DNA from: a virus
Direction: 5' to 3' (one strand)
IMG/VR virus record: IMGVR_UViG_3300022602_000115
Span: 1 to 56,938 of that record
DNA: 56,938 nt
Shown here: in pieces, positions 1 through 56,938 of the stretch
Numbering within the stretch: position 1 is the first letter of the stretch
How the letters are laid out: the number at the start of each line of letters is the position of its first letter
The notes under the pieces: generated by a model
Told to the model about the DNA's origin: nothing
What the model saw: the letters and a program-made list of their open reading frames with translations, nothing else
Database searches by the model: none
Translations under genes and position numbers: made by a program

Positions 1-126
1 GGCGAACTTTTCTTGAAAGTCATCTTCGAAAGTGTTTTCATAATCTTCGTCTCCGTCATGGTCGTTTGCCTTGTTCAAAGCATATTTTTCGGCTTCATAT
101 ACCAGGCTTTTAATTCGTTCGTTCAT
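1..126 (-). CDS. FAELI-family small phage protein, cut by window edge
   Basis: An ATG at 126 opens a frame of 42 codons that runs off the left edge. It begins MNERIKSLVYEAEKYAL and ends at the edge in EKFA, the start of the KFAELI(V/L)RECA motif shared with the genes at 299, 723 and 1117. The start overlaps the stop of the upstream gene (ATGA type). Function unknown; this is a fourth member of a local paralogous family. Confidence 0.75.
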   Translation of the reverse strand, partial: MNERIKSLVYEAEKYALNKANDHDGDEDYENTFEDDFQEKFA

Positions 127-302
127 AATGTTAATCCGATCCATCTTTTAACCTTATACATAAATGAATTTTTCTTTCGTTCTAATTTCAAATTCTCTTG
201 GTAATTAATAACCTCTATTGCTTCTGAAAAATCAATTGGTTGCCCTTTGCGAACCATATCACTTAATGTTTCCAAACGATCATCTTTCATTTGTGTTTTC
301 AT
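123..302 (-). CDS. hypothetical protein, 59 aa
   Basis: ATG at 302 overlaps the TGA of the upstream gene, and its own TGA overlaps the ATG of the next, so it is translationally packed between two FAELI-family genes. Charged, with no signal or membrane segment apart from a short hydrophobic C-terminal end (RWIGLTL). Family not recognised. Confidence 0.65.
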   Translation of the reverse strand: MKTQMKDDRLETLSDMVRKGQPIDFSEAIEVINYQENLKLERKKNSFMYKVKRWIGLTL

Positions 303-529
303 TCTTCAACTCCAAAATGTTTCTTGATATGATAACTTGGCCATTCAACTTTCATAGTCACTTGTGCCATGCCTTCATCAGCAACCTTCATACATTCCCT
401 TACAAGCAACTCGGCGAACTTTTCTAAATCTGTTTCTTTACCATCCACAACAGGAACCATTGGATTGCTCATCAATTGAGTAAATCTCAAGCCAGCCTTT
501 TCAGCAATATCTTTAATTCGTTTGTTCAT
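299..529 (-). CDS. FAELI-family small phage protein, 76 aa
   Basis: Shows the family plan: N-terminal MNKRIKDIAEKAGL, central KFAELLVRECMKVA helix (about residues 37-50) and C-terminal IKKHFGVEE. Acidic, soluble. Part of an overlapping cluster of paralogues (1-126, 723-917, 1117-1329). Small proteins of this plan are common in T4-like and other large phages; function unknown. Confidence 0.8.
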   Translation of the reverse strand: MNKRIKDIAEKAGLRFTQLMSNPMVPVVDGKETDLEKFAELLVRECMKVADEGMAQVTMKVEWPSYHIKKHFGVEE

Positions 530-726
530 TGTACAAATCTAGGCATACGACCTTCGGTGCCATCGTATTGAAAGTTATCCAACATGGGCACAAGACTGGC
601 CATGTCACTGGCAGGATGGCGATAAACTTCTTTTAAGTCAGCACCATCAATCAACATAAAATACAACTTGGATGTACCTTCTTCAATCTGCGGCTTAAAA
701 ATATATTCCAAATCTTCTAATATCAT
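526..726 (-). CDS. hypothetical protein, 66 aa
   Basis: Sits between two FAELI paralogues with ATGA overlaps on both sides. Soluble, acidic N-terminal half (ILEDLEYIF). No motif recognised. Confidence 0.65.
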   Translation of the reverse strand: MILEDLEYIFKPQIEEGTSKLYFMLIDGADLKEVYRHPASDMASLVPMLDNFQYDGTEGRMPRFVQ

Positions 727-917
727 TCTTCAACTCCGAAATGTTGTAAGATATTTTTGTGGTCATTTGCTTCTAGACAAATCTCGGCACATTCCCGAAC
801 AATCAACTCGGCGAACTTTTTACGGAAAATAAATTCCCATTCATCTGGGTCAGTTGTTTGCCGACTGGCATACAGACTGGCTTGATCTTCGAGTATTTCA
901 ATTTGTTTGGTGTTCAT
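723..917 (-). CDS. FAELI-family small phage protein, 64 aa
   Basis: Carries KFAELIVRECAEICLEA (about residues 34-50) and ends ILQHFGVEE like its neighbours, but the N-terminus diverges (MNTKQIEILEDQ). ATGA overlap with both neighbours. Function unknown. Confidence 0.8.
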   Translation of the reverse strand: MNTKQIEILEDQASLYASRQTTDPDEWEFIFRKKFAELIVRECAEICLEANDHKNILQHFGVEE

Positions 918-1120
918 TTTACTTCTCCTTGTAGGGTTTCGTAATCTGCCACTCGTTGACGCATTTCAGCAATGGCTTGCTCTTGGCCAGCAGGATAACC
1001 TCCAGCAGGACGATTGCGATCAAGCCCACTGAGCACACTCTTGTCCAAGGCAATTGTTGCGTGGTTGTTGATATTGGGGTCAGTGCCACGACCAATAATT
1101 TTCAAATTAGGAAACATCAT
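914..1120 (-). CDS. hypothetical protein, 68 aa
   Basis: Soluble protein with a Gly/Pro-rich middle (NRPAGGYPAGQEQAIAEM) and a helical C-terminus. Overlaps both neighbours. The start could be either of the two initial Met codons. No family recognised. Confidence 0.65.
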   Translation of the reverse strand: MMFPNLKIIGRGTDPNINNHATIALDKSVLSGLDRNRPAGGYPAGQEQAIAEMRQRVADYETLQGEVK

Positions 1121-1329
1121 TCAACTCCAAAATGTTTCTTAATCAAATCACAAACATGAAGATTGTTTCCGTTACTCATTAGGGCAACATGAGCACATTC
1201 TTTAATAAGCAACTCGGCGAAATCTTCCAGCGTAAATTCATCAACTTCATCCTCTAGTACACCTGAAAATTGAGCAGGTGTTAGATTTATTCCAGCCTTT
1301 TTGGCAAGTTCCCAAATTCGTTCGTTCAT
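1117..1329 (-). CDS. FAELI-family small phage protein, 70 aa
   Basis: The open frame extends to 1383, but the ATG at 1329 has an AAGGA ribosome-binding site about 6 nt upstream and gives the family start MNERIWELAKKAGINLTP. Contains DFAELLIKECAHVA and ends IKKHFGVE. Fourth paralogue of the cluster and the one with the clearest RBS. Confidence 0.8.
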   Translation of the reverse strand: MNERIWELAKKAGINLTPAQFSGVLEDEVDEFTLEDFAELLIKECAHVALMSNGNNLHVCDLIKKHFGVE

Positions 1330-1330
1330 T

Positions 1331-1429
1331 TTAATTCCTTGTCCTTTTCCAGATTCTAAACATATCCCAACATGCCAAGCCAATAGCGAACCATGCTATC
1401 AATACTAACATTGCGATAATAGTGTTCAT
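1331..1429 (-). CDS. single-pass membrane microprotein, 32 aa
   Basis: ATG at 1429 to TAA at 1331. Almost wholly one transmembrane helix (IIAMLVLIAWFAIGLAC) followed by a basic tail (RIWKRTRN), an N-out/C-in pattern. First gene after the promoter at 1460-1488. The bases just upstream encode MVEE then TGA, resembling the C-terminal end of the FAELI paralogues and perhaps a remnant of another copy. Confidence 0.5.
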   Translation of the reverse strand: MNTIIAMLVLIAWFAIGLACWDMFRIWKRTRN

Positions 1430-1459
1430 TCTTCAACCATTTCTTGTTTCAATAGAGTA

Positions 1460-1488
1460 ATTATATCTGAATTCCGAATTAAAGTAAA
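1460..1488 (-). promoter_or_regulatory. sigma70-type promoter for the 1-1429 unit
   Basis: On the minus strand: TTTACT, 17-nt spacer, TATAAT, followed by the recurring TACTCTATTG start region. The TAA stop of the upstream gene (1479-1481) lies in the spacer, just past the -35 box, so terminator, stop and promoter are fused. Confidence 0.8.
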
Positions 1489-2240
1489 TCCCCTACAGGT
1501 TGTAGGGTTATTACTGGAAACTTGACGAAACCACTGGTGTCCTTCTTTGCCTTGCCTTTGGCATACAAACCAACGACCACTCCCTTTGGGTCAAGAAAAC
1601 GCAGGTCAGACTCATCGCCATTGAACACAGTGCGACCAGCATAGGTTTCAGGCATGGGCTCAGTTTTCTTCAAGCCAAACACAGTTGCCACGTTGTAGCC
1701 TCGTGCGATTGCTTTGTAAACATCGGCATCGTTGCCATCAGCAGCAGAGAAAGTCAGGTGGTAGTTTGTGATGCCTGAAACCTTACGACCAAGGATCTTG
1801 GTGTAGTCATAGAACTGTACTTCAGGGAATGCTTCAAAGATATTGTTGTACTCAACACCATCACGTTTGACTGAATACTTTTCGAAGGCCAAGTCACTGG
1901 TGCCATTCAAGCGGAACACAGGCGTCAAACCCTTACGCTCGGATGTTTTGATTGCGTTCTTGATATCGCGAACCAACTCAAACATGAACACATCACGCTG
2001 TTCAAAAAACATCTTTGTCTTACGGATGCGTGCCTTCTGAATTGTGTTGGTTGTCTCACCACGTTTGAACATGCCACCTCGCCCAGCTGTGTTCAAGCAA
2101 GCAGCAGTGCAACCAGTAGTGCGTTTCGCACAGGTTTCATAGCCAGACAGATTCGCAGGGGCGAGGTGGAGGATGTAGGTATTAAAACCTTGGGACATAC
2201 CTTTGAGTACTTTTGGGTTACCAGTGCTGAGCAATTTCAT
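1479..2240 (-). CDS. GP88-like cysteine-motif phage protein, 253 aa
   Basis: Starts MKLLSTGNPKVLKG with AAAGGATAG upstream. N-terminal TGNPK...KG followed by a Cys cluster (C37, C44, C48) and then a long helical region resembles the phage GP88 family (named after a mycobacteriophage gp88), whose function is unknown. The Cys spacing could hold a metal or Fe-S centre, which is inference. Own promoter at 2270-2298; its last codons form the hairpin at 1490-1512. Family call is from pattern recall. Confidence 0.6.
   Translation of the reverse strand: MKLLSTGNPKVLKGMSQGFNTYILHLAPANLSGYETCAKRTTGCTAACLNTAGRGGMFKRGETTNTIQKARIRKTKMFFEQRDVFMFELVRDIKNAIKTSERKGLTPVFRLNGTSDLAFEKYSVKRDGVEYNNIFEAFPEVQFYDYTKILGRKVSGITNYHLTFSAADGNDADVYKAIARGYNVATVFGLKKTEPMPETYAGRTVFNGDESDLRFLDPKGVVVGLYAKGKAKKDTSGFVKFPVITLQPVGDLL
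1490..1512 (-). terminator. hairpin overlapping the gene end
   Basis: CCCTACA-ACC-TGTAGGG stem on the minus strand inside the last codons of the 1479-2240 gene, followed at once by the next -35 box. Weak T tract, so termination efficiency is uncertain. Confidence 0.5.
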
Positions 2241-2269
2241 AACTATCCTTTCACAATCACAATAGAGTA

Positions 2270-2298
2270 ATTATACCCTACTTTTGAATCAAAGTAAA
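2270..2298 (-). promoter_or_regulatory. sigma70-type promoter for the 1479-2240 gene
   Basis: TTTACT, 17 nt, TATAAT, then TACTCTATTG as in the promoter at 1460. About 30 nt upstream of the GP88-like start. Confidence 0.8.
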
Positions 2299-2300
2299 GC

Positions 2301-2329
2301 GATAACCTTACCATCTGTAGGGTTATTTT
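2301..2329 (-). terminator. CCCTA/TAGGG-type hairpin between units
   Basis: Imperfect inverted repeat ATAACC(C/T)TA...TAGGGTTAT, overlapping the TAA of the 2323-2490 gene and abutting the next -35 box. Same family as the hairpins at 5791, 6443, 23399, 26365, 26626 and 35297. Confidence 0.5.
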
Positions 2330-2490
2330 AACTCCTGAATTTTGTCCCAAACCTCTGCTGCTGATCTAGCTGCTGCTGTCCCACTAAAATCTTCTCGGAA
2401 TGATGCACGTGCCAATACCCACTGAATCAGGAATTCCTCCTTGGTCATTCTTTGGTTTCTGATTGGTTTTGGAATAACTCTTTTATTCAT
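2323..2490 (-). CDS. hypothetical protein, 55 aa
   Basis: ATG at 2490 overlaps the end of the upstream gene; TAA at 2323 lies in the terminator hairpin. Basic N-terminus (MNKRVIPKPIRNQR) then a helical region with an Ala-rich stretch. Unrecognised; last gene of the 4776-2323 run. Confidence 0.6.
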   Translation of the reverse strand: MNKRVIPKPIRNQRMTKEEFLIQWVLARASFREDFSGTAAARSAAEVWDKIQELK

Positions 2491-2713
2491 ACTCATCATC
2501 CTTCATTGATTCAAGCCAGTTTCTTACCTGCGCAATCGCTCCTTCCTCAGCAGTATCATAGACTCGTATATGTGCCGTTCCCTTGATCACCATTAAATCA
2601 TAGGGAATTGACCCATGCGGCATCCATCCTTTCGGAACTGGTACGTGCACTGTGAATTGTTGTAGGTTTTTGGCTCTCTCTATGATTGCATTGGCTATTT
2701 GTTCTGAGTTCAT
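2483..2713 (-). CDS. hypothetical protein, 76 aa
   Basis: Soluble, mixed alpha/beta, acidic C-terminus (ESMKDDEYE). Overlaps the next gene by 8 nt. No motif recognised. Confidence 0.65.
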   Translation of the reverse strand: MNSEQIANAIIERAKNLQQFTVHVPVPKGWMPHGSIPYDLMVIKGTAHIRVYDTAEEGAIAQVRNWLESMKDDEYE

Positions 2714-2714
2714 T

Positions 2715-2828
2715 TTATCCTCGTATGAAGCAATAAAGAATAATGAGAATGATCATAATAATTGGAACCCAGTCTTTTAGAGTGAGTTTCTCTCTACTTG
2801 GCACTCTCGGTGGCGTTGGTCTTAGCAT
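2715..2828 (-). CDS. single-pass membrane microprotein, 37 aa
   Basis: ATG at 2828 overlaps the stop of the upstream gene. Basic, Pro-rich N-terminus followed by one transmembrane helix (WVPIIMIILIILYCFI) at residues 20-35. No other motif; supported by packing and composition only. Confidence 0.5.
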   Translation of the reverse strand: MLRPTPPRVPSREKLTLKDWVPIIMIILIILYCFIRG

Positions 2829-3091
2829 TCTATCTTTTCCAATGCTTTAATAAGATCAGGAATTGCTCGTCTATCAACGGTAAAGTAGATGCCACGATCG
2901 AATAGATCATCGTAGTTATGCATTCTCATCTTGATCAGATTATCATCCTCTATGATGGAAAGATAGGGTTTCCCATCGGTTGAGTAGATCGTATGGCAGG
3001 GCAGTTCTCGATAGTTCTTATCATCATCTCCCTGCTGTTCTGCTCCTGCTTTAATTGCGTTGAGGCGATCTTCGGTTGTAAATGTTGTCAT
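2822..3091 (-). CDS. hypothetical protein, 89 aa
   Basis: Soluble protein starting MTTFTTEDRLNAIKAG with a C-terminal helix (IPDLIKALEKIEC). Overlaps the preceding small basic gene by 4 nt. No family recognised. Confidence 0.65.
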   Translation of the reverse strand: MTTFTTEDRLNAIKAGAEQQGDDDKNYRELPCHTIYSTDGKPYLSIIEDDNLIKMRMHNYDDLFDRGIYFTVDRRAIPDLIKALEKIEC

Positions 3092-3219
3092 TTGATTGGA
3101 AAGGTATTTTTACCCTGCAAGGATTTCTTGAGTAGTTTTTTATAGATCTTGGCTTCCTTCTGTACCTGATGCTTCAGAATCGCCTTGTATAGTTTCTTGA
3201 TTAGTTTTCTTACTTTCAT
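3088..3219 (-). CDS. small Lys-rich protein, 43 aa
   Basis: ATG at 3219 overlaps the stop of the 2H phosphoesterase gene; TGA at 3088. Very basic (MKVRKLIKKLYKAILK), likely helical; could bind nucleic acid or a membrane. Role unknown. Confidence 0.5.
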   Translation of the reverse strand: MKVRKLIKKLYKAILKHQVQKEAKIYKKLLKKSLQGKNTFPIK

Positions 3220-3716
3220 TCGTTATTTCCTGGTACGTAGACTGGATCCAGTGGTGCCACCTTCACTGGTCCAAAGGTTATTGGGAATTGCGGTAATGGT
3301 AGCGTACTTACATCAATCTCTTGCTCAGTGTCATATGCAAGGGTAATGTGTGGTTTGTATGTATCATAATCACTGGTTGCTCCCTCGGCTGTCAACTTAC
3401 CATTTAGATAATGAGCAAAGGGTAGATCAACTTTTGCAACTAGACACTTGCCCTGATTCTTGGTCGGAAAGATCTCATAGCCAGTAATCCATCCATCAGT
3501 TCTAGATGTTAGACCAGCACTATTTTCTGCAGTAGGAACAGGTGTCCGTGAGTAGATAATCGTAATGTGATATGTGGCTGGATTCACTCGCTCGGTAAGA
3601 CCAAGATTCATCTGTACGAAGTGATCCAGTAATTCCATTGACTCATGGGATAGATCCATTGACACATACGTACCATCTTTATGTGCAGCAAATTCTCGTA
3701 GTGTCATTAAATTCAT
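3216..3716 (-). CDS. 2H phosphoesterase, possibly Acb1-like
   Basis: 166 aa with the two H-x-T motifs of the 2H phosphoesterase superfamily: HIT at 50-52 (YHITIIYSR) and HIT at 123-125 (KPHITLAYD). These enzymes hydrolyse cyclic or 2'-5' phosphodiesters. T4 gp57B (Acb1), which degrades CBASS cyclic nucleotide signals, is a phage 2H protein of similar size, and the N-terminal KDGTYVSMDLS resembles that phage subgroup as I remember it. The fold is well supported; the anti-CBASS role is inference. Overlaps neighbours on both sides. Confidence 0.75.
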   Translation of the reverse strand: MNLMTLREFAAHKDGTYVSMDLSHESMELLDHFVQMNLGLTERVNPATYHITIIYSRTPVPTAENSAGLTSRTDGWITGYEIFPTKNQGKCLVAKVDLPFAHYLNGKLTAEGATSDYDTYKPHITLAYDTEQEIDVSTLPLPQFPITFGPVKVAPLDPVYVPGNNE

Positions 3717-3895
3717 ATTTCGTCCTCGTCGTAAGGTACAGTATCATAGTCAGACTCATCTATTGTGTCTTCCAATACTTCATATACCATTGTTAGTGGT
3801 ATATTTAGAATCGCTGAAATTGACGTTGGTTTTAAACCTTCGTCAATCATTTGCAAAATTCTACCTGTCACATCAAAATCTTCAACTGATTTCAT
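3713..3895 (-). CDS. small HTH-like acidic protein, 60 aa
   Basis: Residues about 10-42 (RILQMIDEGLKPTSISAILN and following) read as a helix-turn-helix of the kind found in small phage proteins; the C-terminus is strongly acidic. No target can be inferred. ATGA overlap with the 2H gene. Confidence 0.6.
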   Translation of the reverse strand: MKSVEDFDVTGRILQMIDEGLKPTSISAILNIPLTMVYEVLEDTIDESDYDTVPYDEDEI

Positions 3896-4254
3896 TACTT
3901 CTCCAATGCTTCAAATAACATTTTCCACTTTTCTGCAGGTGTAACTGTGCCAACTGCCATCTCCTTCAGCAATTCACTGTACTCAGCTGGGTGCTTGAAG
4001 TAGAATTCTGCGTATGTGCAGTCAAAGTCATCGTCCTCATCGTAGTCAAACAACGGATGCGTTGCCATTTCATCAAACACATCTTCGTAGTCCTCACGAT
4101 TACCACCACCACAGCGTGTATGAACAACGATGTGAGTATCTGTCACGTAGATAGAACGGTAACGACCAAAGTCCGCAGGTGTTTTACCAAGCAAACCAAA
4201 CAAAAATGGAACTTCTGAACCACCTTCACCAAACAACATGTTATATAAACTCAT
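3895..4254 (-). CDS. hypothetical phage protein, 119 aa
   Basis: RBS GGAG 8 nt before the ATG. Acidic middle (DYDEDDDFD), Gly-rich N-terminus. Its ATG lies in frame only four codons after the amber stop of the upstream cell-wall hydrolase, so amber readthrough would fuse the two proteins. Function unknown. Confidence 0.7.
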   Translation of the reverse strand: MSLYNMLFGEGGSEVPFLFGLLGKTPADFGRYRSIYVTDTHIVVHTRCGGGNREDYEDVFDEMATHPLFDYDEDDDFDCTYAEFYFKHPAEYSELLKEMAVGTVTPAEKWKMLFEALEK

Positions 4255-4263
4255 AATAATCTC

Positions 4264-4776
4264 CTAGTGTGCCACATTGGCTAAAAATACATGTGGACCT
4301 GCCATTGCAACGACCACACCTGAATTTCTCCACTTTGGTTTTACATAATTTGCATAGTAATGTAAAACCTTCTTTGTCTTTGTTGATTCAATCTTCTTCA
4401 CTGCGATCTCACCATCAACAAAATTCTGAGCCAGCGTCATGTACCAAAACTGTTCTCTCTCAGTCCAACGAACAACCTTCTCATCGGTCCAGGAAAACTG
4501 CTTCTTGGCAAATACAACCTGACATAGATGCTTGCCCCATGAACCTTCTCTTACTCTGTTGATATGAACCTGAGCCACTGCGAACTGTTGCGTTGCACTC
4601 AATACACCTGCCTCACGGAAAACTGAATACGCAAGGCATGCTACGTCATCTTTATTTTGACCAGCCAATTTCTTTGGGTGCCTTGGCTCAACCACATCCT
4701 TGTTGGTGATCTGTTTGGCTGGCATTGCAATTGCAATATTCGTAAGAAGAGTACCGATCAATAATAAAGATTTCAT
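4264..4776 (-). CDS. SleB-type cell wall hydrolase with signal peptide
   Basis: Start moved from 4824 to the ATG at 4776, which has GGAG upstream and yields a signal peptide (MKSLLLIGTLLTNIAIAMPA). The mature part matches the Hydrolase_2/SleB family: DVACLAYSVFREAG, AVAQVHINRVREGSW, LCQVVFAKKQFSWTDE, ending near ALHYY-like and W residues. Such enzymes cleave peptidoglycan; with export this is an endolysin or entry-hydrolase candidate. It ends in TAG, directly followed by GAGATTATT and the ATG of the next gene in the same frame. The spanin genes lie far away at 47.5-48.1 kb. Confidence 0.8.
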   Translation of the reverse strand: MKSLLLIGTLLTNIAIAMPAKQITNKDVVEPRHPKKLAGQNKDDVACLAYSVFREAGVLSATQQFAVAQVHINRVREGSWGKHLCQVVFAKKQFSWTDEKVVRWTEREQFWYMTLAQNFVDGEIAVKKIESTKTKKVLHYYANYVKPKWRNSGVVVAMAGPHVFLANVAH

Positions 4777-4787
4777 AAAAACTCCAA

Positions 4788-5678
4788 TTAAGCAGTTAAC
4801 ATGTATGTTGCAAGATCTTTCCAATCTTTATTGGAAGCACGAACCTTACTAACAGCGATCAAAGTGCGGAGAGAAATTTCTTTCACATCATCTTTGATAG
4901 CACGGATCAAAGCAAGAGCATCGGACTTAACCTTAGCATCGTACTCAGGCAGAAACTGAGGGATCTTGGAAATATATTCCATACGATCAATCTTTTGATC
5001 AGTGGTCATAGACAGGTCAATCATCATTGAACGACTACGAATCGCTTGATCAATAGATTCTTGATTCAGGTTAGAGATGAAAATCACACGACCTTCAAAG
5101 TTGAAAGATTTAGGAAGATCCTCATCTTTCATGTCAGCATTCCAAGAGATAATACGCTTACCGTAGGAATCCAAAGCACCTTTGAGTAAGTTCAAAGCAA
5201 CTGGGTCTTTCAACACAGCATCACAGTCATCAAAAACGATAATAGACTTATTGTTTTCAAACAATGTACGATACAAACCTTTCGCAGTGGAGTAACCCTT
5301 AACGAAGGTAAAGCACTTGCGAGTGTTAATCACAGAACCAACTTCAAACTCAGCTAGATCAGAAATATCTTTGTAACCATGAGACTCGAGAGTCTTAGTA
5401 ACAGTATAAGTTTTACCTAGACCACCTTCACCAGTGATAACAGCGGATGGCTGAACACCATTAGCAACCATGGTAACAAGTTTCTCAACGAAACCGAAGC
5501 GAGTGTTAATGTCAAACTGATTGTTTTTAACAGATGACGTAGCTACCTGAGCATCTTTCTCAAGGTTAGCCAGCATTTTCTCTAGGAATTTCTTATCCTG
5601 AGTACGCTTCACGAGAGAACCATTAAAGAAACCTTCGTATTTACCAGTAGAAGGGTTAAAGCGGATTTCTGTTTTCAT
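4788..5678 (-). CDS. AAA-type ATPase, 296 aa
   Basis: Walker A GEGGLGKT at 83-90, Walker B IIVFDD at about 146-151, and a sensor-like region FEGRVIFISNL. N-terminal 60 residues are phage specific. AAA proteins with this layout occur singly in T4-like phages and are usually of unknown role; chaperone or DNA remodelling are possible. Own promoter at 5711-5738; RBS AAGGAAATTTTAAATG. Confidence 0.8.
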   Translation of the reverse strand: MKTEIRFNPSTGKYEGFFNGSLVKRTQDKKFLEKMLANLEKDAQVATSSVKNNQFDINTRFGFVEKLVTMVANGVQPSAVITGEGGLGKTYTVTKTLESHGYKDISDLAEFEVGSVINTRKCFTFVKGYSTAKGLYRTLFENNKSIIVFDDCDAVLKDPVALNLLKGALDSYGKRIISWNADMKDEDLPKSFNFEGRVIFISNLNQESIDQAIRSRSMMIDLSMTTDQKIDRMEYISKIPQFLPEYDAKVKSDALALIRAIKDDVKEISLRTLIAVSKVRASNKDWKDLATYMLTA

Positions 5679-5710
5679 TTAAAATTTCCTTTTATCAAAT
5701 CAATAGAGTA

Positions 5711-5738
5711 ATTATACGCTTATTGTCATTAATGTAAA
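5711..5738 (-). promoter_or_regulatory. sigma70-type promoter for the ATPase gene
   Basis: TTTACA, 16 nt, TATAAT, TACTCTATTG. The -10 lies about 35 nt upstream of the ATPase start. Confidence 0.8.
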
Positions 5739-5790
5739 GCACTATTTTCACTCTAAAAAACCCTTTAAAATCAACGACTTACAACCCCAA

Positions 5791-5815
5791 ATAACCCTAC
5801 ATTTAGTAGGGTTAT
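5791..5815 (-). terminator. perfect 10-bp hairpin terminator
   Basis: ATAACCCTAC-5 nt-GTAGGGTTAT, followed by TTTGGGG on the minus strand. Sits just after the amber stop of the 5818 gene and upstream of the next promoter. Confidence 0.65.
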
Positions 5816-5817
5816 TC

Positions 5818-5991
5818 CTATGAACAACACATATCATCTATGAACAAGATTGGTCCTTCGCCACGTCCATAGTCTCGCACATATACCATTTCTGGCTCAA
5901 CTACGCATCCGTACTCCATGTTCATGGTCATTTCTACGGGCAAATCTGGATCCACTCGGGACAATATCTCTATCAATTCACGTACTAACAT
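5818..5991 (-). CDS. hypothetical protein, 57 aa
   Basis: Start placed at the ATG at 5991 (RBS AGGAT), not 6072. MLVRELIEILSRVDPDLPVEM is a plan seen in many small phage proteins (short helix, then a beta-rich part). Stops with TAG, which is rare in this window. Last gene of the unit begun at 6405-6432. Confidence 0.65.
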   Translation of the reverse strand: MLVRELIEILSRVDPDLPVEMTMNMEYGCVVEPEMVYVRDYGRGEGPILFIDDMCCS

Positions 5992-5995
5992 AATC

Positions 5996-6220
5996 TCATC
6001 CTGCCTTTCTTGTTTTAAACATTTCCAATATATCACCAGATGGCTCTTTTCTCTGAGGTACTGGAACTTCAACTCTTTCTACTCTGACCTTCGCTGTCTG
6101 AAAGAAACGACCGATCGGACCAAACACAGCATTCAGTATTGAGTGGAAAATCCAACCCCAACCGAAACCACCCAGCAAACAAATCAACTCAACATAGTGT
6201 AGCTTTGCAAAGTGTAACAT
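5996..6220 (-). CDS. small membrane-anchored protein, 74 aa
   Basis: AGGAG RBS upstream of ATG at 6220. Hydrophobic segment at about residues 11-35 (ICLLGGFGWGWIFHSILNAV) followed by a basic and Pro-containing cytoplasmic tail. Follows two tiny membrane peptides in the same unit. Unknown function. Confidence 0.6.
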   Translation of the reverse strand: MLHFAKLHYVELICLLGGFGWGWIFHSILNAVFGPIGRFFQTAKVRVERVEVPVPQRKEPSGDILEMFKTRKAG

Positions 6221-6221
6221 T

Positions 6222-6305
6222 CTATTCTCCTACTATAAACGAAACACACAAGACCAGTGTACCAGTGGTAACTAAAGCAACGAAAATTAAAGCAATCAGA
6301 TCCAT
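6222..6305 (-). CDS. transmembrane microprotein, 27 aa
   Basis: ATG at 6305 with a strong AAGGA RBS 6 nt upstream; stop TAG at 6222. Essentially one transmembrane helix (MDLIALIFVALVTTGTLVLC). Too short for usual gene callers; supported by RBS and position in a run. Confidence 0.5.
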   Translation of the reverse strand: MDLIALIFVALVTTGTLVLCVSFIVGE

Positions 6306-6314
6306 GATAATTCC

Positions 6315-6374
6315 TTACGCAAAAATAAAATAAGAAGCAACCAAACCTAAAATAAAAAATTCGTTTAAACTCAT
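6315..6374 (-). CDS. leader-length membrane peptide, 19 aa
   Basis: ATG at 6374 with AAGGTAATT upstream, first coding sequence after the promoter at 6405. MSLNEFFILGLVASYFIFA, one hydrophobic segment. Its TAA is followed by the RBS of the next peptide, so it may be a real microprotein or a translational leader. Confidence 0.4.
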   Translation of the reverse strand: MSLNEFFILGLVASYFIFA

Positions 6375-6404
6375 AATAATTACCTTTATCAAATCAATAG
6401 AGTA

Positions 6405-6432
6405 ATTATACTAGAAGTTGCATTAATGTCAA
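6405..6432 (-). promoter_or_regulatory. consensus sigma70 promoter
   Basis: TTGACA, 16 nt, TATAAT, then TACTCTATTG: the strongest match of the set. Drives the 6374-5818 unit. Confidence 0.85.
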
Positions 6433-6442
6433 CCAAAATGAC

Positions 6443-6470
6443 AAAAACCCTACACTTGGTAGGGTTATTT
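6443..6470 (-). terminator. Rho-independent terminator
   Basis: AACCCTAC-CAAGT-GTAGGGTT stem followed by TTTTTG on the minus strand; ends the run coming from 8150 and abuts the next promoter. Confidence 0.75.
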
Positions 6471-6491
6471 TGGAAATGTAAAACTTTTGGT

Positions 6492-6689
6492 TTAGTTTTT
6501 ATCGCCCAGAGATTCTCCTTGCTGGGTGGTCATTCCTGAGTTTGGTGGTGGTCCAAAGGGATCGTTTGCCCAGTTCATGGCATCCTTTTCTGAAACGAAC
6601 AGAGGACTGACTATGTTATTGTTTGCATTCTTCCAAAAATACGTATACGTATTCATTCCTGCATCGCGATATTTGATTAGTTCCATCAT
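6492..6689 (-). CDS. hypothetical protein, 65 aa
   Basis: Small soluble protein, aromatic N-terminal half (NTYTYFWKNANNNIVSPLF) and a Pro/Gly-rich tail (FGPPPNSGM). Last gene before the terminator at 6443. Not recognised. Confidence 0.6.
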   Translation of the reverse strand: MMELIKYRDAGMNTYTYFWKNANNNIVSPLFVSEKDAMNWANDPFGPPPNSGMTTQQGESLGDKN

Positions 6690-6973
6690 GCCAGTGTTCT
6701 AATAAGTTTTACCTGTTCGTTTGGTGCAATGTATGCATGTGCTCTTAAAATAATTTCTTGATTCGCGTAATCTTCTTGTTGAGTAATCTCCACTAATCCA
6801 TCCTCGAGTAGTTTATCAACAATTTGATTCACCATTTTCGTTTTAATAAGTTTCTTGAAAAATTCATCACTTTTAGAAATTTCTACATGATCATAAGGAA
6901 CACGCATGAATGCTGTCACAAGTTTACCACCAATGGCATACTCTTTTATTTGTACATAATCATTTGGATTCAT
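6686..6973 (-). CDS. hypothetical protein, 95 aa
   Basis: Soluble alpha/beta protein; ATGA overlap with the dehydrogenase gene upstream and with the next gene. No family recognised. Confidence 0.65.
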   Translation of the reverse strand: MNPNDYVQIKEYAIGGKLVTAFMRVPYDHVEISKSDEFFKKLIKTKMVNQIVDKLLEDGLVEITQQEDYANQEIILRAHAYIAPNEQVKLIRTLA

Positions 6974-7752
6974 TTTCTAAGAGCCTTATTAGTTTGTCTT
7001 GCTGTCTCGAGCATTACCATTTTAACATTCTTACGCTTCGCTTCACATAACAACGCATCAACATCCTTAGGAAAACATGCACCGCCATAACCACCGAGAC
7101 CATCTGGACCAGGAACCTTCCAATGCGTTGCTCCTAATCTATAATCTCCTGATGCCAAAGTTGCTATCTGTTCCCAGTCAATATTCATTGAATCAGCAAG
7201 TGCTTTAAATTCGTTATTGATAATAACCTTCATTGCCAACTGTGTATTACAAAGATACTTAATGAATGATGCTTCTTCCATTGTACAGAACTCATAGTTA
7301 CCATCGAAGTTGATTCGAGATTTCTTTAAGATATCGTACACTTGCTCGTCGAAGTTAGATTCACAACCAACTAAAATTCTATGTGGATTAAGATAATCGT
7401 TGTTTGAATTTGCCTGTGTCAGAAACTCAGGAACATATGCCATCTTCAAATTAAACAGATGTTTTGCGACGTTAAAAAATGGTGGTGGCGCAGTGCTCTT
7501 GATAATCACCATTCCTCTGTATTGTAGGTCATTTAATGAGTATAATACTTCATGAAGAATAGTAGTGTCGCATCCACCAGTAATGCTAATTGGTGGTGTT
7601 GGTACGCAAACGTATATCGCTTCACAGTCAATTAAATCAGAAACAGATACACTCAAATTCGGATGAGCAGGATCATTAATCCTTACATCTGACATATCAT
7701 AACTGTTGGCCACTGCTTTACCAACAAACCCATAACCTATAATACCAATCAT
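6970..7752 (-). CDS. UDP-glucose/GDP-mannose dehydrogenase-like, short form
   Basis: 260 aa. Rossmann start IGIIGYGFVGKAVA (2-15), VCVPTP (48-53), KSTAPP (85-90), PEFL..A...YLNPHRILVG (108-129), conserved Lys in the central helix (K175) and the catalytic-Cys motif GGYGGACFPKD with C226. This family oxidises a nucleotide-sugar to the uronic acid using NAD. It is much shorter than the usual about 400 aa: the C-terminal UDP-binding domain is missing, so either the substrate differs or it acts with a partner. First enzyme of an island also holding an SGNH hydrolase and a glycosyltransferase-like gene downstream. Confidence 0.85.
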   Translation of the reverse strand: MIGIIGYGFVGKAVANSYDMSDVRINDPAHPNLSVSVSDLIDCEAIYVCVPTPPISITGGCDTTILHEVLYSLNDLQYRGMVIIKSTAPPPFFNVAKHLFNLKMAYVPEFLTQANSNNDYLNPHRILVGCESNFDEQVYDILKKSRINFDGNYEFCTMEEASFIKYLCNTQLAMKVIINNEFKALADSMNIDWEQIATLASGDYRLGATHWKVPGPDGLGGYGGACFPKDVDALLCEAKRKNVKMVMLETARQTNKALRK

Positions 7753-8150
7753 TCAGATGCCTTTGCAATCTCTTTGTAACCAGCCCAAGAAGGATGAACA
7801 TTATCTGGTTGCATACGTTCAGTCTTCAACACAGTGTCATGATTCTCATTTGCAAGTTTCCAAACTGCTGCTTGTGCATCTGGAAATTTGTTGCTTGGTA
7901 GAACCCAGTAAACACGATCAGCTTTTGTTAACTGACGAATGGTGCGCAGTTCTTGTTCTGTCTTGATGTATTTGTGATCATTGGAGCCAAGAGAAATAAT
8001 AACATGCTTGGCTTGTAGTGGTGTATTCTGGATATTTTTATCCAACCACTGTTTTGAATTAATACCACCTTTGGAATATGAAACGCATTCTTGTCTTACG
8101 TTTGCAACACCAACTGCAATTGAATCACCTACGATTAAACATTCTAGCAT
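7749..8150 (-). CDS. SGNH/GDSL hydrolase, 133 aa
   Basis: Block I GDSIAVG at 8-14, block III LGSNDHK in the middle, block V DNVHPSWAGY near the C-terminus give the Ser/Gly/Asn/His signature of SGNH hydrolases (esterases, acyl transfer or deacetylation of glycans). No signal peptide, so cytoplasmic. First gene after the promoter at 8181-8209. Confidence 0.8.
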   Translation of the reverse strand: MLECLIVGDSIAVGVANVRQECVSYSKGGINSKQWLDKNIQNTPLQAKHVIISLGSNDHKYIKTEQELRTIRQLTKADRVYWVLPSNKFPDAQAAVWKLANENHDTVLKTERMQPDNVHPSWAGYKEIAKASE

Positions 8151-8180
8151 ATATTCTCCATTATCAAATTGAATATAATA

Positions 8181-8209
8181 ATTATATTCTAAAACTTATT
8201 GTATGTCAA
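8181..8209 (-). promoter_or_regulatory. consensus sigma70 promoter
   Basis: TTGACA, 17 nt, TATAAT. Lies between the stop of the 8212 gene and the SGNH hydrolase; no hairpin precedes it, so upstream transcripts may read through. Confidence 0.8.
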
Positions 8210-8211
8210 GT

Positions 8212-8412
8212 TTATCCACCACGTCCTTGATGTCTCTGGATTACAGTTTTAGTTGCTCGATTAACAATTCCCTTAACAACTTTGTTCGCTTCGCTCTTAT
8301 CGAAACCTTTCTTTTGCAAATCTTTCTTTACCTTTTTCTTGGTACGTTTCAATGCTTTCTCGGCATGATATCTTTTTGCAAATTCTGATTCTTCTTTAAT
8401 TACGTCATTCAT
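8212..8412 (-). CDS. small Lys-rich protein, 66 aa
   Basis: Highly basic helical protein (EKALKRTKKKVKKDLQKKGF), likely nucleic-acid binding or structural. ATGA overlap with the oxygenase gene upstream. Family unknown. Confidence 0.65.
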   Translation of the reverse strand: MNDVIKEESEFAKRYHAEKALKRTKKKVKKDLQKKGFDKSEANKVVKGIVNRATKTVIQRHQGRGG

Positions 8413-9029
8413 TGGTTTTCTCCTCCCATTGTTCCCATTATGTTAAATGTTAACACATATCTGGCATCTGTACCAGTATTCTCTTCAGACCCATGTGTTA
8501 AAAAGTTTGGCATAACAACCATATCTCCAGTTTGTACTGGAACAACCCAACCTTCTTGATTGTTAAGATCGCTCTTATTGCTGTTATAACCAGCCCAGTG
8601 ATATTCCATTGGATCTTTAATCAAAAGATTCCCACCATTCTCTGGAACATTCAAATAATATGCAATTACCATTTGAGTTGTAGCGCCATGTTTATGGAAT
8701 TTTGTTTTTCCACCAGGATAATGTCTATTCGTCCAACACTGAGTGATGTGATATGCGTTATACTCTAACATCCACTCTTTAGAAACATATGATATTGCTT
8801 CCCAAACTTTCGGCATCAGATACGTAAATAAATCAGTATTCAGTATTTTTAAATTATCACCAACTCTATTATTTTGTTCGTATGAAGACTTAGCAGGTCC
8901 AATCTCTAACCCATGTTGATCCTTGATAGTAGCAAGAATATCATCGCAGTGTTTTAGAATCGCATCTTGATTCTCGACAGGAACATGTTCTTTAAAGTAT
9001 AACGGTAGTGGGGTATAATAATTTTGCAT
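8409..9029 (-). CDS. 2OG-Fe(II) oxygenase-like (HxH...H type)
   Basis: 206 aa. Resembles the putative 2OG-Fe(II) oxygenase family Pfam 2OG-FeII_Oxy_5: FHKHG (H112, H114), IAYYLNVPENGGNLLIKDP, then TGDMVVMPNFLTHGSEENT (H179) and R190 before a final beta strand. The usual HxD is HxH here, as is common in that family. Would hydroxylate a protein or small molecule; substrate unknown. One of 13 such genes in the window. Confidence 0.8.
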   Translation of the reverse strand: MQNYYTPLPLYFKEHVPVENQDAILKHCDDILATIKDQHGLEIGPAKSSYEQNNRVGDNLKILNTDLFTYLMPKVWEAISYVSKEWMLEYNAYHITQCWTNRHYPGGKTKFHKHGATTQMVIAYYLNVPENGGNLLIKDPMEYHWAGYNSNKSDLNNQEGWVVPVQTGDMVVMPNFLTHGSEENTGTDARYVLTFNIMGTMGGENQ

Positions 9030-9030
9030 T

Positions 9031-9675
9031 TTATTCTTTTATGTTTATGTTTAAAATTACTCTGCGTTCTGTGTTAACAGGAACACCTGCCGTATGATAC
9101 TGCATTCCATCAAACATCACCAATCTGTTTGCCTTTGGTGTTACTGTTTGTTTTACGGTGAATCCTTCTTTAATAAACTGATTGCCATAAAGTATTAATT
9201 CTTCTTGAGTAGTGTTATCAGTTAACTGCTCGATCTTAATATCCAATGGTTTTTGAACCTGATCAAAAATTCTTGTGTCGCCATCACTATCATTCATGTA
9301 GAACACAACAGTTTTGTTTGGCCATGTCGCATCAATGTGTGGTATGTTGTATTTCTCGGCACCAATTCCTGGCTTTGGCCATTTCATTGCTGCTCTAACT
9401 CTATAAAGATTGTCCTCTGTATATCCAAGTATTGCCATGATACGAAGAAGATATGGATACAGAACCTTGTACTCATTGCTTAGGTAATTACGTTCTCTAT
9501 CAACAATAACATTGTGGCATGCATCTGTCTCAACAGCATTTGGATCATTGACAGATATCCATGGTGGCACTGAGATCTGAGGCATGTAAAACCATGGCAT
9601 CTTTGGACCGAGAATCATCTTTTGTAAGTCAGAGAAATCCTCATCGGTAAACACATTGTCAAGAACAGTTATCAT
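9031..9675 (-). CDS. 2OG-Fe(II) oxygenase, NDSDGDT subgroup
   Basis: 214 aa with H113-x-D115 (PHIDATW), YMNDSDGDTRIF, H194 (MQYHTAG) and R204/R205 before the last strand (RRVILNINI). This is the prolyl-4-hydroxylase-like fold with complete iron and 2OG ligands. Three more genes of the same subgroup are at 14019, 16573 and 29793. Overlaps the AsnB-like gene at its start. Confidence 0.9.
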   Translation of the reverse strand: MITVLDNVFTDEDFSDLQKMILGPKMPWFYMPQISVPPWISVNDPNAVETDACHNVIVDRERNYLSNEYKVLYPYLLRIMAILGYTEDNLYRVRAAMKWPKPGIGAEKYNIPHIDATWPNKTVVFYMNDSDGDTRIFDQVQKPLDIKIEQLTDNTTQEELILYGNQFIKEGFTVKQTVTPKANRLVMFDGMQYHTAGVPVNTERRVILNINIKE

Positions 9676-10789
9676 CGGTAAAGTCGTTTTTCAAATTATA
9701 GTATTGATCGTTTGGTATAGTATACCCGAAATTTTTTTGTTTGTCAAGCCAAACAAAGGGTTTCTTTCTTCTTACTGCAGAACCAAGAGAACCCTGTTTC
9801 TTCTTCTCTTTGTAGTACTGTTCATCTTTGTTGTATTCGTAGATGTACTCTTTCTGAACAAACTTGTATGTGTTTATTGTGTCTTTGATAATAGAATCTC
9901 TATTGTTCATTGACCATAATTGAAATTCATCATTACAAAAGAAAGTTGTATATCCAGTCTCAAACTCAATTTCCTTTGGGTTTGATACAAATCCAAGCAT
10001 TCTACTGTAACATGACTGCCATTTTGTGCAAAGTATGTGCCACCAAAGAATGTCTTGGATATTGTTTATTGGTATCGGACATGACGCAGATGTCTTATCA
10101 AAGATATTATATACAAATTCTGCAGATTTCTTATTTTTGTAGTCTGGAATGGCATAATCAAAATAATCAATTAGCATTCCTTTAGTATACTCTAATGGTC
10201 GTTCAGTTTCTTTTATTCCAATATTCTTATAATCCATAAAATCAAATATGATATTCGGCATGAACAACTGATCAGCCTGTTCTCCACTGATGAGGAGATA
10301 ATCTTTTGATGTTATGTACAATGTGTAGTTAAAAGATGGAACGCATGTTAACTTTTTTGATATATGGTCATAGTAGAAATTTCTGTTTTCATTTATGCTA
10401 TCTTCGTTCATCAGAACAACAACATCTTTCAACTGTTCTTCTGTCAAATTTTTAAGAAAAGCAGTTACGATTAGAGAAGAATCTATTCCACCACTATACA
10501 TTATAGCAATCTTTTTGTTGTTGGATTTTGCTCTTTCATACAATTCTATGACTCGTTCGTCACAAATCTGAGAGAACGATTTATCCATTTTCCTGTACAC
10601 TGGTAGACTCAGATGCGGCATTAATTCATATTTTAATGGTATCTTAACAGCTTCTGTTCTATCATAGTAGACATAATTTCCACCAAGAATATAAAACAAA
10701 TACGAGAAGTTTTTACCTCCTGGTATCTTCTCAAAGTTTTCTTGCTTTCTAAAACAATCAACGCTGTTATAATATATTAGGTTACTCAT
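9659..10789 (-). CDS. asparagine-synthetase-like ATPase (no glutaminase domain)
   Basis: 376 aa. PP-loop SGGIDSS at 99-105 and the AsnB hallmark ISGEQADQLF at 167-176 place it in the asparagine synthetase C-terminal domain family, which adenylates a carboxylate and transfers an amine. The N-terminal 90 residues lack the Cys2 glutaminase start, so it would use free ammonia or another amine. Similar enzymes amidate natural products or sugars (as in O-antigen WbmD-like proteins). Overlaps both neighbours, within a run that also holds an aminotransferase and an alpha/beta hydrolase. Confidence 0.8.
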   Translation of the reverse strand: MSNLIYYNSVDCFRKQENFEKIPGGKNFSYLFYILGGNYVYYDRTEAVKIPLKYELMPHLSLPVYRKMDKSFSQICDERVIELYERAKSNNKKIAIMYSGGIDSSLIVTAFLKNLTEEQLKDVVVLMNEDSINENRNFYYDHISKKLTCVPSFNYTLYITSKDYLLISGEQADQLFMPNIIFDFMDYKNIGIKETERPLEYTKGMLIDYFDYAIPDYKNKKSAEFVYNIFDKTSASCPIPINNIQDILWWHILCTKWQSCYSRMLGFVSNPKEIEFETGYTTFFCNDEFQLWSMNNRDSIIKDTINTYKFVQKEYIYEYNKDEQYYKEKKKQGSLGSAVRRKKPFVWLDKQKNFGYTIPNDQYYNLKNDFTDDNCS

Positions 10790-11523
10790 AAAACACCAAA
10801 TCTAGAGTACCCATATAATTCATTCATTAGATCATGCTCGATGGTTCTGAAGTTAGACATGTCTGTTTCTTCTCTGACAATTCTACTGTATTTTAGTCTT
10901 AGATACTCTAACTCGCTTAGATGTGTGAAGTCATTCTTTATTTGAAAACTCAGTTCTTTGGTTGCATCTTGTAAAGAAATATTTCTATCTCTAGCATATG
11001 CTGAAACAAGAGGATAATTGTTCAGTGAATCTTCTTGAATATTGTTCGTAATTATTTTATTAATCTCATCCAATTTTCCAATCAACATGTACTGTTCGTA
11101 TGGTAATTTATGTGTTAGGCGTGCTTGATTGTTACAGATGGTATTGTTTATACTGTCAATCAACTTCAATTTCTGGTTCATAAAAATTAAATAATCGATC
11201 TGCTCTGTTCCACTAAAATTTAAATCAACACCCCATGTTTCTTTTGATCTATCATATTTGACAGTCCATATTTTAAAATTTGGGACATTAAAATCTGTAT
11301 TTTGCCTTGGAGAACCAAAAAAAAATCTTTCAGATGTATTGTGGTCTAACAGAGATTGTATTGAAAGGAAAGATTTGGCGACACCAATTACTCTAGAAGA
11401 TGCTGTATGCATCAATATCGGGATTACTCCATGACGATCTGAAATGTGAACCATGTAATTCTGATTGTCAACAAAATTGTTTTTATGTTTGTCAACAATA
11501 GCATCGATTTCATACATTTCCAT
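10786..11523 (-). CDS. uncharacterised island protein, 245 aa
   Basis: The frame opens with TTG at 11535, but ATG at 11523 has GGAG spaced 6 nt upstream (MEMYEIDAIVDK). Mixed alpha/beta N-terminal half, helical C-terminal half with many charged residues. No motif recognised. Tight coupling to the AsnB-like gene and the hydrolase suggests a shared pathway, perhaps a carrier or substrate-binding protein (inference). Confidence 0.7.
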   Translation of the reverse strand: MEMYEIDAIVDKHKNNFVDNQNYMVHISDRHGVIPILMHTASSRVIGVAKSFLSIQSLLDHNTSERFFFGSPRQNTDFNVPNFKIWTVKYDRSKETWGVDLNFSGTEQIDYLIFMNQKLKLIDSINNTICNNQARLTHKLPYEQYMLIGKLDEINKIITNNIQEDSLNNYPLVSAYARDRNISLQDATKELSFQIKNDFTHLSELEYLRLKYSRIVREETDMSNFRTIEHDLMNELYGYSRFGVL

Positions 11524-11524
11524 A

Positions 11525-12364
11525 TTATTCTCCAATGAATTTAATCATGGCATCTCTTGTAAGATTAGAGTTGTTCTCCCACATAGAAAAATGCGTACTG
11601 TTTGGTATAACAACACTCTTGTGATGTGGGAACATCTGTTTAAATCTGTTGTCACAAACAGGAGAAGATTTAATTTCAACATCATACTCACCAACAATTC
11701 GTAGAACAGGAATATTTGGGTTTGATTGGATGTCGTGTTTCCTATAAAAACAATAATACGTCATTATGTCTTGTGCTGTTTGGTATGGAGCTTTCCAAGA
11801 CTGTCCTGAAATTTGTTTTACGCTATCAATCCATCCAGCAATTTTGTTAGATTGCGGTATGAGCTTGTCGCTAATGTTTTTAATTCTGTTCTCTAATAAG
11901 GATTCAAAATCAACTTCCATTACCTGTTTAGAGATTTCATAATCAGGAAAAAACTGCCCATTTGGTCTTTGACGTATCAAAGGGCTGTGTACAATAATCT
12001 TATTAAAGTATCCATTATGCCCAGCTATCAGCGCTGGGGCAGTTGATGTAGAGAATCCAAACACAACTTTATTTTCATATGGTTTAATCATCTGGTTTAC
12101 AACAGCAGTAATCTGATTCGCGTACTCAATTCTATTATAATTCTTAAAGACAGTACTTTTCCCATACCCATGAGGATCAAATAAAATTACATCAACACCT
12201 GCTTTCATAAAATAATCAACATGTGTTGAACCATCTGGTAATTTGAATTCCCAGAATGCTCTTGGTGTTAAGGATTGTCCTGGTAGAAGAACCAGTAAAT
12301 TTGAATTACCTTCTGATTGGTAATATTTGTAGTATGTTCCGTTTAGATGGTGTTCTGTAACCAT
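11525..12364 (-). CDS. alpha/beta hydrolase, 279 aa
   Basis: Oxyanion-loop region LLPGQSLTPRAFW (26-38), FDPHGYGKS (62-70), nucleophile elbow GFSTS with S105 (GxSxS, not GxSxG), acid D228 (GEYD) and H258 (NSTHFSMWE). Full catalytic triad visible. Could be a thioesterase, peptidase or esterase acting on a product of the neighbouring AsnB-like and aminotransferase enzymes (inference). Overlaps the aminotransferase gene by 22 nt. Confidence 0.8.
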   Translation of the reverse strand: MVTEHHLNGTYYKYYQSEGNSNLLVLLPGQSLTPRAFWEFKLPDGSTHVDYFMKAGVDVILFDPHGYGKSTVFKNYNRIEYANQITAVVNQMIKPYENKVVFGFSTSTAPALIAGHNGYFNKIIVHSPLIRQRPNGQFFPDYEISKQVMEVDFESLLENRIKNISDKLIPQSNKIAGWIDSVKQISGQSWKAPYQTAQDIMTYYCFYRKHDIQSNPNIPVLRIVGEYDVEIKSSPVCDNRFKQMFPHHKSVVIPNSTHFSMWENNSNLTRDAMIKFIGE

Positions 12365-13170
12365 GTTATAATTTCACTTTCATTAAAATATTTGTTTTCA
12401 AAACATGATACATTTATAACATTACCAGCTGTTGATGTTAGAAACATAGCATCGCAGTTCTCAATATCGTCAGCAGAAATTGCTGCCCAATTAAAATTTT
12501 TGTTATTGAACGCACACAACTGCTCAACCTGATTCATAACTGTTCCATCTAATCTGTTATGCTTAGGTGCGTAGATAATTTCATCTTTAACAATTGCAAC
12601 ATTAAATCCTGGACCTTCAGTTAAGAATCCTCTCGAATCTAATAGAACAGCAGTGTCATATCCACGATCAATTGCTTCCCATTGTGCAAGTGTTAAATCA
12701 TTCCAGGCGAAATTTTTCATACGCTGATCGAATGATGTATTGCGTTGCTGTTTCGACAAGCAAACAGTTGCTGTATTGTTTCTATTAAAACCAAAATATG
12801 GTTTCATATACGCATAGAAGTTTGGTTCGCAACTCTCAAGATCACGAGGATTGCCTGATTTTGGGATACCACGTGTAACTGCAATCCAAACAAGTAAGTC
12901 TTGCGGATATGTTGAGTCCAATTTAGCAAGCATTACTCGAAGTATTGCTTCAATGTCTTCATATGCATATTTAATTGGTATTCTCCATCCCTTACAACTA
13001 TTGATGAATCTTTTAATGTGCGCATCAAGATTAACAAACTCTCTGTCTTTAACAGCAAGAACATCATACGTTGCGTCAGAATGGATGAAACCAAGATCAA
13101 GAATAGAGATCTTTAAATCTTCAACCTTACAAAATTCATTGTTGGTGAAGGCAGGATAATTAAGCATCAA
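12343..13170 (-). CDS. class IV (branched-chain type) aminotransferase, 275 aa
   Basis: Fold-type IV PLP enzyme: DLGFIHSDATYDVLAV (25-40), LDAHIKRFINSC (48-59), predicted PLP-Lys K152 (RMKNFAWNDL) and LLDSRGFLTEGPGFNVAIV with E185. Family includes BCAT, D-amino acid transaminase and aminodeoxychorismate lyase; I cannot tell which. The usual GITR-type phosphate-binding loop is altered (RLDGTVMNQV), so substrate may be unusual. Phage copies are uncommon. Confidence 0.8.
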   Translation of the reverse strand: MMLNYPAFTNNEFCKVEDLKISILDLGFIHSDATYDVLAVKDREFVNLDAHIKRFINSCKGWRIPIKYAYEDIEAILRVMLAKLDSTYPQDLLVWIAVTRGIPKSGNPRDLESCEPNFYAYMKPYFGFNRNNTATVCLSKQQRNTSFDQRMKNFAWNDLTLAQWEAIDRGYDTAVLLDSRGFLTEGPGFNVAIVKDEIIYAPKHNRLDGTVMNQVEQLCAFNNKNFNWAAISADDIENCDAMFLTSTAGNVINVSCFENKYFNESEIITWLQNTI

Positions 13171-13780
13171 CCAGTCCTTTGTCTTTTAGAAATAAAATAA
13201 ACTGTTCATAGTCTTTAAATTGTTTTGTCATATCCAAAATCAGTCCAATTCGTAAGCCTTGTATGTTGTTTACACTATGGATCTCATCATGGTTGAATGT
13301 ATGCCAGCAATGTTGCTCCATCTCATAAGAGAAATATTCAGTAACATCTTGTGGGCGATATACGGTAGATACAAATGGTTCTTCAGTAGTTTTATAGAAT
13401 TTAGTAACAGAAGGTTTATTATCGCTCATCAAATAATAGAGAGAACATTTACGATGACCTCCATCAGTATGAATAAACGAATCTTTACTTTCAATAACCT
13501 GAACATACATGCTATTGATTATTGGAAGATCTAAAGTATTACGAACTACATTCTGTAATGTAACATCAAATCCCTGAGAACGATGTTGTGGTATATGATC
13601 AAATCCATATAGTTGTTTAAGAGTCTCTATACGATCAGATGTTATACCTTCCTCATAGTATTTTTGTCCAATAGTTCCATTGTTATACTTAAATGATTCA
13701 TACTGCGAAGCAACAACAATCAATTTATGTTCTAGTTCGTCGGAGATTCTAGGTAAGTTTACTTTGTAAATTGGATGCAT
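13160..13780 (-). CDS. 2OG-Fe(II) oxygenase-like, 206 aa
   Basis: H104-x-D106 (FIHTDGGHRKCSLYYLM), H168 (DEIHSVNN) and R177 (LRIGLIL) make a complete 2OG-type facial triad plus 2OG-binding Arg, although the sequence is otherwise far from the other copies. Overlaps the aminotransferase gene. Confidence 0.75.
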   Translation of the reverse strand: MHPIYKVNLPRISDELEHKLIVVASQYESFKYNNGTIGQKYYEEGITSDRIETLKQLYGFDHIPQHRSQGFDVTLQNVVRNTLDLPIINSMYVQVIESKDSFIHTDGGHRKCSLYYLMSDNKPSVTKFYKTTEEPFVSTVYRPQDVTEYFSYEMEQHCWHTFNHDEIHSVNNIQGLRIGLILDMTKQFKDYEQFILFLKDKGLVDA

Positions 13781-14022
13781 TTTAATATAGGATCTTCAGG
13801 ATGATCTGTTTTAAGTTTAATGATATAATCCACCATCTTTTCTATAACATAGAAACCAACAAGCTGTGGAACAAATGCGTGTATGAGCATTAAACATGCC
13901 CAAACAAGTAGAGTAAAGCAAAGGTGTATTGCCCAGTACATATGTGTAAAGTAAAACAATATTTTATTCTGTTTCATTTTAGAATATGACATTGCTTTAT
14001 CTAGATGATCTTTCTGCATCAT
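13759..14022 (-). CDS. DUF6356-like membrane protein, 87 aa
   Basis: Starts soluble, then THMYWAIHLCFTLLVWACLMLIHAFVPQLVGFYVIEKM: one or two transmembrane segments with the HA-x-x-P-x-L-F-like signature I associate with phage DUF6356. Sits among oxygenase genes; function unknown. Overlaps both neighbours. Confidence 0.65.
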   Translation of the reverse strand: MMQKDHLDKAMSYSKMKQNKILFYFTHMYWAIHLCFTLLVWACLMLIHAFVPQLVGFYVIEKMVDYIIKLKTDHPEDPILKCIQFTK

Positions 14023-14615
14023 ATAAAATTGTAGTTTATTATTGATCTGATTCCATCTTGAGATACACCCGTAGAATGAAATTGATCATGATTGAAGAGA
14101 ATAATTCTACCTTTTTTCGGTTCAACTATTTTATCAACTTCCATCTCATAATTATTAATCTGTTCATTGGATAGATTTTTTTCTCTAGCTGTTTGATATG
14201 TTTCTTTATAAAACACAGTTGGACCAGTAGATTCGTTTACATAATATACTGCTACTTTAAATTCATCAGTACCGTATTGTTCCGGAAGAGCATCTAAATG
14301 TGGTGTAAGAGCAGTTCTGGTTTCGTGTTTTAATGCATGATGCAGAGTTGCTCTTACTTTAAAAATTTTTCTTGGATTAAATTTTTCTATCGGTTTGAGG
14401 AAAATATCATAAGATGGATCTACTAATGTATTATTGTTTGCTCGAACTATCTCAAAAAAGAATGATGGAGATGATATTTCTTTAGTTAGTGGTGGTATTC
14501 TTTTTGGTGTGTTATATCCTCGATGATACACCCATCTTGGTTTATCAGATCCAAGAACAAGATCTTCAATAAGATCTTGGGTTTCTTTATCAACTACATC
14601 ATCTATAATTTGCAT
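14019..14615 (-). CDS. 2OG-Fe(II) oxygenase, NDSDGDT subgroup
   Basis: 198 aa; H106-x-D108 (TPHLDAL), YYVNESTGPTVFYKE, PKKGRIILFNHDQFHSTGVS with H180, R190. Closely related in layout to the genes at 9031, 16573 and 29793. Catalytic set complete. Confidence 0.9.
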   Translation of the reverse strand: MQIIDDVVDKETQDLIEDLVLGSDKPRWVYHRGYNTPKRIPPLTKEISSPSFFFEIVRANNNTLVDPSYDIFLKPIEKFNPRKIFKVRATLHHALKHETRTALTPHLDALPEQYGTDEFKVAVYYVNESTGPTVFYKETYQTAREKNLSNEQINNYEMEVDKIVEPKKGRIILFNHDQFHSTGVSQDGIRSIINYNFI

Positions 14616-15235
14616 TATTTCTCGCAGTAGAATGTTGTAAATCCAAGAGAAGAATTAATCATTTGAACATTTTTAAATCCCATGATGCTAAGAGTATAAT
14701 AATACCAACCAAAATCCTCAGTCTTCATTATACCCTGTAGCTGTTTTTCTTTATTGAATATGTATTCATCAGAAACACCATTGTCTCTCTTGAAGTCATA
14801 GTAAAGATCTTTTACCATTGTCGATTGGTTCGTTTTATCAGTTAAAATAAACACACCATCGTCATTCAGATTATCATATATGTCTTTAAGATATGCGTAC
14901 TTGTTTTTGATAAAATGTAATGTCCAATTCATCATGATCATGTCCGCTTTTAAATTTGGATATGTTTCAGAAAGAATAATGTTTTCTTTAAACAAAGAAG
15001 CATCTCTCATCGCTGCACTAGACTCAACACCCCATACATTTGTAAATCCATTGGCTTTAAATTGGTACATTGTTTCACCGAGAGCAGAACCAATATCTAC
15101 AATAGTGGCATCGAGGGGTAAACCCTTTCGCTCAGCAATACTACAACACAATTCTATTACACGCTGATAATCTGGAATGTGATTGTGTGCTTCCTTTTCA
15201 AATCTAGAAGCAACAGTTTTATCAAACTCCCACAT
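14615..15235 (-). CDS. CmoA-like SAM-dependent enzyme, 206 aa
   Basis: Matches CmoA (carboxy-SAM synthase of the tRNA cmo5U34 pathway) along its length: FDKTVASRFEKEAHNHIPDYQ near the start, SAM loop DIGSALGET (47-55), MMNWTLHFIKNKYAYLKDIYDNL (101-123) and the CmoA-specific YYDFKRDNGVSDEYI (145-159). Against a true carboxy-SAM synthase, the position matching E. coli R199, which binds the carboxylate as I recall, is E163 here, so it may use ordinary SAM. Gene order puts it next to a CmoB-like methyltransferase and 3-11 kb from a large tRNA array. Confidence 0.7.
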   Translation of the reverse strand: MWEFDKTVASRFEKEAHNHIPDYQRVIELCCSIAERKGLPLDATIVDIGSALGETMYQFKANGFTNVWGVESSAAMRDASLFKENIILSETYPNLKADMIMMNWTLHFIKNKYAYLKDIYDNLNDDGVFILTDKTNQSTMVKDLYYDFKRDNGVSDEYIFNKEKQLQGIMKTEDFGWYYYTLSIMGFKNVQMINSSLGFTTFYCEK

Positions 15236-15929
15236 ATATTGATTCCTCTAATGTTTGTACTTTATCTAAACCTCTTTTATATCTAGCAATGAATCTATCG
15301 CTTCCTGTCTTAGAATTGTAAGCATCATGGCCATGAACAAATGGTTTTGGGTATAGGTTAGCATCCAAAGAAAAACCATTACATTGCATCAAGAGATCTA
15401 TTGCTGGTCTGTTTGGCATAAGCTGAAGACCATTGAATGGTTTATTCACATCATTATGGTTTATCATATTGCCAGCGGTAAGAGCAATTGAGGGTGTATC
15501 TCCATTTATAAGATGGGTTTCAATTATAACATAATCCCTTGCTTTGGAGCATATCTTTTGAATAAACCCAATCAGATCGAAGGTGCCATGAATAACTCCA
15601 GCGGCAATTACGATGTCGTAACTGTCAGAAGTGTTACCTAGGAATTTGTAAATTTGAGCATTATCATACTGCTCTAGAAGATGCTTCGCTTTCTCTTTGT
15701 ATTCCTGTTGGATCTCAACACCATCATACAGATATGCACCATTCTCCATACTCCATTTACCCATTGCGCCTAGTGCACAACCAACATCGAGAATTGATTT
15801 ATTTTTGATCAATTCTGGTGGCAGCATAACTTCGCATCTATTGGTAAGAGATTCGCTTGTTACTGTTACAGTTGCTCGATCCTTTCTTGGATCAAGGGAT
15901 ACAAATTCAGGATACTGATCAAACCACAT
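15222..15929 (-). CDS. class I methyltransferase, possibly CmoB-like
   Basis: 235 aa. SAM loop ILDVGCALGAMG (46-57), acidic VEI (71-73). Downstream SYDIVIAAGVIHGT, VIIETHLINGD (134-144) and MPNRPAIDLLMQCNGFS run parallel to CmoB (which has GVLYH, ETLVIDGD, PS...L..WL..CGF as I remember). Shorter than CmoB (about 320 aa), lacking its N-terminal part. Other possibility: a small-molecule methyltransferase of the island. Overlaps the CmoA-like gene by 14 nt. Confidence 0.65.
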   Translation of the reverse strand: MWFDQYPEFVSLDPRKDRATVTVTSESLTNRCEVMLPPELIKNKSILDVGCALGAMGKWSMENGAYLYDGVEIQQEYKEKAKHLLEQYDNAQIYKFLGNTSDSYDIVIAAGVIHGTFDLIGFIQKICSKARDYVIIETHLINGDTPSIALTAGNMINHNDVNKPFNGLQLMPNRPAIDLLMQCNGFSLDANLYPKPFVHGHDAYNSKTGSDRFIARYKRGLDKVQTLEESIYVGV

Positions 15930-16576
15930 TATCTTTTCTCAACATAAAAATTTTGAACTATTTTAGTTCCCTGTTTCTTTGTCATTTTAGAACTATTGAT
16001 AGTTCCAGCTTCCCATGAAACCATTCTGTTGAATACATTTGATATAACATCAGTGACATTAAACTGATTATGATACTCATTAAACAATTTTGTATATTCT
16101 TCAATATTAATTTTACCAGCGTTGTATGCGTTCTTTGGCGCCAAATAATTATTCAATGCTCTATCAAATAGTTCTTGTTGATTCCAATTCAACTCGGGTT
16201 TCGGTTCATAGAATGTTAATCCAGTTTCTTTGTCAGCATCATAAGAAAGAAATATCTGACCACACAATACCAAGTTAAAATCTTCAACTCTTAAATCACA
16301 TTGATTGTTATTTCTACCATCTATATGAGCACAGTATCGATTCAACTGCTCTATTGGATTATATCCATAAGAGGTAAAATATGTAGTGAGATTTAAATTG
16401 CTCGGTAAGTTATGTAATAGAAATATATTCTCTTTGAACTGCGAAAATAACAATGGATCTAGTTGTTCAAGTGGTAGACTTTTAAATCCAACACCACAAC
16501 CTGATCCATTAAAATTAGAATTGATAAGATTGAAGACACGCGAGGTATCTTCATAGAAATGATCAATTATTTTCAT
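15929..16576 (-). CDS. DUF6445/2OG-like protein, possibly inactive
   Basis: 215 aa with AHIDGRNNNQCD (H84, D86) and LVLCGQIFLSYDADKETGLTFYEP, matching the DUF6445 branch of 2OG-like proteins. The distal His region reads VFNRMVSWEAGTINSS, with no His where the third iron ligand is expected, so iron binding may be lost. Start ATG overlaps the upstream stop. Confidence 0.6.
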   Translation of the reverse strand: MKIIDHFYEDTSRVFNLINSNFNGSGCGVGFKSLPLEQLDPLLFSQFKENIFLLHNLPSNLNLTTYFTSYGYNPIEQLNRYCAHIDGRNNNQCDLRVEDFNLVLCGQIFLSYDADKETGLTFYEPKPELNWNQQELFDRALNNYLAPKNAYNAGKINIEEYTKLFNEYHNQFNVTDVISNVFNRMVSWEAGTINSSKMTKKQGTKIVQNFYVEKR

Positions 16577-17154
16577 ACTATAAAATGATAATTTAGAACG
16601 GCTCTTACATCTTTTTTAGGTTTACCTACAGCATGATAGACGCTACCATCAAATATAATCAATCTACCTTTTTTGGGAGTTACTGTCGTTTCAACATCCA
16701 ACAAACCATTCATTACATTTACATGGGTAGTATTACTTGTTGTTTGTTTAAAAATATATGTATCACCATCTGAATCATTTACATAATAAACACCAACTCT
16801 ATATGGAGAATTTCTATACCCATCAATATGCGGTACTCCATATAGTTTATCCTTTTCTGTCAAAACAGGCAACTGTAATTGAGCACGTATTTGCAGAATA
16901 GTTTTTGCTATATTTTTTACAGGGGTTGAATATAATTCAATGTTCGGATCTGATTCTGGTTGGTTCTGAGGGTCCATCATCAGATTAGTAAATGACATCA
17001 AAGAATTTTTCTGAGTTTCATTTACTTCTGGATTAGTACCATCATAAAACACAGTACGTGCAAAAATCCACTTAGTATTCTTACTAAAAATGGATTTTTC
17101 TATTTCGTCCTGTGTTTTCTTATCAACTACATCATCAATAATAACTAGAGACAT
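16573..17154 (-). CDS. 2OG-Fe(II) oxygenase, NDSDGDT subgroup
   Basis: 193 aa; H109-x-D111 (PHIDGYR), YYVNDSDGDTYIFKQ, VTPKKGRLIIFDGSVYHAVG with H174, R184. Complete facial triad and 2OG-binding Arg. Confidence 0.9.
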   Translation of the reverse strand: MSLVIIDDVVDKKTQDEIEKSIFSKNTKWIFARTVFYDGTNPEVNETQKNSLMSFTNLMMDPQNQPESDPNIELYSTPVKNIAKTILQIRAQLQLPVLTEKDKLYGVPHIDGYRNSPYRVGVYYVNDSDGDTYIFKQTTSNTTHVNVMNGLLDVETTVTPKKGRLIIFDGSVYHAVGKPKKDVRAVLNYHFIV

Positions 17155-17891
17155 TATGCTTCCAAATCTCCAGATGCTGTTCTACCAATATAATGGTCGT
17201 AATCTTTTAGAACCTGAACAAAATCATCATGCGTTCTATGGAGGTTTGAAATAATAGCAGTTCTTGTTCCATAGTGCATACCCATATCAACATTAGATGG
17301 TTCAACAAAGTGTAACAAATATCCTGGATGGATAATCATTAGCCCCTGTTCTACACGTACCTTCTTGAATGCTGTAAATTGATTAGTCCAATTTACACCA
17401 CCACGTGGGTCAACCATCATAAGGTTTCCTGGGTTTCTTTCATCAGCAGTAACATAAAGCATACCAACACCAAGTGTGTTACCATGTTTATGTGGGGTAA
17501 TTCTATACACATTATCTCCAGTCGTGTATCTGAAATATCCTTTTGATGCTGTAAATTTAGGAAGAGGCATTTCTGCCAATGGTCTATAATATTTCTCCAT
17601 CAACTCAAGCATCTTCAGCTTAACCTGAACCAATGAATCTGGCAGATCTGGTAACGACCAAATGTCTGTGTGATTAAAAGTTCCTGGAGCACCTGGTTTT
17701 AGAAGATACGCCATGTCTTCTCTTAATTTATCAATGAATTCATCAGTAAATGGTTTTGCCATAACAACTGGTGTTGGCCATAACATGTGACATTGCTCTT
17801 CACCATCAGCTGGCTTTTCTAGAATGGTAATGCTACCTTCTTTTCTTAGAGCAGTATCATCATCGTTGTCAGTGAACATCCTCATTTCCAT
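17154..17891 (-). CDS. 2OG-Fe(II) oxygenase-like (HxH...H type)
   Basis: 245 aa; TPHKHGNTLGVGMLYV (H134, H136), NLMMVDPRGGVNW, EQGLMIIHPGYLLHFVEP (H194), R210. Same Oxy_5-type branch as the 8409 gene, with an extra acidic N-terminal region. May start at M1 or M4. Confidence 0.8.
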   Translation of the reverse strand: MEMRMFTDNDDDTALRKEGSITILEKPADGEEQCHMLWPTPVVMAKPFTDEFIDKLREDMAYLLKPGAPGTFNHTDIWSLPDLPDSLVQVKLKMLELMEKYYRPLAEMPLPKFTASKGYFRYTTGDNVYRITPHKHGNTLGVGMLYVTADERNPGNLMMVDPRGGVNWTNQFTAFKKVRVEQGLMIIHPGYLLHFVEPSNVDMGMHYGTRTAIISNLHRTHDDFVQVLKDYDHYIGRTASGDLEA

Positions 17892-17902
17892 TTTCGTTTT
17901 CC

Positions 17903-18520
17903 TTATAGTGGTAACCAGTGATTAGTATTTAGATGAAATCCAGCATCGATTAAACTTTGTGCTGGAATTATATCAAATGCCAATGTGATTCTTGGGTAAT
18001 TATTTTTCCAGTCAGAAGATCTATGTAAATCTCCATTGCTTGGACCCATTACCAATAGATTGTTTTTACTCTGAACGTCAATGTCTCCATTAACATTCGG
18101 TATTCTATATGTAGTGTGCGACTCTGGCTCCGTTTCTAAACAGAAGAAGCCATGCCATGTTTTGTATTTGGATTCCCAGTGTCCATGCCAATTAATGTAC
18201 TCACCTGTATGGTAGTAATTAATCCAACACTGAATGAAATAATCGCCATATGGTTCTTCCGAATTCATATGGCGATTAGCTGCGTGAAAGGTATCTCGTA
18301 CCTCTGTGTATAGTTTATGTACCTCTGGTAGAGGATACATAAAGAGATTGTATTTTGAATATAATTCTAATTTTAATTGCGACTGGCCATTGAAATCTTC
18401 GCCTTTGGCAAATCTATCTTTAACATATTCGTATATTGTATTTACGGATTTGTTTAATGTAGGTAGATCAAGATCTAACTGCCTAGTGTACAAATAATTT
18501 TCTATTAAATTTAAGTGCAT
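17903..18520 (-). CDS. 2OG-Fe(II) oxygenase-like, NWHxH subgroup
   Basis: ATG at 18520 preferred over TTG at 18529. 205 aa with INWHGHWES (H112, H114), WHGFFCLETEPESHTTYRIPN, NGDLHRSSDW (H166), R177 and a C-terminal NTNHWLPL. Paralogue of the 40169 gene, which ends NNWIPI. First oxygenase after the tRNA region in the direction of transcription. Confidence 0.8.
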   Translation of the reverse strand: MHLNLIENYLYTRQLDLDLPTLNKSVNTIYEYVKDRFAKGEDFNGQSQLKLELYSKYNLFMYPLPEVHKLYTEVRDTFHAANRHMNSEEPYGDYFIQCWINYYHTGEYINWHGHWESKYKTWHGFFCLETEPESHTTYRIPNVNGDIDVQSKNNLLVMGPSNGDLHRSSDWKNNYPRITLAFDIIPAQSLIDAGFHLNTNHWLPL

Positions 18521-18533
18521 AATTAACAATCAA

Positions 18534-18609
18534 TGGAGCGGGATAAGAGATTCGAACTCTCGACCTCGACGTTGGCAACGTTGTGCTCTACCAGCTGAGC
18601 TAATCCCGC
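18534..18609 (-). tRNA. tRNA-Gly(GCC)
   Basis: Full cloverleaf with 7-bp acceptor GCGGGAT/ATCCCGC, anticodon loop TTGCCAA, T loop TTCGAAT, CCA encoded. Last tRNA of the array. Confidence 0.95.
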
Positions 18610-18621
18610 ATTATAATGTAT

Positions 18622-19095
18622 TTATGCTGCCATGTATGACTTATATCTATCTGCTGCGTATGAAGCAGCGAATGCTTTTGGTTTAACCATAGGGATGACA
18701 TTACACATACCCTTGATGTAACCAGTAGCTTCGTTAATGACGCATGAAGAACCATGAATTTCATTTGGGTTAATGTCCAAGTGAACTTCTACTTCACGAT
18801 CTTCAAGTACATCATGTAACTTCATGTACAAGTCAGCAATTTTATAAACTTCATTCATCAGGCGCATACGTGGACGATTCTTGGTTTTATCCCAATCACG
18901 TTCTCGTTGCACTTCACCAAAAATCTTGCATCCGTTGTTTCCATTAATATGAACAACAACAACCAAGATGTAATCTGCGTACCAGTCTTTACCGATCAAA
19001 TGTCTTTCAGAATCTCCACCGATGTAGATTTTAGATTCTGGACTTTGCGCCATGATGAATTCTCTTACTTCATCAATGTCAATTTGCTTACGCAT
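18622..19095 (-). CDS. RNase H-like protein of the YkuK family
   Basis: The frame opens with GTG inside the upstream tRNA; ATG at 19095 has GAGG 7 nt upstream (MRKQIDIDEVREF). 157 aa: YIGGDSER, KIFGEVQRERDW, RLMNEVYKIADLY, VEVHLDINPNEIHGSS, then MVKPKAFAASYAADRYKS, the pattern of the predicted RNase H-like (DUF458, B. subtilis YkuK) family. Its position between tRNA-Gly genes suggests a role in RNA processing (inference). Confidence 0.7.
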   Translation of the reverse strand: MRKQIDIDEVREFIMAQSPESKIYIGGDSERHLIGKDWYADYILVVVVHINGNNGCKIFGEVQRERDWDKTKNRPRMRLMNEVYKIADLYMKLHDVLEDREVEVHLDINPNEIHGSSCVINEATGYIKGMCNVIPMVKPKAFAASYAADRYKSYMAA

Positions 19096-19112
19096 ATCAT
19101 ACCTCATTTCTA

Positions 19113-19186
19113 TGGAGCGGGACACGAGAATCGAACTCGTAACTGAAGTTTGGAAGACTGCCGTTTTACCACTAAACTAGTCCCGC
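19113..19186 (-). tRNA. tRNA-Gly(TCC)
   Basis: Acceptor GCGGGAC, loop CTTCCAA, T loop TTCGATT, encoded CCA. Pairs with Gly(GCC) to cover the glycine box. Confidence 0.95.
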
Positions 19187-19192
19187 ATTATT

Positions 19193-19266
19193 TGGCTACC
19201 CAGCAGGGATTTGAACCCCGACCAACAGTTTTGGAGACTGGTATGCTGCCGTTACACTACTGAGTA
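19193..19266 (-). tRNA. tRNA-Trp(CCA)
   Basis: Acceptor TACTCAG/CTGGGTA, anticodon loop CTCCAAA, T loop TTCAAAT, encoded CCA. Confidence 0.9.
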
Positions 19267-19272
19267 ATATTA

Positions 19273-19473
19273 TTAAGCGTAAGTATTTTGTGTTAGATCT
19301 TCGCTAATTGTATGTATCAATTCTGCATTCTCACCATAAACCTTAGCATTATGACCAGTACCACGTGTCATATGTTTCGCATGCTCAATTGCTTCTTCAA
19401 GAGTATTATGTGTTGATGTTGCAATTTTTAACATGCCATTGACCCAACGATGAATCTTTACTGTATGTGACAT
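19273..19473 (-). CDS. hypothetical protein, 66 aa
   Basis: Small soluble protein (VKIHRWVNGMLKIATSTHNT, LEEAIEHAKHM) of a type common in phages as a single-domain hypothetical. Directly follows the glycosyltransferase-like gene. Confidence 0.65.
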   Translation of the reverse strand: MSHTVKIHRWVNGMLKIATSTHNTLEEAIEHAKHMTRGTGHNAKVYGENAELIHTISEDLTQNTYA

Positions 19474-20520
19474 TTATTTTCCTTTAAAATAGTTTTCCCA
19501 AATTGCTTTGGTTTTATTTGTATATCTTTTCATGGCAAATTGATTTAAATATGTATTCAATCTAGGATATTCATACGCATTCTTTAAACCCTCAACGATT
19601 CCTGCGCTTTCAGTTGGATCGCAACGACCAACAACCTGCCATGGTATTTCTTTACTACCAATCAAAGGAACTCCCTGAGAAATTAAATCAGCACCAACGA
19701 TGTTGAATGTTTCAGAGAAGTTACATTGCATACCTAAATCCATTTGAGCACACAGTTCCAGGAACTGTTCTCTTGGTGTCCAATTATGATTGATCAACTC
19801 ATGACCTTCATCATACACATGCTGAAATAAACCCTTAAGATTATGTACAGCTGGTCCACCATTCATTTCTATTCTACCTGCATTCACGTGAAAACGCAAC
19901 TTTTTATTGATTGAGTTTGCGAACTCAATTGCAGCAATTGCCTGAACCAAGTGATTTTTTAATGGACGAATCGCACCGAAACATCCAATGTCAATATACT
20001 CTTTTGTTTTGTCTAAAGTTTTGCGTTTAAACACTTGAGGATAGTAGTTCGGTAGATAGATTACTTTATAATCCCATATTCTCCATGGCGATTTTGCTTT
20101 CATAATCTCTTTAACTTCGCGCATCATACGTGGAGCATTGCAAGCTACATAAACATTATCCATCATTGCATACTCAGGAATCCAATCCATTGCTGGACCT
20201 TCACCTGACATAAAAGGCATCTCTGAATGTAAACGAACAATCCATTTAACATTCGGATGTAATTTCTTTAATACTTGGAATTTTTCTGGGACAACCCAGA
20301 GTGCTTCAATGATTACGTGAGTTGGTTTGTAATTAGAAACTTCTCTATCGATATGATTGTTATCTGGAACAACAACCATCTTTGATTCAATGCCAGCGTC
20401 AAGTAGCATGTTATCCATAAACTTTGCTGAGTTGTATAGACCTGTGCTTAGACCTATCGTATTATCTCTTTCAACATGGTAATCATCTTTTCGTTTTAGA
20501 ACGAACAGAACCTTTGACAT
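19474..20520 (-). CDS. glycosyltransferase-like protein, GT4 type, 348 aa
   Basis: Two Rossmann halves: N-terminal NTIGLSTGLYNSAKF and PTHVIIEALWV; C-terminal GCFGAIRPLKNHLVQAIAAI and LGMQCNFSETFNIVGADLIS with the ETFN..xAD pattern that binds the sugar nucleotide in GT-B GT4 enzymes. Likely glycosylates DNA, virion or envelope components; acceptor not visible. Lies inside the tRNA array, flanked by tRNA-Trp and tRNA-Thr. Confidence 0.75.
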   Translation of the reverse strand: MSKVLFVLKRKDDYHVERDNTIGLSTGLYNSAKFMDNMLLDAGIESKMVVVPDNNHIDREVSNYKPTHVIIEALWVVPEKFQVLKKLHPNVKWIVRLHSEMPFMSGEGPAMDWIPEYAMMDNVYVACNAPRMMREVKEIMKAKSPWRIWDYKVIYLPNYYPQVFKRKTLDKTKEYIDIGCFGAIRPLKNHLVQAIAAIEFANSINKKLRFHVNAGRIEMNGGPAVHNLKGLFQHVYDEGHELINHNWTPREQFLELCAQMDLGMQCNFSETFNIVGADLISQGVPLIGSKEIPWQVVGRCDPTESAGIVEGLKNAYEYPRLNTYLNQFAMKRYTNKTKAIWENYFKGK

Positions 20521-20588
20521 TTTATTTAATCTTAATAGTTAACATACAACTATTTAGCGTCGTTGTAATTTTTATAGTTTTATTAAAA

Positions 20589-20664
20589 TGGTGCCCTTTT
20601 ACGGATTCGAACCGCAGACCTCCTCATTACTAATGAGATGCTCTACCAACTGAGCTAAAAGGGC
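20589..20664 (-). tRNA. tRNA-Thr(AGT)
   Basis: Stem TCTCA/TGAGG around loop TTAGTAA gives anticodon AGT. Acceptor GCCCTTT/AAAGGGC, T loop TTCGAAT, CCA encoded. A34 in a threonine tRNA is unusual for bacteria; a second, standard tRNA-Thr(TGT) is at 24977. Confidence 0.9.
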
Positions 20665-20681
20665 ATTAATCGTAAATTAAA

Positions 20682-20870
20682 TTATTTGGTGGCGAAGGAG
20701 AGATCCGAGCTCCCAACCTTGTCCGTATGAAGAACCTGCTCTACCAGTTGAGCTACATCGCCATTTAATTTTTTGTCTAATACAAATTCACCAGGAACAC
20801 AACTATACATTCTTTGTTTGTATGGTTTGTTTGATAATTTGTACAATATTTTAAAATCATCATCTTCCAT
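20682..20870 (-). CDS. possible 62-aa protein overlapping a tRNA gene
   Basis: ATG at 20870 has a strong AAAGGAAAT RBS; the frame (MEDDDFKILYKLSNKPYKQRM) continues through the whole tRNA-Met gene and stops just after its CCA. Either a short protein whose real end was lost by tRNA insertion, or a fortuitous frame. Confidence 0.35.
   Translation of the reverse strand: MEDDDFKILYKLSNKPYKQRMYSCVPGEFVLDKKLNGDVAQLVEQVLHTDKVGSSDLSFATK
20687..20762 (-). tRNA. tRNA with anticodon CAT, divergent (Met or Ile2)
   Basis: Acceptor GGCGATG/CTTCGCC has one T-T mismatch; loop TTCATAC; T loop CTCGGAT departs from the usual TTCGAAT. CCA encoded. Could be an Ile(CAU) species needing lysidine, an elongator Met, or a decaying copy. 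Confidence 0.7.
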
Positions 20871-20880
20871 ATATTTCCTT

Positions 20881-20957
20881 TGGTGCCCCAAGAGAGACTC
20901 GAACTCTCAAAATTTGGCTTCTAAGACCAACACGTATACCAATTCCGTCATCGGGGC
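20881..20957 (-). tRNA. tRNA-Leu(TAG), short variable region
   Basis: Acceptor GCCCCGA/TTGGGGC, loop CTTAGAA, T arm GAGAG TTCGAGT CTCTC. The variable region is only about 5 nt, unlike the long arm usual in Leu tRNAs. Confidence 0.85.
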
Positions 20958-21313
20958 ATATTGATTAGAGTACTGTTGTGATTTTAAGAGCATTCGCTCA
21001 CTAAATGTGCATTTAAGATTACCTTCGGCATCAGTAATCATCTCCGTATGACTGGAATTGGACACTTAGCGATGTTCTTCCCTAACAGTTGGGATTGCCT
21101 TTTCTTTTGCATTCACTCTAATCAATAGGAACTCTCCCTAAAGAATTCCACTTGAGTCTTTTGATATTGGACGACAGTCCTCAGGTCTGAACATCCGTAA
21201 GCGAAGTCCACCATCACTCGCTTATTTTTAACGATGGGACTTGCACCCACCACGACAAAGTGAGCCACGATAAACTAGGGATGTTTACCGTAAGCCTATC
21301 GGGACTAATTTTT
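20958..21313 (-). ncRNA. ORF-free structured segment between tRNA-Met and tRNA-Leu
   Basis: About 355 bases with no credible ORF. A 13-bp perfect inverted repeat (20959-20971 and 21115-21127) closes a 170-nt domain that ends exactly before the 5' end of tRNA-Leu. Inside on the minus strand are smaller hairpins such as GATTAC...GTAATC, TAAATG-CA-CATTTA and GAGCGAATGCTC. The upstream half has GGACTGTCGTCC and a T-arm-like GTGGGTGCAAGTCCCAT. Interpreted as a structured RNA of unknown class. Confidence 0.5.
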
Positions 21314-21389
21314 TGGTTGCGGAGTGCTGGAATCGAACCAACGACCTGGAGCTTATGAGACTCCTGAGATACCACTTCTCCAACCCGCA
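21314..21389 (-). tRNA. tRNA-Met(CAT), initiator-like
   Basis: Loop CTCATAA, T loop TTCGATT, ends GCAACCA. D stem has A11-U24 and position 1-72 is a weak U-A pair, features that resemble initiator tRNA, but the anticodon stem lacks three consecutive G-C pairs. Confidence 0.85.
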
Positions 21390-21390
21390 A

Positions 21391-21756
21391 TTAAACCTTT
21401 GACCACTCTTGGATATGACTTTTGTCAATCTTTCTTTGGTCACCTTTACCATATCTTGTTACCATGGTAACAATTCTTGGCACTATGTACAACTGAAACA
21501 TTATTTCATTATTACGTTTCTTCTCAACGTAATTATAAGGTTTACCAGCTAGATATGCTCTTGCCAGTTCAGTCGCACGACTTTCATTTCTAACATTCCA
21601 CTTACGATGATTAACAAGATCATTCAGTTTCCAGATTAGACTAATGTCAGTACCTTTGGTGTATTTAATTTGTTTCTTTAACTTTTTCTCTTCACGCTTG
21701 ATTATAGATGGTTCAAGTGCTAGATGTTTTGCTTTAATTTTTAATTCGATATTCAT
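21391..21756 (-). CDS. conserved phage protein of tRNA regions, 121 aa
   Basis: Starts MNIELKIKAKHLALEP with GGAG upstream. Basic helical protein with LIWKLNDLVNHRKWNVRNESRATELARAYLAGKPY, a layout I know from hypothetical proteins of several large phages. Possibly RNA binding; unproven. Stop lies 2 nt from tRNA-Met. Confidence 0.7.
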   Translation of the reverse strand: MNIELKIKAKHLALEPSIIKREEKKLKKQIKYTKGTDISLIWKLNDLVNHRKWNVRNESRATELARAYLAGKPYNYVEKKRNNEIMFQLYIVPRIVTMVTRYGKGDQRKIDKSHIQEWSKV

Positions 21757-21863
21757 TTAATTCTCCTTGATTGTTTAAAATAAAATTCCATACAAACAAG
21801 AAGATTACGGAGGGCGAATCTACAAACGCATGTCTTTCATGGCATTCCCTTTCATTAAATTTT

Positions 21864-21940
21864 TGGTGCGTCAGACAGGAATCGAACCTGCTACAAATCG
21901 TTTTAGAGACGACCACCCCTACCTTTTGGGTTCCTGACGC
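21864..21940 (-). tRNA. suppressor tRNA, anticodon CTA (reads UAG)
   Basis: 77 nt, full cloverleaf: acceptor GCGTCAG/CTGACGC, D stem ACCC/GGGT, anticodon stem GTCGT/ACGAT around loop CTCTAAA (T33, anticodon C34-T35-A36, A37), T arm GCAGG TTCGATT CCTGT, discriminator A, CCA encoded. No other register gives a stem with T33. Decodes the amber codon. The amino acid carried cannot be read from the sequence. Confidence 0.9.
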
Positions 21941-22119
21941 AGATTTTCTTTCTGTTCCTCATCATTATATATAAACGCTGGAAAGAATTTCCATCCCCAG
22001 CTTTTCCAATATTTGTGTATAATGTTATTGATTGCTACAGCAGTGACAACAATAATAATAAAAGCCATTGATGTCAAAATTGTTCCAACTAAAAATACTG
22101 CTGCTTTATCAATATCCAT
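21919..22119 (-). CDS. small membrane protein ending inside the suppressor tRNA, 66 aa
   Basis: ATG at 22119 with AAGGAAG RBS. N-terminal transmembrane helix (AVFLVGTILTSMAFIIIVVT), then a charged tail. Its TAG stop (21919-21921) lies in the D-loop region of the amber suppressor tRNA gene, so the two genes overlap by 22 nt. In-frame TGG and further codons follow, so suppression would extend the protein. Confidence 0.6.
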   Translation of the reverse strand: MDIDKAAVFLVGTILTSMAFIIIVVTAVAINNIIHKYWKSWGWKFFPAFIYNDEEQKENLRQEPKR

Positions 22120-22211
22120 TTTTACTTCCTTATTACAAAATAGTCGAGACACAGTGGTTGGTGGGTCACTGTTGATTATAATTACGCACCCCAATGCGAA
22201 TTTCTCATTAC

Positions 22212-22286
22212 TGGCTCCAGAGGCAGGGATCGAACCTACGACCAATTGATTAACAGTCAACTGCACTACCGCTGTGCTACTCTGGA
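22212..22286 (-). tRNA. tRNA-Asn(GTT)
   Basis: Acceptor TCCAGAG/CTCTGGA, loop CTGTTAA, T loop TTCGATC, CCA encoded. Confidence 0.95.
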
Positions 22287-22384
22287 ATAAATTTCTGGTG
22301 TGTATTTCTTACACGGCTTCCAACCTTCCGTGACGTTACGGTTGCTAACTTACCTGCAGGACGCGATAGCAACTATCTTACATT
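22287..22384 (-). ncRNA. small structured spacer with tRNA-like CCA end
   Basis: On the minus strand: 7-bp stem GTTGCTA/TAGCAAC enclosing CCTGCAGG, then CACGG/CCGTG hairpin, then TACACACCA at the end 13 nt before tRNA-Asn. No ORF. Looks like a degenerate or non-canonical tRNA-like RNA. Confidence 0.35.
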
Positions 22385-22459
22385 TGGCGACTCGTAGGAG
22401 AATCGAACTCCTGTATCCACTTAGACAGAGTGGCATAATGACCATTATATTAACGAGCC
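22385..22459 (-). tRNA. tRNA-Asp(GTC)
   Basis: Acceptor GGCTCGT/ACGAGTC, stem CCACT/AGTGG, loop CTGTCTA, CCA encoded. Confidence 0.95.
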
Positions 22460-22467
22460 GAAAACTT

Positions 22468-22552
22468 TGGTGGAGATGGTAAGATTCGAACCTACTAGTC
22501 CTAGGAAACAGATTTACAGTCTGCCGCACCCCTCCAACTGTGCCGCATCTCC
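22468..22552 (-). tRNA. tRNA-Tyr(GTA)
   Basis: 85 nt with long variable arm, acceptor GGAGATG, loop CTGTAAA, T loop TTCGAAT, CCA encoded. Confidence 0.95.
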
Positions 22553-22989
22553 ATTGTTTTTGTTTAGTGCTATCATGCCGATTTGTCAACAATGTAGCTA
22601 GCACTGACAAGCGAATAGCAGTTATATCAGGATCCGTTCCTCGCACAGTTGGACCCGAATAGTCATAGCGTCCTATGACGATACCTTGATAACACTAAAC
22701 AAAAACAATTATGGTAGGAAAGGTCGCCCAATCCTTTCTTTACTACGAGACTTGTTTATAACCTCTACCATATTAAATTATACTGGGGTATTTAGCAACA
22801 ACTCTCACCCGAGAGATAGCCACGTAGTCGTCCTACGATTGGTCGCATTATACATTACAATCCAATAATATCCAGCGTCCTCCTGATATAATCTCAAGGT
22901 TTCGTGTAAACTTAAAGTGGTCAGGACGGCTCCTGATTAACACCAAATTAAGCTACCTACTGGTATTGGCAACCCAATACAATTTAATA
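22553..22989 (-). ncRNA. large inverted-repeat-clamped RNA between tRNA-Glu and tRNA-Tyr
   Basis: 437 bases without a convincing ORF. Repeats: 17 bp perfect (22553-22569 with 22693-22709) ending at the 5' end of tRNA-Tyr; 8 bp (22710-22717 with 22765-22772) around an inner GAAAGG/CCTTTC stem; 13 bp (22767-22779 with 22981-22993) whose 5' strand on the transcript is the ACCA end of tRNA-Glu. The last two share ACCATA (22767-22772), so they compete or switch. Class unknown; large ornate phage RNAs such as GOLLD or ROOL are known beside tRNAs. Confidence 0.6.
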
Positions 22990-23064
22990 TGGTACTGCGT
23001 ACGAGAGTCGAACTCGTCTTCTCAGGTTGAAAACCTGATGTCCTAACCGATAGACGAACGCAGT
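22990..23064 (-). tRNA. tRNA-Glu(TTC)
   Basis: Acceptor ACTGCGT/ACGCAGT, loop TTTTCAA, T loop TTCGACT, CCA encoded. Its ACCA 3' end begins a 13-bp inverted repeat completed 200 nt downstream. A GGTGGT/ACCACC hairpin (23067-23105) lies just upstream. Confidence 0.9.
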
Positions 23065-23165
23065 AAAGGTGGTGGTTTTGAAAAATCTGGAGACACCACC
23101 AACCAGTTTACTTATTACCTCATGCTTCCGACTTCACGTAAAGACTTAGAGAGGATTTTCAGAAT

Positions 23166-23243
23166 TTATTCTTTTGGAGCACCTGGAGCTTTACATCCCT
23201 TTACACCATTAAAATGCCATTTCCTGCAAAATACACATTCCAT
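23166..23243 (-). CDS. Cys-containing microprotein, 25 aa
   Basis: ATG at 23243 with AAGGA about 8 nt upstream, directly after two tandem promoters. MECVFCRKWHFNGVKGCK has a CxxC and a third Cys, a zinc-knuckle-like spacing. Short, but RBS and promoters support expression. Confidence 0.5.
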   Translation of the reverse strand: MECVFCRKWHFNGVKGCKAPGAPKE

Positions 23244-23272
23244 AACAAATCCTTTTTAACTTCAGAACCTTA

Positions 23273-23301
23273 ATTATATCTTAGTTTCAAATTAATGTCA
23301 A
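23273..23301 (-). promoter_or_regulatory. sigma70 promoter, second of a tandem pair
   Basis: TTGACA, 17 nt, TATAAT. Its start region (TTAAGGTTCTGAAGTT) is repeated in the promoter 88 bp upstream, so the pair looks like a duplication. Drives the distal tRNA unit. Confidence 0.8.
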
Positions 23302-23361
23302 GCATTATTTTCAACTATTTTAAAATTATTTTCAAGACTCCTTATCAACTTCAGAACCTTA

Positions 23362-23389
23362 ATTATACTCTATTTGGTATAAATGTCAA
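23362..23389 (-). promoter_or_regulatory. sigma70 promoter, first of a tandem pair
   Basis: TTGACA, 16 nt, TATAAT, directly after the terminator at 23399. Confidence 0.8.
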
Positions 23390-23398
23390 GCAATTTAA

Positions 23399-23428
23399 AT
23401 AATAACCTTACCAGTGTAAGGGTTATTT
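23399..23428 (-). terminator. hairpin ending the proximal tRNA unit
   Basis: AATAACC(C)TTA...TAAGGTTATT on the minus strand, beginning 1 nt after the CCA of tRNA-Cys. Same family as the other CCCTA/TAGGG hairpins. Confidence 0.6.
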
Positions 23429-23504
23429 TGGAGTACGTGATAGGAATCGAACCTACATAAAACAGGGTTGCAAACTGTTCCCTAGCCATTCGGGTCACAC
23501 GTAC
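23429..23504 (-). tRNA. tRNA-Cys(GCA)
   Basis: Acceptor GTACGTG/CACGTAC, loop TTGCAAC with one mismatch at the top of the stem, CCA encoded. Confidence 0.9.
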
Positions 23505-23509
23505 ATATT

Positions 23510-23588
23510 TGGTACCTCGAGTGAGATTCGAACTCACAGAATCTTCTCCTTTTGAGAGAGACGACTTTACCAATTTGTCCATCGAGGC
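23510..23588 (-). tRNA. tRNA-Leu(CAA)
   Basis: Acceptor GCCTCGA, stem TCTCT/GGAGA, loop CTCAAAA, T loop TTCGAAT, CCA encoded; short variable region. Confidence 0.9.
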
Positions 23589-23589
23589 A

Positions 23590-23664
23590 TGGTGGGCTCA
23601 CCGAGATTCGAACTCGAACCTTATCAATTATGAGTTGACGGCACTACCTTTATGCTATAAGCCC
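23590..23664 (-). tRNA. tRNA-Met(CAT), elongator-like
   Basis: Acceptor GGGCTTA/TGAGCCC, stem GTCAA/TTGAT, loop CTCATAA, CCA encoded. Confidence 0.9.
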
Positions 23665-23670
23665 AACAAC

Positions 23671-23745
23671 TGGGGCGGCAAGAAGGAATCGAACCCTCAT
23701 TCGTAGGGTAGAAGCCTACTGTATTGTCCATTATACGATCGCCGC
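23671..23745 (-). tRNA. tRNA-Arg(TCT)
   Basis: Acceptor GCGGCGA/TTGCCGC, stem GTAGG/CCTAC, loop CTTCTAC, CCA encoded. Confidence 0.95.
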
Positions 23746-23751
23746 AAAAAC

Positions 23752-23837
23752 TGGTACGAGTGGAGGGACTTGAACCCTCAATCCATTACTGGCGACAGAT
23801 TTTAAGTCTGTAGTGTATACCATTCCACCACACTCGC
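23752..23837 (-). tRNA. tRNA-Leu(TAA)
   Basis: 86 nt with variable arm, acceptor GCGAGTG/CACTCGT, stem ACAGA/TCTGT, loop CTTAAAA, CCA encoded. Confidence 0.95.
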
Positions 23838-23839
23838 AT

Positions 23840-23929
23840 TGGCAGTGAGTCAGGGAGTCGAACCCTGTGACCTGCTTTCACAAGTCTACGGATTAGCAAT
23901 CCGCTGCATTACCATCCTGCCCACTCACT
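23840..23929 (-). tRNA. tRNA-Ser(GCT)
   Basis: 90 nt with long variable arm, acceptor AGTGAGT/ACTCACT, stem GCGGA/TCCGT, loop TTGCTAA. Its 5' end overlaps the TAG stop of the phosphoesterase gene by 2 nt. Confidence 0.95.
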
Positions 23930-24482
23930 AATAATTGCCATTGGTAAATCCTACTGTACCACCCTCATCTTTAATCTTTTGGATTACTTGCTCAAACAAG
24001 ATGGGTCTGAAGTCTGTTTGTTCAACGCAGACAGAGTGGTACCTCGGATCAATTTTACCATTCAACATAACACGATTACTATGCAAGTGACCATGAATGT
24101 TAACACCAAATCTACCCAACGAATCGCTATGAATAGGTATGTGGCTTAAGATCATTCCATTCATCACGTGGTATGCACGTAACTCACGAAAGTGTTCACG
24201 GTAGTCGTCATCTTTAAAGATGTCATGGTTACCACGAATTAAAACCTTATCGCCATTTAACCTACGCATGATTCCCAATGCTTTGCGATTGATAACAACA
24301 TCACCAAGATGATAAACTTTATCTGTTGGCTTTACTGTTTCGTTCCACATTTTAACCATGGCTTCATCCATTTCTTCGGCATTATCCCATGGTCTTAATT
24401 TTGTCACACCATCGTCACGAGTGAACCTGCATACACCAGCATGACCGAAGTGCGTATCACTTACTAAAAATACACTTGGCAT
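23928..24482 (-). CDS. calcineurin-like metallophosphoesterase, 184 aa
   Basis: ATG at 24482 (GGAG 7 nt upstream) chosen over TTG at 24488. Motifs: DTHFGH, HLGDV, RGNHD, SHIP and HGHLH, the full metallophosphatase metal-site set. Phosphodiesterase or phosphatase; within a tRNA array an RNA end or 2',3'-cyclic phosphate substrate is attractive but unproven. Ends TAG TGA, tandem stops, where the TAG overlaps tRNA-Ser. Own promoter at 24510. Confidence 0.85.
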   Translation of the reverse strand: MPSVFLVSDTHFGHAGVCRFTRDDGVTKLRPWDNAEEMDEAMVKMWNETVKPTDKVYHLGDVVINRKALGIMRRLNGDKVLIRGNHDIFKDDDYREHFRELRAYHVMNGMILSHIPIHSDSLGRFGVNIHGHLHSNRVMLNGKIDPRYHSVCVEQTDFRPILFEQVIQKIKDEGGTVGFTNGNY

Positions 24483-24509
24483 ATACAACTCCTTTTCAAT
24501 TTAATCATT

Positions 24510-24538
24510 ATTATACCTTACTTCTTAATCAAAGTAAA
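24510..24538 (-). promoter_or_regulatory. sigma70-type promoter for the phosphoesterase
   Basis: TTTACT, 17 nt, TATAAT, in the gap after tRNA-Ser(TGA). Confidence 0.8.
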
Positions 24539-24548
24539 GCATTATTTT

Positions 24549-24642
24549 TGGCGGAGAGCAGAGGAGTCGAACCCCATCCACATTTCTGCAGAACCCAGTT
24601 TTCAAGGCTGGTCGGGGAACCAACTCCCCTGCATTACTCTCC
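24549..24642 (-). tRNA. tRNA-Ser(TGA)
   Basis: 94 nt, long variable arm, acceptor GGAGAGT/GCTCTCC, loop CTTGAAA, CCA encoded. Confidence 0.95.
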
Positions 24643-24647
24643 ATATT

Positions 24648-24723
24648 TGGTACCCAATAGAGGAATCGAACCTCTACCTCTGCGTTCGTAGCACAGTATG
24701 ATCATCCATTTCACCAATCGGGC
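24648..24723 (-). tRNA. tRNA-Arg(ACG)
   Basis: Acceptor GCCCGAT/ATTGGGT, stem CTGTG/CGCAG, loop CTACGAA, CCA encoded. A34 would need a TadA-type deaminase for inosine. Confidence 0.95.
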
Positions 24724-24729
24724 ATAACT

Positions 24730-24803
24730 TGGTACCTCGTGACAGAATCGAACTGCCGTATCCCACTTGTAAGGAGGGTGTTTTACCATTCAACTAACGA
24801 GGC
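24730..24803 (-). tRNA. tRNA-Val(TAC)
   Basis: Acceptor GCCTCGT/ACGAGGT, loop CTTACAA with one stem mismatch, CCA encoded. Confidence 0.9.
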
Positions 24804-24809
24804 AAAATT

Positions 24810-24884
24810 TGGTGGACCGTAAGAGAATCGAACTCTTACCTCTGACGTGCAAAGCCAGCGTGCTCCCATTATCACTAACAGCCC
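24810..24884 (-). tRNA. tRNA-Ala(TGC)
   Basis: Acceptor GGGCTGT/ACGGTCC, stem CTGGC/GTCAG, loop TTTGCAC, CCA encoded. Confidence 0.95.
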
Positions 24885-24891
24885 AAAACAT

Positions 24892-24968
<77 letters not shown>

Positions 24969-24976
24969 ATAAAAAC

Positions 24977-25050
24977 TGGTGCTCCGCGACAGAATCGAAC
25001 TGCCGTCTTCGGATTACAAAACCGACATAATGCCATTATACTAGCAGAGC
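24977..25050 (-). tRNA. tRNA-Thr(TGT)
   Basis: Acceptor GCTCTGC/GCGGAGC, stem TCGGT/TCCGA, loop TTTGTAA, CCA encoded. Confidence 0.95.
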
Positions 25051-25053
25051 AAT

Positions 25054-25127
25054 TGGTTCCTTCGACAAGAATTGAACTTGTATCTATCGGTTATCAGCCG
25101 ATTGCTCTACCACTGAGCTACGAAGGA
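25054..25127 (-). tRNA. tRNA-Ile(GAT)
   Basis: Acceptor TCCTTCG/CGAAGGA, stem ATCGG/CCGAT, loop CTGATAA, CCA encoded. Confidence 0.95.
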
Positions 25128-25136
25128 ATAAAACTT

Positions 25137-25212
25137 TGGTGCAACCTGTAGGAATCGAACCTACTTCAATGGCTCTTCAGACCACCGCTATGACCACATC
25201 AGCTAAAGTTGC
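25137..25212 (-). tRNA. tRNA-Phe(GAA)
   Basis: Acceptor GCAACTT/AGGTTGC, loop CTGAAGA, T arm GTAGG/CCTAC, CCA encoded. Confidence 0.9.
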
Positions 25213-25214
25213 AT

Positions 25215-25290
25215 TGGGGTATTCTATGAGGATCGAACTCATACTATCTCGGTCACAGCGAGAGGTGCAGACCACTACACTAAGAACACC
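25215..25290 (-). tRNA. tRNA-His(GTG)
   Basis: Loop CTGTGAC; has the extra G at -1 opposite discriminator C73, the hallmark of histidine tRNA. CCA encoded. Confidence 0.95.
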
Positions 25291-25294
25291 ACTG

Positions 25295-25414
25295 ACCATA
25301 TAGAAACACACTCGGTGCTGATCAGGCACTTACAGGAATTGAACCTGCCACTCCGGAGTCCAGAGCTGTATCCAACAAACCAATGCGCTTGGTCTGAATG
25401 TGTTTTTATATGGT
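25295..25414 (-). repeat. clamp repeat unit 3 (inverted repeat)
   Basis: Strands 25295-25310 and 25399-25414, 16 bp with one mismatch; loop contains a T-arm-like element and TCTGG-ACT-CCGGA stem. Confidence 0.8.
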
Positions 25415-25550
25415 GTAGTAATTGGGTATCGAACCCAACTAGTCGTTTGTTTTACAAACAGGCGATATCATTTCCTGCCGCCATATGCCCCTCGGGTTTG
25501 CAATCCTGCTACGCATACGGTCAAACAACTTGTCGACCATGACTTACCAC
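25411..25550 (-). ncRNA. tRNA-like element with extra arms
   Basis: 140 nt closed by GTGGTAA/TTACTAC followed by A-CCA, with T arm TTGGG TTCGATA CCCAA. Between are five or so hairpins (TGGTC/GACCG, TATGC/GCATA, GGCG/CGCC, TGTTT/AAACG) instead of two. The TGTTT-GTAAAAC-AAACG loop could mimic an anticodon arm but gives no normal anticodon. May be an interrupted tRNA, a mimic, or a domain of the larger RNA. Confidence 0.45.
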
Positions 25551-25625
25551 CATATAGAAACACACTAGACGAGGCGACCTCGTGGCCACAAGTTCCTGCT
25601 TATCTCTAATGTGTTTTTATATGGT
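25549..25625 (-). repeat. clamp repeat unit 2 (inverted repeat)
   Basis: Strands 25549-25564 and 25610-25625, 16 bp with one mismatch; loop holds GTGGCCAC and CGAGG/CCTCG stems. Confidence 0.8.
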
Positions 25626-25698
25626 GTTGGATATGTGCATTTATCTACTGTCCAACACAATAGGTCATTTCGTAGCACATTACGCTATGATATTTACT

Positions 25699-25776
25699 AC
25701 CATATAGAAACACACTAACCTTGAAGAAGCCAGGTATAAATCTAGCAACGAATCAGCCAGTATGTTTTTATATGGT
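25699..25776 (-). repeat. clamp repeat unit 1 (inverted repeat)
   Basis: Strands 25699-25714 and 25761-25776; the 5' strand on the transcript overlaps the A-CCA of tRNA-Lys(TTT). Confidence 0.8.
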
Positions 25777-25846
25777 AGGGGCACAGAGAATCGAACTCTG
25801 ATTAATAGGTTAAAAGCCTACTACTTTGCCGTTAAGTTATACCCCC
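25773..25846 (-). tRNA. tRNA-Lys(TTT)
   Basis: Acceptor GGGGGTA/TGCCCCT, stem GTAGG/CCTAT, loop CTTTTAA, CCA encoded. Confidence 0.95.
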
Positions 25847-25850
25847 GAAT

Positions 25851-25926
25851 TGGTCCACTCAGTGAGATTCGAACTCACACCTCATTGATTAAGAGTCAAG
25901 TGCGCTACCATTAACGCTACGAGTGG
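25851..25926 (-). tRNA. tRNA-Lys(CTT)
   Basis: Acceptor CCACTCG/TGAGTGG, stem TTGA/TCAA, loop CTCTTAA, T loop TTCGAAT, CCA encoded. Confidence 0.95.
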
Positions 25927-26215
25927 GTTGTCGTAATTAATTTTATTTTACGTGCCAACCCAAGACCAATACGGGATCTTGAGCGACACTAGAGTTTACC
26001 TCGCTTCATGTCATTCTCCTGTTAAATTAAAAAAAGATTGGTTGCGATGTTGAGTACCTTACTGGCCAACGCTCAAGTTCATCCAGTCGCTTCTAGGTCA
26101 TAATCTGCGAGTAATTAATTCGCTTCATATCATCACTACCAAACAGAAATGCAATGCCCCACAACCATAGCAGATCATTACCAGCGGACTGCGATTTACG
26201 CAATGCATTTCTGTT
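25927..26215 (-). ncRNA. structured spacer with 15-bp clamp after tRNA-Gln
   Basis: 289 bases, no ORF. A perfect 15-bp inverted repeat (26139-26153 with 26204-26218) whose first strand on the transcript is the CCA end of tRNA-Gln plus AACAGAAATGCA. Farther down a direct repeat GTAATTAATT occurs at about 25935 and 26111, and an A/T-rich GTTAAATTAAAAAA element at 26022. Confidence 0.5.
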
Positions 26216-26289
26216 TGGCACCCGAGATAAGAATCGAACTTATACTAACAGAGTCAAAGTCTGTTGTGCTACCACTACACCACTCGGGA
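26216..26289 (-). tRNA. tRNA-Gln(TTG)
   Basis: First tRNA of the array. Loop CTTTGAC, acceptor TCCCGAG/CTCGGGT with a U-U at 1-72, T loop TTCGATT, CCA encoded. Confidence 0.9.
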
Positions 26290-26324
26290 ACATTTGGTAC
26301 GCAAATTTTTAAAGAACAGAAGCA

Positions 26325-26352
26325 ATTATACCTTAATTTATATTAATGTCAA
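26325..26352 (-). promoter_or_regulatory. consensus sigma70 promoter of the tRNA array
   Basis: TTGACA, 16 nt, TATAAT, about 35 nt upstream of tRNA-Gln. Likely start of the proximal tRNA unit (26289 to 23429). Confidence 0.85.
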
Positions 26353-26364
26353 ATTTCTTCTTTA

Positions 26365-26390
26365 ATAACCCTACTGGATAGTAGGGTATA
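26365..26390 (-). terminator. hairpin ACCCTAC/GTAGGGT before the tRNA promoter
   Basis: ACCCTAC-loop-GTAGGGT then TTATTAAAG on the minus strand; second of two terminators in tandem. Confidence 0.6.
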
Positions 26391-26426
26391 AAACAAAAAA
26401 CCCTCTAGACTTTCATCTTAGAGGGT
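26391..26426 (-). terminator. strong Rho-independent terminator
   Basis: ACCCTCTA-10 nt-TAGAGGGT followed by TTTTTGTTTT on the minus strand; insulates the tRNA promoter from the 26580 gene. Confidence 0.8.
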
Positions 26427-26457
26427 AGGATTGATAAAATAAACTTGTTAATTTACT

Positions 26458-26580
26458 TTAGCCATCCCACCCCTCATCATACTCAATCGCTGTGGCAACG
26501 AACTGTGGACGTGAGCATGTCCAGCCACTATTAAGTGGAAGATGTTTATTCAACGATCTGGATATGTTTAACGATTTCAT
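26458..26580 (-). CDS. possible leaderless small protein, 40 aa
   Basis: ATG at 26580 lies 7 nt after a TATAAT, so the transcript would begin at or next to the start codon; no RBS. Ends EYDEGWDG. Between a promoter and a strong terminator, it is a one-gene unit if real. Confidence 0.45.
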   Translation of the reverse strand: MKSLNISRSLNKHLPLNSGWTCSRPQFVATAIEYDEGWDG

Positions 26581-26587
26581 AGTAGAA

Positions 26588-26616
26588 ATTATACGTCTCT
26601 TTTGTTTAAATGTCAA
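26588..26616 (-). promoter_or_regulatory. consensus sigma70 promoter, leaderless layout
   Basis: TTGACA, 17 nt, TATAAT, then TTCTACT and the ATG of the 26458-26580 gene. Confidence 0.8.
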
Positions 26617-26625
26617 GTAAATTTA

Positions 26626-26655
26626 AAAATAACCCTACTTCTTGTAAGGTTATTT
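26626..26655 (-). terminator. hairpin terminator after the 26667 gene
   Basis: AATAACCTTAC/GTAGGGTTATT, followed by TTTAAAT on the minus strand and then the next -35 box. Confidence 0.7.
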
Positions 26656-26666
26656 ATTTATACATC

Positions 26667-26963
26667 TTAGTTCGGCACTAGGACGTATTGTTGATAATTA
26701 TTTTGAGGATTAATCATTAACTGGTAATGATAACCTACAGGTGGCACAGGTAATTGTGGTTGTTGATATACAACAGGTGGTTGCTGGACAATCACTGGTT
26801 GTTGCACAACAACAGGTGGACGAGCAAGTTCATAACCAATCACACCACCAATAACTGCTGGACCAACCCAACCATATGGATGGTATCCATAACCACGATA
26901 GCAACATGCCTCGGCAGATGCAACACCAGATAACAATACTAATGCTAGAATAAGTTTCTTCAC
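26667..26963 (-). CDS. exported Pro/Gln-rich protein, 98 aa
   Basis: Signal peptide MKKLILALVLLSGVASAEA, CCYRGYGYHPYG, then repeats of V(V/I)VQQP and YQQPQLPVPP. Likely secreted to the periplasm or surface; function unknown. Own promoter at 26985 and terminator at 26626, so an independently controlled unit. Confidence 0.75.
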   Translation of the reverse strand: MKKLILALVLLSGVASAEACCYRGYGYHPYGWVGPAVIGGVIGYELARPPVVVQQPVIVQQPPVVYQQPQLPVPPVGYHYQLMINPQNNYQQYVLVPN

Positions 26964-26984
26964 AATTATCTCCTTGTTAGACTT

Positions 26985-27013
26985 ATTATACTACATCTAT
27001 TTATAAATGTCAA
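26985..27013 (-). promoter_or_regulatory. sigma70 promoter; also contains TATAAATA
   Basis: TTGACA, 17 nt, TATAAT. The spacer contains TATAAATA, the T4 late-promoter octamer, so it might be used early and late. The -35 overlaps the stop of the halogenase gene. Confidence 0.75.
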
Positions 27014-28548
27014 GTTATTTCTGTTCTACCTTTTGTTCCATATGTTGCATAAAATGCCTTCGCCCAACCTTCTGTTGTGTAGCAGGTGTCCATCATTTTC
27101 TTTTTAAATGCTTCTTTTTCTGGAATAATTTTATTCTCATACACATAAATCGCATCTTGAGAGTTCAAATTATAAAGTCTATCTCTAATTTTATCTTTAT
27201 CGAATAGATGTAGAGCCTGTCCAACTGTCAGGAAACTGCCAGCTGAGTAAGCTGAGTAGAGATTGTATTCTCCAAGGATACCATTCCCCCACATATCAAC
27301 ATAATCTTTAACACGATCAGTCCAAGTCGAACGATCTTTTAGTTTTAACCAGTAAGAACTGTCAGTTCGTTTACCTCTGTAATGCAGATTTATAAAATCA
27401 ATCACACCTGTAGTTTGACGAAGCATCTCTTCGTTGTATAATTTCTTTTCTGCAACTCCAGTTTTATTGTATGGATCCCAGTACAAAGAAAGATTAACAA
27501 TACTATGAACAGCAACACCAAGACCATTAGACTCAAGTGGTTCTGCAAATCCAGTACTTATACCAACACCAATGACATTGTTTTTCCAAAATTCAGATGC
27601 CAAGTCTGGCTTATATGTAAACGATGCGATTGGATCAATTTTAATGTTAAATCTTTTTTCAGCTTCTTCAAGAGCCTGATCAGCAGTTATTTCTGTATTG
27701 TCGTAGATATATCCATTTCCGCTTCTATTTCGTATATTGATGTTCCAAGACCATCCATACTTCATAGCAGTTAGTTCAGTGTATGATTTATACTCAACCT
27801 CTTTACCCCACCAACCAAGAACTGATGAAGCAGGAAACTGTTGTGAGTAATCAATATATTTTACACCAAGAGCTTCTTTCAACAACAGTTTAGCAAAACC
27901 AGAACAATCAAAAAACCAATCTCCTTCAATAGAAGTGGCATCATCAAATATCAATGATAAAATATCACCAGTATCTCCATCATATGTATGTTTTACAAAT
28001 TTCTTTTCAAGTAACTTTACGCCTCGCACTAAACCAATCTTCTTAAGATAAGCAGCATTCGCTCTGCTATCGAAATGATACATTGGCATAATATACGCAT
28101 CATATCCTCTCTTGTCAGATGTAACATGAGGGATCATGTTGTTTTCTAAAAGACAATTCCAGTAATATGAATCGGATACGCTAATACCTTTGTCAAGAGT
28201 TATAAGATCATACAATTGATGTGTTATTGGAGCAGATTCTGCAATCTGTTTCTGTCTCTTATTTGTATCGATGACAGAATGTGTGAAAGTATGACCAAGA
28301 TCATACCAATCAACAAACTTTCCACCAAGTTTTGGCATTGCGTTTGTGTTGATAGCCCATTGAAACAAATCAATATCTAACTCTTCGAGCAAATTATTAA
28401 CAGCAAAAGAACCAGACTCTCCTGCAATAATTGGTGGTTTACTTGGATCTTCGACAACAGTTATATCAAGATTTTTCCATTTCTTTTTAAGAAACAAAGC
28501 CGTTAACCAACCAGCAGTTCCGCCACCAAGAATAACAATCTTTTTCAT
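27010..28548 (-). CDS. flavin-dependent tryptophan-halogenase family protein, 512 aa
   Basis: FAD loop ILGGGTAGW (6-14), GGKFVDW with K77 at the place of the catalytic Lys of PrnA (K79), WSWNI (266-270) as the WxWxIP signature with Ile but no Pro, and GFAEPLESNG (333-342) carrying the PrnA E346 equivalent. With Lys and Glu kept, chemistry may be retained, although phage family members have no proven substrate. Homologues occur in T4-like cyanophages. Coupled by overlap to dCMP deaminase and an uncharacterised partner. Confidence 0.85.
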   Translation of the reverse strand: MKKIVILGGGTAGWLTALFLKKKWKNLDITVVEDPSKPPIIAGESGSFAVNNLLEELDIDLFQWAINTNAMPKLGGKFVDWYDLGHTFTHSVIDTNKRQKQIAESAPITHQLYDLITLDKGISVSDSYYWNCLLENNMIPHVTSDKRGYDAYIMPMYHFDSRANAAYLKKIGLVRGVKLLEKKFVKHTYDGDTGDILSLIFDDATSIEGDWFFDCSGFAKLLLKEALGVKYIDYSQQFPASSVLGWWGKEVEYKSYTELTAMKYGWSWNINIRNRSGNGYIYDNTEITADQALEEAEKRFNIKIDPIASFTYKPDLASEFWKNNVIGVGISTGFAEPLESNGLGVAVHSIVNLSLYWDPYNKTGVAEKKLYNEEMLRQTTGVIDFINLHYRGKRTDSSYWLKLKDRSTWTDRVKDYVDMWGNGILGEYNLYSAYSAGSFLTVGQALHLFDKDKIRDRLYNLNSQDAIYVYENKIIPEKEAFKKKMMDTCYTTEGWAKAFYATYGTKGRTEIT

Positions 28549-28979
28549 TTCATCTTTTCCACATCAATGTAGCACTGGTGAAGAAAATCAATTCCAGATT
28601 GATCGCGATAAGAATTTCTATAAAATAGTTTACGAATACCAGCACCGTAAATCAATTTGGCGCAATCCATACATGGTGCGTGCGTTGTGTAGATATATGC
28701 TCCAATGCCAGACTCACCATCTCTTGCGAGTTTAGTGATGGCGTTCGCTTCAGCATGAATAACTTCTTTCTTTGTAACATCTTCTGCGACCATAGTTTGT
28801 GGATTAACAAAGCGATATTCGCACTCGTTACTCCAGCCAGAAGGTGTTCCATTGTAGCCGATAGAGATGATTCTATTGTCTTTTACAACAACAGCACCAA
28901 CCTTTAATCGTTTAGCAGTTGACAGCTGAGAAAATCTCTCAGCTGTATCCATAAATGCATCATCCCACTTTGTTGTCAT
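28545..28979 (-). CDS. dCMP deaminase
   Basis: Start at ATG 28979 (overlapping the upstream TGA) rather than 29000. 144 aa: zinc motif HAEANAI and PCMDC, plus GYNGTPSGW, the layout of phage and T4 Cd deoxycytidylate deaminases. Converts dCMP to dUMP, feeding ThyX (44.7 kb). Confidence 0.9.
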   Translation of the reverse strand: MTTKWDDAFMDTAERFSQLSTAKRLKVGAVVVKDNRIISIGYNGTPSGWSNECEYRFVNPQTMVAEDVTKKEVIHAEANAITKLARDGESGIGAYIYTTHAPCMDCAKLIYGAGIRKLFYRNSYRDQSGIDFLHQCYIDVEKMK

Positions 28980-29785
28980 TTTCCAAATCCAAAAGGACAT
29001 TTACGTTTTTCGGCAGCATCTTCCGCATCCATTCTATCAAGAGCAGCTTTATCTTTCCAAAATCTAGCCCAGCGTCTTCCTGGTATGAAATTCGGATACA
29101 GAACACTCACTTGATTTTTTTTCATCCAATCATGATGATCAACAAGATGACATTTATATTCTACTTCATTTTCAGTCAATGGTGTAATATGAATTAAAGG
29201 AGTTCCTGCGCTCAATGTAAATGGATCAGCATCATTTCTTACCATAGCATTAACATTTGTTTGACATTGCCAATCATAGAAAGATACTCCTGGAGGAATA
29301 ATTATATCACGATTTAAATTGTTAAGATTCCAAAAAGCAGAATTCCATAAAAATTTAACACCTCTTTTTTCTTGTAGATTCCAAATTCCTATGAATTTAA
29401 TATGCGTATAATCATTTAAGATACCAACAAACTGTTGTCTTGGGTGTTCGTGTAATTTATCAGCATACCAAGGTTCAGTCATAGCCAAAGCACTCTTTCC
29501 TTCCAAATGTGTTTTTGGAGAAAATTTAATGTCTGTCCACATAGGAATTATTGCACCATGTTTATACAATTCATTAATGCCAGTACATTGTTTTATGGTT
29601 GGGGTGTTAATCTCAATATTTGTTTTAGGATCTCTAGGCACATCTTTTGTTACCCATGGGTCCATTTTTTTAATTATTTCTGGATAGTATCTGATAGCCT
29701 TTCTAATTTTAAAAAACTCGTAAGCTACATCAACATAAGTGAAACAATCAACAACAATTTTCGTTTTCTTGGTAAAGAATAACAT
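28976..29785 (-). CDS. conserved T4-like phage protein beside the halogenase, 269 aa
   Basis: TIKQCTGINELYKHGAIIPMW near residue 63-83 and FVGILNDYTHIKFIGIWNL-type strands; C-terminal KKNQVSVLYPNF. I recall similar proteins next to halogenase-like genes in marine phages; function unknown. Its stop overlaps the deaminase start. Confidence 0.65.
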   Translation of the reverse strand: MLFFTKKTKIVVDCFTYVDVAYEFFKIRKAIRYYPEIIKKMDPWVTKDVPRDPKTNIEINTPTIKQCTGINELYKHGAIIPMWTDIKFSPKTHLEGKSALAMTEPWYADKLHEHPRQQFVGILNDYTHIKFIGIWNLQEKRGVKFLWNSAFWNLNNLNRDIIIPPGVSFYDWQCQTNVNAMVRNDADPFTLSAGTPLIHITPLTENEVEYKCHLVDHHDWMKKNQVSVLYPNFIPGRRWARFWKDKAALDRMDAEDAAEKRKCPFGFGK

Positions 29786-29792
29786 AATTTCC

Positions 29793-30338
29793 TTAGATAT
29801 AATTAAAATTTAGAACAACTCTACGCAAAGTATTTACTGGTGATGTAGAAGAATGGTATGTTAATCCATCAAAAACAACAAGTTTGTTTTCTTCTGGAGT
29901 AATTGTTTTGTCGATTGTAACAATACCGTTTAAAGAGTTTTGATAATGGTCATATAACGAACCAAAAGATTTGTCAAATTTTTCTTTGTAAAAAATAGTA
30001 TCACCATCAGAATCGTTTAGGTATATTAAACCAGTTTTGTGTTCTTCTGTCATATCAACATGAGGGTTGCTTTTTACTTGCATATTTGATTTGGTATGCA
30101 TACCAAATCGAATTTTGTATATTTTAGTATAATTATTTTGGAGAGCACTGTTTATAACATCAATACAAGCAGTATAAACTGGTGATACACGCTTACCATT
30201 ATACCAAACAAGGTGCGCCCAGCTTAGATCAGTTCCATTTTCTAGTTCAACAAACCATGGAAAATTAGAATTGTCGAAACAGATATCTTTTAATTTTTTA
30301 AAAATATATGGATCAGAAGCATTATTTTTTATAATCAT
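29793..30338 (-). CDS. 2OG-Fe(II) oxygenase, NDSDGDT subgroup
   Basis: 181 aa; H93-x-D95 (PHVDMTE), YLNDSDGDTIFYKE, FDGLTYHSSTSP with H162, R172/R173. Fourth member of the subgroup; here adjacent to the halogenase block rather than the island. Confidence 0.9.
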   Translation of the reverse strand: MIIKNNASDPYIFKKLKDICFDNSNFPWFVELENGTDLSWAHLVWYNGKRVSPVYTACIDVINSALQNNYTKIYKIRFGMHTKSNMQVKSNPHVDMTEEHKTGLIYLNDSDGDTIFYKEKFDKSFGSLYDHYQNSLNGIVTIDKTITPEENKLVVFDGLTYHSSTSPVNTLRRVVLNFNYI

Positions 30339-30549
30339 TTTTTATTCTACTAATTACTTCAGCAGCTTCATGCATACCGTATTTTTCCATATCATCATCA
30401 AACAATTCTTCTTTTGCAAGTTGGATGTTGTTTAATATAATCATTGCTTCTTCATCAGTCATTGAGTTTAACATCATTTTAAACTCATCCTCTTCCAGAC
30501 TTAGAAGGAATAGAATGAAATCTCTATCATCATCCTCTAGATGTCTCAC
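30322..30549 (-). CDS. small acidic protein, 75 aa
   Basis: Helical and acidic (RHLEDDDRDFILFLLSLEED, FDDDMEKYG). Overlaps both neighbours by about 17-20 nt. Unrecognised. Confidence 0.65.
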   Translation of the reverse strand: MRHLEDDDRDFILFLLSLEEDEFKMMLNSMTDEEAMIILNNIQLAKEELFDDDMEKYGMHEAAEVISRIKNDYKK

Positions 30550-30967
30550 TGGCTTTTACCTTCTTTTCAAGAGGAGGAATGAACCCAGCATCAGTAACAA
30601 GTTTACGTGTAATCTTTGGGTATTTCTTATGAAGTGTTTGATCTTTTGTTGCAATTAAGATTTCTGCCTCAGAAGGATGAACACCTTCAAGCAAAGAGAT
30701 GAATAACGATTCACGCTTCAATGGTTTTAAATCTTCACGGCAAAAAACATACATACGACGCATCTCACCAAATAGATTTGTCGGTGTCATACCCAATGGT
30801 TCAGAAGCAGGTTTGTATGGAGGAGTGCCCTCAGGAAGAATCATTTTCTTTGCTGGGTCAAAAGCATACTCAAAGAGAATTCTTAGAACAGCATCATTTT
30901 TATAATTATCGATACACTTTGGGTCAGCTTGAATTTCATCAAGAATCTGAGTTACATATTTACGCAT
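30530..30967 (-). CDS. DUF6433 family protein, 145 aa
   Basis: Contains AFDPAKKMILPEGTPPYKPA, MTPTNLF and SLLEGVHPSEAEILIATKD, the conserved core of a T4-superfamily protein (DUF6433 as I recall). In T4-like phages it lies near replication genes; here directly downstream of the flap nuclease. Function unknown. Confidence 0.75.
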   Translation of the reverse strand: MRKYVTQILDEIQADPKCIDNYKNDAVLRILFEYAFDPAKKMILPEGTPPYKPASEPLGMTPTNLFGEMRRMYVFCREDLKPLKRESLFISLLEGVHPSEAEILIATKDQTLHKKYPKITRKLVTDAGFIPPLEKKVKASETSRG

Positions 30968-31860
30968 TAGAAGTCCTCTAGTTCATTCAGTAATAAACGG
31001 CATTGATGTTTCATTAGATAATTCATAATTGACATTTTATCGCCAGTTGGTTTACTACTTATATATGAAGTAACGATAGTTTCCTCAACATCAGGTGGAA
31101 TATTATCGAAATTTACAAGAACTGCATTGCGATGCCAGTTACGTTTCTCTTCATCGCTGCGACAAGCATCAATACCTTTCTCGATAAATTCAGCAAGTCG
31201 TTTTGCGCTCATAGGTTTTTGACGCTCGCCCTTCATAAAGACATCGTCTTTACTTAGAATATTCGGAACCCCATCGCCAGCGTCGCCTTTAACGATATGT
31301 TCAATGATGTATTCTTGAATCTCTTTCTTAGTTGCAGATACATACTTCTTCTGCATTGGAGACCACTGTTTTACAGTAGGATATACGTGCAGTTGTTTAA
31401 AATCTTTATCTGAAGAAAGAATCAAAACCTTTTGTGGTTCTTCAACCAATCCTTCTTGAACAAGTTCATTTTCTTGTGCATATTTTGTCAAAACAGCAAT
31501 AATATCATCTGCCTCGGCACGTTCAATGTGCATAACCTTATACGGAAAATGTTTTGCAAGATCATCACGCATTTCTGAAAGTGTGTCAAAAATTAAATTC
31601 CAATCAAGATCAGATTTCTCACGAGCTGCTTTACGCATACCTTTGTAGTGTTCAAAGTAATCTCTGCGCCAGTACTTACGCCCATCACAACAGATAACAA
31701 TCTGTCCATATTCTTTATCATACTTTTTCTTGTATGATTTAATTGTTGACAGAGTAACATGACGGATAAGGTTTTTAATCTCGGCTGGTGTTCCCTTTAA
31801 CTCTCGTTGGAAAGTTAGAATAGCACTTAACGCTACTTGTGAATAGTCAATTAGAATCAT
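30967..31860 (-). CDS. rnh: T4 RNase H-like 5' nuclease
   Basis: 297 aa PIN/FEN fold: MILIDYSQ with D5, VICCDGRKYWRRD, AEADDIIAVL (115-124), SSDKDFKQL (149-157) and GDAGDGVPN (192-200), the acidic metal ligands of the T4 Rnh family. Removes RNA primers and flaps at replication forks. Works with the primase at 45.4 kb. Confidence 0.9.
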   Translation of the reverse strand: MILIDYSQVALSAILTFQRELKGTPAEIKNLIRHVTLSTIKSYKKKYDKEYGQIVICCDGRKYWRRDYFEHYKGMRKAAREKSDLDWNLIFDTLSEMRDDLAKHFPYKVMHIERAEADDIIAVLTKYAQENELVQEGLVEEPQKVLILSSDKDFKQLHVYPTVKQWSPMQKKYVSATKKEIQEYIIEHIVKGDAGDGVPNILSKDDVFMKGERQKPMSAKRLAEFIEKGIDACRSDEEKRNWHRNAVLVNFDNIPPDVEETIVTSYISSKPTGDKMSIMNYLMKHQCRLLLNELEDF

Positions 31861-32522
31861 TGTTTAACTTTCATTTCTTTTGGTACTGGATGTTCAGCCA
31901 TGTTTAAAAATATTGAGTTACAATATCTTCCATTTGTGCTTAACGTGTTTGTAAGTTGGGATTCAATTTTTGTAACTTCATGGTATGTTGAACCAGTAAC
32001 AATAACAACTCTGTTATGTTTGAATTCTATCTCTGCAATTTTGTCAGAGTTGCAAGAGTATACTTTTAAATTACCACCAGTAAATTGTTTTGGTTCTTTA
32101 GAAAACCAATTTAAAACTGTAAATGTAGTCTGATCAGTATGTGGTTTATAGTAATCTGAATTCTCATAATAGGAAACTAGATGAGTTCTAGAATCACAAT
32201 GGTAAAGTATTTTATAAAATGTGCTGAATTCGTATAGTTTATTTCTAACTTCTTCTTTTAAGAAATTATCCATTGCATATTTTATCAATGCTGAATGTTT
32301 CCAATTTTTAAAAACTTCCTCTAAGAAAACACCACGCTTAGATGTAAACACCTCTCCAGTTTCGACATTAACAGAAGATCCAAGAGATTCTCCTTGGCTT
32401 AACATTACTGATGGTTTCGTTAACCATTGCAATTCAAGCATTATCTCTTTTAATTGATCTTCTGTATAAAAATTATCTATTACAACAGCATCTATACCGT
32501 CACCTACAAAATTAAATTCCAT
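31857..32522 (-). CDS. 2OG-Fe(II) oxygenase, prolyl-hydroxylase-like
   Basis: 221 aa; HTD with H128 and D130 (YYKPHTDQT), TGGNLKVY, RVVIVTGSTYHEV with H181, R199. Related in layout to phage P4H-type proteins. Sits between flap nuclease and the 32522 gene, overlapping both. Confidence 0.85.
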   Translation of the reverse strand: MEFNFVGDGIDAVVIDNFYTEDQLKEIMLELQWLTKPSVMLSQGESLGSSVNVETGEVFTSKRGVFLEEVFKNWKHSALIKYAMDNFLKEEVRNKLYEFSTFYKILYHCDSRTHLVSYYENSDYYKPHTDQTTFTVLNWFSKEPKQFTGGNLKVYSCNSDKIAEIEFKHNRVVIVTGSTYHEVTKIESQLTNTLSTNGRYCNSIFLNMAEHPVPKEMKVKQ

Positions 32523-33661
32523 TAAAATGCTCCGAGGATAATAGTTTCCTCATTAATACGACCATTCGGTTGAGAAGGTTTAGTAGTCAAAGATTTAATT
32601 GCAGCACCCAAAGCACGCTTACCCAAGGATAATCCCTTGAAGAACTCCTCTGGTTTACGAAGAGTAAACTGTTTAGATTCTTTGATATCAAACCCAATGA
32701 TGGTTGTTCCTTTAACAGATAGACTTCCACTTTCTGCTTTATAAACACCTACACGACGGTATTTAGTATTATAGAACCATACCTCTGTTGCTCCGACGCA
32801 GTTGCTTGGTTGAATAGATTTCAGATTCAACTCAGCAAACTCCTTGAGGTACTTCATCTTAGATGCAAGTTTAACAGGATTAACTGGTTTTGTTTTACGT
32901 GGCGCACGATTTGCCTTTGCAGTCTGAACCATTTGATTACAGTCAGAGATAATACCATCAACAAACTCAGCGAAACGCTTTAGTTCACGCTTGGTAAAAT
33001 TCGAGTAACCTTCTACAAGTTGCGCATCATCTCCTTCAAGTGCTTCTCTAAGTTCTTTGGAAGTACCTTGAAAGAGTTCTCCAATGCGTTTAGCAATCGG
33101 TCCTGCAACTTGATTCGCCAGCAAGTAATTTTTTGTTGAGAAGTCTGACTTGCAATCATTGAGAACAAAGTCATCAATCGCACCTTCAATCTCACCAGCA
33201 AGTTCATGCGCCTTATCTTCCATTCGTTGTTGAATTGAAATTACATTGGCTGGTAATGCAGCCTTAGCAGCATCGGCAAGTTTCTTATCTGCTTTGTCTT
33301 GGGATTTTTGACGAACATTCACTTGAGATACTAAAAATTCAATGCGTTCGTTTAGGAAGGTTTGTTCTTTTTCTTGGAGAACAGAACCAAGATCAATGAG
33401 TCTGGCTAGAATTCCAGCATGACGGAAATGATACTCATCAACCTTCAACAAAGATGCTGCGATCTTTTTATCAATCTTAGCGTAGTGACTGATGAACCAC
33501 TTCTTCTTATCTTTGTCATCATGGTTTGAGTTGTAGTAATTTAAAGCAACCAACAAATCTCGTTGATAGTTGTCTTCAGTCAATGCAAACTCAGAACCAC
33601 CCTTGGCAATTCGGTCTGCTTTTTCAATCAATTGTCGTTGCTTCAAATTAGTAGCCATCAT
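32522..33661 (-). CDS. conserved T4-like phage protein, 379 aa
   Basis: RBS GGAG upstream of ATGATG. Mostly helical with coiled-coil stretches; C-terminal part has EVWFYNTKYRRVGVYKAE and ALGAAIKSLTTKPSQPNGRINEETIILGAF, a pattern I recall from T4-like cyanophage hypotheticals. First gene after the promoter at 33682, leading the replication-gene run to 27010. Confidence 0.7.
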   Translation of the reverse strand: MMATNLKQRQLIEKADRIAKGGSEFALTEDNYQRDLLVALNYYNSNHDDKDKKKWFISHYAKIDKKIAASLLKVDEYHFRHAGILARLIDLGSVLQEKEQTFLNERIEFLVSQVNVRQKSQDKADKKLADAAKAALPANVISIQQRMEDKAHELAGEIEGAIDDFVLNDCKSDFSTKNYLLANQVAGPIAKRIGELFQGTSKELREALEGDDAQLVEGYSNFTKRELKRFAEFVDGIISDCNQMVQTAKANRAPRKTKPVNPVKLASKMKYLKEFAELNLKSIQPSNCVGATEVWFYNTKYRRVGVYKAESGSLSVKGTTIIGFDIKESKQFTLRKPEEFFKGLSLGKRALGAAIKSLTTKPSQPNGRINEETIILGAF

Positions 33662-33681
33662 TTTTCTCCATAATAAACATT

Positions 33682-33710
33682 ATTATACCTTACTTCTAAA
33701 TGAAAGTAAA
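33682..33710 (-). promoter_or_regulatory. sigma70-type promoter for the 33661 run
   Basis: TTTACT, 17 nt, TATAAT; near-identical to the promoter at 24510 over 30 bases. Confidence 0.8.
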
Positions 33711-33722
33711 GCATTATTTTCA

Positions 33723-33905
33723 TCAAAGGTAACCCATTACAATACCAACTGGCGCAACAAAGATCCCAACTACACGGAGAATAATCTCTCCAGTAATCGA
33801 ACCCATACCAGTGTGGTAGAGAATCACAATGTTATTGATCCATCCGTAGACAATTCCACATACAATGGCCAACCAAAAAACAACTGCAAATGTTTTATCA
33901 CTCAT
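33723..33905 (-). CDS. two-pass membrane protein, 60 aa
   Basis: Two hydrophobic segments (FAVVFWLAIVCGIVYGW and VVGIFVAPVGIVMGYL) joined by a short loop. ATGA overlap with the upstream gene. Holin- or inhibitor-like size; no assignment made. Confidence 0.6.
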   Translation of the reverse strand: MSDKTFAVVFWLAIVCGIVYGWINNIVILYHTGMGSITGEIILRVVGIFVAPVGIVMGYL

Positions 33906-34201
33906 AACATAAACTCCACTTTAGTTACGCTGTCCCAGCGGAAAGAACGCCATTCATTTTTTTCTGTGTCGAAAACTCGTACTGCGGATCCAGTAGCTTG
34001 GCTACCTTCTGATTTTGTTTTCGGTAGCTTTTCTGTTGGGATTCTTGACTCAACAAGGGTACATTGCATTGCTCGTTCTGTACCATCGGTTTTCGTGAAA
34101 GTAACGCACATATCTTTGACGTTGTCGTCATGTAGAACTCCTAGTGTCCAGGTTTTAAACTCTTCGAATTCTTTATCAGTTTTGAATACTGTCTGCATCA
34201 T
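33902..34201 (-). CDS. SH3-like WYL_2/DUF2693-type phage protein, 99 aa
   Basis: VTFTKTDGTERAMQCTLVESRIPTEK followed by ATGSAVRVFDTEKNEWRSFR and a closing strand VTKVEF is the layout of the Sm/SH3-like barrel family known in T4-like phages. Role unknown. Confidence 0.7.
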   Translation of the reverse strand: MMQTVFKTDKEFEEFKTWTLGVLHDDNVKDMCVTFTKTDGTERAMQCTLVESRIPTEKLPKTKSEGSQATGSAVRVFDTEKNEWRSFRWDSVTKVEFML

Positions 34202-34415
34202 ATCTCACTTTCTTCATATTTAAAATTAATGGAATAAACAAGTCATCGAACTCTTTTTGATTAAAAAAGAATTCATCAGTTGAAAACACATCACCATCGA
34301 CAAATTTTCTTTCAATTGTAAGGGCAACTAAATCTGTAGTTAGATTTGTTGTTACATTTACCTTTGTAGTAACTGCGCCCTGATTAACTGAATGCTCAAC
34401 TGTATAACGCTTCAT
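34176..34415 (-). CDS. hypothetical protein, 79 aa
   Basis: Start moved to ATG 34415 (AGGAAATC upstream), not 34469. Beta-rich N-terminal half, FFFNQKEFDDLFIPL helix later. Unrecognised. Confidence 0.65.
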   Translation of the reverse strand: MKRYTVEHSVNQGAVTTKVNVTTNLTTDLVALTIERKFVDGDVFSTDEFFFNQKEFDDLFIPLILNMKKVRYDADSIQN

Positions 34416-34524
34416 TTGATTTCCTATGCTTAGGTTTACGACTGTACTGAACCTTCGACTCCACAACACGCATACGGTATTTCGGAGTGCGCAAATCCTT
34501 GGCTACAAGGTTTTTTGGTTTCAT
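34396..34524 (-). CDS. small basic protein, leaderless layout, 42 aa
   Basis: ATG at 34524 comes 6 nt after TATAAT; no RBS. MKPKNLVAKDLRTPKYRMRV is a plan I recall from small basic phage proteins, which supports it as real. Ends 20 nt into the next gene. Confidence 0.6.
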   Translation of the reverse strand: MKPKNLVAKDLRTPKYRMRVVESKVQYSRKPKHRKSNEALYS

Positions 34525-34530
34525 AGGTAT

Positions 34531-34559
34531 ATTATACTTCATCTTTCATTGCAAAGCAA
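34531..34559 (-). promoter_or_regulatory. promoter TTGCTT-17-TATAAT, leaderless layout
   Basis: TTTGCTTTGCAA in the -35 region is shared with the primase promoter at 46394. The -10 is followed by ATACCT and the ATG. Confidence 0.7.
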
Positions 34560-34770
34560 ATTTGCTTAAAACTTCTTTGGCTTCCTTAAATTCATTCATG
34601 TCTTCTTCCATTGATTCTGCAACAACCATTTGTTGTAGAACATCGATCAAACGCTGTGTTCGTCTGTCATGGGTATTATACCATTGCATAAAATCTTCAT
34701 ATGTGTCAAGTTCCCACATCTCATCGAGCAAACGCACTTGACGCTTAGACAAACCAGTAATTTGAATCAT
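34546..34770 (-). CDS. hypothetical protein, 74 aa
   Basis: Helical (QVRLLDEMWELDTYEDFMQW, ADESMEEDMNEF-like acidic tail). Of a type common in T4-like phages near MazG-like genes. Its 3' end contains the next promoter. Confidence 0.65.
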   Translation of the reverse strand: MIQITGLSKRQVRLLDEMWELDTYEDFMQWYNTHDRRTQRLIDVLQQMVVAESMEEDMNEFKEAKEVLSKFALQ

Positions 34771-35066
34771 ACAGTTTCCTTAAAAATTCCAGACCATGTC
34801 ATAAGTTTGTTCAGTTTCTCATTCTTTGCAGCTAACACTGCTGATTCACTGACAATACCATTATCAATCAGAAGATCAATCATACACATTAAATCACCGA
34901 TTTCTTCTTCCAGATGTTCACGATTGGTTTCACCCTTATGAGTGTCTTCCATACCGAAACGAAACACTTTACTGATCGCCTGAGTAACCTCGGCACATTC
35001 TTCCTGCGTAATCAACAGGATTTCGCGATTAACTTCATTGATTTCACGCATTTTCAAAAACTTCAT
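34767..35066 (-). CDS. MazG-like NTP pyrophosphohydrolase, 99 aa
   Basis: Start at ATG 35066 (AAAGG upstream) instead of GTG 35075. EECAEVTQAISKVFRFG then EHLEEEIGDLMCMIDLLI are the ExxE and ExxD metal helices of the all-alpha NTP-PPase superfamily. Could degrade ppGpp-like or non-canonical nucleotides during infection. Confidence 0.8.
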   Translation of the reverse strand: MKFLKMREINEVNREILLITQEECAEVTQAISKVFRFGMEDTHKGETNREHLEEEIGDLMCMIDLLIDNGIVSESAVLAAKNEKLNKLMTWSGIFKETV

Positions 35067-35223
35067 TTCTTGCACCTTTCATAATATTTTCCCATCTTTC
35101 TTCAACTACTGTGTTGACCATTTCAACTGGGCAACCGACAGCATTGGCAATCTCATCGATCATGAACCTAGTGTTATCCAGATAATGATTGATTTCAGCA
35201 TTCAGTTCAGACATCTTACTCAT
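35044..35223 (-). CDS. hypothetical protein, 59 aa
   Basis: The frame reaches 35451, but ATG 35223 has AAAGG 7 nt upstream and follows the promoter at 35258. Small helical protein (RFMIDEIANAVGCPVEMVNTVVE), possibly HTH-like. Confidence 0.65.
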   Translation of the reverse strand: MSKMSELNAEINHYLDNTRFMIDEIANAVGCPVEMVNTVVEERWENIMKGARNEVFENA

Positions 35224-35257
35224 TTGGGAACCTTTCTTTATCAAACTCAACAGGGTT

Positions 35258-35285
35258 ATTATACGCTGATTGTAGTAAATGTCAA
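35258..35285 (-). promoter_or_regulatory. consensus sigma70 promoter
   Basis: TTGACA, 16 nt, TATAAT, about 35 nt upstream of the 35223 start. Confidence 0.85.
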
Positions 35286-35296
35286 GTAAAAATGTG

Positions 35297-35322
35297 AAAA
35301 ACCCTACCAAAAGTAGGGTTTT
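35297..35322 (-). terminator. Rho-independent terminator
   Basis: AAAACCCTAC-5 nt-GTAGGGTTTTTC on the minus strand: 10-bp stem and T run, ending the unit from the right. Confidence 0.8.
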
Positions 35323-35344
35323 GCAAAAAAGTAAACCTTTTCTA

Positions 35345-35560
35345 TTACATAATATGAGAACCGAACACTGGATCAACAAACTTTTCTTGAAACATTCGGT
35401 CCAGTTTTCTTCCCAAAGAAGGATGCAAAACCAGCAACATTTGAAAAACAATCACCAACATCAAAGTTGATAATAGTATGACTGCAGATAAGATAGGTAT
35501 AGTTATGAATGCAAGAACCCATGCCATAATTTGACATAATTTAAGAAGAAACTTGATCAC
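35345..35560 (-). CDS. membrane protein, 71 aa
   Basis: One long or two close transmembrane segments (LCQIMAWVLAFITIPILSAV and LLSTLMLVIVFQMLLVL), then a basic tail. Unknown. Confidence 0.6.
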   Translation of the reverse strand: MIKFLLKLCQIMAWVLAFITIPILSAVILLSTLMLVIVFQMLLVLHPSLGRKLDRMFQEKFVDPVFGSHIM

Positions 35561-35562
35561 AT

Positions 35563-36207
35563 TTATCTTTCTATCAATTCGTTTATAAATTGCAGCAAAA
35601 CTTTATGCTGCGATCCTTGGTGATACTTTCCCTGCATCCAACTGTAACTCTCATACCAGAATTCTTGACTTTCTGGATGACAACCGATTAATCCGATGTT
35701 CTTTTGCATAATTGCCATCGGTAATCCAGATTCAGAATATGTTGCAACTGTTTCATAGTTGCCCTCGCCAACGTAGGTTGGTCCATCATAAAAAAACATA
35801 TGATCTTCTTGACCATTAAATGTTACCATCATATTTTTAGCATGGGGTCTTCTGGTTTTTGATTCTGGTTGTTTTATGTATTGAACAACATCGATACCAT
35901 CAAGAAGATTGAAATAACTTTTACCTGCCCAATATGCACCCATACATATTCCAAGATATTTTCCACCCTTACGAACAAATTTCTTTACACTCTTAGCATT
36001 ATACTTCATCAATTGATCGAAGGAATCGGCATCACCGATTCCTCCTGGAATAATAATCATATCAACATCATCAAAGAAGTTGTATTCAACTTCACTTTTT
36101 GAGAATATTTTTAATTTGTAGTTATCTTGCAGTGTGCTTATAACACCATTACAACTTTGCACTGAACACTTTGGATCATATACAAATAAAGCAACGGTAT
36201 GTTTCAT
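35563..36207 (-). CDS. class I glutamine amidotransferase-like (BPL_N type), 214 aa
   Basis: Start at ATG 36207 overlaps the preceding stop. VDMIIIPGGIGDAD, nucleophile elbow GICMGAYWAG (Cys) and GCHPES with the catalytic His-Glu-like pair; YVGEGNYETVATYS. Resembles the N-terminal domain of biotin-protein ligase (BPL_N) rather than a true glutaminase. Reaction unknown. Confidence 0.7.
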   Translation of the reverse strand: MKHTVALFVYDPKCSVQSCNGVISTLQDNYKLKIFSKSEVEYNFFDDVDMIIIPGGIGDADSFDQLMKYNAKSVKKFVRKGGKYLGICMGAYWAGKSYFNLLDGIDVVQYIKQPESKTRRPHAKNMMVTFNGQEDHMFFYDGPTYVGEGNYETVATYSESGLPMAIMQKNIGLIGCHPESQEFWYESYSWMQGKYHQGSQHKVLLQFINELIER

Positions 36208-36326
36208 AATGTATGTCCATTCCAAAGCCAAGTTGCCAAAAGTATTACCCAAAGTATTCTGAGTATATCATCAAGAAATCTTTCTGCGTGATCTAACCAT
36301 GTTTTCTTTTTATTTTCGGTAGTCAT
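36204..36326 (-). CDS. membrane microprotein, 40 aa
   Basis: ATG 36326 to TGA overlapping the amidotransferase-like start. Basic N-terminus, then ILRILWVILLATWLW helix. Supported by packing. Confidence 0.5.
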   Translation of the reverse strand: MTTENKKKTWLDHAERFLDDILRILWVILLATWLWNGHTL

Positions 36327-36444
36327 GTTGTACTTCTTGTTTCTCAATTGCTGGAACATCAATATACTTGTCCCAAACTACCTGACCACTATTCCAACCG
36401 AAAACTGTTATAAACCCAATAGCCAAATACTCTAATATAAACAT
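36310..36444 (-). CDS. membrane microprotein, 44 aa
   Basis: ATG 36444 to TAA 36310, overlapping the next by 17 nt. N-terminal hydrophobic helix (FILEYLAIGFITVFGW), soluble C-terminus. Confidence 0.5.
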   Translation of the reverse strand: MFILEYLAIGFITVFGWNSGQVVWDKYIDVPAIEKQEVQHDYRK

Positions 36445-36459
36445 AACAAAACCTAATTG

Positions 36460-36693
36460 TTATAATAACTGACTTGCTAAAAATTGTGCAGATTCAACAA
36501 TAAATCTCATTGCTTCTTCATCAGTTGCTAATTCTTGTGCTGCTTGAACTTCGGCAATTTGTCTTAATAAGAATGTATATTCATCATTAGTGTAATTACC
36601 TGCTTCGTATTGCTCGCGGATAACCAATAGTTGATTGGCCAGTGGTGCTGCTGGTCCACCTAATCCTGCAGCTTCTCTTAAATTCTCTAACAT
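36460..36693 (-). CDS. conserved small phage protein, 77 aa
   Basis: ATG 36693 with GGGAAG upstream, overlapping the lipoprotein stop. Helical, MLENLREAAGLGGPAAPLAN then QYEAGNYTNDEYTFLLRQIA. I recall similar proteins in T4-like marine phages; unknown role. Confidence 0.65.
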   Translation of the reverse strand: MLENLREAAGLGGPAAPLANQLLVIREQYEAGNYTNDEYTFLLRQIAEVQAAQELATDEEAMRFIVESAQFLASQLL

Positions 36694-37028
36694 TATCTTC
36701 CCTTCCATGCATCAGCGACAACGTCAATACGTGTCTTGTTAATTGTTAAGATCGATTCACAAAATAATTTACTATTGGAACTCTTTGCTTTTGCGATGGC
36801 TTCTTCAAGTTCAGATATAGACTGCGCCTGAGGATCGCCTCTTAAAGTAGCATATACGTTTAAATGATGTATTTTGGCTTGAGCATCTTCCCAATTTTTA
36901 TCATCGCATGTCAAACTATCAACTGCAATTTTAGTTTCAACCAAGTCATCGAACAACGCTGGGTCATGGGCACGTGGCATCAAGGAACACCCAGATAATA
37001 GTACTGCAATTAGAATTAATTTTCTCAT
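36693..37028 (-). CDS. putative lipoprotein, 111 aa
   Basis: Start ATG 37028. MRKLILIAVLLSGCSLMP has a lipobox (LSGC). Remainder helical. Likely anchored in the inner or outer membrane facing the periplasm. Confidence 0.7.
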   Translation of the reverse strand: MRKLILIAVLLSGCSLMPRAHDPALFDDLVETKIAVDSLTCDDKNWEDAQAKIHHLNVYATLRGDPQAQSISELEEAIAKAKSSNSKLFCESILTINKTRIDVVADAWKGR

Positions 37029-37048
37029 ATATTCACCTTTCGTTCTAT

Positions 37049-37828
37049 TTATCTTCCCACCCAAACCTGTGGTTGAGAATCTCGTTTTCTATGTTCCTCT
37101 GTCTTTGGTGTCCAACCATTACCAAGTTGTGGATATTTTTCTATTCTATCCTGTACAATTAGCATCATAAGAACCCATACTACAAATATCAGAATAAGAA
37201 CTGAGGCTCCTAGAACTGCATCAACAGTAAGTTTTCTCATTCTTTCTTTACGACGAGCTTCTTGTGCTGCTTGTTTTTTCATTTCCTTGGTAATAAGAAC
37301 TTTTTGTTCTTTACCAAGTTTAACCATCATCTCATTGACTTCTGTATACAAGGCACCAAGTTCAGGTGGGCTTTCATATACCATTATCTGACGCAATTCT
37401 TCACCCATTTGTTCTAATTGTTTTCTCATTAGAACACGCTGTAGCGCACGTTTACCTAAAGAAGCGTCGCCATGATACAATTCTGTTTTACTTCTTCGTT
37501 CCTCTTCTTCGAACAGTGCTATGCACTTGTAGTAATTATCATAGTAAATACCGAGATGCTCGCCAAGTTGGGTGTAAACATCAGTATGTTCACCAGAATT
37601 TCCACGTTTGTTTAAATCAACAACACGATTACGTTCTTCAACGTAAGCATTCTTTTGTTCAACAGTTGGTGGTTTATCTTTATAAAGGTCGTTGAACTGC
37701 TTATCAAGGTCTTTGAGGACATCTTTGACGTCCCCAGCAGCACCCTTAATATCTTTGTATAACTTACATCCTGCCTTTACAGCAGAGACGGCACTATTAG
37801 CTAGTGCAAATAGTGTTAACGGATCCAC
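37049..37828 (-). CDS. coiled-coil membrane protein, 259 aa
   Basis: GTG start at 37828 (only in-frame start after a stop; AAAGGG upstream). Long helical, charged region with basic coiled coil (KEMKKQAAQEARRKERMRK), then a transmembrane helix (VLILIFVVWVLMMLIV) near residue 205-225 and short tail. Groups with the two following membrane genes; role unknown. Confidence 0.65.
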   Translation of the reverse strand: MDPLTLFALANSAVSAVKAGCKLYKDIKGAAGDVKDVLKDLDKQFNDLYKDKPPTVEQKNAYVEERNRVVDLNKRGNSGEHTDVYTQLGEHLGIYYDNYYKCIALFEEEERRSKTELYHGDASLGKRALQRVLMRKQLEQMGEELRQIMVYESPPELGALYTEVNEMMVKLGKEQKVLITKEMKKQAAQEARRKERMRKLTVDAVLGASVLILIFVVWVLMMLIVQDRIEKYPQLGNGWTPKTEEHRKRDSQPQVWVGR

Positions 37829-37840
37829 ATCGTGGTCCCT

Positions 37841-38425
37841 TTAGAACCAGAGAAATAATCCGTTAAGACTTAATAATAAACCAACACCAGCAACTACAAA
37901 GCTGCCCCAGAACAAATACATACTAACAGCAAGAATACTCGCTGATAGAACCACAATGCTTAACTGATATGCTGTTGATGCGTACCCAATCCATGGGCTG
38001 CGTTTCTTAGCGTCATCTCTATCTGCTTCAAGAGCTTTCGCCTTTTTAAGAAGATCTTTTTTACCTTCGTTTGGTTCGTTTTCATAACGATCGATCTTAG
38101 CGATCATCTCTGCTGCACGTTGCTTATCGCCATTGTGTTGCGCTTCATACAAGTTTTGCTCTGCTAGACTTTGTTTGATTGCCTTTGCTTGATAGAAACT
38201 ATATACGTCGTTTGCTTTGATTGTGTTGTTTAGTACACGTGAACCCAATGTTCCACCGTACCATGCGTTGACAGCTAAAAGAAGTGCGAATACGTTGATA
38301 ACCATACCAGCTTTATCTTTTATTTTCGCCTCACGTTCTGAACGTGATCCCACTGGTGGTTTCGGTGCTTCTGGATCTTTTGGTGTTTTATTGATTAAAT
38401 TTAGAATTGAATCTACGAGTGCCAT
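37841..38425 (-). CDS. DUF4337-like membrane protein, 194 aa
   Basis: Start ATG 38425 (not 38467). Helix near residue 45, NDVYSFYQAKAIKQSLAEQ, then two C-terminal transmembrane segments (LSIVVLSASILAVSMYLFW, GVGLLLSLNGLFLWF): the DUF4337 layout. Function unknown. Confidence 0.75.
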   Translation of the reverse strand: MALVDSILNLINKTPKDPEAPKPPVGSRSEREAKIKDKAGMVINVFALLLAVNAWYGGTLGSRVLNNTIKANDVYSFYQAKAIKQSLAEQNLYEAQHNGDKQRAAEMIAKIDRYENEPNEGKKDLLKKAKALEADRDDAKKRSPWIGYASTAYQLSIVVLSASILAVSMYLFWGSFVVAGVGLLLSLNGLFLWF

Positions 38426-38471
38426 TTTGTTTCCTTTTATAACTACATGACAAAAACTACAATTCAACAGT

Positions 38472-39590
38472 CTATTTATTCTTTTGCAATTCTTCCACTT
38501 CTTTTTCTATGGTTTTTACACCTGTAGTTGTAAAAACATCTTTGGCTTTATTCAAAAAGTTTTTTGCTTTATCTGACATACTTTCAGGACTTCTTCTTTC
38601 AAGTCTATCATATAAACTTGCTTCCCAATCCTTGCTTTCTTCAACTTTAATGTCTAAATCTTCTTCTACAGATTCAGTTACCTCTGGAACATCTTGAGAA
38701 TAAGTCGGATTTATTTCGACGGTCTCATCTGCAGAAATATCATCTCCAACCGAGATACTAATAGTTTTAGTTGGTTCTGGTGTTGGCTCAGGAACAGGTG
38801 GATCTGGTAATTGATAATCGTCTTCAACTGGTAAAACTTTAATTTCTTCTTGTTTTTGTTGCCAGTTTGCAGCAATTAATAATAGAACTGCCAGTGGATC
38901 GAATACAGAAACAATTAAGATAATAACCCAGCGAACTGCTTTCTCTAGTACATCGCTCTCTAGGTTATCACCATAGATTAATGCTGCTATGTACTTGATC
39001 GGTCCAACTTCTGCTTCGACTTTTCTGACTTCGCTCGCGATTGGAGCACGCTCTTCGTTGTACGTGGCGATTTTAGATTGCGAGTCGGAGATTTCTTTAA
39101 GGATTCTTTGACGATCTTTTTGCTGTCCTCGTCTAATGGAAATGGCACGCTCGGCTCCTTTATCGTCACTGGTTCTTCCGATGGTTTGGTCCACTTGTTG
39201 ATCAAGTTGAGTAATTTCTTTACGACTAGCATTGATGTTCTCCTTTTCGGTTTTAATTTTTTCATCAATTAATGCAAGTTTTGCTGCTACGTCACCACTA
39301 GGAATATTTTGATCTAAGTGTGCTTTAGACAGATATCCAAAAATACCCATTGATGTCAACATCATTAAAATCAACAAAGCAATAGTAAAGTATGTTTTCA
39401 TCATAAGTGGAATTTCTTTCCAGTTACGATAAATCCAAGATGCAACTACAAGTTTAGTCGCCTCAAGTAAAGTGCCCATGATAAAAATTGGAACTACTGA
39501 TGCTGCGAATATCGCAATAAGTCCCATCACAGAATAATATGCAGCACAGGCAGATAAACCTAATGCTGCAGCAAATAGTAGATATGTCAT
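38472..39590 (-). CDS. multi-pass membrane protein with coiled coil, 372 aa
   Basis: Four transmembrane segments (residues 2-20, 25-50, 65-90 and about 220-245) with a long charged coiled coil between the third and fourth, then an acidic, Pro-rich cytoplasmic tail (PPVPEPTPEPTK). Ends in TAG, one of six such stops in the window; suppression would add four residues before a second TAG. Unknown. Confidence 0.7.
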   Translation of the reverse strand: MTYLLFAAALGLSACAAYYSVMGLIAIFAASVVPIFIMGTLLEATKLVVASWIYRNWKEIPLMMKTYFTIALLILMMLTSMGIFGYLSKAHLDQNIPSGDVAAKLALIDEKIKTEKENINASRKEITQLDQQVDQTIGRTSDDKGAERAISIRRGQQKDRQRILKEISDSQSKIATYNEERAPIASEVRKVEAEVGPIKYIAALIYGDNLESDVLEKAVRWVIILIVSVFDPLAVLLLIAANWQQKQEEIKVLPVEDDYQLPDPPVPEPTPEPTKTISISVGDDISADETVEINPTYSQDVPEVTESVEEDLDIKVEESKDWEASLYDRLERRSPESMSDKAKNFLNKAKDVFTTTGVKTIEKEVEELQKNK

Positions 39591-40012
39591 AATTTATTTT
39601 TAATATGAGAACCATGGACTCGGACAGAAATTTGTCCATTGTAATAGTCGTCTGATTCTAATACTCTCCTTACAAATTGTTCACGAGCCTCAATATATGA
39701 GCACTCAGCTTTAGATTTACAATAAAAAAGAATCTCTCTTGTAAAGTTATCTTTACCAAGAGCCTCTACATCTTTATTTAGTTCTATACTTGAACCATAG
39801 TATTCACGCCAGTCAGAATCGATTTTAGATTTTATCTTCTTTCGTTTCTTAGTTCCATTCTTTAACTTAACAGTCTTGTAAGTTGTCTTTGAAAATTTAG
39901 AAAGTTTCTTACCAATATACATGCGACTGTTGGCTTTGTTCGTAATTAAATAAACAAAGCCAACGCAATCTTCAGGCAGTTCTTCAACGATTTGATTATT
40001 ATATGTCCACAT
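39587..40012 (-). CDS. GIY-YIG family endonuclease, 141 aa
   Basis: GFVYLITNKANSRMYIGKK near residue 18-36 is the GIY-YIG core (VYL, YIG), followed by a basic stretch and DWREYYGSS, IEAREQFVRRV. T4 Seg-like; could be a homing or DNA-processing nuclease. Free-standing, adjacent to a zinc-ribbon gene and the reductase cluster. Confidence 0.8.
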   Translation of the reverse strand: MWTYNNQIVEELPEDCVGFVYLITNKANSRMYIGKKLSKFSKTTYKTVKLKNGTKKRKKIKSKIDSDWREYYGSSIELNKDVEALGKDNFTREILFYCKSKAECSYIEAREQFVRRVLESDDYYNGQISVRVHGSHIKNKL

Positions 40013-40022
40013 AGTGGACTAT

Positions 40023-40172
40023 TTATTCATCCTCGTCTAGATCCTCTTCTTCGTATATGTCTGCCGAACAAACTGGGCAGTAAACAATATCCTCTAGTTG
40101 AGTATCTTCACCTTTGATTATTATTTTTCCTAGAGCACCGCATTCTGTGCACTCAAAATGTTTTGTTGTCAT
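40023..40172 (-). CDS. zinc-ribbon protein, 49 aa
   Basis: ATG 40172 overlaps the preceding oxygenase stop. Two CxxC pairs (CTEC and CPVC) with an acidic tail (EEEDLDEDE). Probably binds zinc; role unknown. Confidence 0.65.
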   Translation of the reverse strand: MTTKHFECTECGALGKIIIKGEDTQLEDIVYCPVCSADIYEEEDLDEDE

Positions 40173-40762
40173 ATTGGTATCCAGTTATTTGTTCTATCGA
40201 AATGCATGAAAGTATGATTAGCAACAGTATATGGCACTATATCAAATGCCAGGGTTATTCTGGTTGTATCTTCTTTCCATACGCTTACGCAATGTTTGTC
40301 TCCATCACTTCTACTTAATACTAATTGATTATTTTTATTTACAACTGATTCTATTGTTCCATCTGGTAGTTTGTATGTTGTAGTAGATGGTTCTGCGTTA
40401 ACTGCAAAATAACCATGATATGAATTATCTTCTGGAGGATTATGTGTGTGCCAATTTAAATGTTGATCTTTATTATGAAGATTCAACCACATAGTTATGT
40501 AGTACTGTCCATCATGAACACGAACATCATCAAACATTTTTTTAATTTCAAAAAACAATTTATGTAATTCTTTATTTGTGAACATTAAAAAATTGTAGTA
40601 AGCATGCAATTTTGATGTTAAAGAAACATCTGGAAATAAAAGAATATTCCCATCTTCGATCTTTGAACTCCACTTTTTAATGATTGTTGGAGAAACATCA
40701 ATACAATATTTACCTAACTTTTCTAAATCAAGGTTCAATTGTTTTGTATGAGTATAACTCAT
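40169..40762 (-). CDS. 2OG-Fe(II) oxygenase-like, NWHxH subgroup
   Basis: 197 aa; LNWHTHNPP (H105, H107), YFAVNAEPSTTTYKLPD, GDKHCVSVW (H157), R168, ends NNWIPI. Clear paralogue of the 17903 gene, 22 kb away. Confidence 0.8.
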   Translation of the reverse strand: MSYTHTKQLNLDLEKLGKYCIDVSPTIIKKWSSKIEDGNILLFPDVSLTSKLHAYYNFLMFTNKELHKLFFEIKKMFDDVRVHDGQYYITMWLNLHNKDQHLNWHTHNPPEDNSYHGYFAVNAEPSTTTYKLPDGTIESVVNKNNQLVLSRSDGDKHCVSVWKEDTTRITLAFDIVPYTVANHTFMHFDRTNNWIPI

Positions 40763-41751
40763 GCTGCTTTACCCCATACATCATTCCAGCTACCAGTCAA
40801 TGCACCTTTAGCATAGTCAGTAACACGATTCTCGAAGAAATTGCCATGTACTGGCGCATTGATCATTTCTTCAACCCACGGTAATGGATTCTTTTTAACT
40901 TTGAAAATACCTTTCATTCCAAGACTGATCAATCTACGATCAGCAATGTAACGAATATACTTCTTAACATCTTCTGCCGATAGATCTCTCATATCACCAT
41001 TGGCATAACAAAGGTCAATGAACTTGTCTTCCAACTCAACCATCTTCTCAGCGATTGTATAAATTTTAGATTTTAACTCATCGTTCCAGATTTCGTTGTT
41101 CTCTTTGATAAATTCCTTGAACAAACGAATCATGTTCTCAGAGTGCATTGTTTCATCAACAATACTCCAAGTAACAATCTGACCCATACCCTTCATAATA
41201 CCATGACGAGGGAAATTAAGAAGCATGATAAAAGAACTAAACAACTGCATACCCTCAGTGAATGCAGAGAATACAGCAATGTGAGTAGCAGTGGACTCAA
41301 GAGTACCATTGCGAGAAGATAGATCGGTAACGTAGTCATGTTTATCTTTCATTTCTTGGTATTCTAAAAATTCATTATAAGTTGACTCAGGCATTCCAAG
41401 AGTTTCAATCAGATGTGAATACGCAGCAATATGTAATGCTTCGCGAGCAGCGAAGCCCATAAGCATCATTCTGATTTCAGGTTGTGGGAAATATGGCAGA
41501 TAGTTATTTACATATCCACCAGCTACATCAATGTCTCCCTGCGTGAAGAAACGAAAAATATTTGTTAAAAACTGCTTTTCTTCTGCAGTTAATTTCTTTT
41601 TCCAATCTTTAACATCTTCAGCCATTGGCACTTCAGAGTGAAGCCAGTGGGCTTGTTCATGTTTCAACCATGCTTCATATGCCCATGGATAGTTGAATGG
41701 TTTAAAATATGTTCGTTGATCAGTTAAATTATTTTTTGTTTTTGTTATCAT
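40759..41751 (-). CDS. nrdB: ribonucleotide reductase small subunit (class I)
   Basis: 330 aa. FRFFTQGDIDVAGGY, REALHIAAYSHL with the E..H...Y spacing of E. coli E115/H118/Y122 (radical Tyr kept), and VDETMHSENM. Supplies the tyrosyl radical to NrdA for dNTP synthesis. Between two 2OG-type genes, with NrdA 1.1 kb to the right. Confidence 0.95.
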   Translation of the reverse strand: MITKTKNNLTDQRTYFKPFNYPWAYEAWLKHEQAHWLHSEVPMAEDVKDWKKKLTAEEKQFLTNIFRFFTQGDIDVAGGYVNNYLPYFPQPEIRMMLMGFAAREALHIAAYSHLIETLGMPESTYNEFLEYQEMKDKHDYVTDLSSRNGTLESTATHIAVFSAFTEGMQLFSSFIMLLNFPRHGIMKGMGQIVTWSIVDETMHSENMIRLFKEFIKENNEIWNDELKSKIYTIAEKMVELEDKFIDLCYANGDMRDLSAEDVKKYIRYIADRRLISLGMKGIFKVKKNPLPWVEEMINAPVHGNFFENRVTDYAKGALTGSWNDVWGKAA

Positions 41752-42269
41752 TTTATTACCTTAAATTTGTAAGCAATACTAACACGCATGTCTAAACAAT
41801 AAGTTGTTGGTTCAAGTGCAACATGACTCATTTGAGAATTAAACATTACCGCTGAATTTGTTTTTGGAAAAATAGATTTTGTTACATTTGGTCCATCGCA
41901 AAAAACTAGATGACCCCCATGATATGGTAACCAGTTTTTATGTAGATAAAATACTAAACTTCCACCATATTCATTGTCGTCCTCATGAACGAAACCACAT
42001 TGTCCATGAGACTGACCATTTCCATAAAATCGTTCAGTTTTTATTTTAACATTAAGTAAAGATTCTATTTTAGTTTTAAATAAAGATTCTATCTCAGATC
42101 CTTTTAGTTCTTTATACCAAAAAGATCTTATCGGAATTCCTTTATTTCTTAACTCTAATTCACCACCAAGTAAGAACCAATTATATTCTTCAAATTGTTT
42201 TTCTACAATATTAAATTCATTTTCAGTAAGAAAATTTTCAATCTCATATATTTTTCCATATTCTAGCAT
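41748..42269 (-). CDS. 2OG-Fe(II) oxygenase-like, 173 aa
   Basis: H95-x-D97 (FVHEDDNEYGGSLVFYL), GGHLVFCD, FNSQMSHVALEP with H149 and R162. Complete triad. Lodged inside the nrdA-nrdB operon. Confidence 0.8.
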   Translation of the reverse strand: MLEYGKIYEIENFLTENEFNIVEKQFEEYNWFLLGGELELRNKGIPIRSFWYKELKGSEIESLFKTKIESLLNVKIKTERFYGNGQSHGQCGFVHEDDNEYGGSLVFYLHKNWLPYHGGHLVFCDGPNVTKSIFPKTNSAVMFNSQMSHVALEPTTYCLDMRVSIAYKFKVIK

Positions 42270-42271
42270 AA

Positions 42272-42877
42272 TTATTTTTTAAATTTTATTTTTGTTGAAA
42301 AAATTAAAATCAATCTATTTTCGAAAACAACATTTTCTCTATGAAATTTGTGACTATTAAAAATAAATGCTCTGTTAAATATATTGGATACTTCTATATT
42401 TGTTACAAATTGACTGTTATGTTCAATTCTTTTGTCATCAGCATTATCTATCTCACCTTTGTATAGAGTATTTCTTGCTGGTATTGTTTTAAGTATATGT
42501 TCCTGTTTTTTCCAATCATCTGGATTAATTGGATCACACATAATTGTACCAGAGTTCAATGGAGCATCTGGAGTTAGATAAACAATACCTGACATATCAG
42601 CATATCTTCCATCTTCATGAGCCCAACCTTCTTTGTATATACCCTGACCAAGCTGAAATTTCATATCCATATCATATTCTATGTTTGAATAATCACCAAA
42701 CATAACAGACATAATTTTATGGGTCAAACTTTTATACAGTTCAGGATTAAGATCCTTTAGATGGAATGTTCTTTTGCCAGGATAAATTCCTTTACTTGGA
42801 TAATCAAGCGACATCGCATAGTCTCTCAAAGAATATGGATCTTCAAAAAAATTATCGATGACAGTGGCTTTTATCAT
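42272..42877 (-). CDS. DUF6445/2OG-like protein, 201 aa
   Basis: AHEDGRYADMSGIVYL (H87, D89), LNSGTIMCD, NRAFIFNSHKFHREN with H179 and R188. Full triad, unlike the related 15929 gene. Between nrdA and nrdB. Confidence 0.75.
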   Translation of the reverse strand: MIKATVIDNFFEDPYSLRDYAMSLDYPSKGIYPGKRTFHLKDLNPELYKSLTHKIMSVMFGDYSNIEYDMDMKFQLGQGIYKEGWAHEDGRYADMSGIVYLTPDAPLNSGTIMCDPINPDDWKKQEHILKTIPARNTLYKGEIDNADDKRIEHNSQFVTNIEVSNIFNRAFIFNSHKFHRENVVFENRLILIFSTKIKFKK

Positions 42878-44676
42878 TATCCCTCACAAGCCAAACAAGT
42901 ATCTGCATCACCAGTAAGAGCATGCAGGTCAATCTCTTTAATTACTTCACGTTCAATTCGTTTAGAAACTTTATCAGCCTTTGCAATTTTATCTGAACGA
43001 CAGTAGTACATAGTTTTCAAACCTTGCTTCCATGCTTGGAAATGTACAGCATGAATATATTTGATGTTACTGTCAGGTCTAAAAAATACATTTAGTGATT
43101 GAGCTTGGTCTATATATACTTGCCTGTCTGCGGCATGTTGAACGACCCAGCGCTGGTCAATTTCCATAGACGTTTTGAAAACATCTTTTGTCCAGTCTTC
43201 CATCCAGTCAAGGTGCTGAACTGAACCATCATTCGCAATGATACTACTCCAAGTTTCTTCATACCAACCATCCTTATGATTCTCAGCCTCTTTCTTTATA
43301 ATAATGTCAAGATAGCGATTTTTATTTAAGTGAGAACCTGATAAAGTATCCTGGCGATAAGCATTGGCACGATAAGGTTCAATGCTAGGACTAGTATTGC
43401 CCATGAGAATGGAAGAAGAAGCATTGGGAGCAATAGCCATAAGATGACTAAACCTATTCCCAGTACCCAACGCATCAGGTGCTTCACCTCTCTCCAATCC
43501 CAATTCTTTATTAGCTGCATCTAGAGATTCCCTGATATGTTTAAAGATATTCTTGTTGCGACCAATTGCCATTGGTGATTCCCAAGCAAGATTATTTTTC
43601 TGTAGATATGCGTGCCAACCTAATGCGCCAATACCAATAGACCTTTCTTGTTTGGCAGAGTAGATTGCACGCTTGATAGTTTTCGGTGCGTTCTGAATAA
43701 AATATTCAAGAACATTGTCAAGCATCTCAGCAACATCTCGAAGAAATAATTTATCGTTTTTCCAATCATCATAATATTCTAGATTCAAAGAAGATAAACA
43801 ACAGACAGCAGTTCGCTTCTCGTTTGTTGGTAGGATAATCTCTGAACAAAGATTTGATTGATGCACTTTCAAACCTTTATCTTTAAGCCATTGTGGTAGC
43901 TTACGATTAGATTCATCAATAAAGTGAATATATGGTTCGCCAGTCATCATACGCATTTCAAGAATGCGTTGCCATAATTCCTTTGCTGATACAACTTCAC
44001 GAACTTCTTTAGATGCTGGGTCAATTAATTGCCATGAATCATCAGCATCATTGTCGATCATACACTTCTCAACAAGTTCCATAAATGCATCAGGAATATT
44101 AATACCATGATGCATGTTTAGAGTACGCATGTTCTGGTCGCCAGTTGGCTTACGCATCTCTAAAAAATTAATGATATCAGGATGACTAATATCGAGATAG
44201 GCAGCATAACTACCACGACGAGTACGACCTTGACGATACGCCAAAGAAGAAGCATCATACATTTTAAGATGTGGCATAACCCCAGTAGACTTGTCATCAG
44301 CAGAGCGAATACCAAACCCAATACCAACGCCACCCCCAAGCATAGAGAGCCAATTCGTTTCTGAAAGATTGTCAACTAATCCCTCCGCAGTATCTTCAAT
44401 ATAATTAAGGAAACATGATATAGGCATACCACGCTTACTACGACCAAAAGAAAGAATGGGAGTAGAGTAAGAGAGCCAATGCTTACTTGAATATTCATAA
44501 AGTCGTTGCGCATGTTCTTCGTTACTCCCAAATGTTTTAGAAACAAAAGCAAACCTCTCTTGTGGGCTTACTTCTTCATCCTTCATGTAACTTTCTTTTA
44601 ATCTTAACTTACCTAATTCATCAAACAAACTATCACGAGAATAGTCTACCTTTATGCCATGCACAATATCTGTCAT
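42877..44676 (-). CDS. nrdA: ribonucleotide reductase large subunit (class I)
   Basis: 599 aa, shorter than E. coli NrdA because the N-terminal ATP cone is absent, so allosteric activity control is probably lost. Redox Cys C88 (PISC) and C292 (AVCCLSS), active-site N275-L-C277-S-E279, ISILMGNTSPSIEP-like loop and C-terminal CLAC. Reduces ribonucleoside diphosphates. Overlaps the DUF6445-like gene. Confidence 0.95.
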   Translation of the reverse strand: MTDIVHGIKVDYSRDSLFDELGKLRLKESYMKDEEVSPQERFAFVSKTFGSNEEHAQRLYEYSSKHWLSYSTPILSFGRSKRGMPISCFLNYIEDTAEGLVDNLSETNWLSMLGGGVGIGFGIRSADDKSTGVMPHLKMYDASSLAYRQGRTRRGSYAAYLDISHPDIINFLEMRKPTGDQNMRTLNMHHGINIPDAFMELVEKCMIDNDADDSWQLIDPASKEVREVVSAKELWQRILEMRMMTGEPYIHFIDESNRKLPQWLKDKGLKVHQSNLCSEIILPTNEKRTAVCCLSSLNLEYYDDWKNDKLFLRDVAEMLDNVLEYFIQNAPKTIKRAIYSAKQERSIGIGALGWHAYLQKNNLAWESPMAIGRNKNIFKHIRESLDAANKELGLERGEAPDALGTGNRFSHLMAIAPNASSSILMGNTSPSIEPYRANAYRQDTLSGSHLNKNRYLDIIIKKEAENHKDGWYEETWSSIIANDGSVQHLDWMEDWTKDVFKTSMEIDQRWVVQHAADRQVYIDQAQSLNVFFRPDSNIKYIHAVHFQAWKQGLKTMYYCRSDKIAKADKVSKRIEREVIKEIDLHALTGDADTCLACEG

Positions 44677-44692
44677 ACTTGCCCCAATTTTA

Positions 44693-45361
44693 TTATTGTT
44701 TTGTTAATTCTTTTGCTAAAGGAAATACCTTAGCAATTACTTTTGCACATTCACGTGCTACTTCTTGGTGTTCTTTTTGTGTGCCATTTGCGCTACGCAA
44801 TTCAATGAAATGAATCCAACTACGTAGAGTGCCGTTCATATAAAGACGAGAAACAGTTAGTCCTTCTGGAAGTACTGCTCTTGCCTGTTCTTTGGCAATT
44901 CCATTTAGGATTGCCCACTCATATGCATCTTTGGCTTCTTGTATCACACGCTTCTGTCTTTCTTCCCAAAATGCAGCCAATGCTAAATTTGTATTTTCAA
45001 TACTATTTTGACGATTCTTCGTATCTTGGAGTCGGGCTTCCCTAAGAACGAAAGATAAGTCTTTGGTTGGGTCAGCATATCGCTGGCTGAATTCTTGGAA
45101 CGAGAAAGAACGGTGACGCAAGATTTGTCTTGCAATATCACGAGTAGTTTCAATTTCTAAACAAGCACTTACCATTTCTAATGGCGACCAGTGTTGATTC
45201 TTGATTAGATACTTAATTAACTTCTCTGATGTGTCAGTGTTGAATTGATTGCTTGGATTACTAACACGTGCACAGAACGCAATCAACTCCTGTACATCAG
45301 TCAAACCATCATTCTCAAATTCATCGGTGGCTTGACTGTAACTTACCATTTTTACTTTCAT
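44693..45361 (-). CDS. thyX: flavin-dependent thymidylate synthase
   Basis: Start at ATG 45361 (GGAAG upstream, ATGA overlap with primase stop). 222 aa with the ThyX motif RHR-SFSFQEFS-QR (82-94 region) and SRLYMNGTLRSWIHFIELR. Makes dTMP from dUMP, downstream of dCMP deaminase. Confidence 0.95.
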   Translation of the reverse strand: MKVKMVSYSQATDEFENDGLTDVQELIAFCARVSNPSNQFNTDTSEKLIKYLIKNQHWSPLEMVSACLEIETTRDIARQILRHRSFSFQEFSQRYADPTKDLSFVLREARLQDTKNRQNSIENTNLALAAFWEERQKRVIQEAKDAYEWAILNGIAKEQARAVLPEGLTVSRLYMNGTLRSWIHFIELRSANGTQKEHQEVARECAKVIAKVFPLAKELTKQ

Positions 45362-46386
45362 ATTTTCTTCCATGTACTATATCTCAATTTTGCTTCTATA
45401 CCTTTGAAGGTATTTTTATTTATGACCTCAACGATTTCATCAGGCGATAAACCAGCCAAAACCATCTCATTTATGTCCTTTTGTTCAATATGTTCAGGAA
45501 ACATACAAACACTATATCCTGCATTGATGTTTTTATTAAGTAATTTAGTTATATCCTTACTTCGAGGTTCGTTATCCATTACAAGAGTCGCATTAGTAAG
45601 CAACTGCTTAATAGTAGGGGTATCAAAACTTGCTCCTGACACAGCGATTGAGTTTGGAATAAACAGAGAGTCAATCGGTCCTTCAACCACATAGATTCGT
45701 TTTGAATAGTCAACTCTATCAAGTCCATAAATCTTCTCCTGTGTTTCATCAATTTTGATTGCATAATACTTAGGTTCTTCCTTACCGTATGCCCTCGCTG
45801 AATAAGCGAAACATTTACCAGCTGGTGTAAAATAAGGAATAATCATTCTAGGATGTTCATCTTGAATTGGTTCTCTAAATTTAGGTGTCACTGAATTTGT
45901 GAACGCTTTAAATTTAGGGGAAAAATAAAGTAGACTCCATTTATCTCTTGGAATTTTTCTATCAATAAGATACTTAACTGCTGGGTGTGTTAATGGTAGT
46001 TTATCTAAGCGAGATAAACTTGAGAGGATATTATCCTCAAGTAATTCTTCTTTGGGAGTTTCTAACACGACAGATGTTTGTTTAACATCTTTATGTGACT
46101 TGTGTTTATTTGCGCCAGATTTATAACGCTCTAAAACATATTCATCATATAAGTTTGAATCAACGTACTTGATTAGATTACCAAGACTTGCACCATGACC
46201 ACAATTGTGACACTTTGAAACAATATCTTGTCCTCTGACAAAAAGATATCCACGTGCCTTTAATTTGTTCTTTGATGAATCACCGCATACTGGACAACTG
46301 TAGTTCCAGAGATCGGCTTTCTTTTGTTTGAAGTTCCTTAGACGAGTACCAAGGATATTAGTGTATTTGGTATCAATATAGAGCAT
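45358..46386 (-). CDS. DNA primase, T4 gp61 type
   Basis: 342 aa. Zinc ribbon CPVC (31-34) and CHNC (59-62), Toprim IYVVEGPIDS with E235 and LVMDNEPRS near 269. T4 gp61-like; makes RNA primers with the gp41-type helicase (not in window). ATG lies 7 nt after a TATAAT, so its mRNA may be leaderless. Confidence 0.9.
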   Translation of the reverse strand: MLYIDTKYTNILGTRLRNFKQKKADLWNYSCPVCGDSSKNKLKARGYLFVRGQDIVSKCHNCGHGASLGNLIKYVDSNLYDEYVLERYKSGANKHKSHKDVKQTSVVLETPKEELLEDNILSSLSRLDKLPLTHPAVKYLIDRKIPRDKWSLLYFSPKFKAFTNSVTPKFREPIQDEHPRMIIPYFTPAGKCFAYSARAYGKEEPKYYAIKIDETQEKIYGLDRVDYSKRIYVVEGPIDSLFIPNSIAVSGASFDTPTIKQLLTNATLVMDNEPRSKDITKLLNKNINAGYSVCMFPEHIEQKDINEMVLAGLSPDEIVEVINKNTFKGIEAKLRYSTWKKI

Positions 46387-46393
46387 AAGGTAT

Positions 46394-46422
46394 ATTATAC
46401 CTTAAATACTCTTGCAAAGCAA
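46394..46422 (-). promoter_or_regulatory. promoter TTGCTT-17-TATAAT, leaderless layout
   Basis: Same -35 region (TTTGCTTTGCAA) as at 34531. AAGGTATAATATACCTT around the -10 is a palindrome, a possible operator. Confidence 0.65.
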
Positions 46423-46428
46423 AATTAA

Positions 46429-47124
46429 TTAAGGGATTGCATACCACTTAGAAGTAGCTGCATGATATACATATTTAAACTGATATCCACTGCTATAAGG
46501 ACCAGATAATGCTGGAACTAATGTTGCTCCAGATGCAACGCTAAACACTGTGGTATAACCACTATTTGTCCATGAGCAAATTTGCCCATCAACTGGATTT
46601 GGTGGCATTGTCCAAGTAATGTTTGTTGAACTGTTTGGGATTAATAATACATTTGTAGAAACTGTTGTGCTTGCAGAATAAGTACCAGTCCCACTAACAG
46701 TAATAAAGTTTGGTTGAATTGTTTCGTAGCCAGTAAAAGTAAAGTTACCTTGGACTGATAAGTTTGGAGCAACTAATTGATTTGCTCCAGAAATTTGTAG
46801 AACACCATTAGTAATAGTAATTTCTACGTTTAAACCAGCATTATTTGTATCTTGGATATAAAGAGATCCTGGACCAATATAAACTGCAGCCCAACGTTGT
46901 GTTGGAGAACCAAGTGTATATGTGTTATCAACAGATGGAATTATGTTTGCATCTTTAATTACGTTGGCTTCATCAATGGTTAGTGGTTGACCACCTGGAG
47001 TCGTTCCATCTGATAATCTCAAAAACCCAATTGCTGGATCATAAAATATTTCTCCAGCATTACCGATGTATGTAGATGCGACACGGGGCATCTTATCGGC
47101 AAATAATTTGTAGGTTTTTGACAT
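46429..47124 (-). CDS. fibre-like structural protein, 231 aa
   Basis: Starts MSKTYKLFADKMPRVASTYIGNAGEIFYDPAIGFLRLSDG, a repeat-type motif of T4-like fibre or base-plate proteins, then Gly/Thr-rich beta strands (SGTGTYSASTTVSTNVLLIP) and a C-terminal strand FKYVYHAATSKWYAIP. Likely receptor-binding or adhesin accessory. Short relative to usual fibres. Confidence 0.7.
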   Translation of the reverse strand: MSKTYKLFADKMPRVASTYIGNAGEIFYDPAIGFLRLSDGTTPGGQPLTIDEANVIKDANIIPSVDNTYTLGSPTQRWAAVYIGPGSLYIQDTNNAGLNVEITITNGVLQISGANQLVAPNLSVQGNFTFTGYETIQPNFITVSGTGTYSASTTVSTNVLLIPNSSTNITWTMPPNPVDGQICSWTNSGYTTVFSVASGATLVPALSGPYSSGYQFKYVYHAATSKWYAIP

Positions 47125-47132
47125 TTGAATCC

Positions 47133-47456
47133 TTATTTAAAAATCTTGTCTATGATATTGATATGGGAAATTAGATATCCAACTGCAATTGCACCACCAA
47201 CAATCATCCACTTCCAACGCTCAAGAAGATCAACTCTTGTTTTCATTTCATCGATTTTCTTTGCCATGCTTGTGTGTTGGTCAGCATCATTTTTTGCAAG
47301 CTCATCGATCTTTGTATCGATGTGATCAGTGATCTCTCGTGTTGTTGTAGTAATACGAGAATGAAGTTCTTTGATGTCTTGTTTCACAGCAGCGACATCT
47401 TCTTTTATGCCTTCTACTTGTGCTTCCAATTTAGCTATTCTTTCTGGTAGTTCCAT
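47133..47456 (-). CDS. coiled coil with C-terminal membrane anchor, 107 aa (XhlA/holin-like)
   Basis: Residues 1-75 form a heptad coiled coil (ERIAKLEAQVEGIKEDVAAV), then WKWMIVGGAIAVGYLI. This is the XhlA plan of lysis-accessory proteins. It sits beside the spanin pair, so a holin-related role is plausible but unproven. Confidence 0.6.
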   Translation of the reverse strand: MELPERIAKLEAQVEGIKEDVAAVKQDIKELHSRITTTTREITDHIDTKIDELAKNDADQHTSMAKKIDEMKTRVDLLERWKWMIVGGAIAVGYLISHINIIDKIFK

Positions 47457-47457
47457 G

Positions 47458-47718
47458 TTACTTTACACTCTTGAATATAGAATTTTGTTTGTTATACCAG
47501 TCAATCCATTCTTGGTTCTTCAGCTGGCATTCTTTATATAAACTGTAATTGTAAGTAACAACCGAAACAACATCACTCAGTTTTGTTGTAGGCTCAATCA
47601 GTTTTAAATCTTGACATGCAGATTTTAATTCTTCTGGCGCATCAGGAAAAGACTGTTTAACAGGAACAACTGTTGAACAACCAGTTAACATTAATAAAAT
47701 TACTAATATCTTTTTCAT
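47458..47718 (-). CDS. o-spanin-like lipoprotein, 86 aa
   Basis: MKKILVILLMLTGCSTVV has a lipobox (LTGC) and the mature part is short and helical. Start overlaps the stop of the i-spanin-like gene. Together they would link inner and outer membranes at lysis. Confidence 0.75.
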   Translation of the reverse strand: MKKILVILLMLTGCSTVVPVKQSFPDAPEELKSACQDLKLIEPTTKLSDVVSVVTYNYSLYKECQLKNQEWIDWYNKQNSIFKSVK

Positions 47719-48137
47719 TTATCGCTCGCAGCATTATTTAGTATAGTTATAACTTCAGGATCAACAACGCATTGTTTGTCAATCTTAGCAGCATCTTGTA
47801 TTATTTGTTTCTGAATAATTATTTGTTTATCGTGTATAATTTGTGTTTTCTGAGCAATTAAACCAGCTATTTGTTTATTCGCATCATCGGATTTAACTTT
47901 CGCTGCATCAATTTCTTTTTGTAGTTCTTCAGTTCTGCTGCGCCATGACATTTCAGTAGAGTAGCTTCCATAAAAATATATACCAGCAACAGTTAGTAAA
48001 GTACCAACTACTCTGATAATATTTCTATATGGCAACAGTGGTATGAAACTTACAATGTATGCACTGATGCCAGAAATTAATACAGCATATACTGCATAGT
48101 GTAACCAAGCATCAGGAACGAATGACAAAATCCACAT
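47715..48137 (-). CDS. i-spanin-like (Rz-type) protein, 140 aa
   Basis: Hydrophobic N-terminal region with two possible segments (residues 14-35 and 42-57), then coiled coil RTEELQKEIDAAKVKSDDAN and a C-terminal VDPEVITILNNAA resembling Rz ends. Its last codons overlap the lipoprotein start, as in nested spanin pairs. Confidence 0.75.
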   Translation of the reverse strand: MWILSFVPDAWLHYAVYAVLISGISAYIVSFIPLLPYRNIIRVVGTLLTVAGIYFYGSYSTEMSWRSRTEELQKEIDAAKVKSDDANKQIAGLIAQKTQIIHDKQIIIQKQIIQDAAKIDKQCVVDPEVITILNNAASDK

Positions 48138-48138
48138 T

Positions 48139-48720
48139 TTAAGTTATCTCTTGAACACCTAATGGTTTACGGCGACCTAATCCAAAAATTATTTTTGATT
48201 TACCGCTCTGATATTTTTTAATATCTTTCTTCTTAATCTTTGGCTCTTGAGTGGCAACCATACCAGATGTATTATTTGTTGGGGGTCCACCTGGATTAGT
48301 CATGTTACCACCAGATAATCCGCCACCATCGCCATCTTCTTTTAAAAATCTACCAACTAAAATTTCTTCTTCAACTAAATGGACATTACTTTCCATTAGA
48401 TGTTTAAACTGTTCTTCTAGATAAATCGTAGATCTTTTACCAACTCTAAGATTTTCTTGAATCAACCAAAGGGCAGCAGCAATACTTTTTAATCTGCTTT
48501 CTCCACCAAATTTATTGATTAATTTTTTAAGATTAAACACAAGACGAGTTAGATAATCGTACGCATCTCTTTGTTCTTGTGTTTTAAATTGGCTACTCTT
48601 AATGAGGTTTTTACCTTTGGCATCAATTATTCCTAATTTGAATGCAGCAGTGTCTGTGAAGTTAGTCACAAGCATGTGTAAAACTCTTAGTGCTATTGCA
48701 TTGTCGATTAATTGACTCAT
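48139..48720 (-). CDS. conserved T4-like virion-region protein, 193 aa
   Basis: MSQLIDNAIALRVLHMLVTNF, RLVFNLKKLINKFGGESRLKSIAAALWLI: I recall this from T4-like marine phages among structural genes. Gly/Asn-rich C-terminal stretch then basic tail. Function unknown. Confidence 0.65.
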   Translation of the reverse strand: MSQLIDNAIALRVLHMLVTNFTDTAAFKLGIIDAKGKNLIKSSQFKTQEQRDAYDYLTRLVFNLKKLINKFGGESRLKSIAAALWLIQENLRVGKRSTIYLEEQFKHLMESNVHLVEEEILVGRFLKEDGDGGGLSGGNMTNPGGPPTNNTSGMVATQEPKIKKKDIKKYQSGKSKIIFGLGRRKPLGVQEIT

Positions 48721-49097
48721 TAGATTTCCCTTAGCTTCGCTATAACTGTTTCATCTAAAATAAACTCAGAAAGATTTATTTTATAATCAGGAACTGTCTC
48801 TGGCATTTTGTTTAGATACACTAAAAATGTAACTAAAATATCCCAACAGCTTTCATCAATTTTATAAAATAACATCTTTGTTGTGGCATCACCAAACAAA
48901 TTATATAAAACAATAATATGATTTAATATAAGTCTTTCTTTTAATTCACTAGTATTTTTATATCTTGATAATAATTTCTTTAAATACAAAAACTTCTTTA
49001 AATCATCTTCAAATTCTGCCAAACTATAACACTGAGTGTTATCGTAATGATGCATTGCATAAAGTAGAAAGTTCGCTTCATTTAGTTTTTCATTCAC
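48720..49097 (-). CDS. conserved T4-like virion-region protein, 125 aa
   Basis: Helical: LKERLILNHIIVLYNLFGDATTKMLFYKI, DESCWDILVTFLVYLNKMP. Pairs with the 48139 gene in related phages as I recall. Function unknown. Confidence 0.65.
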   Translation of the reverse strand: MNEKLNEANFLLYAMHHYDNTQCYSLAEFEDDLKKFLYLKKLLSRYKNTSELKERLILNHIIVLYNLFGDATTKMLFYKIDESCWDILVTFLVYLNKMPETVPDYKINLSEFILDETVIAKLREI

Positions 49098-49119
49098 ACC
49101 ATTATACCTTCAAGGAATG

Positions 49120-49138
49120 ATGGGGAGCACCTCCCCAT
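49120..49138 (-). terminator. short strong hairpin after the Ig-domain virion gene
   Basis: ATGGGGAG-3 nt-CTCCCCAT, 8 bp, with no T run; could be a late-mRNA terminator or a 3'-end stabiliser. Confidence 0.5.
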
Positions 49139-49155
49139 GTCTACATAATTATTTA

Positions 49156-50046
49156 TTAAGCAACAGTTAGAGTTGCAGATGCAGATTGTACTGTTGGGTA
49201 GTCAGTAGCGGACAATACGCAATAGTATACGTCGCCGTTATTGGCTAGAACAGTAGTTGCTCCTGTTGTGTATGAAGCGGAAGTTGCGCCAGAAACAGCA
49301 GTGAAGCTACCAGTGCCGTTCGCTTGACGATACCATTGATATCCAATAGTTCCGTTACCAGTAATAGAAGCTGCAACAGTGAATGTAGCAGTTGCTGGGT
49401 GAGTAACAGAAGCATTAACTGGTTGAGTATTAATAGTGATATCACCAGATACTAATGGATCGTTGTTAGTTACATAGTTAGCAAAAGACTCAGTAACTTC
49501 ACCTTGTAGAGCAACAAGTTTCTCTACTTTATGACGAACTGAACTATCACCAGCAGTGAATGTTAGATACTTCCACCAGCCAGCAGATTTAATACCGATA
49601 GCACGGTTTTCTGGTGCTTGAGCTTCTTCTTTAGTTACTAAAAATACTGTTGAACCACCATTTGCGCGACCATATGCGTTTGAAACACCTGGATTGCGTT
49701 GTAGTGAATGAGCAGTACCAGTACCAGCAGCAGTTAAAGAAACTAGACCAGTAGCTGAACCAGTAGCAATAGCATGCGCATATGTATCAAACAATTCTAC
49801 GTTAAAAGAATCTACACGACGTGCGTAATAAGTAGTTCCATCTGTTAGACCACCAACTGCAGTTCCGCCATTTACACTGTAAACAACAGCGTCGCCAGTA
49901 GCGAAGTTGTGTGCTTGACCTTGAAAACTGATAGTAGAGTTAGCTGTACTTACAACAGAAGTTGTATTTGTTGCATCGAAATATGCTTTTCTTGCAATAT
50001 TCTTTGGTGCTGAAGACAATGCGTCTTGATTTCCCCATAGTGCCAT
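49156..50046 (-). CDS. virion protein with Ig-like C-terminal domain, 296 aa
   Basis: MALWGNQDALSSAPK and repeated short strands in the body are the plan of a T4-like structural or decoration protein. The last about 90 residues (TINTQPVNASV, GYQWYRQANGTG, ANNGDVYYCVLSA, ATLTVA) form an immunoglobulin-like domain with the W and DxxYYC signature. RBS AAGGAGAATAAAAATG. Exposed Ig domains in phages are thought to bind carbohydrates or cells. Confidence 0.75.
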   Translation of the reverse strand: MALWGNQDALSSAPKNIARKAYFDATNTTSVVSTANSTISFQGQAHNFATGDAVVYSVNGGTAVGGLTDGTTYYARRVDSFNVELFDTYAHAIATGSATGLVSLTAAGTGTAHSLQRNPGVSNAYGRANGGSTVFLVTKEEAQAPENRAIGIKSAGWWKYLTFTAGDSSVRHKVEKLVALQGEVTESFANYVTNNDPLVSGDITINTQPVNASVTHPATATFTVAASITGNGTIGYQWYRQANGTGSFTAVSGATSASYTTGATTVLANNGDVYYCVLSATDYPTVQSASATLTVA

Positions 50047-50073
50047 TTTTATTCTCCTTGAATTTGGACTTTA

Positions 50074-50907
50074 TTATTTATCGTTTTTTGGCTGGCGACG
50101 TTTGTAAGAGCCAACACTTGAACCTGCTTGACGACCAGATTTTTTAGCTGGTTTTTTCATATCGTCTTTAGATTCGAATTCGCCTTCTGGATCATTGTAT
50201 GATGTTCCATAAGATGCTTTCTTTGTGTGACGATAAACACCGTTCTTGTCTGATTCATATTCTTTTAATACACCGACAAAGTCTTTAAATGATTTCATTT
50301 CTGATTCCTTTAGTTTACCTTCTCTTGCTTCGGCACGCTTCTCAGCATCTTCAAGCCATTTTGGTTTCTTTTTCTTTTCTTCTTCATTAACCTGAAGATC
50401 TGCTTCAATATAATCAGCAACAGTTCCAATGTAGTCAGCTGCCATTGTAATCTTAGCCTCTACCCACTCTGGTAAATCCATCTCTTTGCCAATACATTTC
50501 TCTAGACGATTAACATGATTGATAATAGTTTGAAGATCAATCATAACCATCTCTTTATCTTCACCTTCGTTAAGATTGTGAGCGATTTTAAACTTATGAA
50601 CAGTTCCTTTTTTCTTTGGATCATATGAGTCATGAGTTTGTTTCATATGAACTTCAGTTGCGCTTTTATGCATAACTTTACCAGAAACTTTATCACCAGT
50701 TCCTGGCTCATAATAATCATGTTCTTGACCAACAGACATATGTTTAGCCATGTCTGGGTGCATTTTATGAGCAGCGGCAAACTCGCGATGATTTGCTTCT
50801 TTAATATTCTTTGGTTCTAATTCGCTTTGTTTAGCCATATCTTTGAATTTCTTAAGACGCTTATTATGATCTGCTGCTTGTTCAGCAGTTTCTTCTCTAA
50901 TACTCAT
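50074..50907 (-). CDS. basic virion-associated protein, 277 aa
   Basis: His/Lys-rich throughout, contains DLPEWVEAKITMAADYIGTVADYI, a helical motif of T4-like marine-phage virion proteins as I recall, and a C-terminal basic tail (KKPAKKSGRQ). Possibly packaged DNA- or nucleotide-binding; coupled to the 50907 gene. Confidence 0.6.
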   Translation of the reverse strand: MSIREETAEQAADHNKRLKKFKDMAKQSELEPKNIKEANHREFAAAHKMHPDMAKHMSVGQEHDYYEPGTGDKVSGKVMHKSATEVHMKQTHDSYDPKKKGTVHKFKIAHNLNEGEDKEMVMIDLQTIINHVNRLEKCIGKEMDLPEWVEAKITMAADYIGTVADYIEADLQVNEEEKKKKPKWLEDAEKRAEAREGKLKESEMKSFKDFVGVLKEYESDKNGVYRHTKKASYGTSYNDPEGEFESKDDMKKPAKKSGRQAGSSVGSYKRRQPKNDK

Positions 50908-53339
50908 TACTTGCTCCCTTTAATTTTTGGTGCTTCCCAGCCTTCTTCAGTTTCTCTTCCGACTGAACCAGCACTGATTTTAACCAATGATGTTTTGAAT
51001 TTCTTTAAACCTGATTTCTTACCAGTCTTTTCTCCATCCATTTCTCCTGGAGCTGAAGTTTGAGTTGGAATTGAATCATCACCAGATGGTTGCTCAACAG
51101 CTTCTTTAACTGCTTTATGAGAATCTTTTTTATGAATCTCTTTTGGGTCAATAAAATGTTCTTGACCTTTGTAGAATTTAAACTTTTTCTTATTGTTGTT
51201 CGTTTCTTCATTCATTGTATGATGAGGAACTACTGTAGAGTTACCACCATTGGCACCTTGAAAGTGAACATGTTCACCTTTACGACGAGCAGTCCAATGA
51301 CGACCTGTCTCATCTTTAAAATGATGCTCTTGTTCATCTTTTAATTTTGCGATTGCTTGATGATGTTCAGGATGTAATGGAATAGAGAAATGAGATCCAT
51401 GGTGAACAGTCTTCATAGTTCCCCATGAATACTTTTTAGTGTCAACAGTTGGTTTAACATGTTGACTGCCTTCATGAATGTGCTCACCATTTACCCAGTG
51501 GTCTGGACGAACACCATACATATTCATATGAGCTTTTGCAGCTTTAGCGTGTTCGGCACTTGGAAATTTAAAGTATGTAGCTTTATCGCTATGGCCATTA
51601 TGTTTTCCACCATGCGTTTCAATTGCCTTTTTAATGTGTTCATGGCGAGAGATTGGTTCATCATGATGAACACCAAGTTCATGAGTCTCAGTTTCTTCCT
51701 TAATACCTTTTGCTTTGGCAGCCATATAAGCACCAATAGCCATACGTCTACGTTCTTCTTTAGATTTATTTACAAAACGTGGATTAGTAGATTTAATGAA
51801 ATCATTGATGTAAGCACCCGCACCCATTGCTGGGTTTAAATGCTCATCTAACGATTCGCTAACAATGTTTAAATGTTTAGCGTCATGAACTTTGAAACCC
51901 ATCTTTTTAAAGTAACGCTTTGCATTCAAAACAGCAGTTGCTTTGCTTGGTGCAGATGTTTTAATAAAACGCTCTGTTGGTTCACGCTTGCTTTCATGCT
52001 TATGATCTGGTTCAGAACAAGTTACACAAACACGATGAACAGGATCTGGTTTTTCTTCTTTCTGTTCAGTCTCTTCATCCATCTTAGATTTGAATGCTCG
52101 ATTCAAAATGTTAGTGCTTTTTTTAATCACTTTTTTAGGGGTAGTTGATTTAGCAGTTAAATCAGGTCCTGCAATATTATGTCCGTCTCTTGAACCATAT
52201 GTACTGTGGCTTCTTGTGCCATCGGGTTTGATGCGACCTTGTGGTTGTTGACTGTCCATTTCCGCCACAACTTCAACTTCTTCTGGTAGATTTGGTTTAG
52301 TGTGTTTGCCTAATGATGCTTTAATATCATTCTTCAAACGACTTGGTTGTGAATCTCTTTCACCTTGAGAGAACTTATTTTTACTATCTGGTCTATTTCC
52401 AGATGGAATATTTCTCAAATCAGTTTGACCTTCTCTTGGTTTCTTGTTAACAATATTTGTACCAATACGACCACGCAATTCGTCTTTCTCATCTAATTCA
52501 ACTTTTTCAGACTTATCTAGAGAACCTTCAGTATCTTTAGCTGGACCATTGCGTTTGGTCATGCTCTTAACCAACTCTTTGTATGTTTTCTTCTCAACTT
52601 TCTTTGAAGGAATTTGAGTAGTTGGTTCATTTGTAGAAACAGACTCATGAATACCTAAACCATGACGAACATCTTTGTACATTGCGTCTTTATCTTTTGG
52701 CGACATTTTAGATGGAGCACCAGCATGGAATTCTTTCTTGTTACCAGCTGCAGCATGTTCGCGCATTTTTGTTGCTGACATACCACTAGTTCCTTCTGAA
52801 TCTGGATCACGCTCGCCAGAAGAATGAACAGTAATTTTCTTAAAGTTATAATGACCATGACCAGCATGCTCACCATTGTACTTGTGTAATAACTCATGCA
52901 AGTCATGATGGCGATCAGAACCAGCGATTACGTGTAGGTGAGTAACACCTTGTTTATGTAATTCTGCAGCATGGTGTAAAATAGTAGGTGCTTCTTTACT
53001 TGAAGATTTTACATTAGTTCCAGGAAATGCTTTCTTAGCATGTCCAACTTTCTGCTCAGCAGTAAGTGGATTCTTAGCAAGATCTTTCTTTGTTTTACCT
53101 TGGCTATGAGAAACAACTAATGTATGACCAGCGTTATGTTCTTTAGCAACTTCATGCATCTTATTTACTACTGCTTCGTGACCAGTAGTAATTGGATTCA
53201 TACGACCAAATACCATCGCATGATGTTTTTCTGTTTCTTCTTTCACACAGCTTCCTTTATCGTAGGCTTTGGTACCTTTCTTGCGCTTATATCCTGGCCA
53301 GCAGATACCTTTTTCTTGTAGTTCTTTGTAAGTAATCAT
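50907..53339 (-). CDS. nucleotidyltransferase fused to large virion-type C-terminus, 810 aa
   Basis: N-terminal cytidylyltransferase/NMN-adenylyltransferase fold: FGRMNPITTGH (44-54) and SGMSATKMR (185-193, the ISSTxxR-type motif), HVIAGSDRH between. After it about 600 residues of His/Lys-rich, low-complexity sequence with CVTCSEPDHKHE and LNPAMGAGAYINDFIKS. A second nucleotidyltransferase is at 55535. Family found in T4-like marine phages; substrate unknown. N-terminal 40 residues (ICWPGYKRKKGTKAYDKGSC) resemble a virion-head tag (inference). Confidence 0.7.
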   Translation of the reverse strand: MITYKELQEKGICWPGYKRKKGTKAYDKGSCVKEETEKHHAMVFGRMNPITTGHEAVVNKMHEVAKEHNAGHTLVVSHSQGKTKKDLAKNPLTAEQKVGHAKKAFPGTNVKSSSKEAPTILHHAAELHKQGVTHLHVIAGSDRHHDLHELLHKYNGEHAGHGHYNFKKITVHSSGERDPDSEGTSGMSATKMREHAAAGNKKEFHAGAPSKMSPKDKDAMYKDVRHGLGIHESVSTNEPTTQIPSKKVEKKTYKELVKSMTKRNGPAKDTEGSLDKSEKVELDEKDELRGRIGTNIVNKKPREGQTDLRNIPSGNRPDSKNKFSQGERDSQPSRLKNDIKASLGKHTKPNLPEEVEVVAEMDSQQPQGRIKPDGTRSHSTYGSRDGHNIAGPDLTAKSTTPKKVIKKSTNILNRAFKSKMDEETEQKEEKPDPVHRVCVTCSEPDHKHESKREPTERFIKTSAPSKATAVLNAKRYFKKMGFKVHDAKHLNIVSESLDEHLNPAMGAGAYINDFIKSTNPRFVNKSKEERRRMAIGAYMAAKAKGIKEETETHELGVHHDEPISRHEHIKKAIETHGGKHNGHSDKATYFKFPSAEHAKAAKAHMNMYGVRPDHWVNGEHIHEGSQHVKPTVDTKKYSWGTMKTVHHGSHFSIPLHPEHHQAIAKLKDEQEHHFKDETGRHWTARRKGEHVHFQGANGGNSTVVPHHTMNEETNNNKKKFKFYKGQEHFIDPKEIHKKDSHKAVKEAVEQPSGDDSIPTQTSAPGEMDGEKTGKKSGLKKFKTSLVKISAGSVGRETEEGWEAPKIKGSK

Positions 53340-53340
53340 T

Positions 53341-53862
53341 TTAGCAGTTCCATTTTCTTAATGCTAATGCTTTACGAGTTGGTTCACCATTAGGTTTCTT
53401 CATTGGACCTTCAACACCACTCATGCGAGCACAGAAAGATTTTCTACGATTCGCAGCTTTACTTCCTGCTTTCAATTTAGAAGGAGGAGTTGTCACTGGT
53501 GCTTTTAAGTGTCCACCTGTTTCTCTATTATAATGGTCGCGACCTTTTTGAGTCAGACCACCAGTTGGGTTTTTATAACCCTTTGCGTCTTCCATAATCC
53601 AAGTATCTGGGATTTCTTTATACTTATCAACCCACATATCGTGCATTTCTTGCCCAGAGATATTATGAGACTTGGCAATTGATGTCATTAAACGATTAAT
53701 AATCGCATATACTTTATCTGGATTATCTTTAACTGCATTGATTTCTTTTTTATGATCAAGCAAAGCATACTTTAATTCTTCAACTGCTTTACCATCTTCT
53801 TTGTGATCCATGCATGCTGCACAACCGCAGTTCTCAGCAAAGTATTTTTTAAATGAAATCAT
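53341..53862 (-). CDS. DUF6321-like protein, 173 aa
   Basis: Start ATG 53862 (ATGA overlap). N-terminal FAENCGCAACMDH Cys motif, C-terminal GGLTQKGRDHYNRETGGHLK, RRKSFCARMSGV, EPTRKALALRKW: the DUF6321 layout of phage virion-region proteins. Function unknown. Confidence 0.75.
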   Translation of the reverse strand: MISFKKYFAENCGCAACMDHKEDGKAVEELKYALLDHKKEINAVKDNPDKVYAIINRLMTSIAKSHNISGQEMHDMWVDKYKEIPDTWIMEDAKGYKNPTGGLTQKGRDHYNRETGGHLKAPVTTPPSKLKAGSKAANRRKSFCARMSGVEGPMKKPNGEPTRKALALRKWNC

Positions 53863-55088
53863 TTTGGTTGATTCCATTTTTTAACTTTTAATAGATTTGC
53901 CTTTGCAAACTCTCCACGATTAACCAGTTTAGTTGGTTGTTCTTTACCATTATGTTCATGGTTAACAACGAAACCTTCTGGATCAGTTTTCTTGTCATCG
54001 ATATGATGTTCAAGACCATTGGTATTCTTGTTAAGATTTTTAACCAATGTATTCTTAGCCTGAGCCAAGTGATGATGCATTGTTAATAGATTACTGTAGT
54101 GACCCTTGTTTGCTTCAACATGGGCAACTTGAGAAGCACCTTCGCCAGTATGCGCAGCCTTTGCTTTCTCTGTCTTAACCTTTGCAGCTTTCTTTTCATA
54201 TGCTGCAGTAACATGTTTCTTGAAACCTTCTACATTTGGTACTTCGTCATTACGAACAGTGCTGTTAATGTAAGTTCCTAGATGACCACCTTCGCCTTTG
54301 TGCTCTGGATGAATAGCATCATACATTTTATGGCCATGAGTGTCATGAATTTCTTTGGCAGCATTCATATGCTTATGAAATTCTTTCTGATCTTTCTCAG
54401 GGTAATCAATCTTACTTGTGTCGTGATTAGCTGTCTTTAAATGAACATCTTTATGTTCTTTAAAGTTATGAGTATCTGGATGTGGAGTAACATGCATTGA
54501 CTCAAGAGATTTCTTATCAGCACCTTCACCATGTTCATATTTCTGATGAACAACAACACCTACCTTAGATTCTGCAGCTTTCTTGGCTTCATCACCATGA
54601 GCAGTGTAAGAGATTGTATTTGGTGTAAACTTAGCAGTACCCTTTTTCTTATCATGCTGAACATCGCCTTCTGAGTGCATCAAGTCGCCCTGATAAACAC
54701 CTTTCTTCGGTGTAACTTTTGGTAGATGTTCAAGAGCATGGTGAAGTTTCTGAGCAAGACCAGGAGCATGCCCATGGTTCTTTTCAATATCTTCGTGAGT
54801 ATGATTAATCTTTGGCTCTTTGTTAAATGCACCTTTAGTTGCAACAAAGAATTTATTATTTTTAGGATGATGTCCAAACACTACAGAAGGAGAACCATCA
54901 TATTTCATAGTCAGGTTACTATTGTGTCCACCTGCCTTCATATGTTCATGAGCCTGAGTCAATGCACCATGAGCATGCTCAAAACCTTCGTGACCATGAA
55001 ATAATGGACGATCTTCAGCATGAGTAATATGTGTCAACTTTTCGTTGTTCTCAGCTTCTTCTTTTAAATATGTTTGAAAACTTTTCAT
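53859..55088 (-). CDS. DUF6267-like protein with a ligase-type KxDG motif, 409 aa
   Basis: TMKYDGSPSVVFGHHP has K62-Y-D-G65, like motif I of covalent nucleotidyltransferases (DNA/RNA ligases, capping enzymes), then FFVATKGAFNK (80-90), KKGVYQGDLM (128-137) and SKVGVVVHQKYEH (174-186), which might serve as motifs III, IV and V. His-rich C-terminal half. The fold call is inference; the family is known only as an uncharacterised phage domain. Confidence 0.7.
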   Translation of the reverse strand: MKSFQTYLKEEAENNEKLTHITHAEDRPLFHGHEGFEHAHGALTQAHEHMKAGGHNSNLTMKYDGSPSVVFGHHPKNNKFFVATKGAFNKEPKINHTHEDIEKNHGHAPGLAQKLHHALEHLPKVTPKKGVYQGDLMHSEGDVQHDKKKGTAKFTPNTISYTAHGDEAKKAAESKVGVVVHQKYEHGEGADKKSLESMHVTPHPDTHNFKEHKDVHLKTANHDTSKIDYPEKDQKEFHKHMNAAKEIHDTHGHKMYDAIHPEHKGEGGHLGTYINSTVRNDEVPNVEGFKKHVTAAYEKKAAKVKTEKAKAAHTGEGASQVAHVEANKGHYSNLLTMHHHLAQAKNTLVKNLNKNTNGLEHHIDDKKTDPEGFVVNHEHNGKEQPTKLVNRGEFAKANLLKVKKWNQPK

Positions 55089-55091
55089 TTA

Positions 55092-55538
55092 TTATCCTAT
55101 TTTCTTACGAGAAGATTTTAACCACCAGCCATGCTTTTGGTGATGATCAATTCTATCTGCCACAAAGTTACAAATGCCTTGCTCTTTGTTCTTCATAGCA
55201 ATGTCGAACACTTTATTTAGGCTGTTAATGACTTCGTCGTTTGCAATAACTAACTTATCAAGTATATCCACAAGAAGAACAACTCTTTCTGTTTCTTCTT
55301 CTAGAGTTTTATATTTGTAAAGTTCATCAATACTGACTGGAGCATATACATCAAACTTTCTTAACCACTCTGCAGTTGGATCAATCGCATCATAAACATC
55401 AGTATAAATTTCTTCGAAGAATGCATGGTACTGAGTAAATTCTATACCTTCTACATTCCAATGAAATTGATGTGTCTTATAATACATTACTGTTGTATTT
55501 GCCAACAGTACTTTAATTGCTGTTGTTAATTCATTCAT
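55092..55538 (-). CDS. Dps/ferritin-like protein, 148 aa
   Basis: HQFHWNVEGIEFTQYHAFFEEIYTDVYDAIDPTAEW (22-57) carries the Dps ferroxidase signature (H, H, D/E spacing). Four-helix bundle length. Dps proteins protect DNA and store iron; in phage virion clusters the role is unclear. ATGA overlap with the 55535 gene. Confidence 0.8.
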   Translation of the reverse strand: MNELTTAIKVLLANTTVMYYKTHQFHWNVEGIEFTQYHAFFEEIYTDVYDAIDPTAEWLRKFDVYAPVSIDELYKYKTLEEETERVVLLVDILDKLVIANDEVINSLNKVFDIAMKNKEQGICNFVADRIDHHQKHGWWLKSSRKKIG

Positions 55539-56938
55539 GGTAAATTACCCACACTTGAGAATACATCATATGGCTGGTGACCATCAGCTGGTGGTGCATC
55601 AGAAGGAGCCTGTCCTTGACCGCTTTGTTGATCGCCTTTGAACTCGTCTTGGTGTACGTGAAAAGACATGTTAGATAATGTCATTGTATCAACACTGTGC
55701 GGAGCAAAGTGAATACGCTCACCTTTCTTAACAGCATGCCAATGATTACCGTCTTGATCTTTAAAAGTATGACGACCACCATGCTCTAAATTGTTAATAT
55801 CGTTATGGTGTTCTTTACCAATTTTAATTTGAACTGCATGTCCATGATGAACAATCTTGTGATCTTTATGATGTTCAACACCAGACTTACCATTCATTTC
55901 AATTTCTTCAGCAATATAAGGATGCTTTAAAAATTCTTCATGATGTTTTTCAGCTTTATCGTATTCTTTATCGGCAATCGCATGGCGACCTTTAGATGTA
56001 TGCCATTTACCCAATTCATCATGATGATTGACCATGTGCGAGTGGAAAGAACCCATATTATTCTTTGCTTTAGCTTTTTCAGCATTGTCTCTATGCATTT
56101 GAGCGTTGTTATAATGATCATCATGCTCTTCATTAACTGGTTTGCTATTCATACTGTGCATAATTGCACGAAGTCTGCGTTGATGTTCATCATAATCTAA
56201 ACCAGAAAGACCAGTCTTTCCTCTGTTATTCTTTTCACGTTCACGCTCAAGTGCTCTTTGCAATTTCTGAGCAGCACTCATTGCTCTTGATTTTCTTGCT
56301 TCAGTAACTGGCTTTACATTGTGAATCCACTTTGTTACAAGAGCACCTGTATCTTCTTTAAGAAGTAGGTGGTTTGATCCACGCTTAACAATCTCCATTT
56401 GTTTGCCATCAGATTCAACGATCTCACCAACACTGAAGATTTCTCCACGGAAATATTTTTCTCTCATTTCGTCTTTTACCAATTTAAGTTCTTCTTTAAT
56501 TGGTTCTAATCCAGAACCAACCCTAATATCATTCATCAATCTACGAGAATCTAAATCGCGAATTGATGAAGGTAAATTCTTTTTAAAATCTTCATACAAT
56601 CCTTTAACTGCTTGACTACGTATTGTGTCATCAGAATCTGGATCTGTGTCGCCTGCAGATATAATTTTAGCTTCTCTAATTTTCTTAAAGGAAGATACTT
56701 TATCTGAGCTGGTAACAATAATAATGTTTCTGTAAGTTTCTTTTAGTTTCTTAACTTCTTCAGCTAAGTCAGAATACCCAACGAAATTTGTGTTCGGAAA
56801 CAACAGATTTAAGTACTGAAGTTTCTTTTCTACTACTAGAGGATTCTTTTTGGCGTCGCTTGTATCGGACGCATAGATTACGTGGCTAGCATTATTTTGC
56901 TCAGCCAGTTTTTTGACAGCTTTAACGAGAAGCTCATG
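55535..56938 (-). CDS. nucleotidyltransferase-type virion protein, N-terminus outside window
   Basis: The frame is open to the right edge, reading HELLVKAVKKLAEQNNASHVIYASDTSDAKKNPL; the H with the following helix is what follows a GxNPxTTGH motif, so the gene starts beyond the window (the TTG at 56803 is not the real start). Then IISAGDTDPDSDDTIRSQAV and RRLMNDIRVGSGLEPIKEEL, followed by His/Lys-rich tail. Second nucleotidyltransferase of the cluster. Confidence 0.75.
   Translation of the reverse strand, partial: HELLVKAVKKLAEQNNASHVIYASDTSDAKKNPLVVEKKLQYLNLLFPNTNFVGYSDLAEEVKKLKETYRNIIIVTSSDKVSSFKKIREAKIISAGDTDPDSDDTIRSQAVKGLYEDFKKNLPSSIRDLDSRRLMNDIRVGSGLEPIKEELKLVKDEMREKYFRGEIFSVGEIVESDGKQMEIVKRGSNHLLLKEDTGALVTKWIHNVKPVTEARKSRAMSAAQKLQRALEREREKNNRGKTGLSGLDYDEHQRRLRAIMHSMNSKPVNEEHDDHYNNAQMHRDNAEKAKAKNNMGSFHSHMVNHHDELGKWHTSKGRHAIADKEYDKAEKHHEEFLKHPYIAEEIEMNGKSGVEHHKDHKIVHHGHAVQIKIGKEHHNDINNLEHGGRHTFKDQDGNHWHAVKKGERIHFAPHSVDTMTLSNMSFHVHQDEFKGDQQSGQGQAPSDAPPADGHQPYDVFSSVGNLP

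What the first reader, a model, noticed from the sequence alone, without database searches (positions are those of the whole stretch)
22553..23000. Mutually exclusive long stems between tRNA-Glu and tRNA-Tyr
A 13-bp stem uses the ACCA end of tRNA-Glu and 22767-22779; an 8-bp stem uses 22710-22717 and 22765-22772. They share ACCATA, so only one can form. A third, 17-bp perfect stem ends at the first base of tRNA-Tyr. This looks like a switch or a processing scaffold.
Basis: seen in the sequence. Interest (0 to 1): 0.7.

Follow-up and report, generated by a model that had tools for sequence, protein, structure and literature searches.

The report
CCA-anchored RNA cassettes between phage tRNAs
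The gap between two tRNA genes of an uncultured phage encodes previously undescribed folded RNAs whose closing stems pair with the end of the neighbouring tRNA, and the same architecture, with many different inserts, recurs in many phages and in a few cultured ones.

Summary
The stems are real and longer than described. On the minus strand, the 437-nt spacer between tRNA-Glu and tRNA-Tyr holds two complex RNAs. Module A (22994-22766) is closed by 22 bp that include the CCA of tRNA-Glu. Module B (22709-22553) is closed by 23 bp that abut tRNA-Tyr. I found 61 distinct A and 101 distinct B sequences in uncultured phages. Covariation is overwhelming: B keeps 98.6% of pairs, with 752 double-changed cells and a conserved pseudoknot; A keeps 95.0%. 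I found no match in Rfam or in cultured phages.

A and B belong to a larger class. At least 239 further distinct elements start a helix of at least 15 bp exactly on a tRNA's CCA. Many share one stem sequence but carry about 130 unrelated interiors. Cultured Vibrio phages (Thalassa, D260) carry one too.

Best reading: exchangeable noncoding-RNA cassettes co-transcribed with tRNAs and probably released by tRNA processing. Their function is unknown. The 'switch' is real as alternative pairing, but conditional and not universal. 'Processing scaffold' is closer to the truth but incomplete.

The parts
22990..23064 (-). tRNA-Glu(UUC); its 3' ACCA forms the first base pairs of the module A closing stem
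   Evidence: ARAGORN and Rfam; helix drawn
22766..22994 (-). RNA module A (229 nt including the UACCA of tRNA-Glu)
   Evidence: 61 distinct homologues; 47 pairs, 95.0% kept, 33 pairs with double changes, slid controls 33-38%
22973..22994 (-). 5' strand of the module A closing stem P1 (22 bp, contains the tRNA CCA)
   Evidence: compensatory changes in most P1 pairs
22766..22787 (-). 3' strand of the module A P1, ends in UAUGGUA
22823..22837 (-). Module A hairpin CGUAG-GACGA-CUACG: invariant GACG loop on a covarying stem
   Evidence: alignment A1; stem columns 217-221/227-231
22710..22772 (-).
   Evidence: also in L152, L155, L186, L118, L115, L129; alternative pairing
22553..22709 (-). RNA module B (157 nt), 3' end abuts tRNA-Tyr
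   Evidence: 101 distinct homologues; 42 pairs, 98.6% kept, 752 double-changed cells; 18 of 18 significant covarying pairs are canonical
22687..22709 (-). 5' strand of the module B closing stem P1 (23 bp)
22553..22575 (-). 3' strand of the module B P1, directly before the first base of tRNA-Tyr
22662..22679 (-). Module B hairpin GUCAUAG-GACG-CUAUGAC, conserved GACG loop
   Evidence: A2 columns 35-53
22641..22644 (-). Pseudoknot strand 1 of module B (GCGA, in a hairpin loop)
   Evidence: GCGA/UCGC in 61 and GCCG/CGGC in 18 of 79 sequences, 100% paired
22611..22614 (-). Pseudoknot strand 2 of module B (UCGC)
22468..22552 (-). tRNA-Tyr(GUA), directly after module B
23273..23301 (-). Sigma70 promoter, TTGACA-17-TATAAT (12/12), upstream of tRNA-Glu
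   Evidence: enrichment in relatives
23362..23389 (-). Second sigma70 promoter, TTGACA-16-TATAAT (12/12)
23406..23421 (-). Terminator-like stem upstream of both promoters, separating the unit from tRNA-Cys
   Evidence: consensus scan only
26139..26218 (-). Another CCA-anchored element in the same window, after tRNA-Gln: 17-position closing stem CCAAACAGAAATGCATT/ATTGCATTTCTGTTTGG (one mismatch) with a 46-nt interior
   Evidence: near-identical interior in L007

Best explanation
The spacer encodes structured noncoding RNA genes, modules A, C and B, embedded in the tRNA transcript. Each is framed by a long terminal helix (P1). The 5' strand of P1 begins on the CCA of the upstream tRNA, or on the end of the preceding module. 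The 3' strand ends in UGG(U) at or close to the next tRNA. Shown here: the RNAs exist as conserved, covarying, strand-specific structures in many phages, anchored exactly on tRNA CCA ends; and P1 is a common frame in which many unrelated interiors occur (exchangeable cassettes). Inferred: strong early promoters make a tRNA-Glu-headed transcript; P1 forms as it is transcribed; tRNA maturation (3' processing to the CCA, RNase P at the next tRNA, possibly RNase III inside the 18-23-bp P1) cuts the modules out as stable RNAs. Also inferred: when the tRNA leaves, the freed UGGU can pair with the next module (hand-off), a consequence of the modular layout rather than the main function. The trans function of A and B is unknown; their conserved loops suggest binding of a protein or RNA.
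For: Covariation of A and B with tree-preserving, shuffled and slid controls. G.U cells far exceed A.C cells, so selection acts on the sense RNA: B 179:11, A 258:33. A overlaps the CCA of an upstream tRNA in 56 of 59 distinct copies with a tRNA upstream, 51 of them tRNA-Glu(UUC); B starts at a tRNA 3' end (Glu, Asp, Gly, Leu) or right after A, and its end lies about 9-12 nt after the profile end from many different tRNAs. CCA-anchored helices of at least 13 bp occur in 89 of 119 A/B gaps and 59 of 824 other gaps, against 0 and 1.2 in shuffles. 239 non-A/B elements with about 130 interior clusters; 31 of 47 multi-member clusters follow more than one tRNA species. P1 positions 4-17 are 96-100% paired except position 8. 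Strict sigma70 promoters occur at 1.52 per kb in the gap upstream against 0.067 per kb background. Cultured Vibrio phages carry a conserved RNA core with a wholly different, compensated P1, CCA-anchored on tRNA-Val in Thalassa and D260.
Against: No transcript, RNA end or phenotype is known for any member. The hypervariable interiors of the short elements fold little better than shuffled sequence on average (mean z -0.49, mononucleotide shuffles), so not every interior need be a functional RNA. Some A and B copies lack an adjacent upstream tRNA, and the Pogseptimavirus copy is not CCA-anchored, so release by tRNA processing cannot be the only route.
Confidence: 0.6

Rival explanations
1. Cis-acting processing stems only. 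P1 is a processing signal or insulator (an RNase III-type substrate, like the stems around rRNAs) that separates neighbouring tRNAs; the interior is filler.
For: P1 is long, nearly perfect and shared by elements with unrelated interiors; short interiors are hypervariable and weakly structured; P1 often uses the CCA of one tRNA and, in 73 of 224 short elements, the first GG of the next.
Against: A and B have invariant unpaired residues, a pseudoknot and conserved GACG loops across 51 and 79 aligned sequences. B changes its tRNA neighbours freely and some copies have none upstream. Most tRNA gaps in the same islands lack such a stem.
Confidence: 0.2
2. Regulatory switch: alternative pairing of UGGU with upstream or downstream ACCA controls release of the tRNA-Glu 3' end.
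For: The UGGU segment has both partners in the window and in L152, L155 and L186, and in fused A-B, A-D and A-E arrangements. Predicted occupancy flips when the CCA is removed.
Against: A followed directly by a tRNA (for example L105, L108, L086, L131) has no downstream partner (0.01-0.04). In the window the A stem is fully formed while the tRNA is attached, so there is no equilibrium switch. The shared strand also follows simply from modules that each need a P1. In the controls run, shuffled downstream sequence also gives substantial pairing (0.47-0.79), so the downstream pairing is only partly specific.
Confidence: 0.1
3. DNA-level mobile elements: P1 is a terminal inverted repeat and the cassettes move as miniature elements that target tRNA 3' ends.
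For: Conserved terminal inverted repeats around unrelated interiors; the same interior behind different tRNAs; insertion exactly after CCA.
Against: Strand-specific G.U excess (237:13 outside position 8) and covariation of P1 show selection on one RNA strand. No target-site duplications or recombinase were looked for. Homologous recombination in shared P1 sequence would explain exchange equally well.
Confidence: 0.07

Closest known systems
Phage T4 rnaC and rnaD (species 1 and 2 RNAs)
   Same: Small stable RNAs of unknown function inside a phage tRNA cluster; rnaD starts 1 nt after tRNA-Arg; late RNAs seen by RNA-seq and Northern (PMC9697503); roles unknown (PMC3014915).
   Different: No match of the B or A models in the T4 genome. 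rnaD shows no long CCA-anchored stem (fold z -0.65); the T4 region gave no CCA-anchored helix.
GOLLD and ROOL RNAs
   Same: Elaborate structured phage or prophage RNAs with pseudoknots, often near tRNA islands, function unknown (PMC12286853).
   Different: Far larger (GOLLD often over 800 nt). No Rfam match of the window spacer up to E = 10. Not described as anchored on a tRNA CCA or as an exchangeable-cassette class.
T-box riboswitch antiterminator (UGGN with tRNA NCCA)
   Same: Pairing of UGG(N) with a tRNA acceptor end (from own knowledge).
   Different: Here the pairing is in cis with the adjacent tRNA, as the end of a long perfect helix; no specifier loop or terminator was looked for; no Rfam T-box match.
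Long processing stems around rRNAs cut by RNase III
   Same: Long flanking helix that frames an RNA within a polycistronic transcript (from own knowledge).
   Different: The framed RNA is not rRNA, and one strand of the helix is the 3' end of a tRNA; cleavage was not tested.

Membership tests
GOLLD or ROOL RNA | Match to the Rfam covariance model | tested here: not met
   cmscan of 22450-23100 up to E = 10: only tRNAs and two chance hits; whole window at gathering: only tRNAs; ten other loci: the 150 listed of 189 matches are all tRNA, 39 lower-scoring ones were not shown
GOLLD or ROOL RNA | Encoded in a phage near a tRNA island | tested here: met
   29 tRNAs in the window; virus record
GOLLD or ROOL RNA | Homo-oligomeric RNA cage | not testable with these tools
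   needs cryo-EM or native gels
T4 rnaC / rnaD family | Sequence or structure homology to T4 species 1 or 2 RNA | tested here: not met
   models R1 and R2 find nothing in NC_000866
T4 rnaC / rnaD family | Discrete stable RNA made from the tRNA transcript | not testable with these tools
   no transcript data; promoters only
Group I intron, tmRNA or other Rfam RNA | Match to any of 4227 Rfam models | tested here: not met
   Vibrio phage elements also unmatched
CCA-anchored cassette class (defined here) | Helix of at least 15 bp starting exactly on the CCA of an upstream tRNA and ending in UGG | tested here: met
   A P1 22 bp; B P1 starts at a tRNA 3' end in 38 Glu-linked relatives; in the window B itself follows C, not a tRNA
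CCA-anchored cassette class (defined here) | Shared P1 sequence with exchangeable interiors | tested here: met
   A in L046 has the class P1 CCATATTAAAACACATT; class P1 and about 130 interiors; B uses a second P1 type (CCATTTGTTT)
DNA transposon or MITE | Target-site duplication and precise empty sites | not tested
   -

The most novel reading that the evidence does not exclude
Uncultured T4-like phages, and some cultured T5-like Vibrio phages, use tRNA maturation as an excision machine for a large, exchangeable set of noncoding RNA cassettes. A near-universal helix built on the tRNA CCA defines the cassette borders, and the interiors diversify fast, as expected for RNAs in conflict with the host (decoys, inhibitors or antitoxin-like RNAs). 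A and B are its two most conserved cargoes.
Probability: 0.4. Interest if true: 0.88.

Novelty: new variant of a known kind. Interest (0 to 1): 0.74.

Why it matters
Phage tRNA arrays are usually read as translation supplements or defences against tRNA-cutting immunity, and the gaps between the tRNAs are ignored. Here those gaps hold conserved, pseudoknotted RNAs and a class of CCA-framed cassettes that was found neither in Rfam nor in the papers searched. If the cassettes are released as stable RNAs, tRNA arrays are also noncoding-RNA operons, which could explain T4's enigmatic rnaC and rnaD by analogy. The presence in cultured Vibrio phages makes this directly testable.

Tried and rejected
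1. Known RNA family: rejected. 2. Homology in cultured phages: A and B found in none of 50,697 records by blastn; one weak 28-nt Campylobacter phage hit taken as chance. 3. Bacterial genomes: 14 pattern hits for B; nhmmer finds only short matches around the search motif, no full-length B. 4. Homology to T4 rnaC/rnaD: no. 5. Antisense to tRNA: the 11-nt complementarity between module B (22653-22643) and the tRNA-Tyr D arm is specific to this window; relatives show none above shuffled. 6. A CsrA-type GGA motif was considered for the loops and dropped, because the first G is not conserved (GACG is). 7. Interiors of the short elements as independently folded hairpins: average z only -0.49. 8. T4-like cultured tRNA islands as carriers: only 1 of 71 gaps in eight cultured islands has a CCA-anchored helix, in Vibrio phage Thalassa. 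9. The script stopped with an index error after 16 loci; the printed rows are used. 10. The R2 model caught only one hairpin of A, so it is nearly a sequence model.

Full report
THE OBSERVATION. The window is a 56,938-base IMG/VR virus record with 29 tRNA genes, all on the minus strand at 18534-26289. The RNA therefore reads tRNA-Glu (23064-22990), a 437-nt spacer, tRNA-Tyr (22552-22468). The three stems of the finding are real and under-called: 22 bp, 8 bp and 23 bp. The longest stem in 300 dinucleotide shuffles is 17 bp. The spacer folds at z -5.6. Stem 1 takes in the UACCA end of tRNA-Glu, and stem 3 abuts the first base of tRNA-Tyr.

WHAT IT IS. A search by the neighbouring phosphoesterase gene gave 80 relatives. 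Several carry sequences alignable with the spacer, and they split into two independent modules, A and B. Profile search over 252 loci gave 61 distinct A and 101 distinct B sequences. Large contigs carry A or B once each. In tandem loci A and B are often fused or nearly so.

COVARIATION. RNAalifold finds 44 pairs for A, 27 of them with compensatory changes, and 40 for B, 30 with compensatory changes. With named structures, B keeps 98.6% of cells paired with 752 double-changed cells; shuffles average 73.9% and 235, and slid partners 33-43%. A keeps 95.0% with 423 double-changed cells; slid partners give 33-38%. A pseudoknot in B (GCGA/UCGC in 61 sequences, GCCG/CGGC in 18) is never broken. My own R-scape-like test, with substitutions re-placed on the tree, finds 18 significant pairs in B, all canonical. 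In A it finds 12; 8 are canonical pairs in helices, one is a G.G/U-A exchange in P1, and three are neighbouring columns of a variable insert. It is a simplified version of that test. G.U cells outnumber A.C cells 179:11 in B and 258:33 in A, so the sense RNA is what is selected. A and B share a hairpin with an invariant GACG loop on a fully variable stem.

CONTEXT. Of 59 distinct A copies with a tRNA upstream, 56 overlap its CCA end; 51 of these are tRNA-Glu(UUC), the others Gln, Ile, Ser and Glu(CUC). B begins at a tRNA 3' end (mostly Glu, also Asp, Gly, Leu) or right after A, and is followed by many different tRNAs. Upstream of tRNA-Glu lie two perfect sigma70 promoters behind a terminator-like stem. 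Across relatives, such promoters are about 23 times denser in that gap than in the loci as a whole. The carriers are T4-like phages: the nearest cultured primase is 47% identical, from Methylophilales phage Melnitz (Kyanoviridae).

THE WIDER CLASS. Testing every tRNA gap for a helix that starts on the CCA showed that A and B are not alone. Helices of at least 13 bp occur in 89 of 119 A/B gaps and in 59 of 824 others, against 0 and 1.2 after shuffling. A stricter search gave 239 further distinct elements with about 130 interior clusters. Many share the P1 CCATATaAAAACACATT / AGTGTGTTTcTATATGG, with an A.C apposition at position 8 as the commonest exception to pairing. Of 47 multi-member interior clusters, 31 sit behind more than one tRNA species. 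In 73 of 224 short elements the final GG of P1 is also the start of the next tRNA, although GG is also the second commonest tRNA start in these loci. Among 51 relatives with at least five tRNAs, gathered without regard to RNA, 35 carry at least one element. Those relatives do come from one neighbour gene. The window has a second element after tRNA-Gln.

CULTURED PHAGES. Of 71 tRNA gaps in eight cultured islands, one has such a helix: Vibrio phage Thalassa, after tRNA-Val. Its interior is conserved in 17 Vibrio phage records. In D260 it again sits on the CCA of tRNA-Val, with an unrelated but perfectly paired 20-bp P1. In Pogseptimavirus it stands without a CCA anchor. Invariant interior blocks with a compensated P1 repeat the pattern of A and B. 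No Rfam family matches.

THE SWITCH. The 8-bp stem closes a third small module, C, also found in six other loci. Its 5' strand is the 3' strand of A's P1. Partition functions put UGGU wholly on the tRNA CCA while it is attached, and 0.95 on module C when the RNA starts after CCA; L152 and L186 behave alike. In 12 fused A-B loci the two partners are close to balance, 0.62 against 0.36. But A followed directly by a tRNA has no alternative partner, and shuffled downstream sequence also pairs substantially. I read this as a possible hand-off during maturation, not as the reason the RNAs exist.

MECHANISM AND LIMITS. Shown: conserved, strand-specific, covarying RNAs anchored on tRNA ends, and a common frame with exchangeable contents. 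Inferred: transcription from the upstream promoters, release by tRNA maturation with or without RNase III, and a trans role for A and B. Nothing here shows a transcript, an RNA end or a function. Closest known: T4 rnaC/rnaD, small RNAs from the T4 tRNA region with unknown roles (PMC3014915, PMC9697503), and GOLLD/ROOL, ornate RNAs near tRNA islands (PMC12286853). A and B fail the tests for both. I found no description of CCA-anchored cassettes in the papers searched, but most subscription journals are not held.

Noticed in passing
window 26139-26218 (-): A second CCA-anchored element in the same window, after tRNA-Gln, with an interior nearly identical to one in L007.
   Followed up: partly
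L388 6813-6947 (-); L392 2948-3086 (+); L391 around 2964-3080 (+): Unannotated conserved RNA in cultured T5-like Vibrio phages (Thalassa, D260, PG07 and others): invariant interior blocks, completely different but compensated closing stems.
   Followed up: partly
L026, L027, L207, L010, L019, L106 (D); L007, L139 (E): Further recurrent modules after A or tRNA-Glu: D contains GUAAGC...GUAACUAUGU...AUAAACGGUA...AUAGCAAAUAGUGC; E is about 195 nt. Not aligned or modelled here.
   Followed up: no
window 23166-23243 (-): A 25-codon ORF MECVFCRKWHFNGVKGCKAPGAPKE between the promoters and tRNA-Glu; similar MECxxCxxWHF... peptides occur before tRNA-Glu in relatives, a possible zinc-binding micropeptide.
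   Followed up: partly
window 21864-21940 (-): ARAGORN's 'tRNA-Pyl' has a CUA anticodon, so it is a candidate amber suppressor tRNA; TAG ends only 3 of 55 ATG-started ORFs of at least 120 codons.
   Followed up: partly
L166, L137, L150, L154, L004, L242 (short elements): Some element interiors contain T-arm-like GGTTCGANNCC, as if parts of tRNAs were captured between the P1 strands.
   Followed up: no
P1 of the short elements, position 8: A.C is the commonest apposition (85 of 209 distinct stems) in an otherwise 96-100% paired stem; possibly a processing mark or helix distortion.
   Followed up: no
window 8409-18529, 29793-32522, 40169-42877 (-): Many small genes whose translations look like 2-oxoglutarate/Fe(II) oxygenases, next to a tryptophan-halogenase-like protein (27010-28548); judged by eye, not tested.
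   Followed up: no

What the first reader, a model, noticed from the sequence alone, without database searches (positions are those of the whole stretch)
25291..25776. Three copies of a 16-bp RNA clamp interleaved with tRNA-like bodies
ACCATATAAAAACACA and its partner TGTGTTTCTATATGGT occur three times as inverted pairs in 480 ORF-free bases. The clamp's 5' strand starts at the CCA of tRNA-Lys, and two further CCA-ended elements (8-bp minihairpin; 140-nt tRNA-like body) lie in front of the other two copies. All strands can cross-pair, so the RNA could rearrange. I know of no described family with this plan, though GOLLD and ROOL are ornate phage RNAs near tRNAs.
Basis: seen in the sequence. 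Interest (0 to 1): 0.85.

Follow-up and report, generated by a model that had tools for sequence, protein, structure and literature searches.

The report
Swappable RNA cassettes behind phage tRNAs
Behind certain transfer-RNA genes, many large viruses of bacteria carry small folded RNA modules held shut by a helix that starts at the tRNA's own CCA end; the modules are swapped between viruses like cartridges, match no known RNA family, and occur most often behind the tRNAs for lysine, glutamate and glutamine.

Summary
The three clamps (minus strand, 25776-25295) are three separate elements, and the array holds more on the same plan (26218-26139, 22992-22768, 22709-22553). Each is a folded RNA closed by a 15-23 bp helix; behind a tRNA the 5' strand begins at the encoded CCA and pairs with UGG. 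The clamp occurs in over 119 IMG/VR contigs, in 0 of 11.3 million prokaryote contigs, and matches no Rfam family. Stems and loops covary strongly on the tRNA strand. Clamps follow Lys(UUU), Glu(UUC) and Gln(UUG) tRNAs (47/83 in a set not chosen by clamps) but rarely others (15/774; p=3e-41). The enclosed loops are exchangeable cassettes: at least 145 families, most multi-member families seen in several contexts; one element (25549-25624) is 76/76 identical in four other divergent viruses with identity ending at its edges. Filled/empty and swapped sites exist between near-identical tRNAs, and cultured Salmonella/Shigella phages swap cassettes inside one constant clamp. Best reading: excisable RNA payload slots in pre-tRNA transcripts. 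Processing and payload function are inferred.

The parts
26216..26289 (-). tRNA-Gln(UUG), in front of element Q
   Evidence: ARAGORN/Rfam
26139..26218 (-). Element Q: 80-nt clamp cassette CCAAACAGAAATGC...GCATTTCTGTTTGG, starts at the CCA of tRNA-Gln
   Evidence: relatives L172/L173, there with stem CCATAAGTGAACACA
25773..25846 (-). tRNA-Lys(UUU), in front of element H3
25699..25776 (-). Element H3: clamp cassette starting at the CCA of tRNA-Lys
   Evidence: relative L121 96% over 77 nt with compensatory change in the inner hairpin
25625..25698 (-). Body X: 74 nt, ends in a 7-8 bp minihelix followed by the CCA of the next clamp
   Evidence: sequence
25549..25624 (-). Element H2: clamp cassette, 76/76 identical in L080/L190, L091, L131, L154 (there behind tRNA-Lys)
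25415..25548 (-). Body Y: 134-nt tRNA-like body with T-arm, possible 7-bp acceptor and ACCA running into the next clamp
   Evidence: sequence; no tRNA call
25295..25414 (-). Element H1: 120-nt clamp enclosing a tRNA-like domain (T-arm and anticodon-like arm)
   Evidence: weak tRNA score 18.9 bits; L085 relative 92% over 120 nt, there in tRNA-Lys context
25215..25289 (-). tRNA-His after element H1
22990..23064 (-). tRNA-Glu(UUC), in front of the type C element
22768..22992 (-). Type C element: 225-nt structured RNA whose clamp starts at the CCA of tRNA-Glu
   Evidence: 15-sequence alignment A1, covariation 0/500 shuffles
22553..22713 (-). Type B2 element: long clamp (22709-22687/22575-22553, 22 of 23 bp) whose 3' arm abuts the 5' end of tRNA-Tyr at 22552
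   Evidence: relatives L197, L209, L115 behind tRNA-Glu CCA
20957..21129 (-). Probable further element: 14-bp stem closing about 170 nt, 3' arm ends at tRNA-Leu(UAG); related RNA in L172 lies behind the CCA of tRNA-Leu

Best explanation
These are exchangeable RNA cassettes in a fixed slot of polycistronic pre-tRNA transcripts. Shown: each cassette is a folded RNA closed by a long helix; behind tRNAs the helix starts at the encoded CCA, pairs CCA with UGG, and often takes in the first bases of the next tRNA; the slot sits mainly behind Lys(UUU), Glu(UUC) and Gln(UUG); the contents are swapped between viruses and slots while the clamp is kept or re-paired; the tRNA in front keeps its identity elements and is normally the only copy. 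Inferred: the clamp lets any cassette sit between two tRNAs without spoiling either. Host tRNA-processing enzymes (RNase P at the next tRNA's 5' end, a 3' nuclease at the CCA, perhaps RNase III in the helix) cut it out, giving a mature tRNA plus a stable closed small RNA. The loop is then the payload, probably trans-acting in phage-host or phage-phage conflict, which would explain its diversity and exchange.
For: Outer stem start peaks at the CCA. Covariation of arms: 88.6% of outer pairs form versus 64.7% in shuffles (max 69.3%) with no pairing filter; outside position 8, G-U 91 versus A-C 12, so RNA of the tRNA strand. Type C: 27 of 47 pairs with two-sided changes, all five measures 0/500 shuffles; type B1: 22 of 35 pairs. 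Loops: 49 two-sided pairs versus 8.9 expected over 21 cassette families. Isoacceptor specificity: 47/83 versus 15/774, Fisher p=2.6e-41, in the set fetched by a protein; with spacers of 55-300 nt only, Lys 77/80, Glu 30/46, Gln 25/49, Met 0/36, Asp 0/37, Cys 0/35; clamped Lys is followed by 17 different tRNAs. Exchange: at least 145 families, 40 of the 51 multi-member ones in two or more contexts; element H2 identical in divergent viruses; filled L093 versus empty L059 between identical tRNAs, and type B1 versus type C in the same Glu>Lys slot. tRNA intact: A73 and 7/7 acceptor pairs in 93/93 clamped Lys tRNAs, sole copy in 92 of 94 loci. Independent cases: Cronobacter phages CR3/CR8 have a 19-bp clamp from the CCA of tRNA-Gln(UUG) into tRNA-His; related cores lie in Escherichia/Salmonella phages, and four cassettes alternate in one constant clamp in Ithacavirus phages.
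Against: No transcript, cleavage or phenotype data were available. Some clamps are not behind a recognised tRNA (105 of 298 tRNA-strand type A hits), and some lie inside larger unknown RNAs, so tRNA processing cannot be the only exit route. The conserved inner arm sequence (AAACACAYU/ARUGUGUUU) and the A-C mismatch at position 8 are unexplained by a mere spacer role. Why UUN tRNAs are preferred is not explained.
Confidence: 0.5

Rival explanations
1. The clamp is only a processing or protection signal for the UUN tRNAs: the helix hides the CCA from nucleases or is an RNase III site that sets the order of maturation. The loop has no function of its own.
For: CCA is paired in the tRNA-borne clamps, the helix overlaps both tRNA ends in many cases, and the effect is tied to the identity of the tRNA in front.
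Against: Loops are conserved between distant viruses with compensatory changes, reach 225-250 nt with intricate conserved cores, and also occur away from tRNAs. No phage RNase III in 20 contigs, though a host enzyme would do.
Confidence: 0.17
2. The elements are selfish mobile DNA or RNA inserts (MITE-like, or like intervening sequences of bacterial rRNA) that land at structured-RNA genes because excision there is harmless.
For: Sharp borders, 76/76 identity across divergent viruses, filled/empty sites, inserts inside larger RNAs, tandem copies.
Against: No Y1 transposase and no tyrosine integrase in 20 virus contigs, no target duplication seen in the pairs inspected, arms co-vary instead of being fixed terminal repeats, loops under structural selection, strong isoacceptor bias. 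Homologous exchange through conserved arms would explain the mobility without selfishness.
Confidence: 0.18
3. Decoy: the clamped Lys/Glu/Gln tRNA keeps its 3' hairpin, cannot be charged, and soaks up host anticodon nucleases that cut UUN anticodons.
For: The three preferred tRNAs are the s2U34 group, and Lys(UUU) is a well-known anticodon-nuclease target (general knowledge).
Against: Clamped tRNAs keep A73/G73 and full acceptor stems and are the only copy of their isoacceptor in nearly all loci, so the phage would lose the functional tRNA.
Confidence: 0.08
4. One reading: the three clamps form one RNA that switches between alternative pairings.
For: All arms can cross-pair.
Against: Relatives usually have a single element; H1, H2, H3 and Q each have separate relatives in other contexts.
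Confidence: 0.03

Closest known systems
Stable RNAs of unknown function in the tRNA clusters of phages T5 (RNA I, III, IV, 1, 2, 2H, 3, X) and T4 (species 1 and 2 RNAs, rnaC/rnaD)
   Same: Small structured, partly tRNA-like RNAs co-located with phage tRNAs; several T5 ones are closed by a terminal helix.
   Different: None of the T4 or T5 tRNAs tested has a CCA-anchored clamp at the threshold used; no cassette exchange or isoacceptor rule is annotated; no sequence relation was found.
GOLLD and ROOL
   Same: Ornate phage RNAs often near tRNA islands (PMC12286853).
   Different: 659 to over 800 nt nanocage RNAs; no Rfam match here; no CCA-anchored clamp or cassette exchange described there.
Intervening sequences (IVS) of bacterial rRNA
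   Same: Hairpin inserts with long stems, removable without harming the host RNA (general knowledge).
   Different: Here they sit mainly at tRNA 3' ends, cores are many unrelated covarying RNA folds, and the helix takes in the CCA.
Integron gene cassettes and attC sites
   Same: Exchangeable cargo behind conserved imperfect palindromes; works-like resemblance only.
   Different: Cargo is 30-230 nt of RNA, no integrase was found, and covariation and G-U pairs point to RNA of the tRNA strand.

Membership tests
GOLLD / ROOL / HEARO / any Rfam 15 family | Covariance-model match | tested here: not met
   Window: only tRNA above gathering score; array at E<=5 gives no credible other match; loci with other element types gave tRNA, tmRNA and one group I intron
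tRNA (bodies X, Y, loop of H1) | Cloverleaf recognised by ARAGORN or Rfam | tested here: not met
   Not called; H1 loop 18.9 bits versus cut-off 29
T4/T5-type stable array RNA | Small structured non-tRNA RNA inside a phage tRNA array | tested here: met
   but stability and expression not testable
T4/T5-type stable array RNA | Sequence or clamp kinship with the T4/T5 RNAs | tested here: not met
   No CCA-anchored clamp in T4 or T5; no BLAST relation to named phages for H2 or type C
MITE / transposon | Transposase in trans, target-site duplication, fixed terminal repeats | tested here: not met
   No Y1 transposase in 20 contigs; arms co-vary; no duplication in filled/empty pairs. Other transposase families not searched
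Integron cassette | Tyrosine integrase | tested here: not met
   0 of 20 contigs with PF00589, control genomes 14/14
rRNA-type intervening sequence | Excised by RNase III without re-ligation | not testable with these tools
   Needs RNA data; no phage RNase III in 20 contigs
Type III toxin-antitoxin RNA (ToxI-like) | Adjacent ToxN-like gene and tandem pseudoknot repeats | not tested
   Considered only as an idea for payload function

The most novel reading that the evidence does not exclude
Phages share a large pool of mobile RNA payloads (at least 145 families in this sample) that plug into a standard CCA clamp behind UUN tRNAs and a few other RNA genes; tRNA maturation releases each payload as a trans-acting small RNA used in counter-defence or phage competition. 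It would be an RNA counterpart of anti-defence gene islands.
Probability: 0.3. Interest if true: 0.95.

Novelty: categorically new. Interest (0 to 1): 0.87.

Why it matters
Phage tRNA arrays have been read as codon-supply or tRNA-replacement devices. Here they also carry a system of exchangeable structured RNAs, tied to particular isoacceptors, conserved by covariation and spread across many uncultured large phages and some cultured enterobacterial ones. It gives dozens of new RNA families at once, suggests how non-coding RNAs could be expressed from tRNA operons, and makes the old puzzle of the stable RNAs of T4 and T5 directly testable in laboratory phages.

Tried and rejected
Close named relatives of the window array: only tRNA-Pro matches; the Phage NCTB hit to H2 is chance, that genome has no tRNA. 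Loci fetched through the halogenase gene held no tRNAs. Bacterial genomes: no exact clamp. Idea that the type A element interrupts a tRNA T-loop in L050/L053/L133: on inspection it sits in a larger unknown RNA. Permuted or split tRNA reading of X and Y: acceptor halves can be matched in several ways, not decisive, no recogniser supports it. Synteny as the cause of the isoacceptor rule: rejected, clamped Lys precedes 17 different tRNAs and the rule holds at equal spacer length and after dereplication into 164 clusters. Phage RNase III and CCA transferase as processing partners: none in 20 contigs, controls positive; the T4 RNA ligase search had no positive control and says nothing. Literature searches found no description of such elements in the open library; subscription papers and preprints are not covered.

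Full report
What was checked. The window is a 56.9-kb uncultured virus fragment with an array of 29 ARAGORN tRNAs on the minus strand. The three clamps of the finding are at 25776-25699, 25624-25549 and 25414-25295. The region folds far better than shuffles (z=-6.05). The array as a whole has ten Watson-Crick stems of 14 bp or more where shuffles give none or one.

Spread. A second set of 80 loci was fetched only through a phosphoesterase gene of the array, so it is not biased towards clamps. Together the clamp- and phosphoesterase-fetched loci plus the window (200 loci) fall into 164 clusters at 90% identity. In whole contigs the inner motif pair was found in 11 of 18, the reversed control pattern once.

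The tRNA rule. Among 2772 tRNAs, hairpins that start at the encoded CCA follow Lys(UUU) 94/122, Glu(UUC) 51/117, Gln(UUG) 36/114 and Leu(UAG) 12/79; Met 1/229, and none for about 100 each of Asp, His, Cys, Phe and Trp. In the unbiased set the three UUN tRNAs have 47/83 against 15/774 for all others (p=2.6e-41). The rule survives dereplication and matching of spacer length. Clamped Lys tRNAs precede 17 different tRNAs, so the association is with the tRNA in front. The stem start peaks at the CCA and one or two bases before it, and in about a third of the cases the 3' arm overlaps the first bases of the next tRNA. Clamped tRNAs keep their identity bases and acceptor stems and are usually the only copy in the locus, so they are probably functional once freed.

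RNA, not just DNA palindromes. Arm pairs covary: with no filter on pairing of the outer eight positions, 88.6% form pairs against 64.7% in shuffles. Outside position 8 there are 91 G-U and 12 A-C cells on the tRNA strand, which is what a sense RNA would give. Position 8 is a frequent A-C mismatch and is unexplained. The large type C RNA behind tRNA-Glu has 27 of 47 pairs with two-sided changes, above all 500 shuffles on every measure, and sliding the partners destroys the signal. Type B1 has 22 of 35. Inside the type A loops, 21 families show 49 two-sided pairs against 8.9 expected.

Cassettes. 266 distinct type A-like elements fall into at least 145 loop families; 40 of the 51 multi-member families occur in two or more contexts. 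Element H2 of the window (25549-25624) is identical over 76 nt in L080/L190, L091, L131 and L154; the identity ends 1 nt left and 0-1 nt right of the element, while alignable backbones are 73-89% alike. Between identical tRNA-Lys and tRNA-His, L093 has a 67-nt spacer with the element and L059 has GTTTATG; the same Lys>Met and Glu>Lys slots hold different cassettes in different viruses, including type B1 in one and type C in another. Type A elements also occur inside a larger unknown RNA (L050, L053, L133) and in tandem. No Y1 transposase or tyrosine integrase was found in 20 contigs.

Cultured phages. Of the tRNAs in the named-phage arrays or stretches examined, one has a clamp at the threshold: tRNA-Gln(UUG) of Cronobacter phage CR3, 19 bp, reaching into tRNA-His. 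Its core domain recurs with quite different, still paired outer stems in Escherichia phage Sa179lw and Salmonella phages S5 and gmqsjt-1. In Ithacavirus phages S5, UTK0001/FSL SP-076 and B2, and in Salmonella phage As2, one constant clamp with near-identical flanks encloses four unrelated cassettes, and As2 shows a compensated change in the arm. These are the best laboratory subjects.

Interpretation. The facts that I regard as shown: folded RNA elements of the tRNA strand; anchoring at CCA; tie to UUN tRNAs; exchange of contents. The inferred mechanism: the clamp is a standard socket that allows a structured RNA to be transcribed between two tRNAs and cut out by host tRNA-processing enzymes, leaving functional tRNA and a closed small RNA; diversity and exchange suggest a role in conflict with hosts or other phages. 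A pure processing signal, a selfish insert, or a decoy tRNA are weaker rivals for the reasons given. Why UUN tRNAs are preferred, what the conserved inner arm AAACACAYU/ARUGUGUUU is for, and what any payload does remain open.

Comparison. The nearest known things are the stable RNAs of unknown function annotated in the T4 and T5 tRNA clusters and the GOLLD/ROOL RNAs found near tRNA islands (PMC12286853). The elements are not members of any Rfam 15 family tested. I found no description of CCA-anchored, exchangeable RNA cassettes in the open literature held here, but that library lacks subscription papers and preprints.

Noticed in passing
L050, L053 (about 1180-1700 +), L133: A conserved RNA of several hundred nt without Rfam match (TTTAAGGTAACGAGGACCAG...GGCTTCACCA...GCCAGGGCT...) that carries type A elements as peripheral inserts.
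   Followed up: partly
L259 860-1000, L261, L262, L263, L264: Cultured Ithacavirus-type phages swap four unrelated cassettes inside one constant clamp (GCATAGTAATGAG...CTCTTTACTATGC); some related copies overlap tRNA-Leu annotations made by automatic pipelines.
   Followed up: yes
L053 13913-14302, L124 1787-2164: Strong matches to beta_tmRNA and to permuted tmRNA at the same place in uncultured phage contigs.
   Followed up: no
L103 4094-4286 (-): Group I intron match (65.4 bits) inside a tRNA array.
   Followed up: no
window 26025-25931 (-): Stretch before tRNA-Lys(CUU) with a tiny ORF (ATGAAGCGAGGTAAACTCTAG) conserved at 82-95% in many loci; possibly a leader or another RNA.
   Followed up: no
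window 24642-24553 (-): A probable tRNA-Ser(UGA) missed by ARAGORN; Rfam scores it as tRNA-Sec below cut-off (35.9 bits).
   Followed up: no
window 21310-20957 (-): Further unassigned structured RNA between tRNA-Met and tRNA-Leu, related to L189, L202 and L172.
   Followed up: partly
window 27010-28548 (-): Phage tryptophan-halogenase-like gene (phrog_2928) next to the tRNA array.
   Followed up: no
type A arms, position 8: A conserved A-C mismatch in the middle of the clamp helix (89 of 158 distinct elements), sometimes A-U or G-C.
   Followed up: partly
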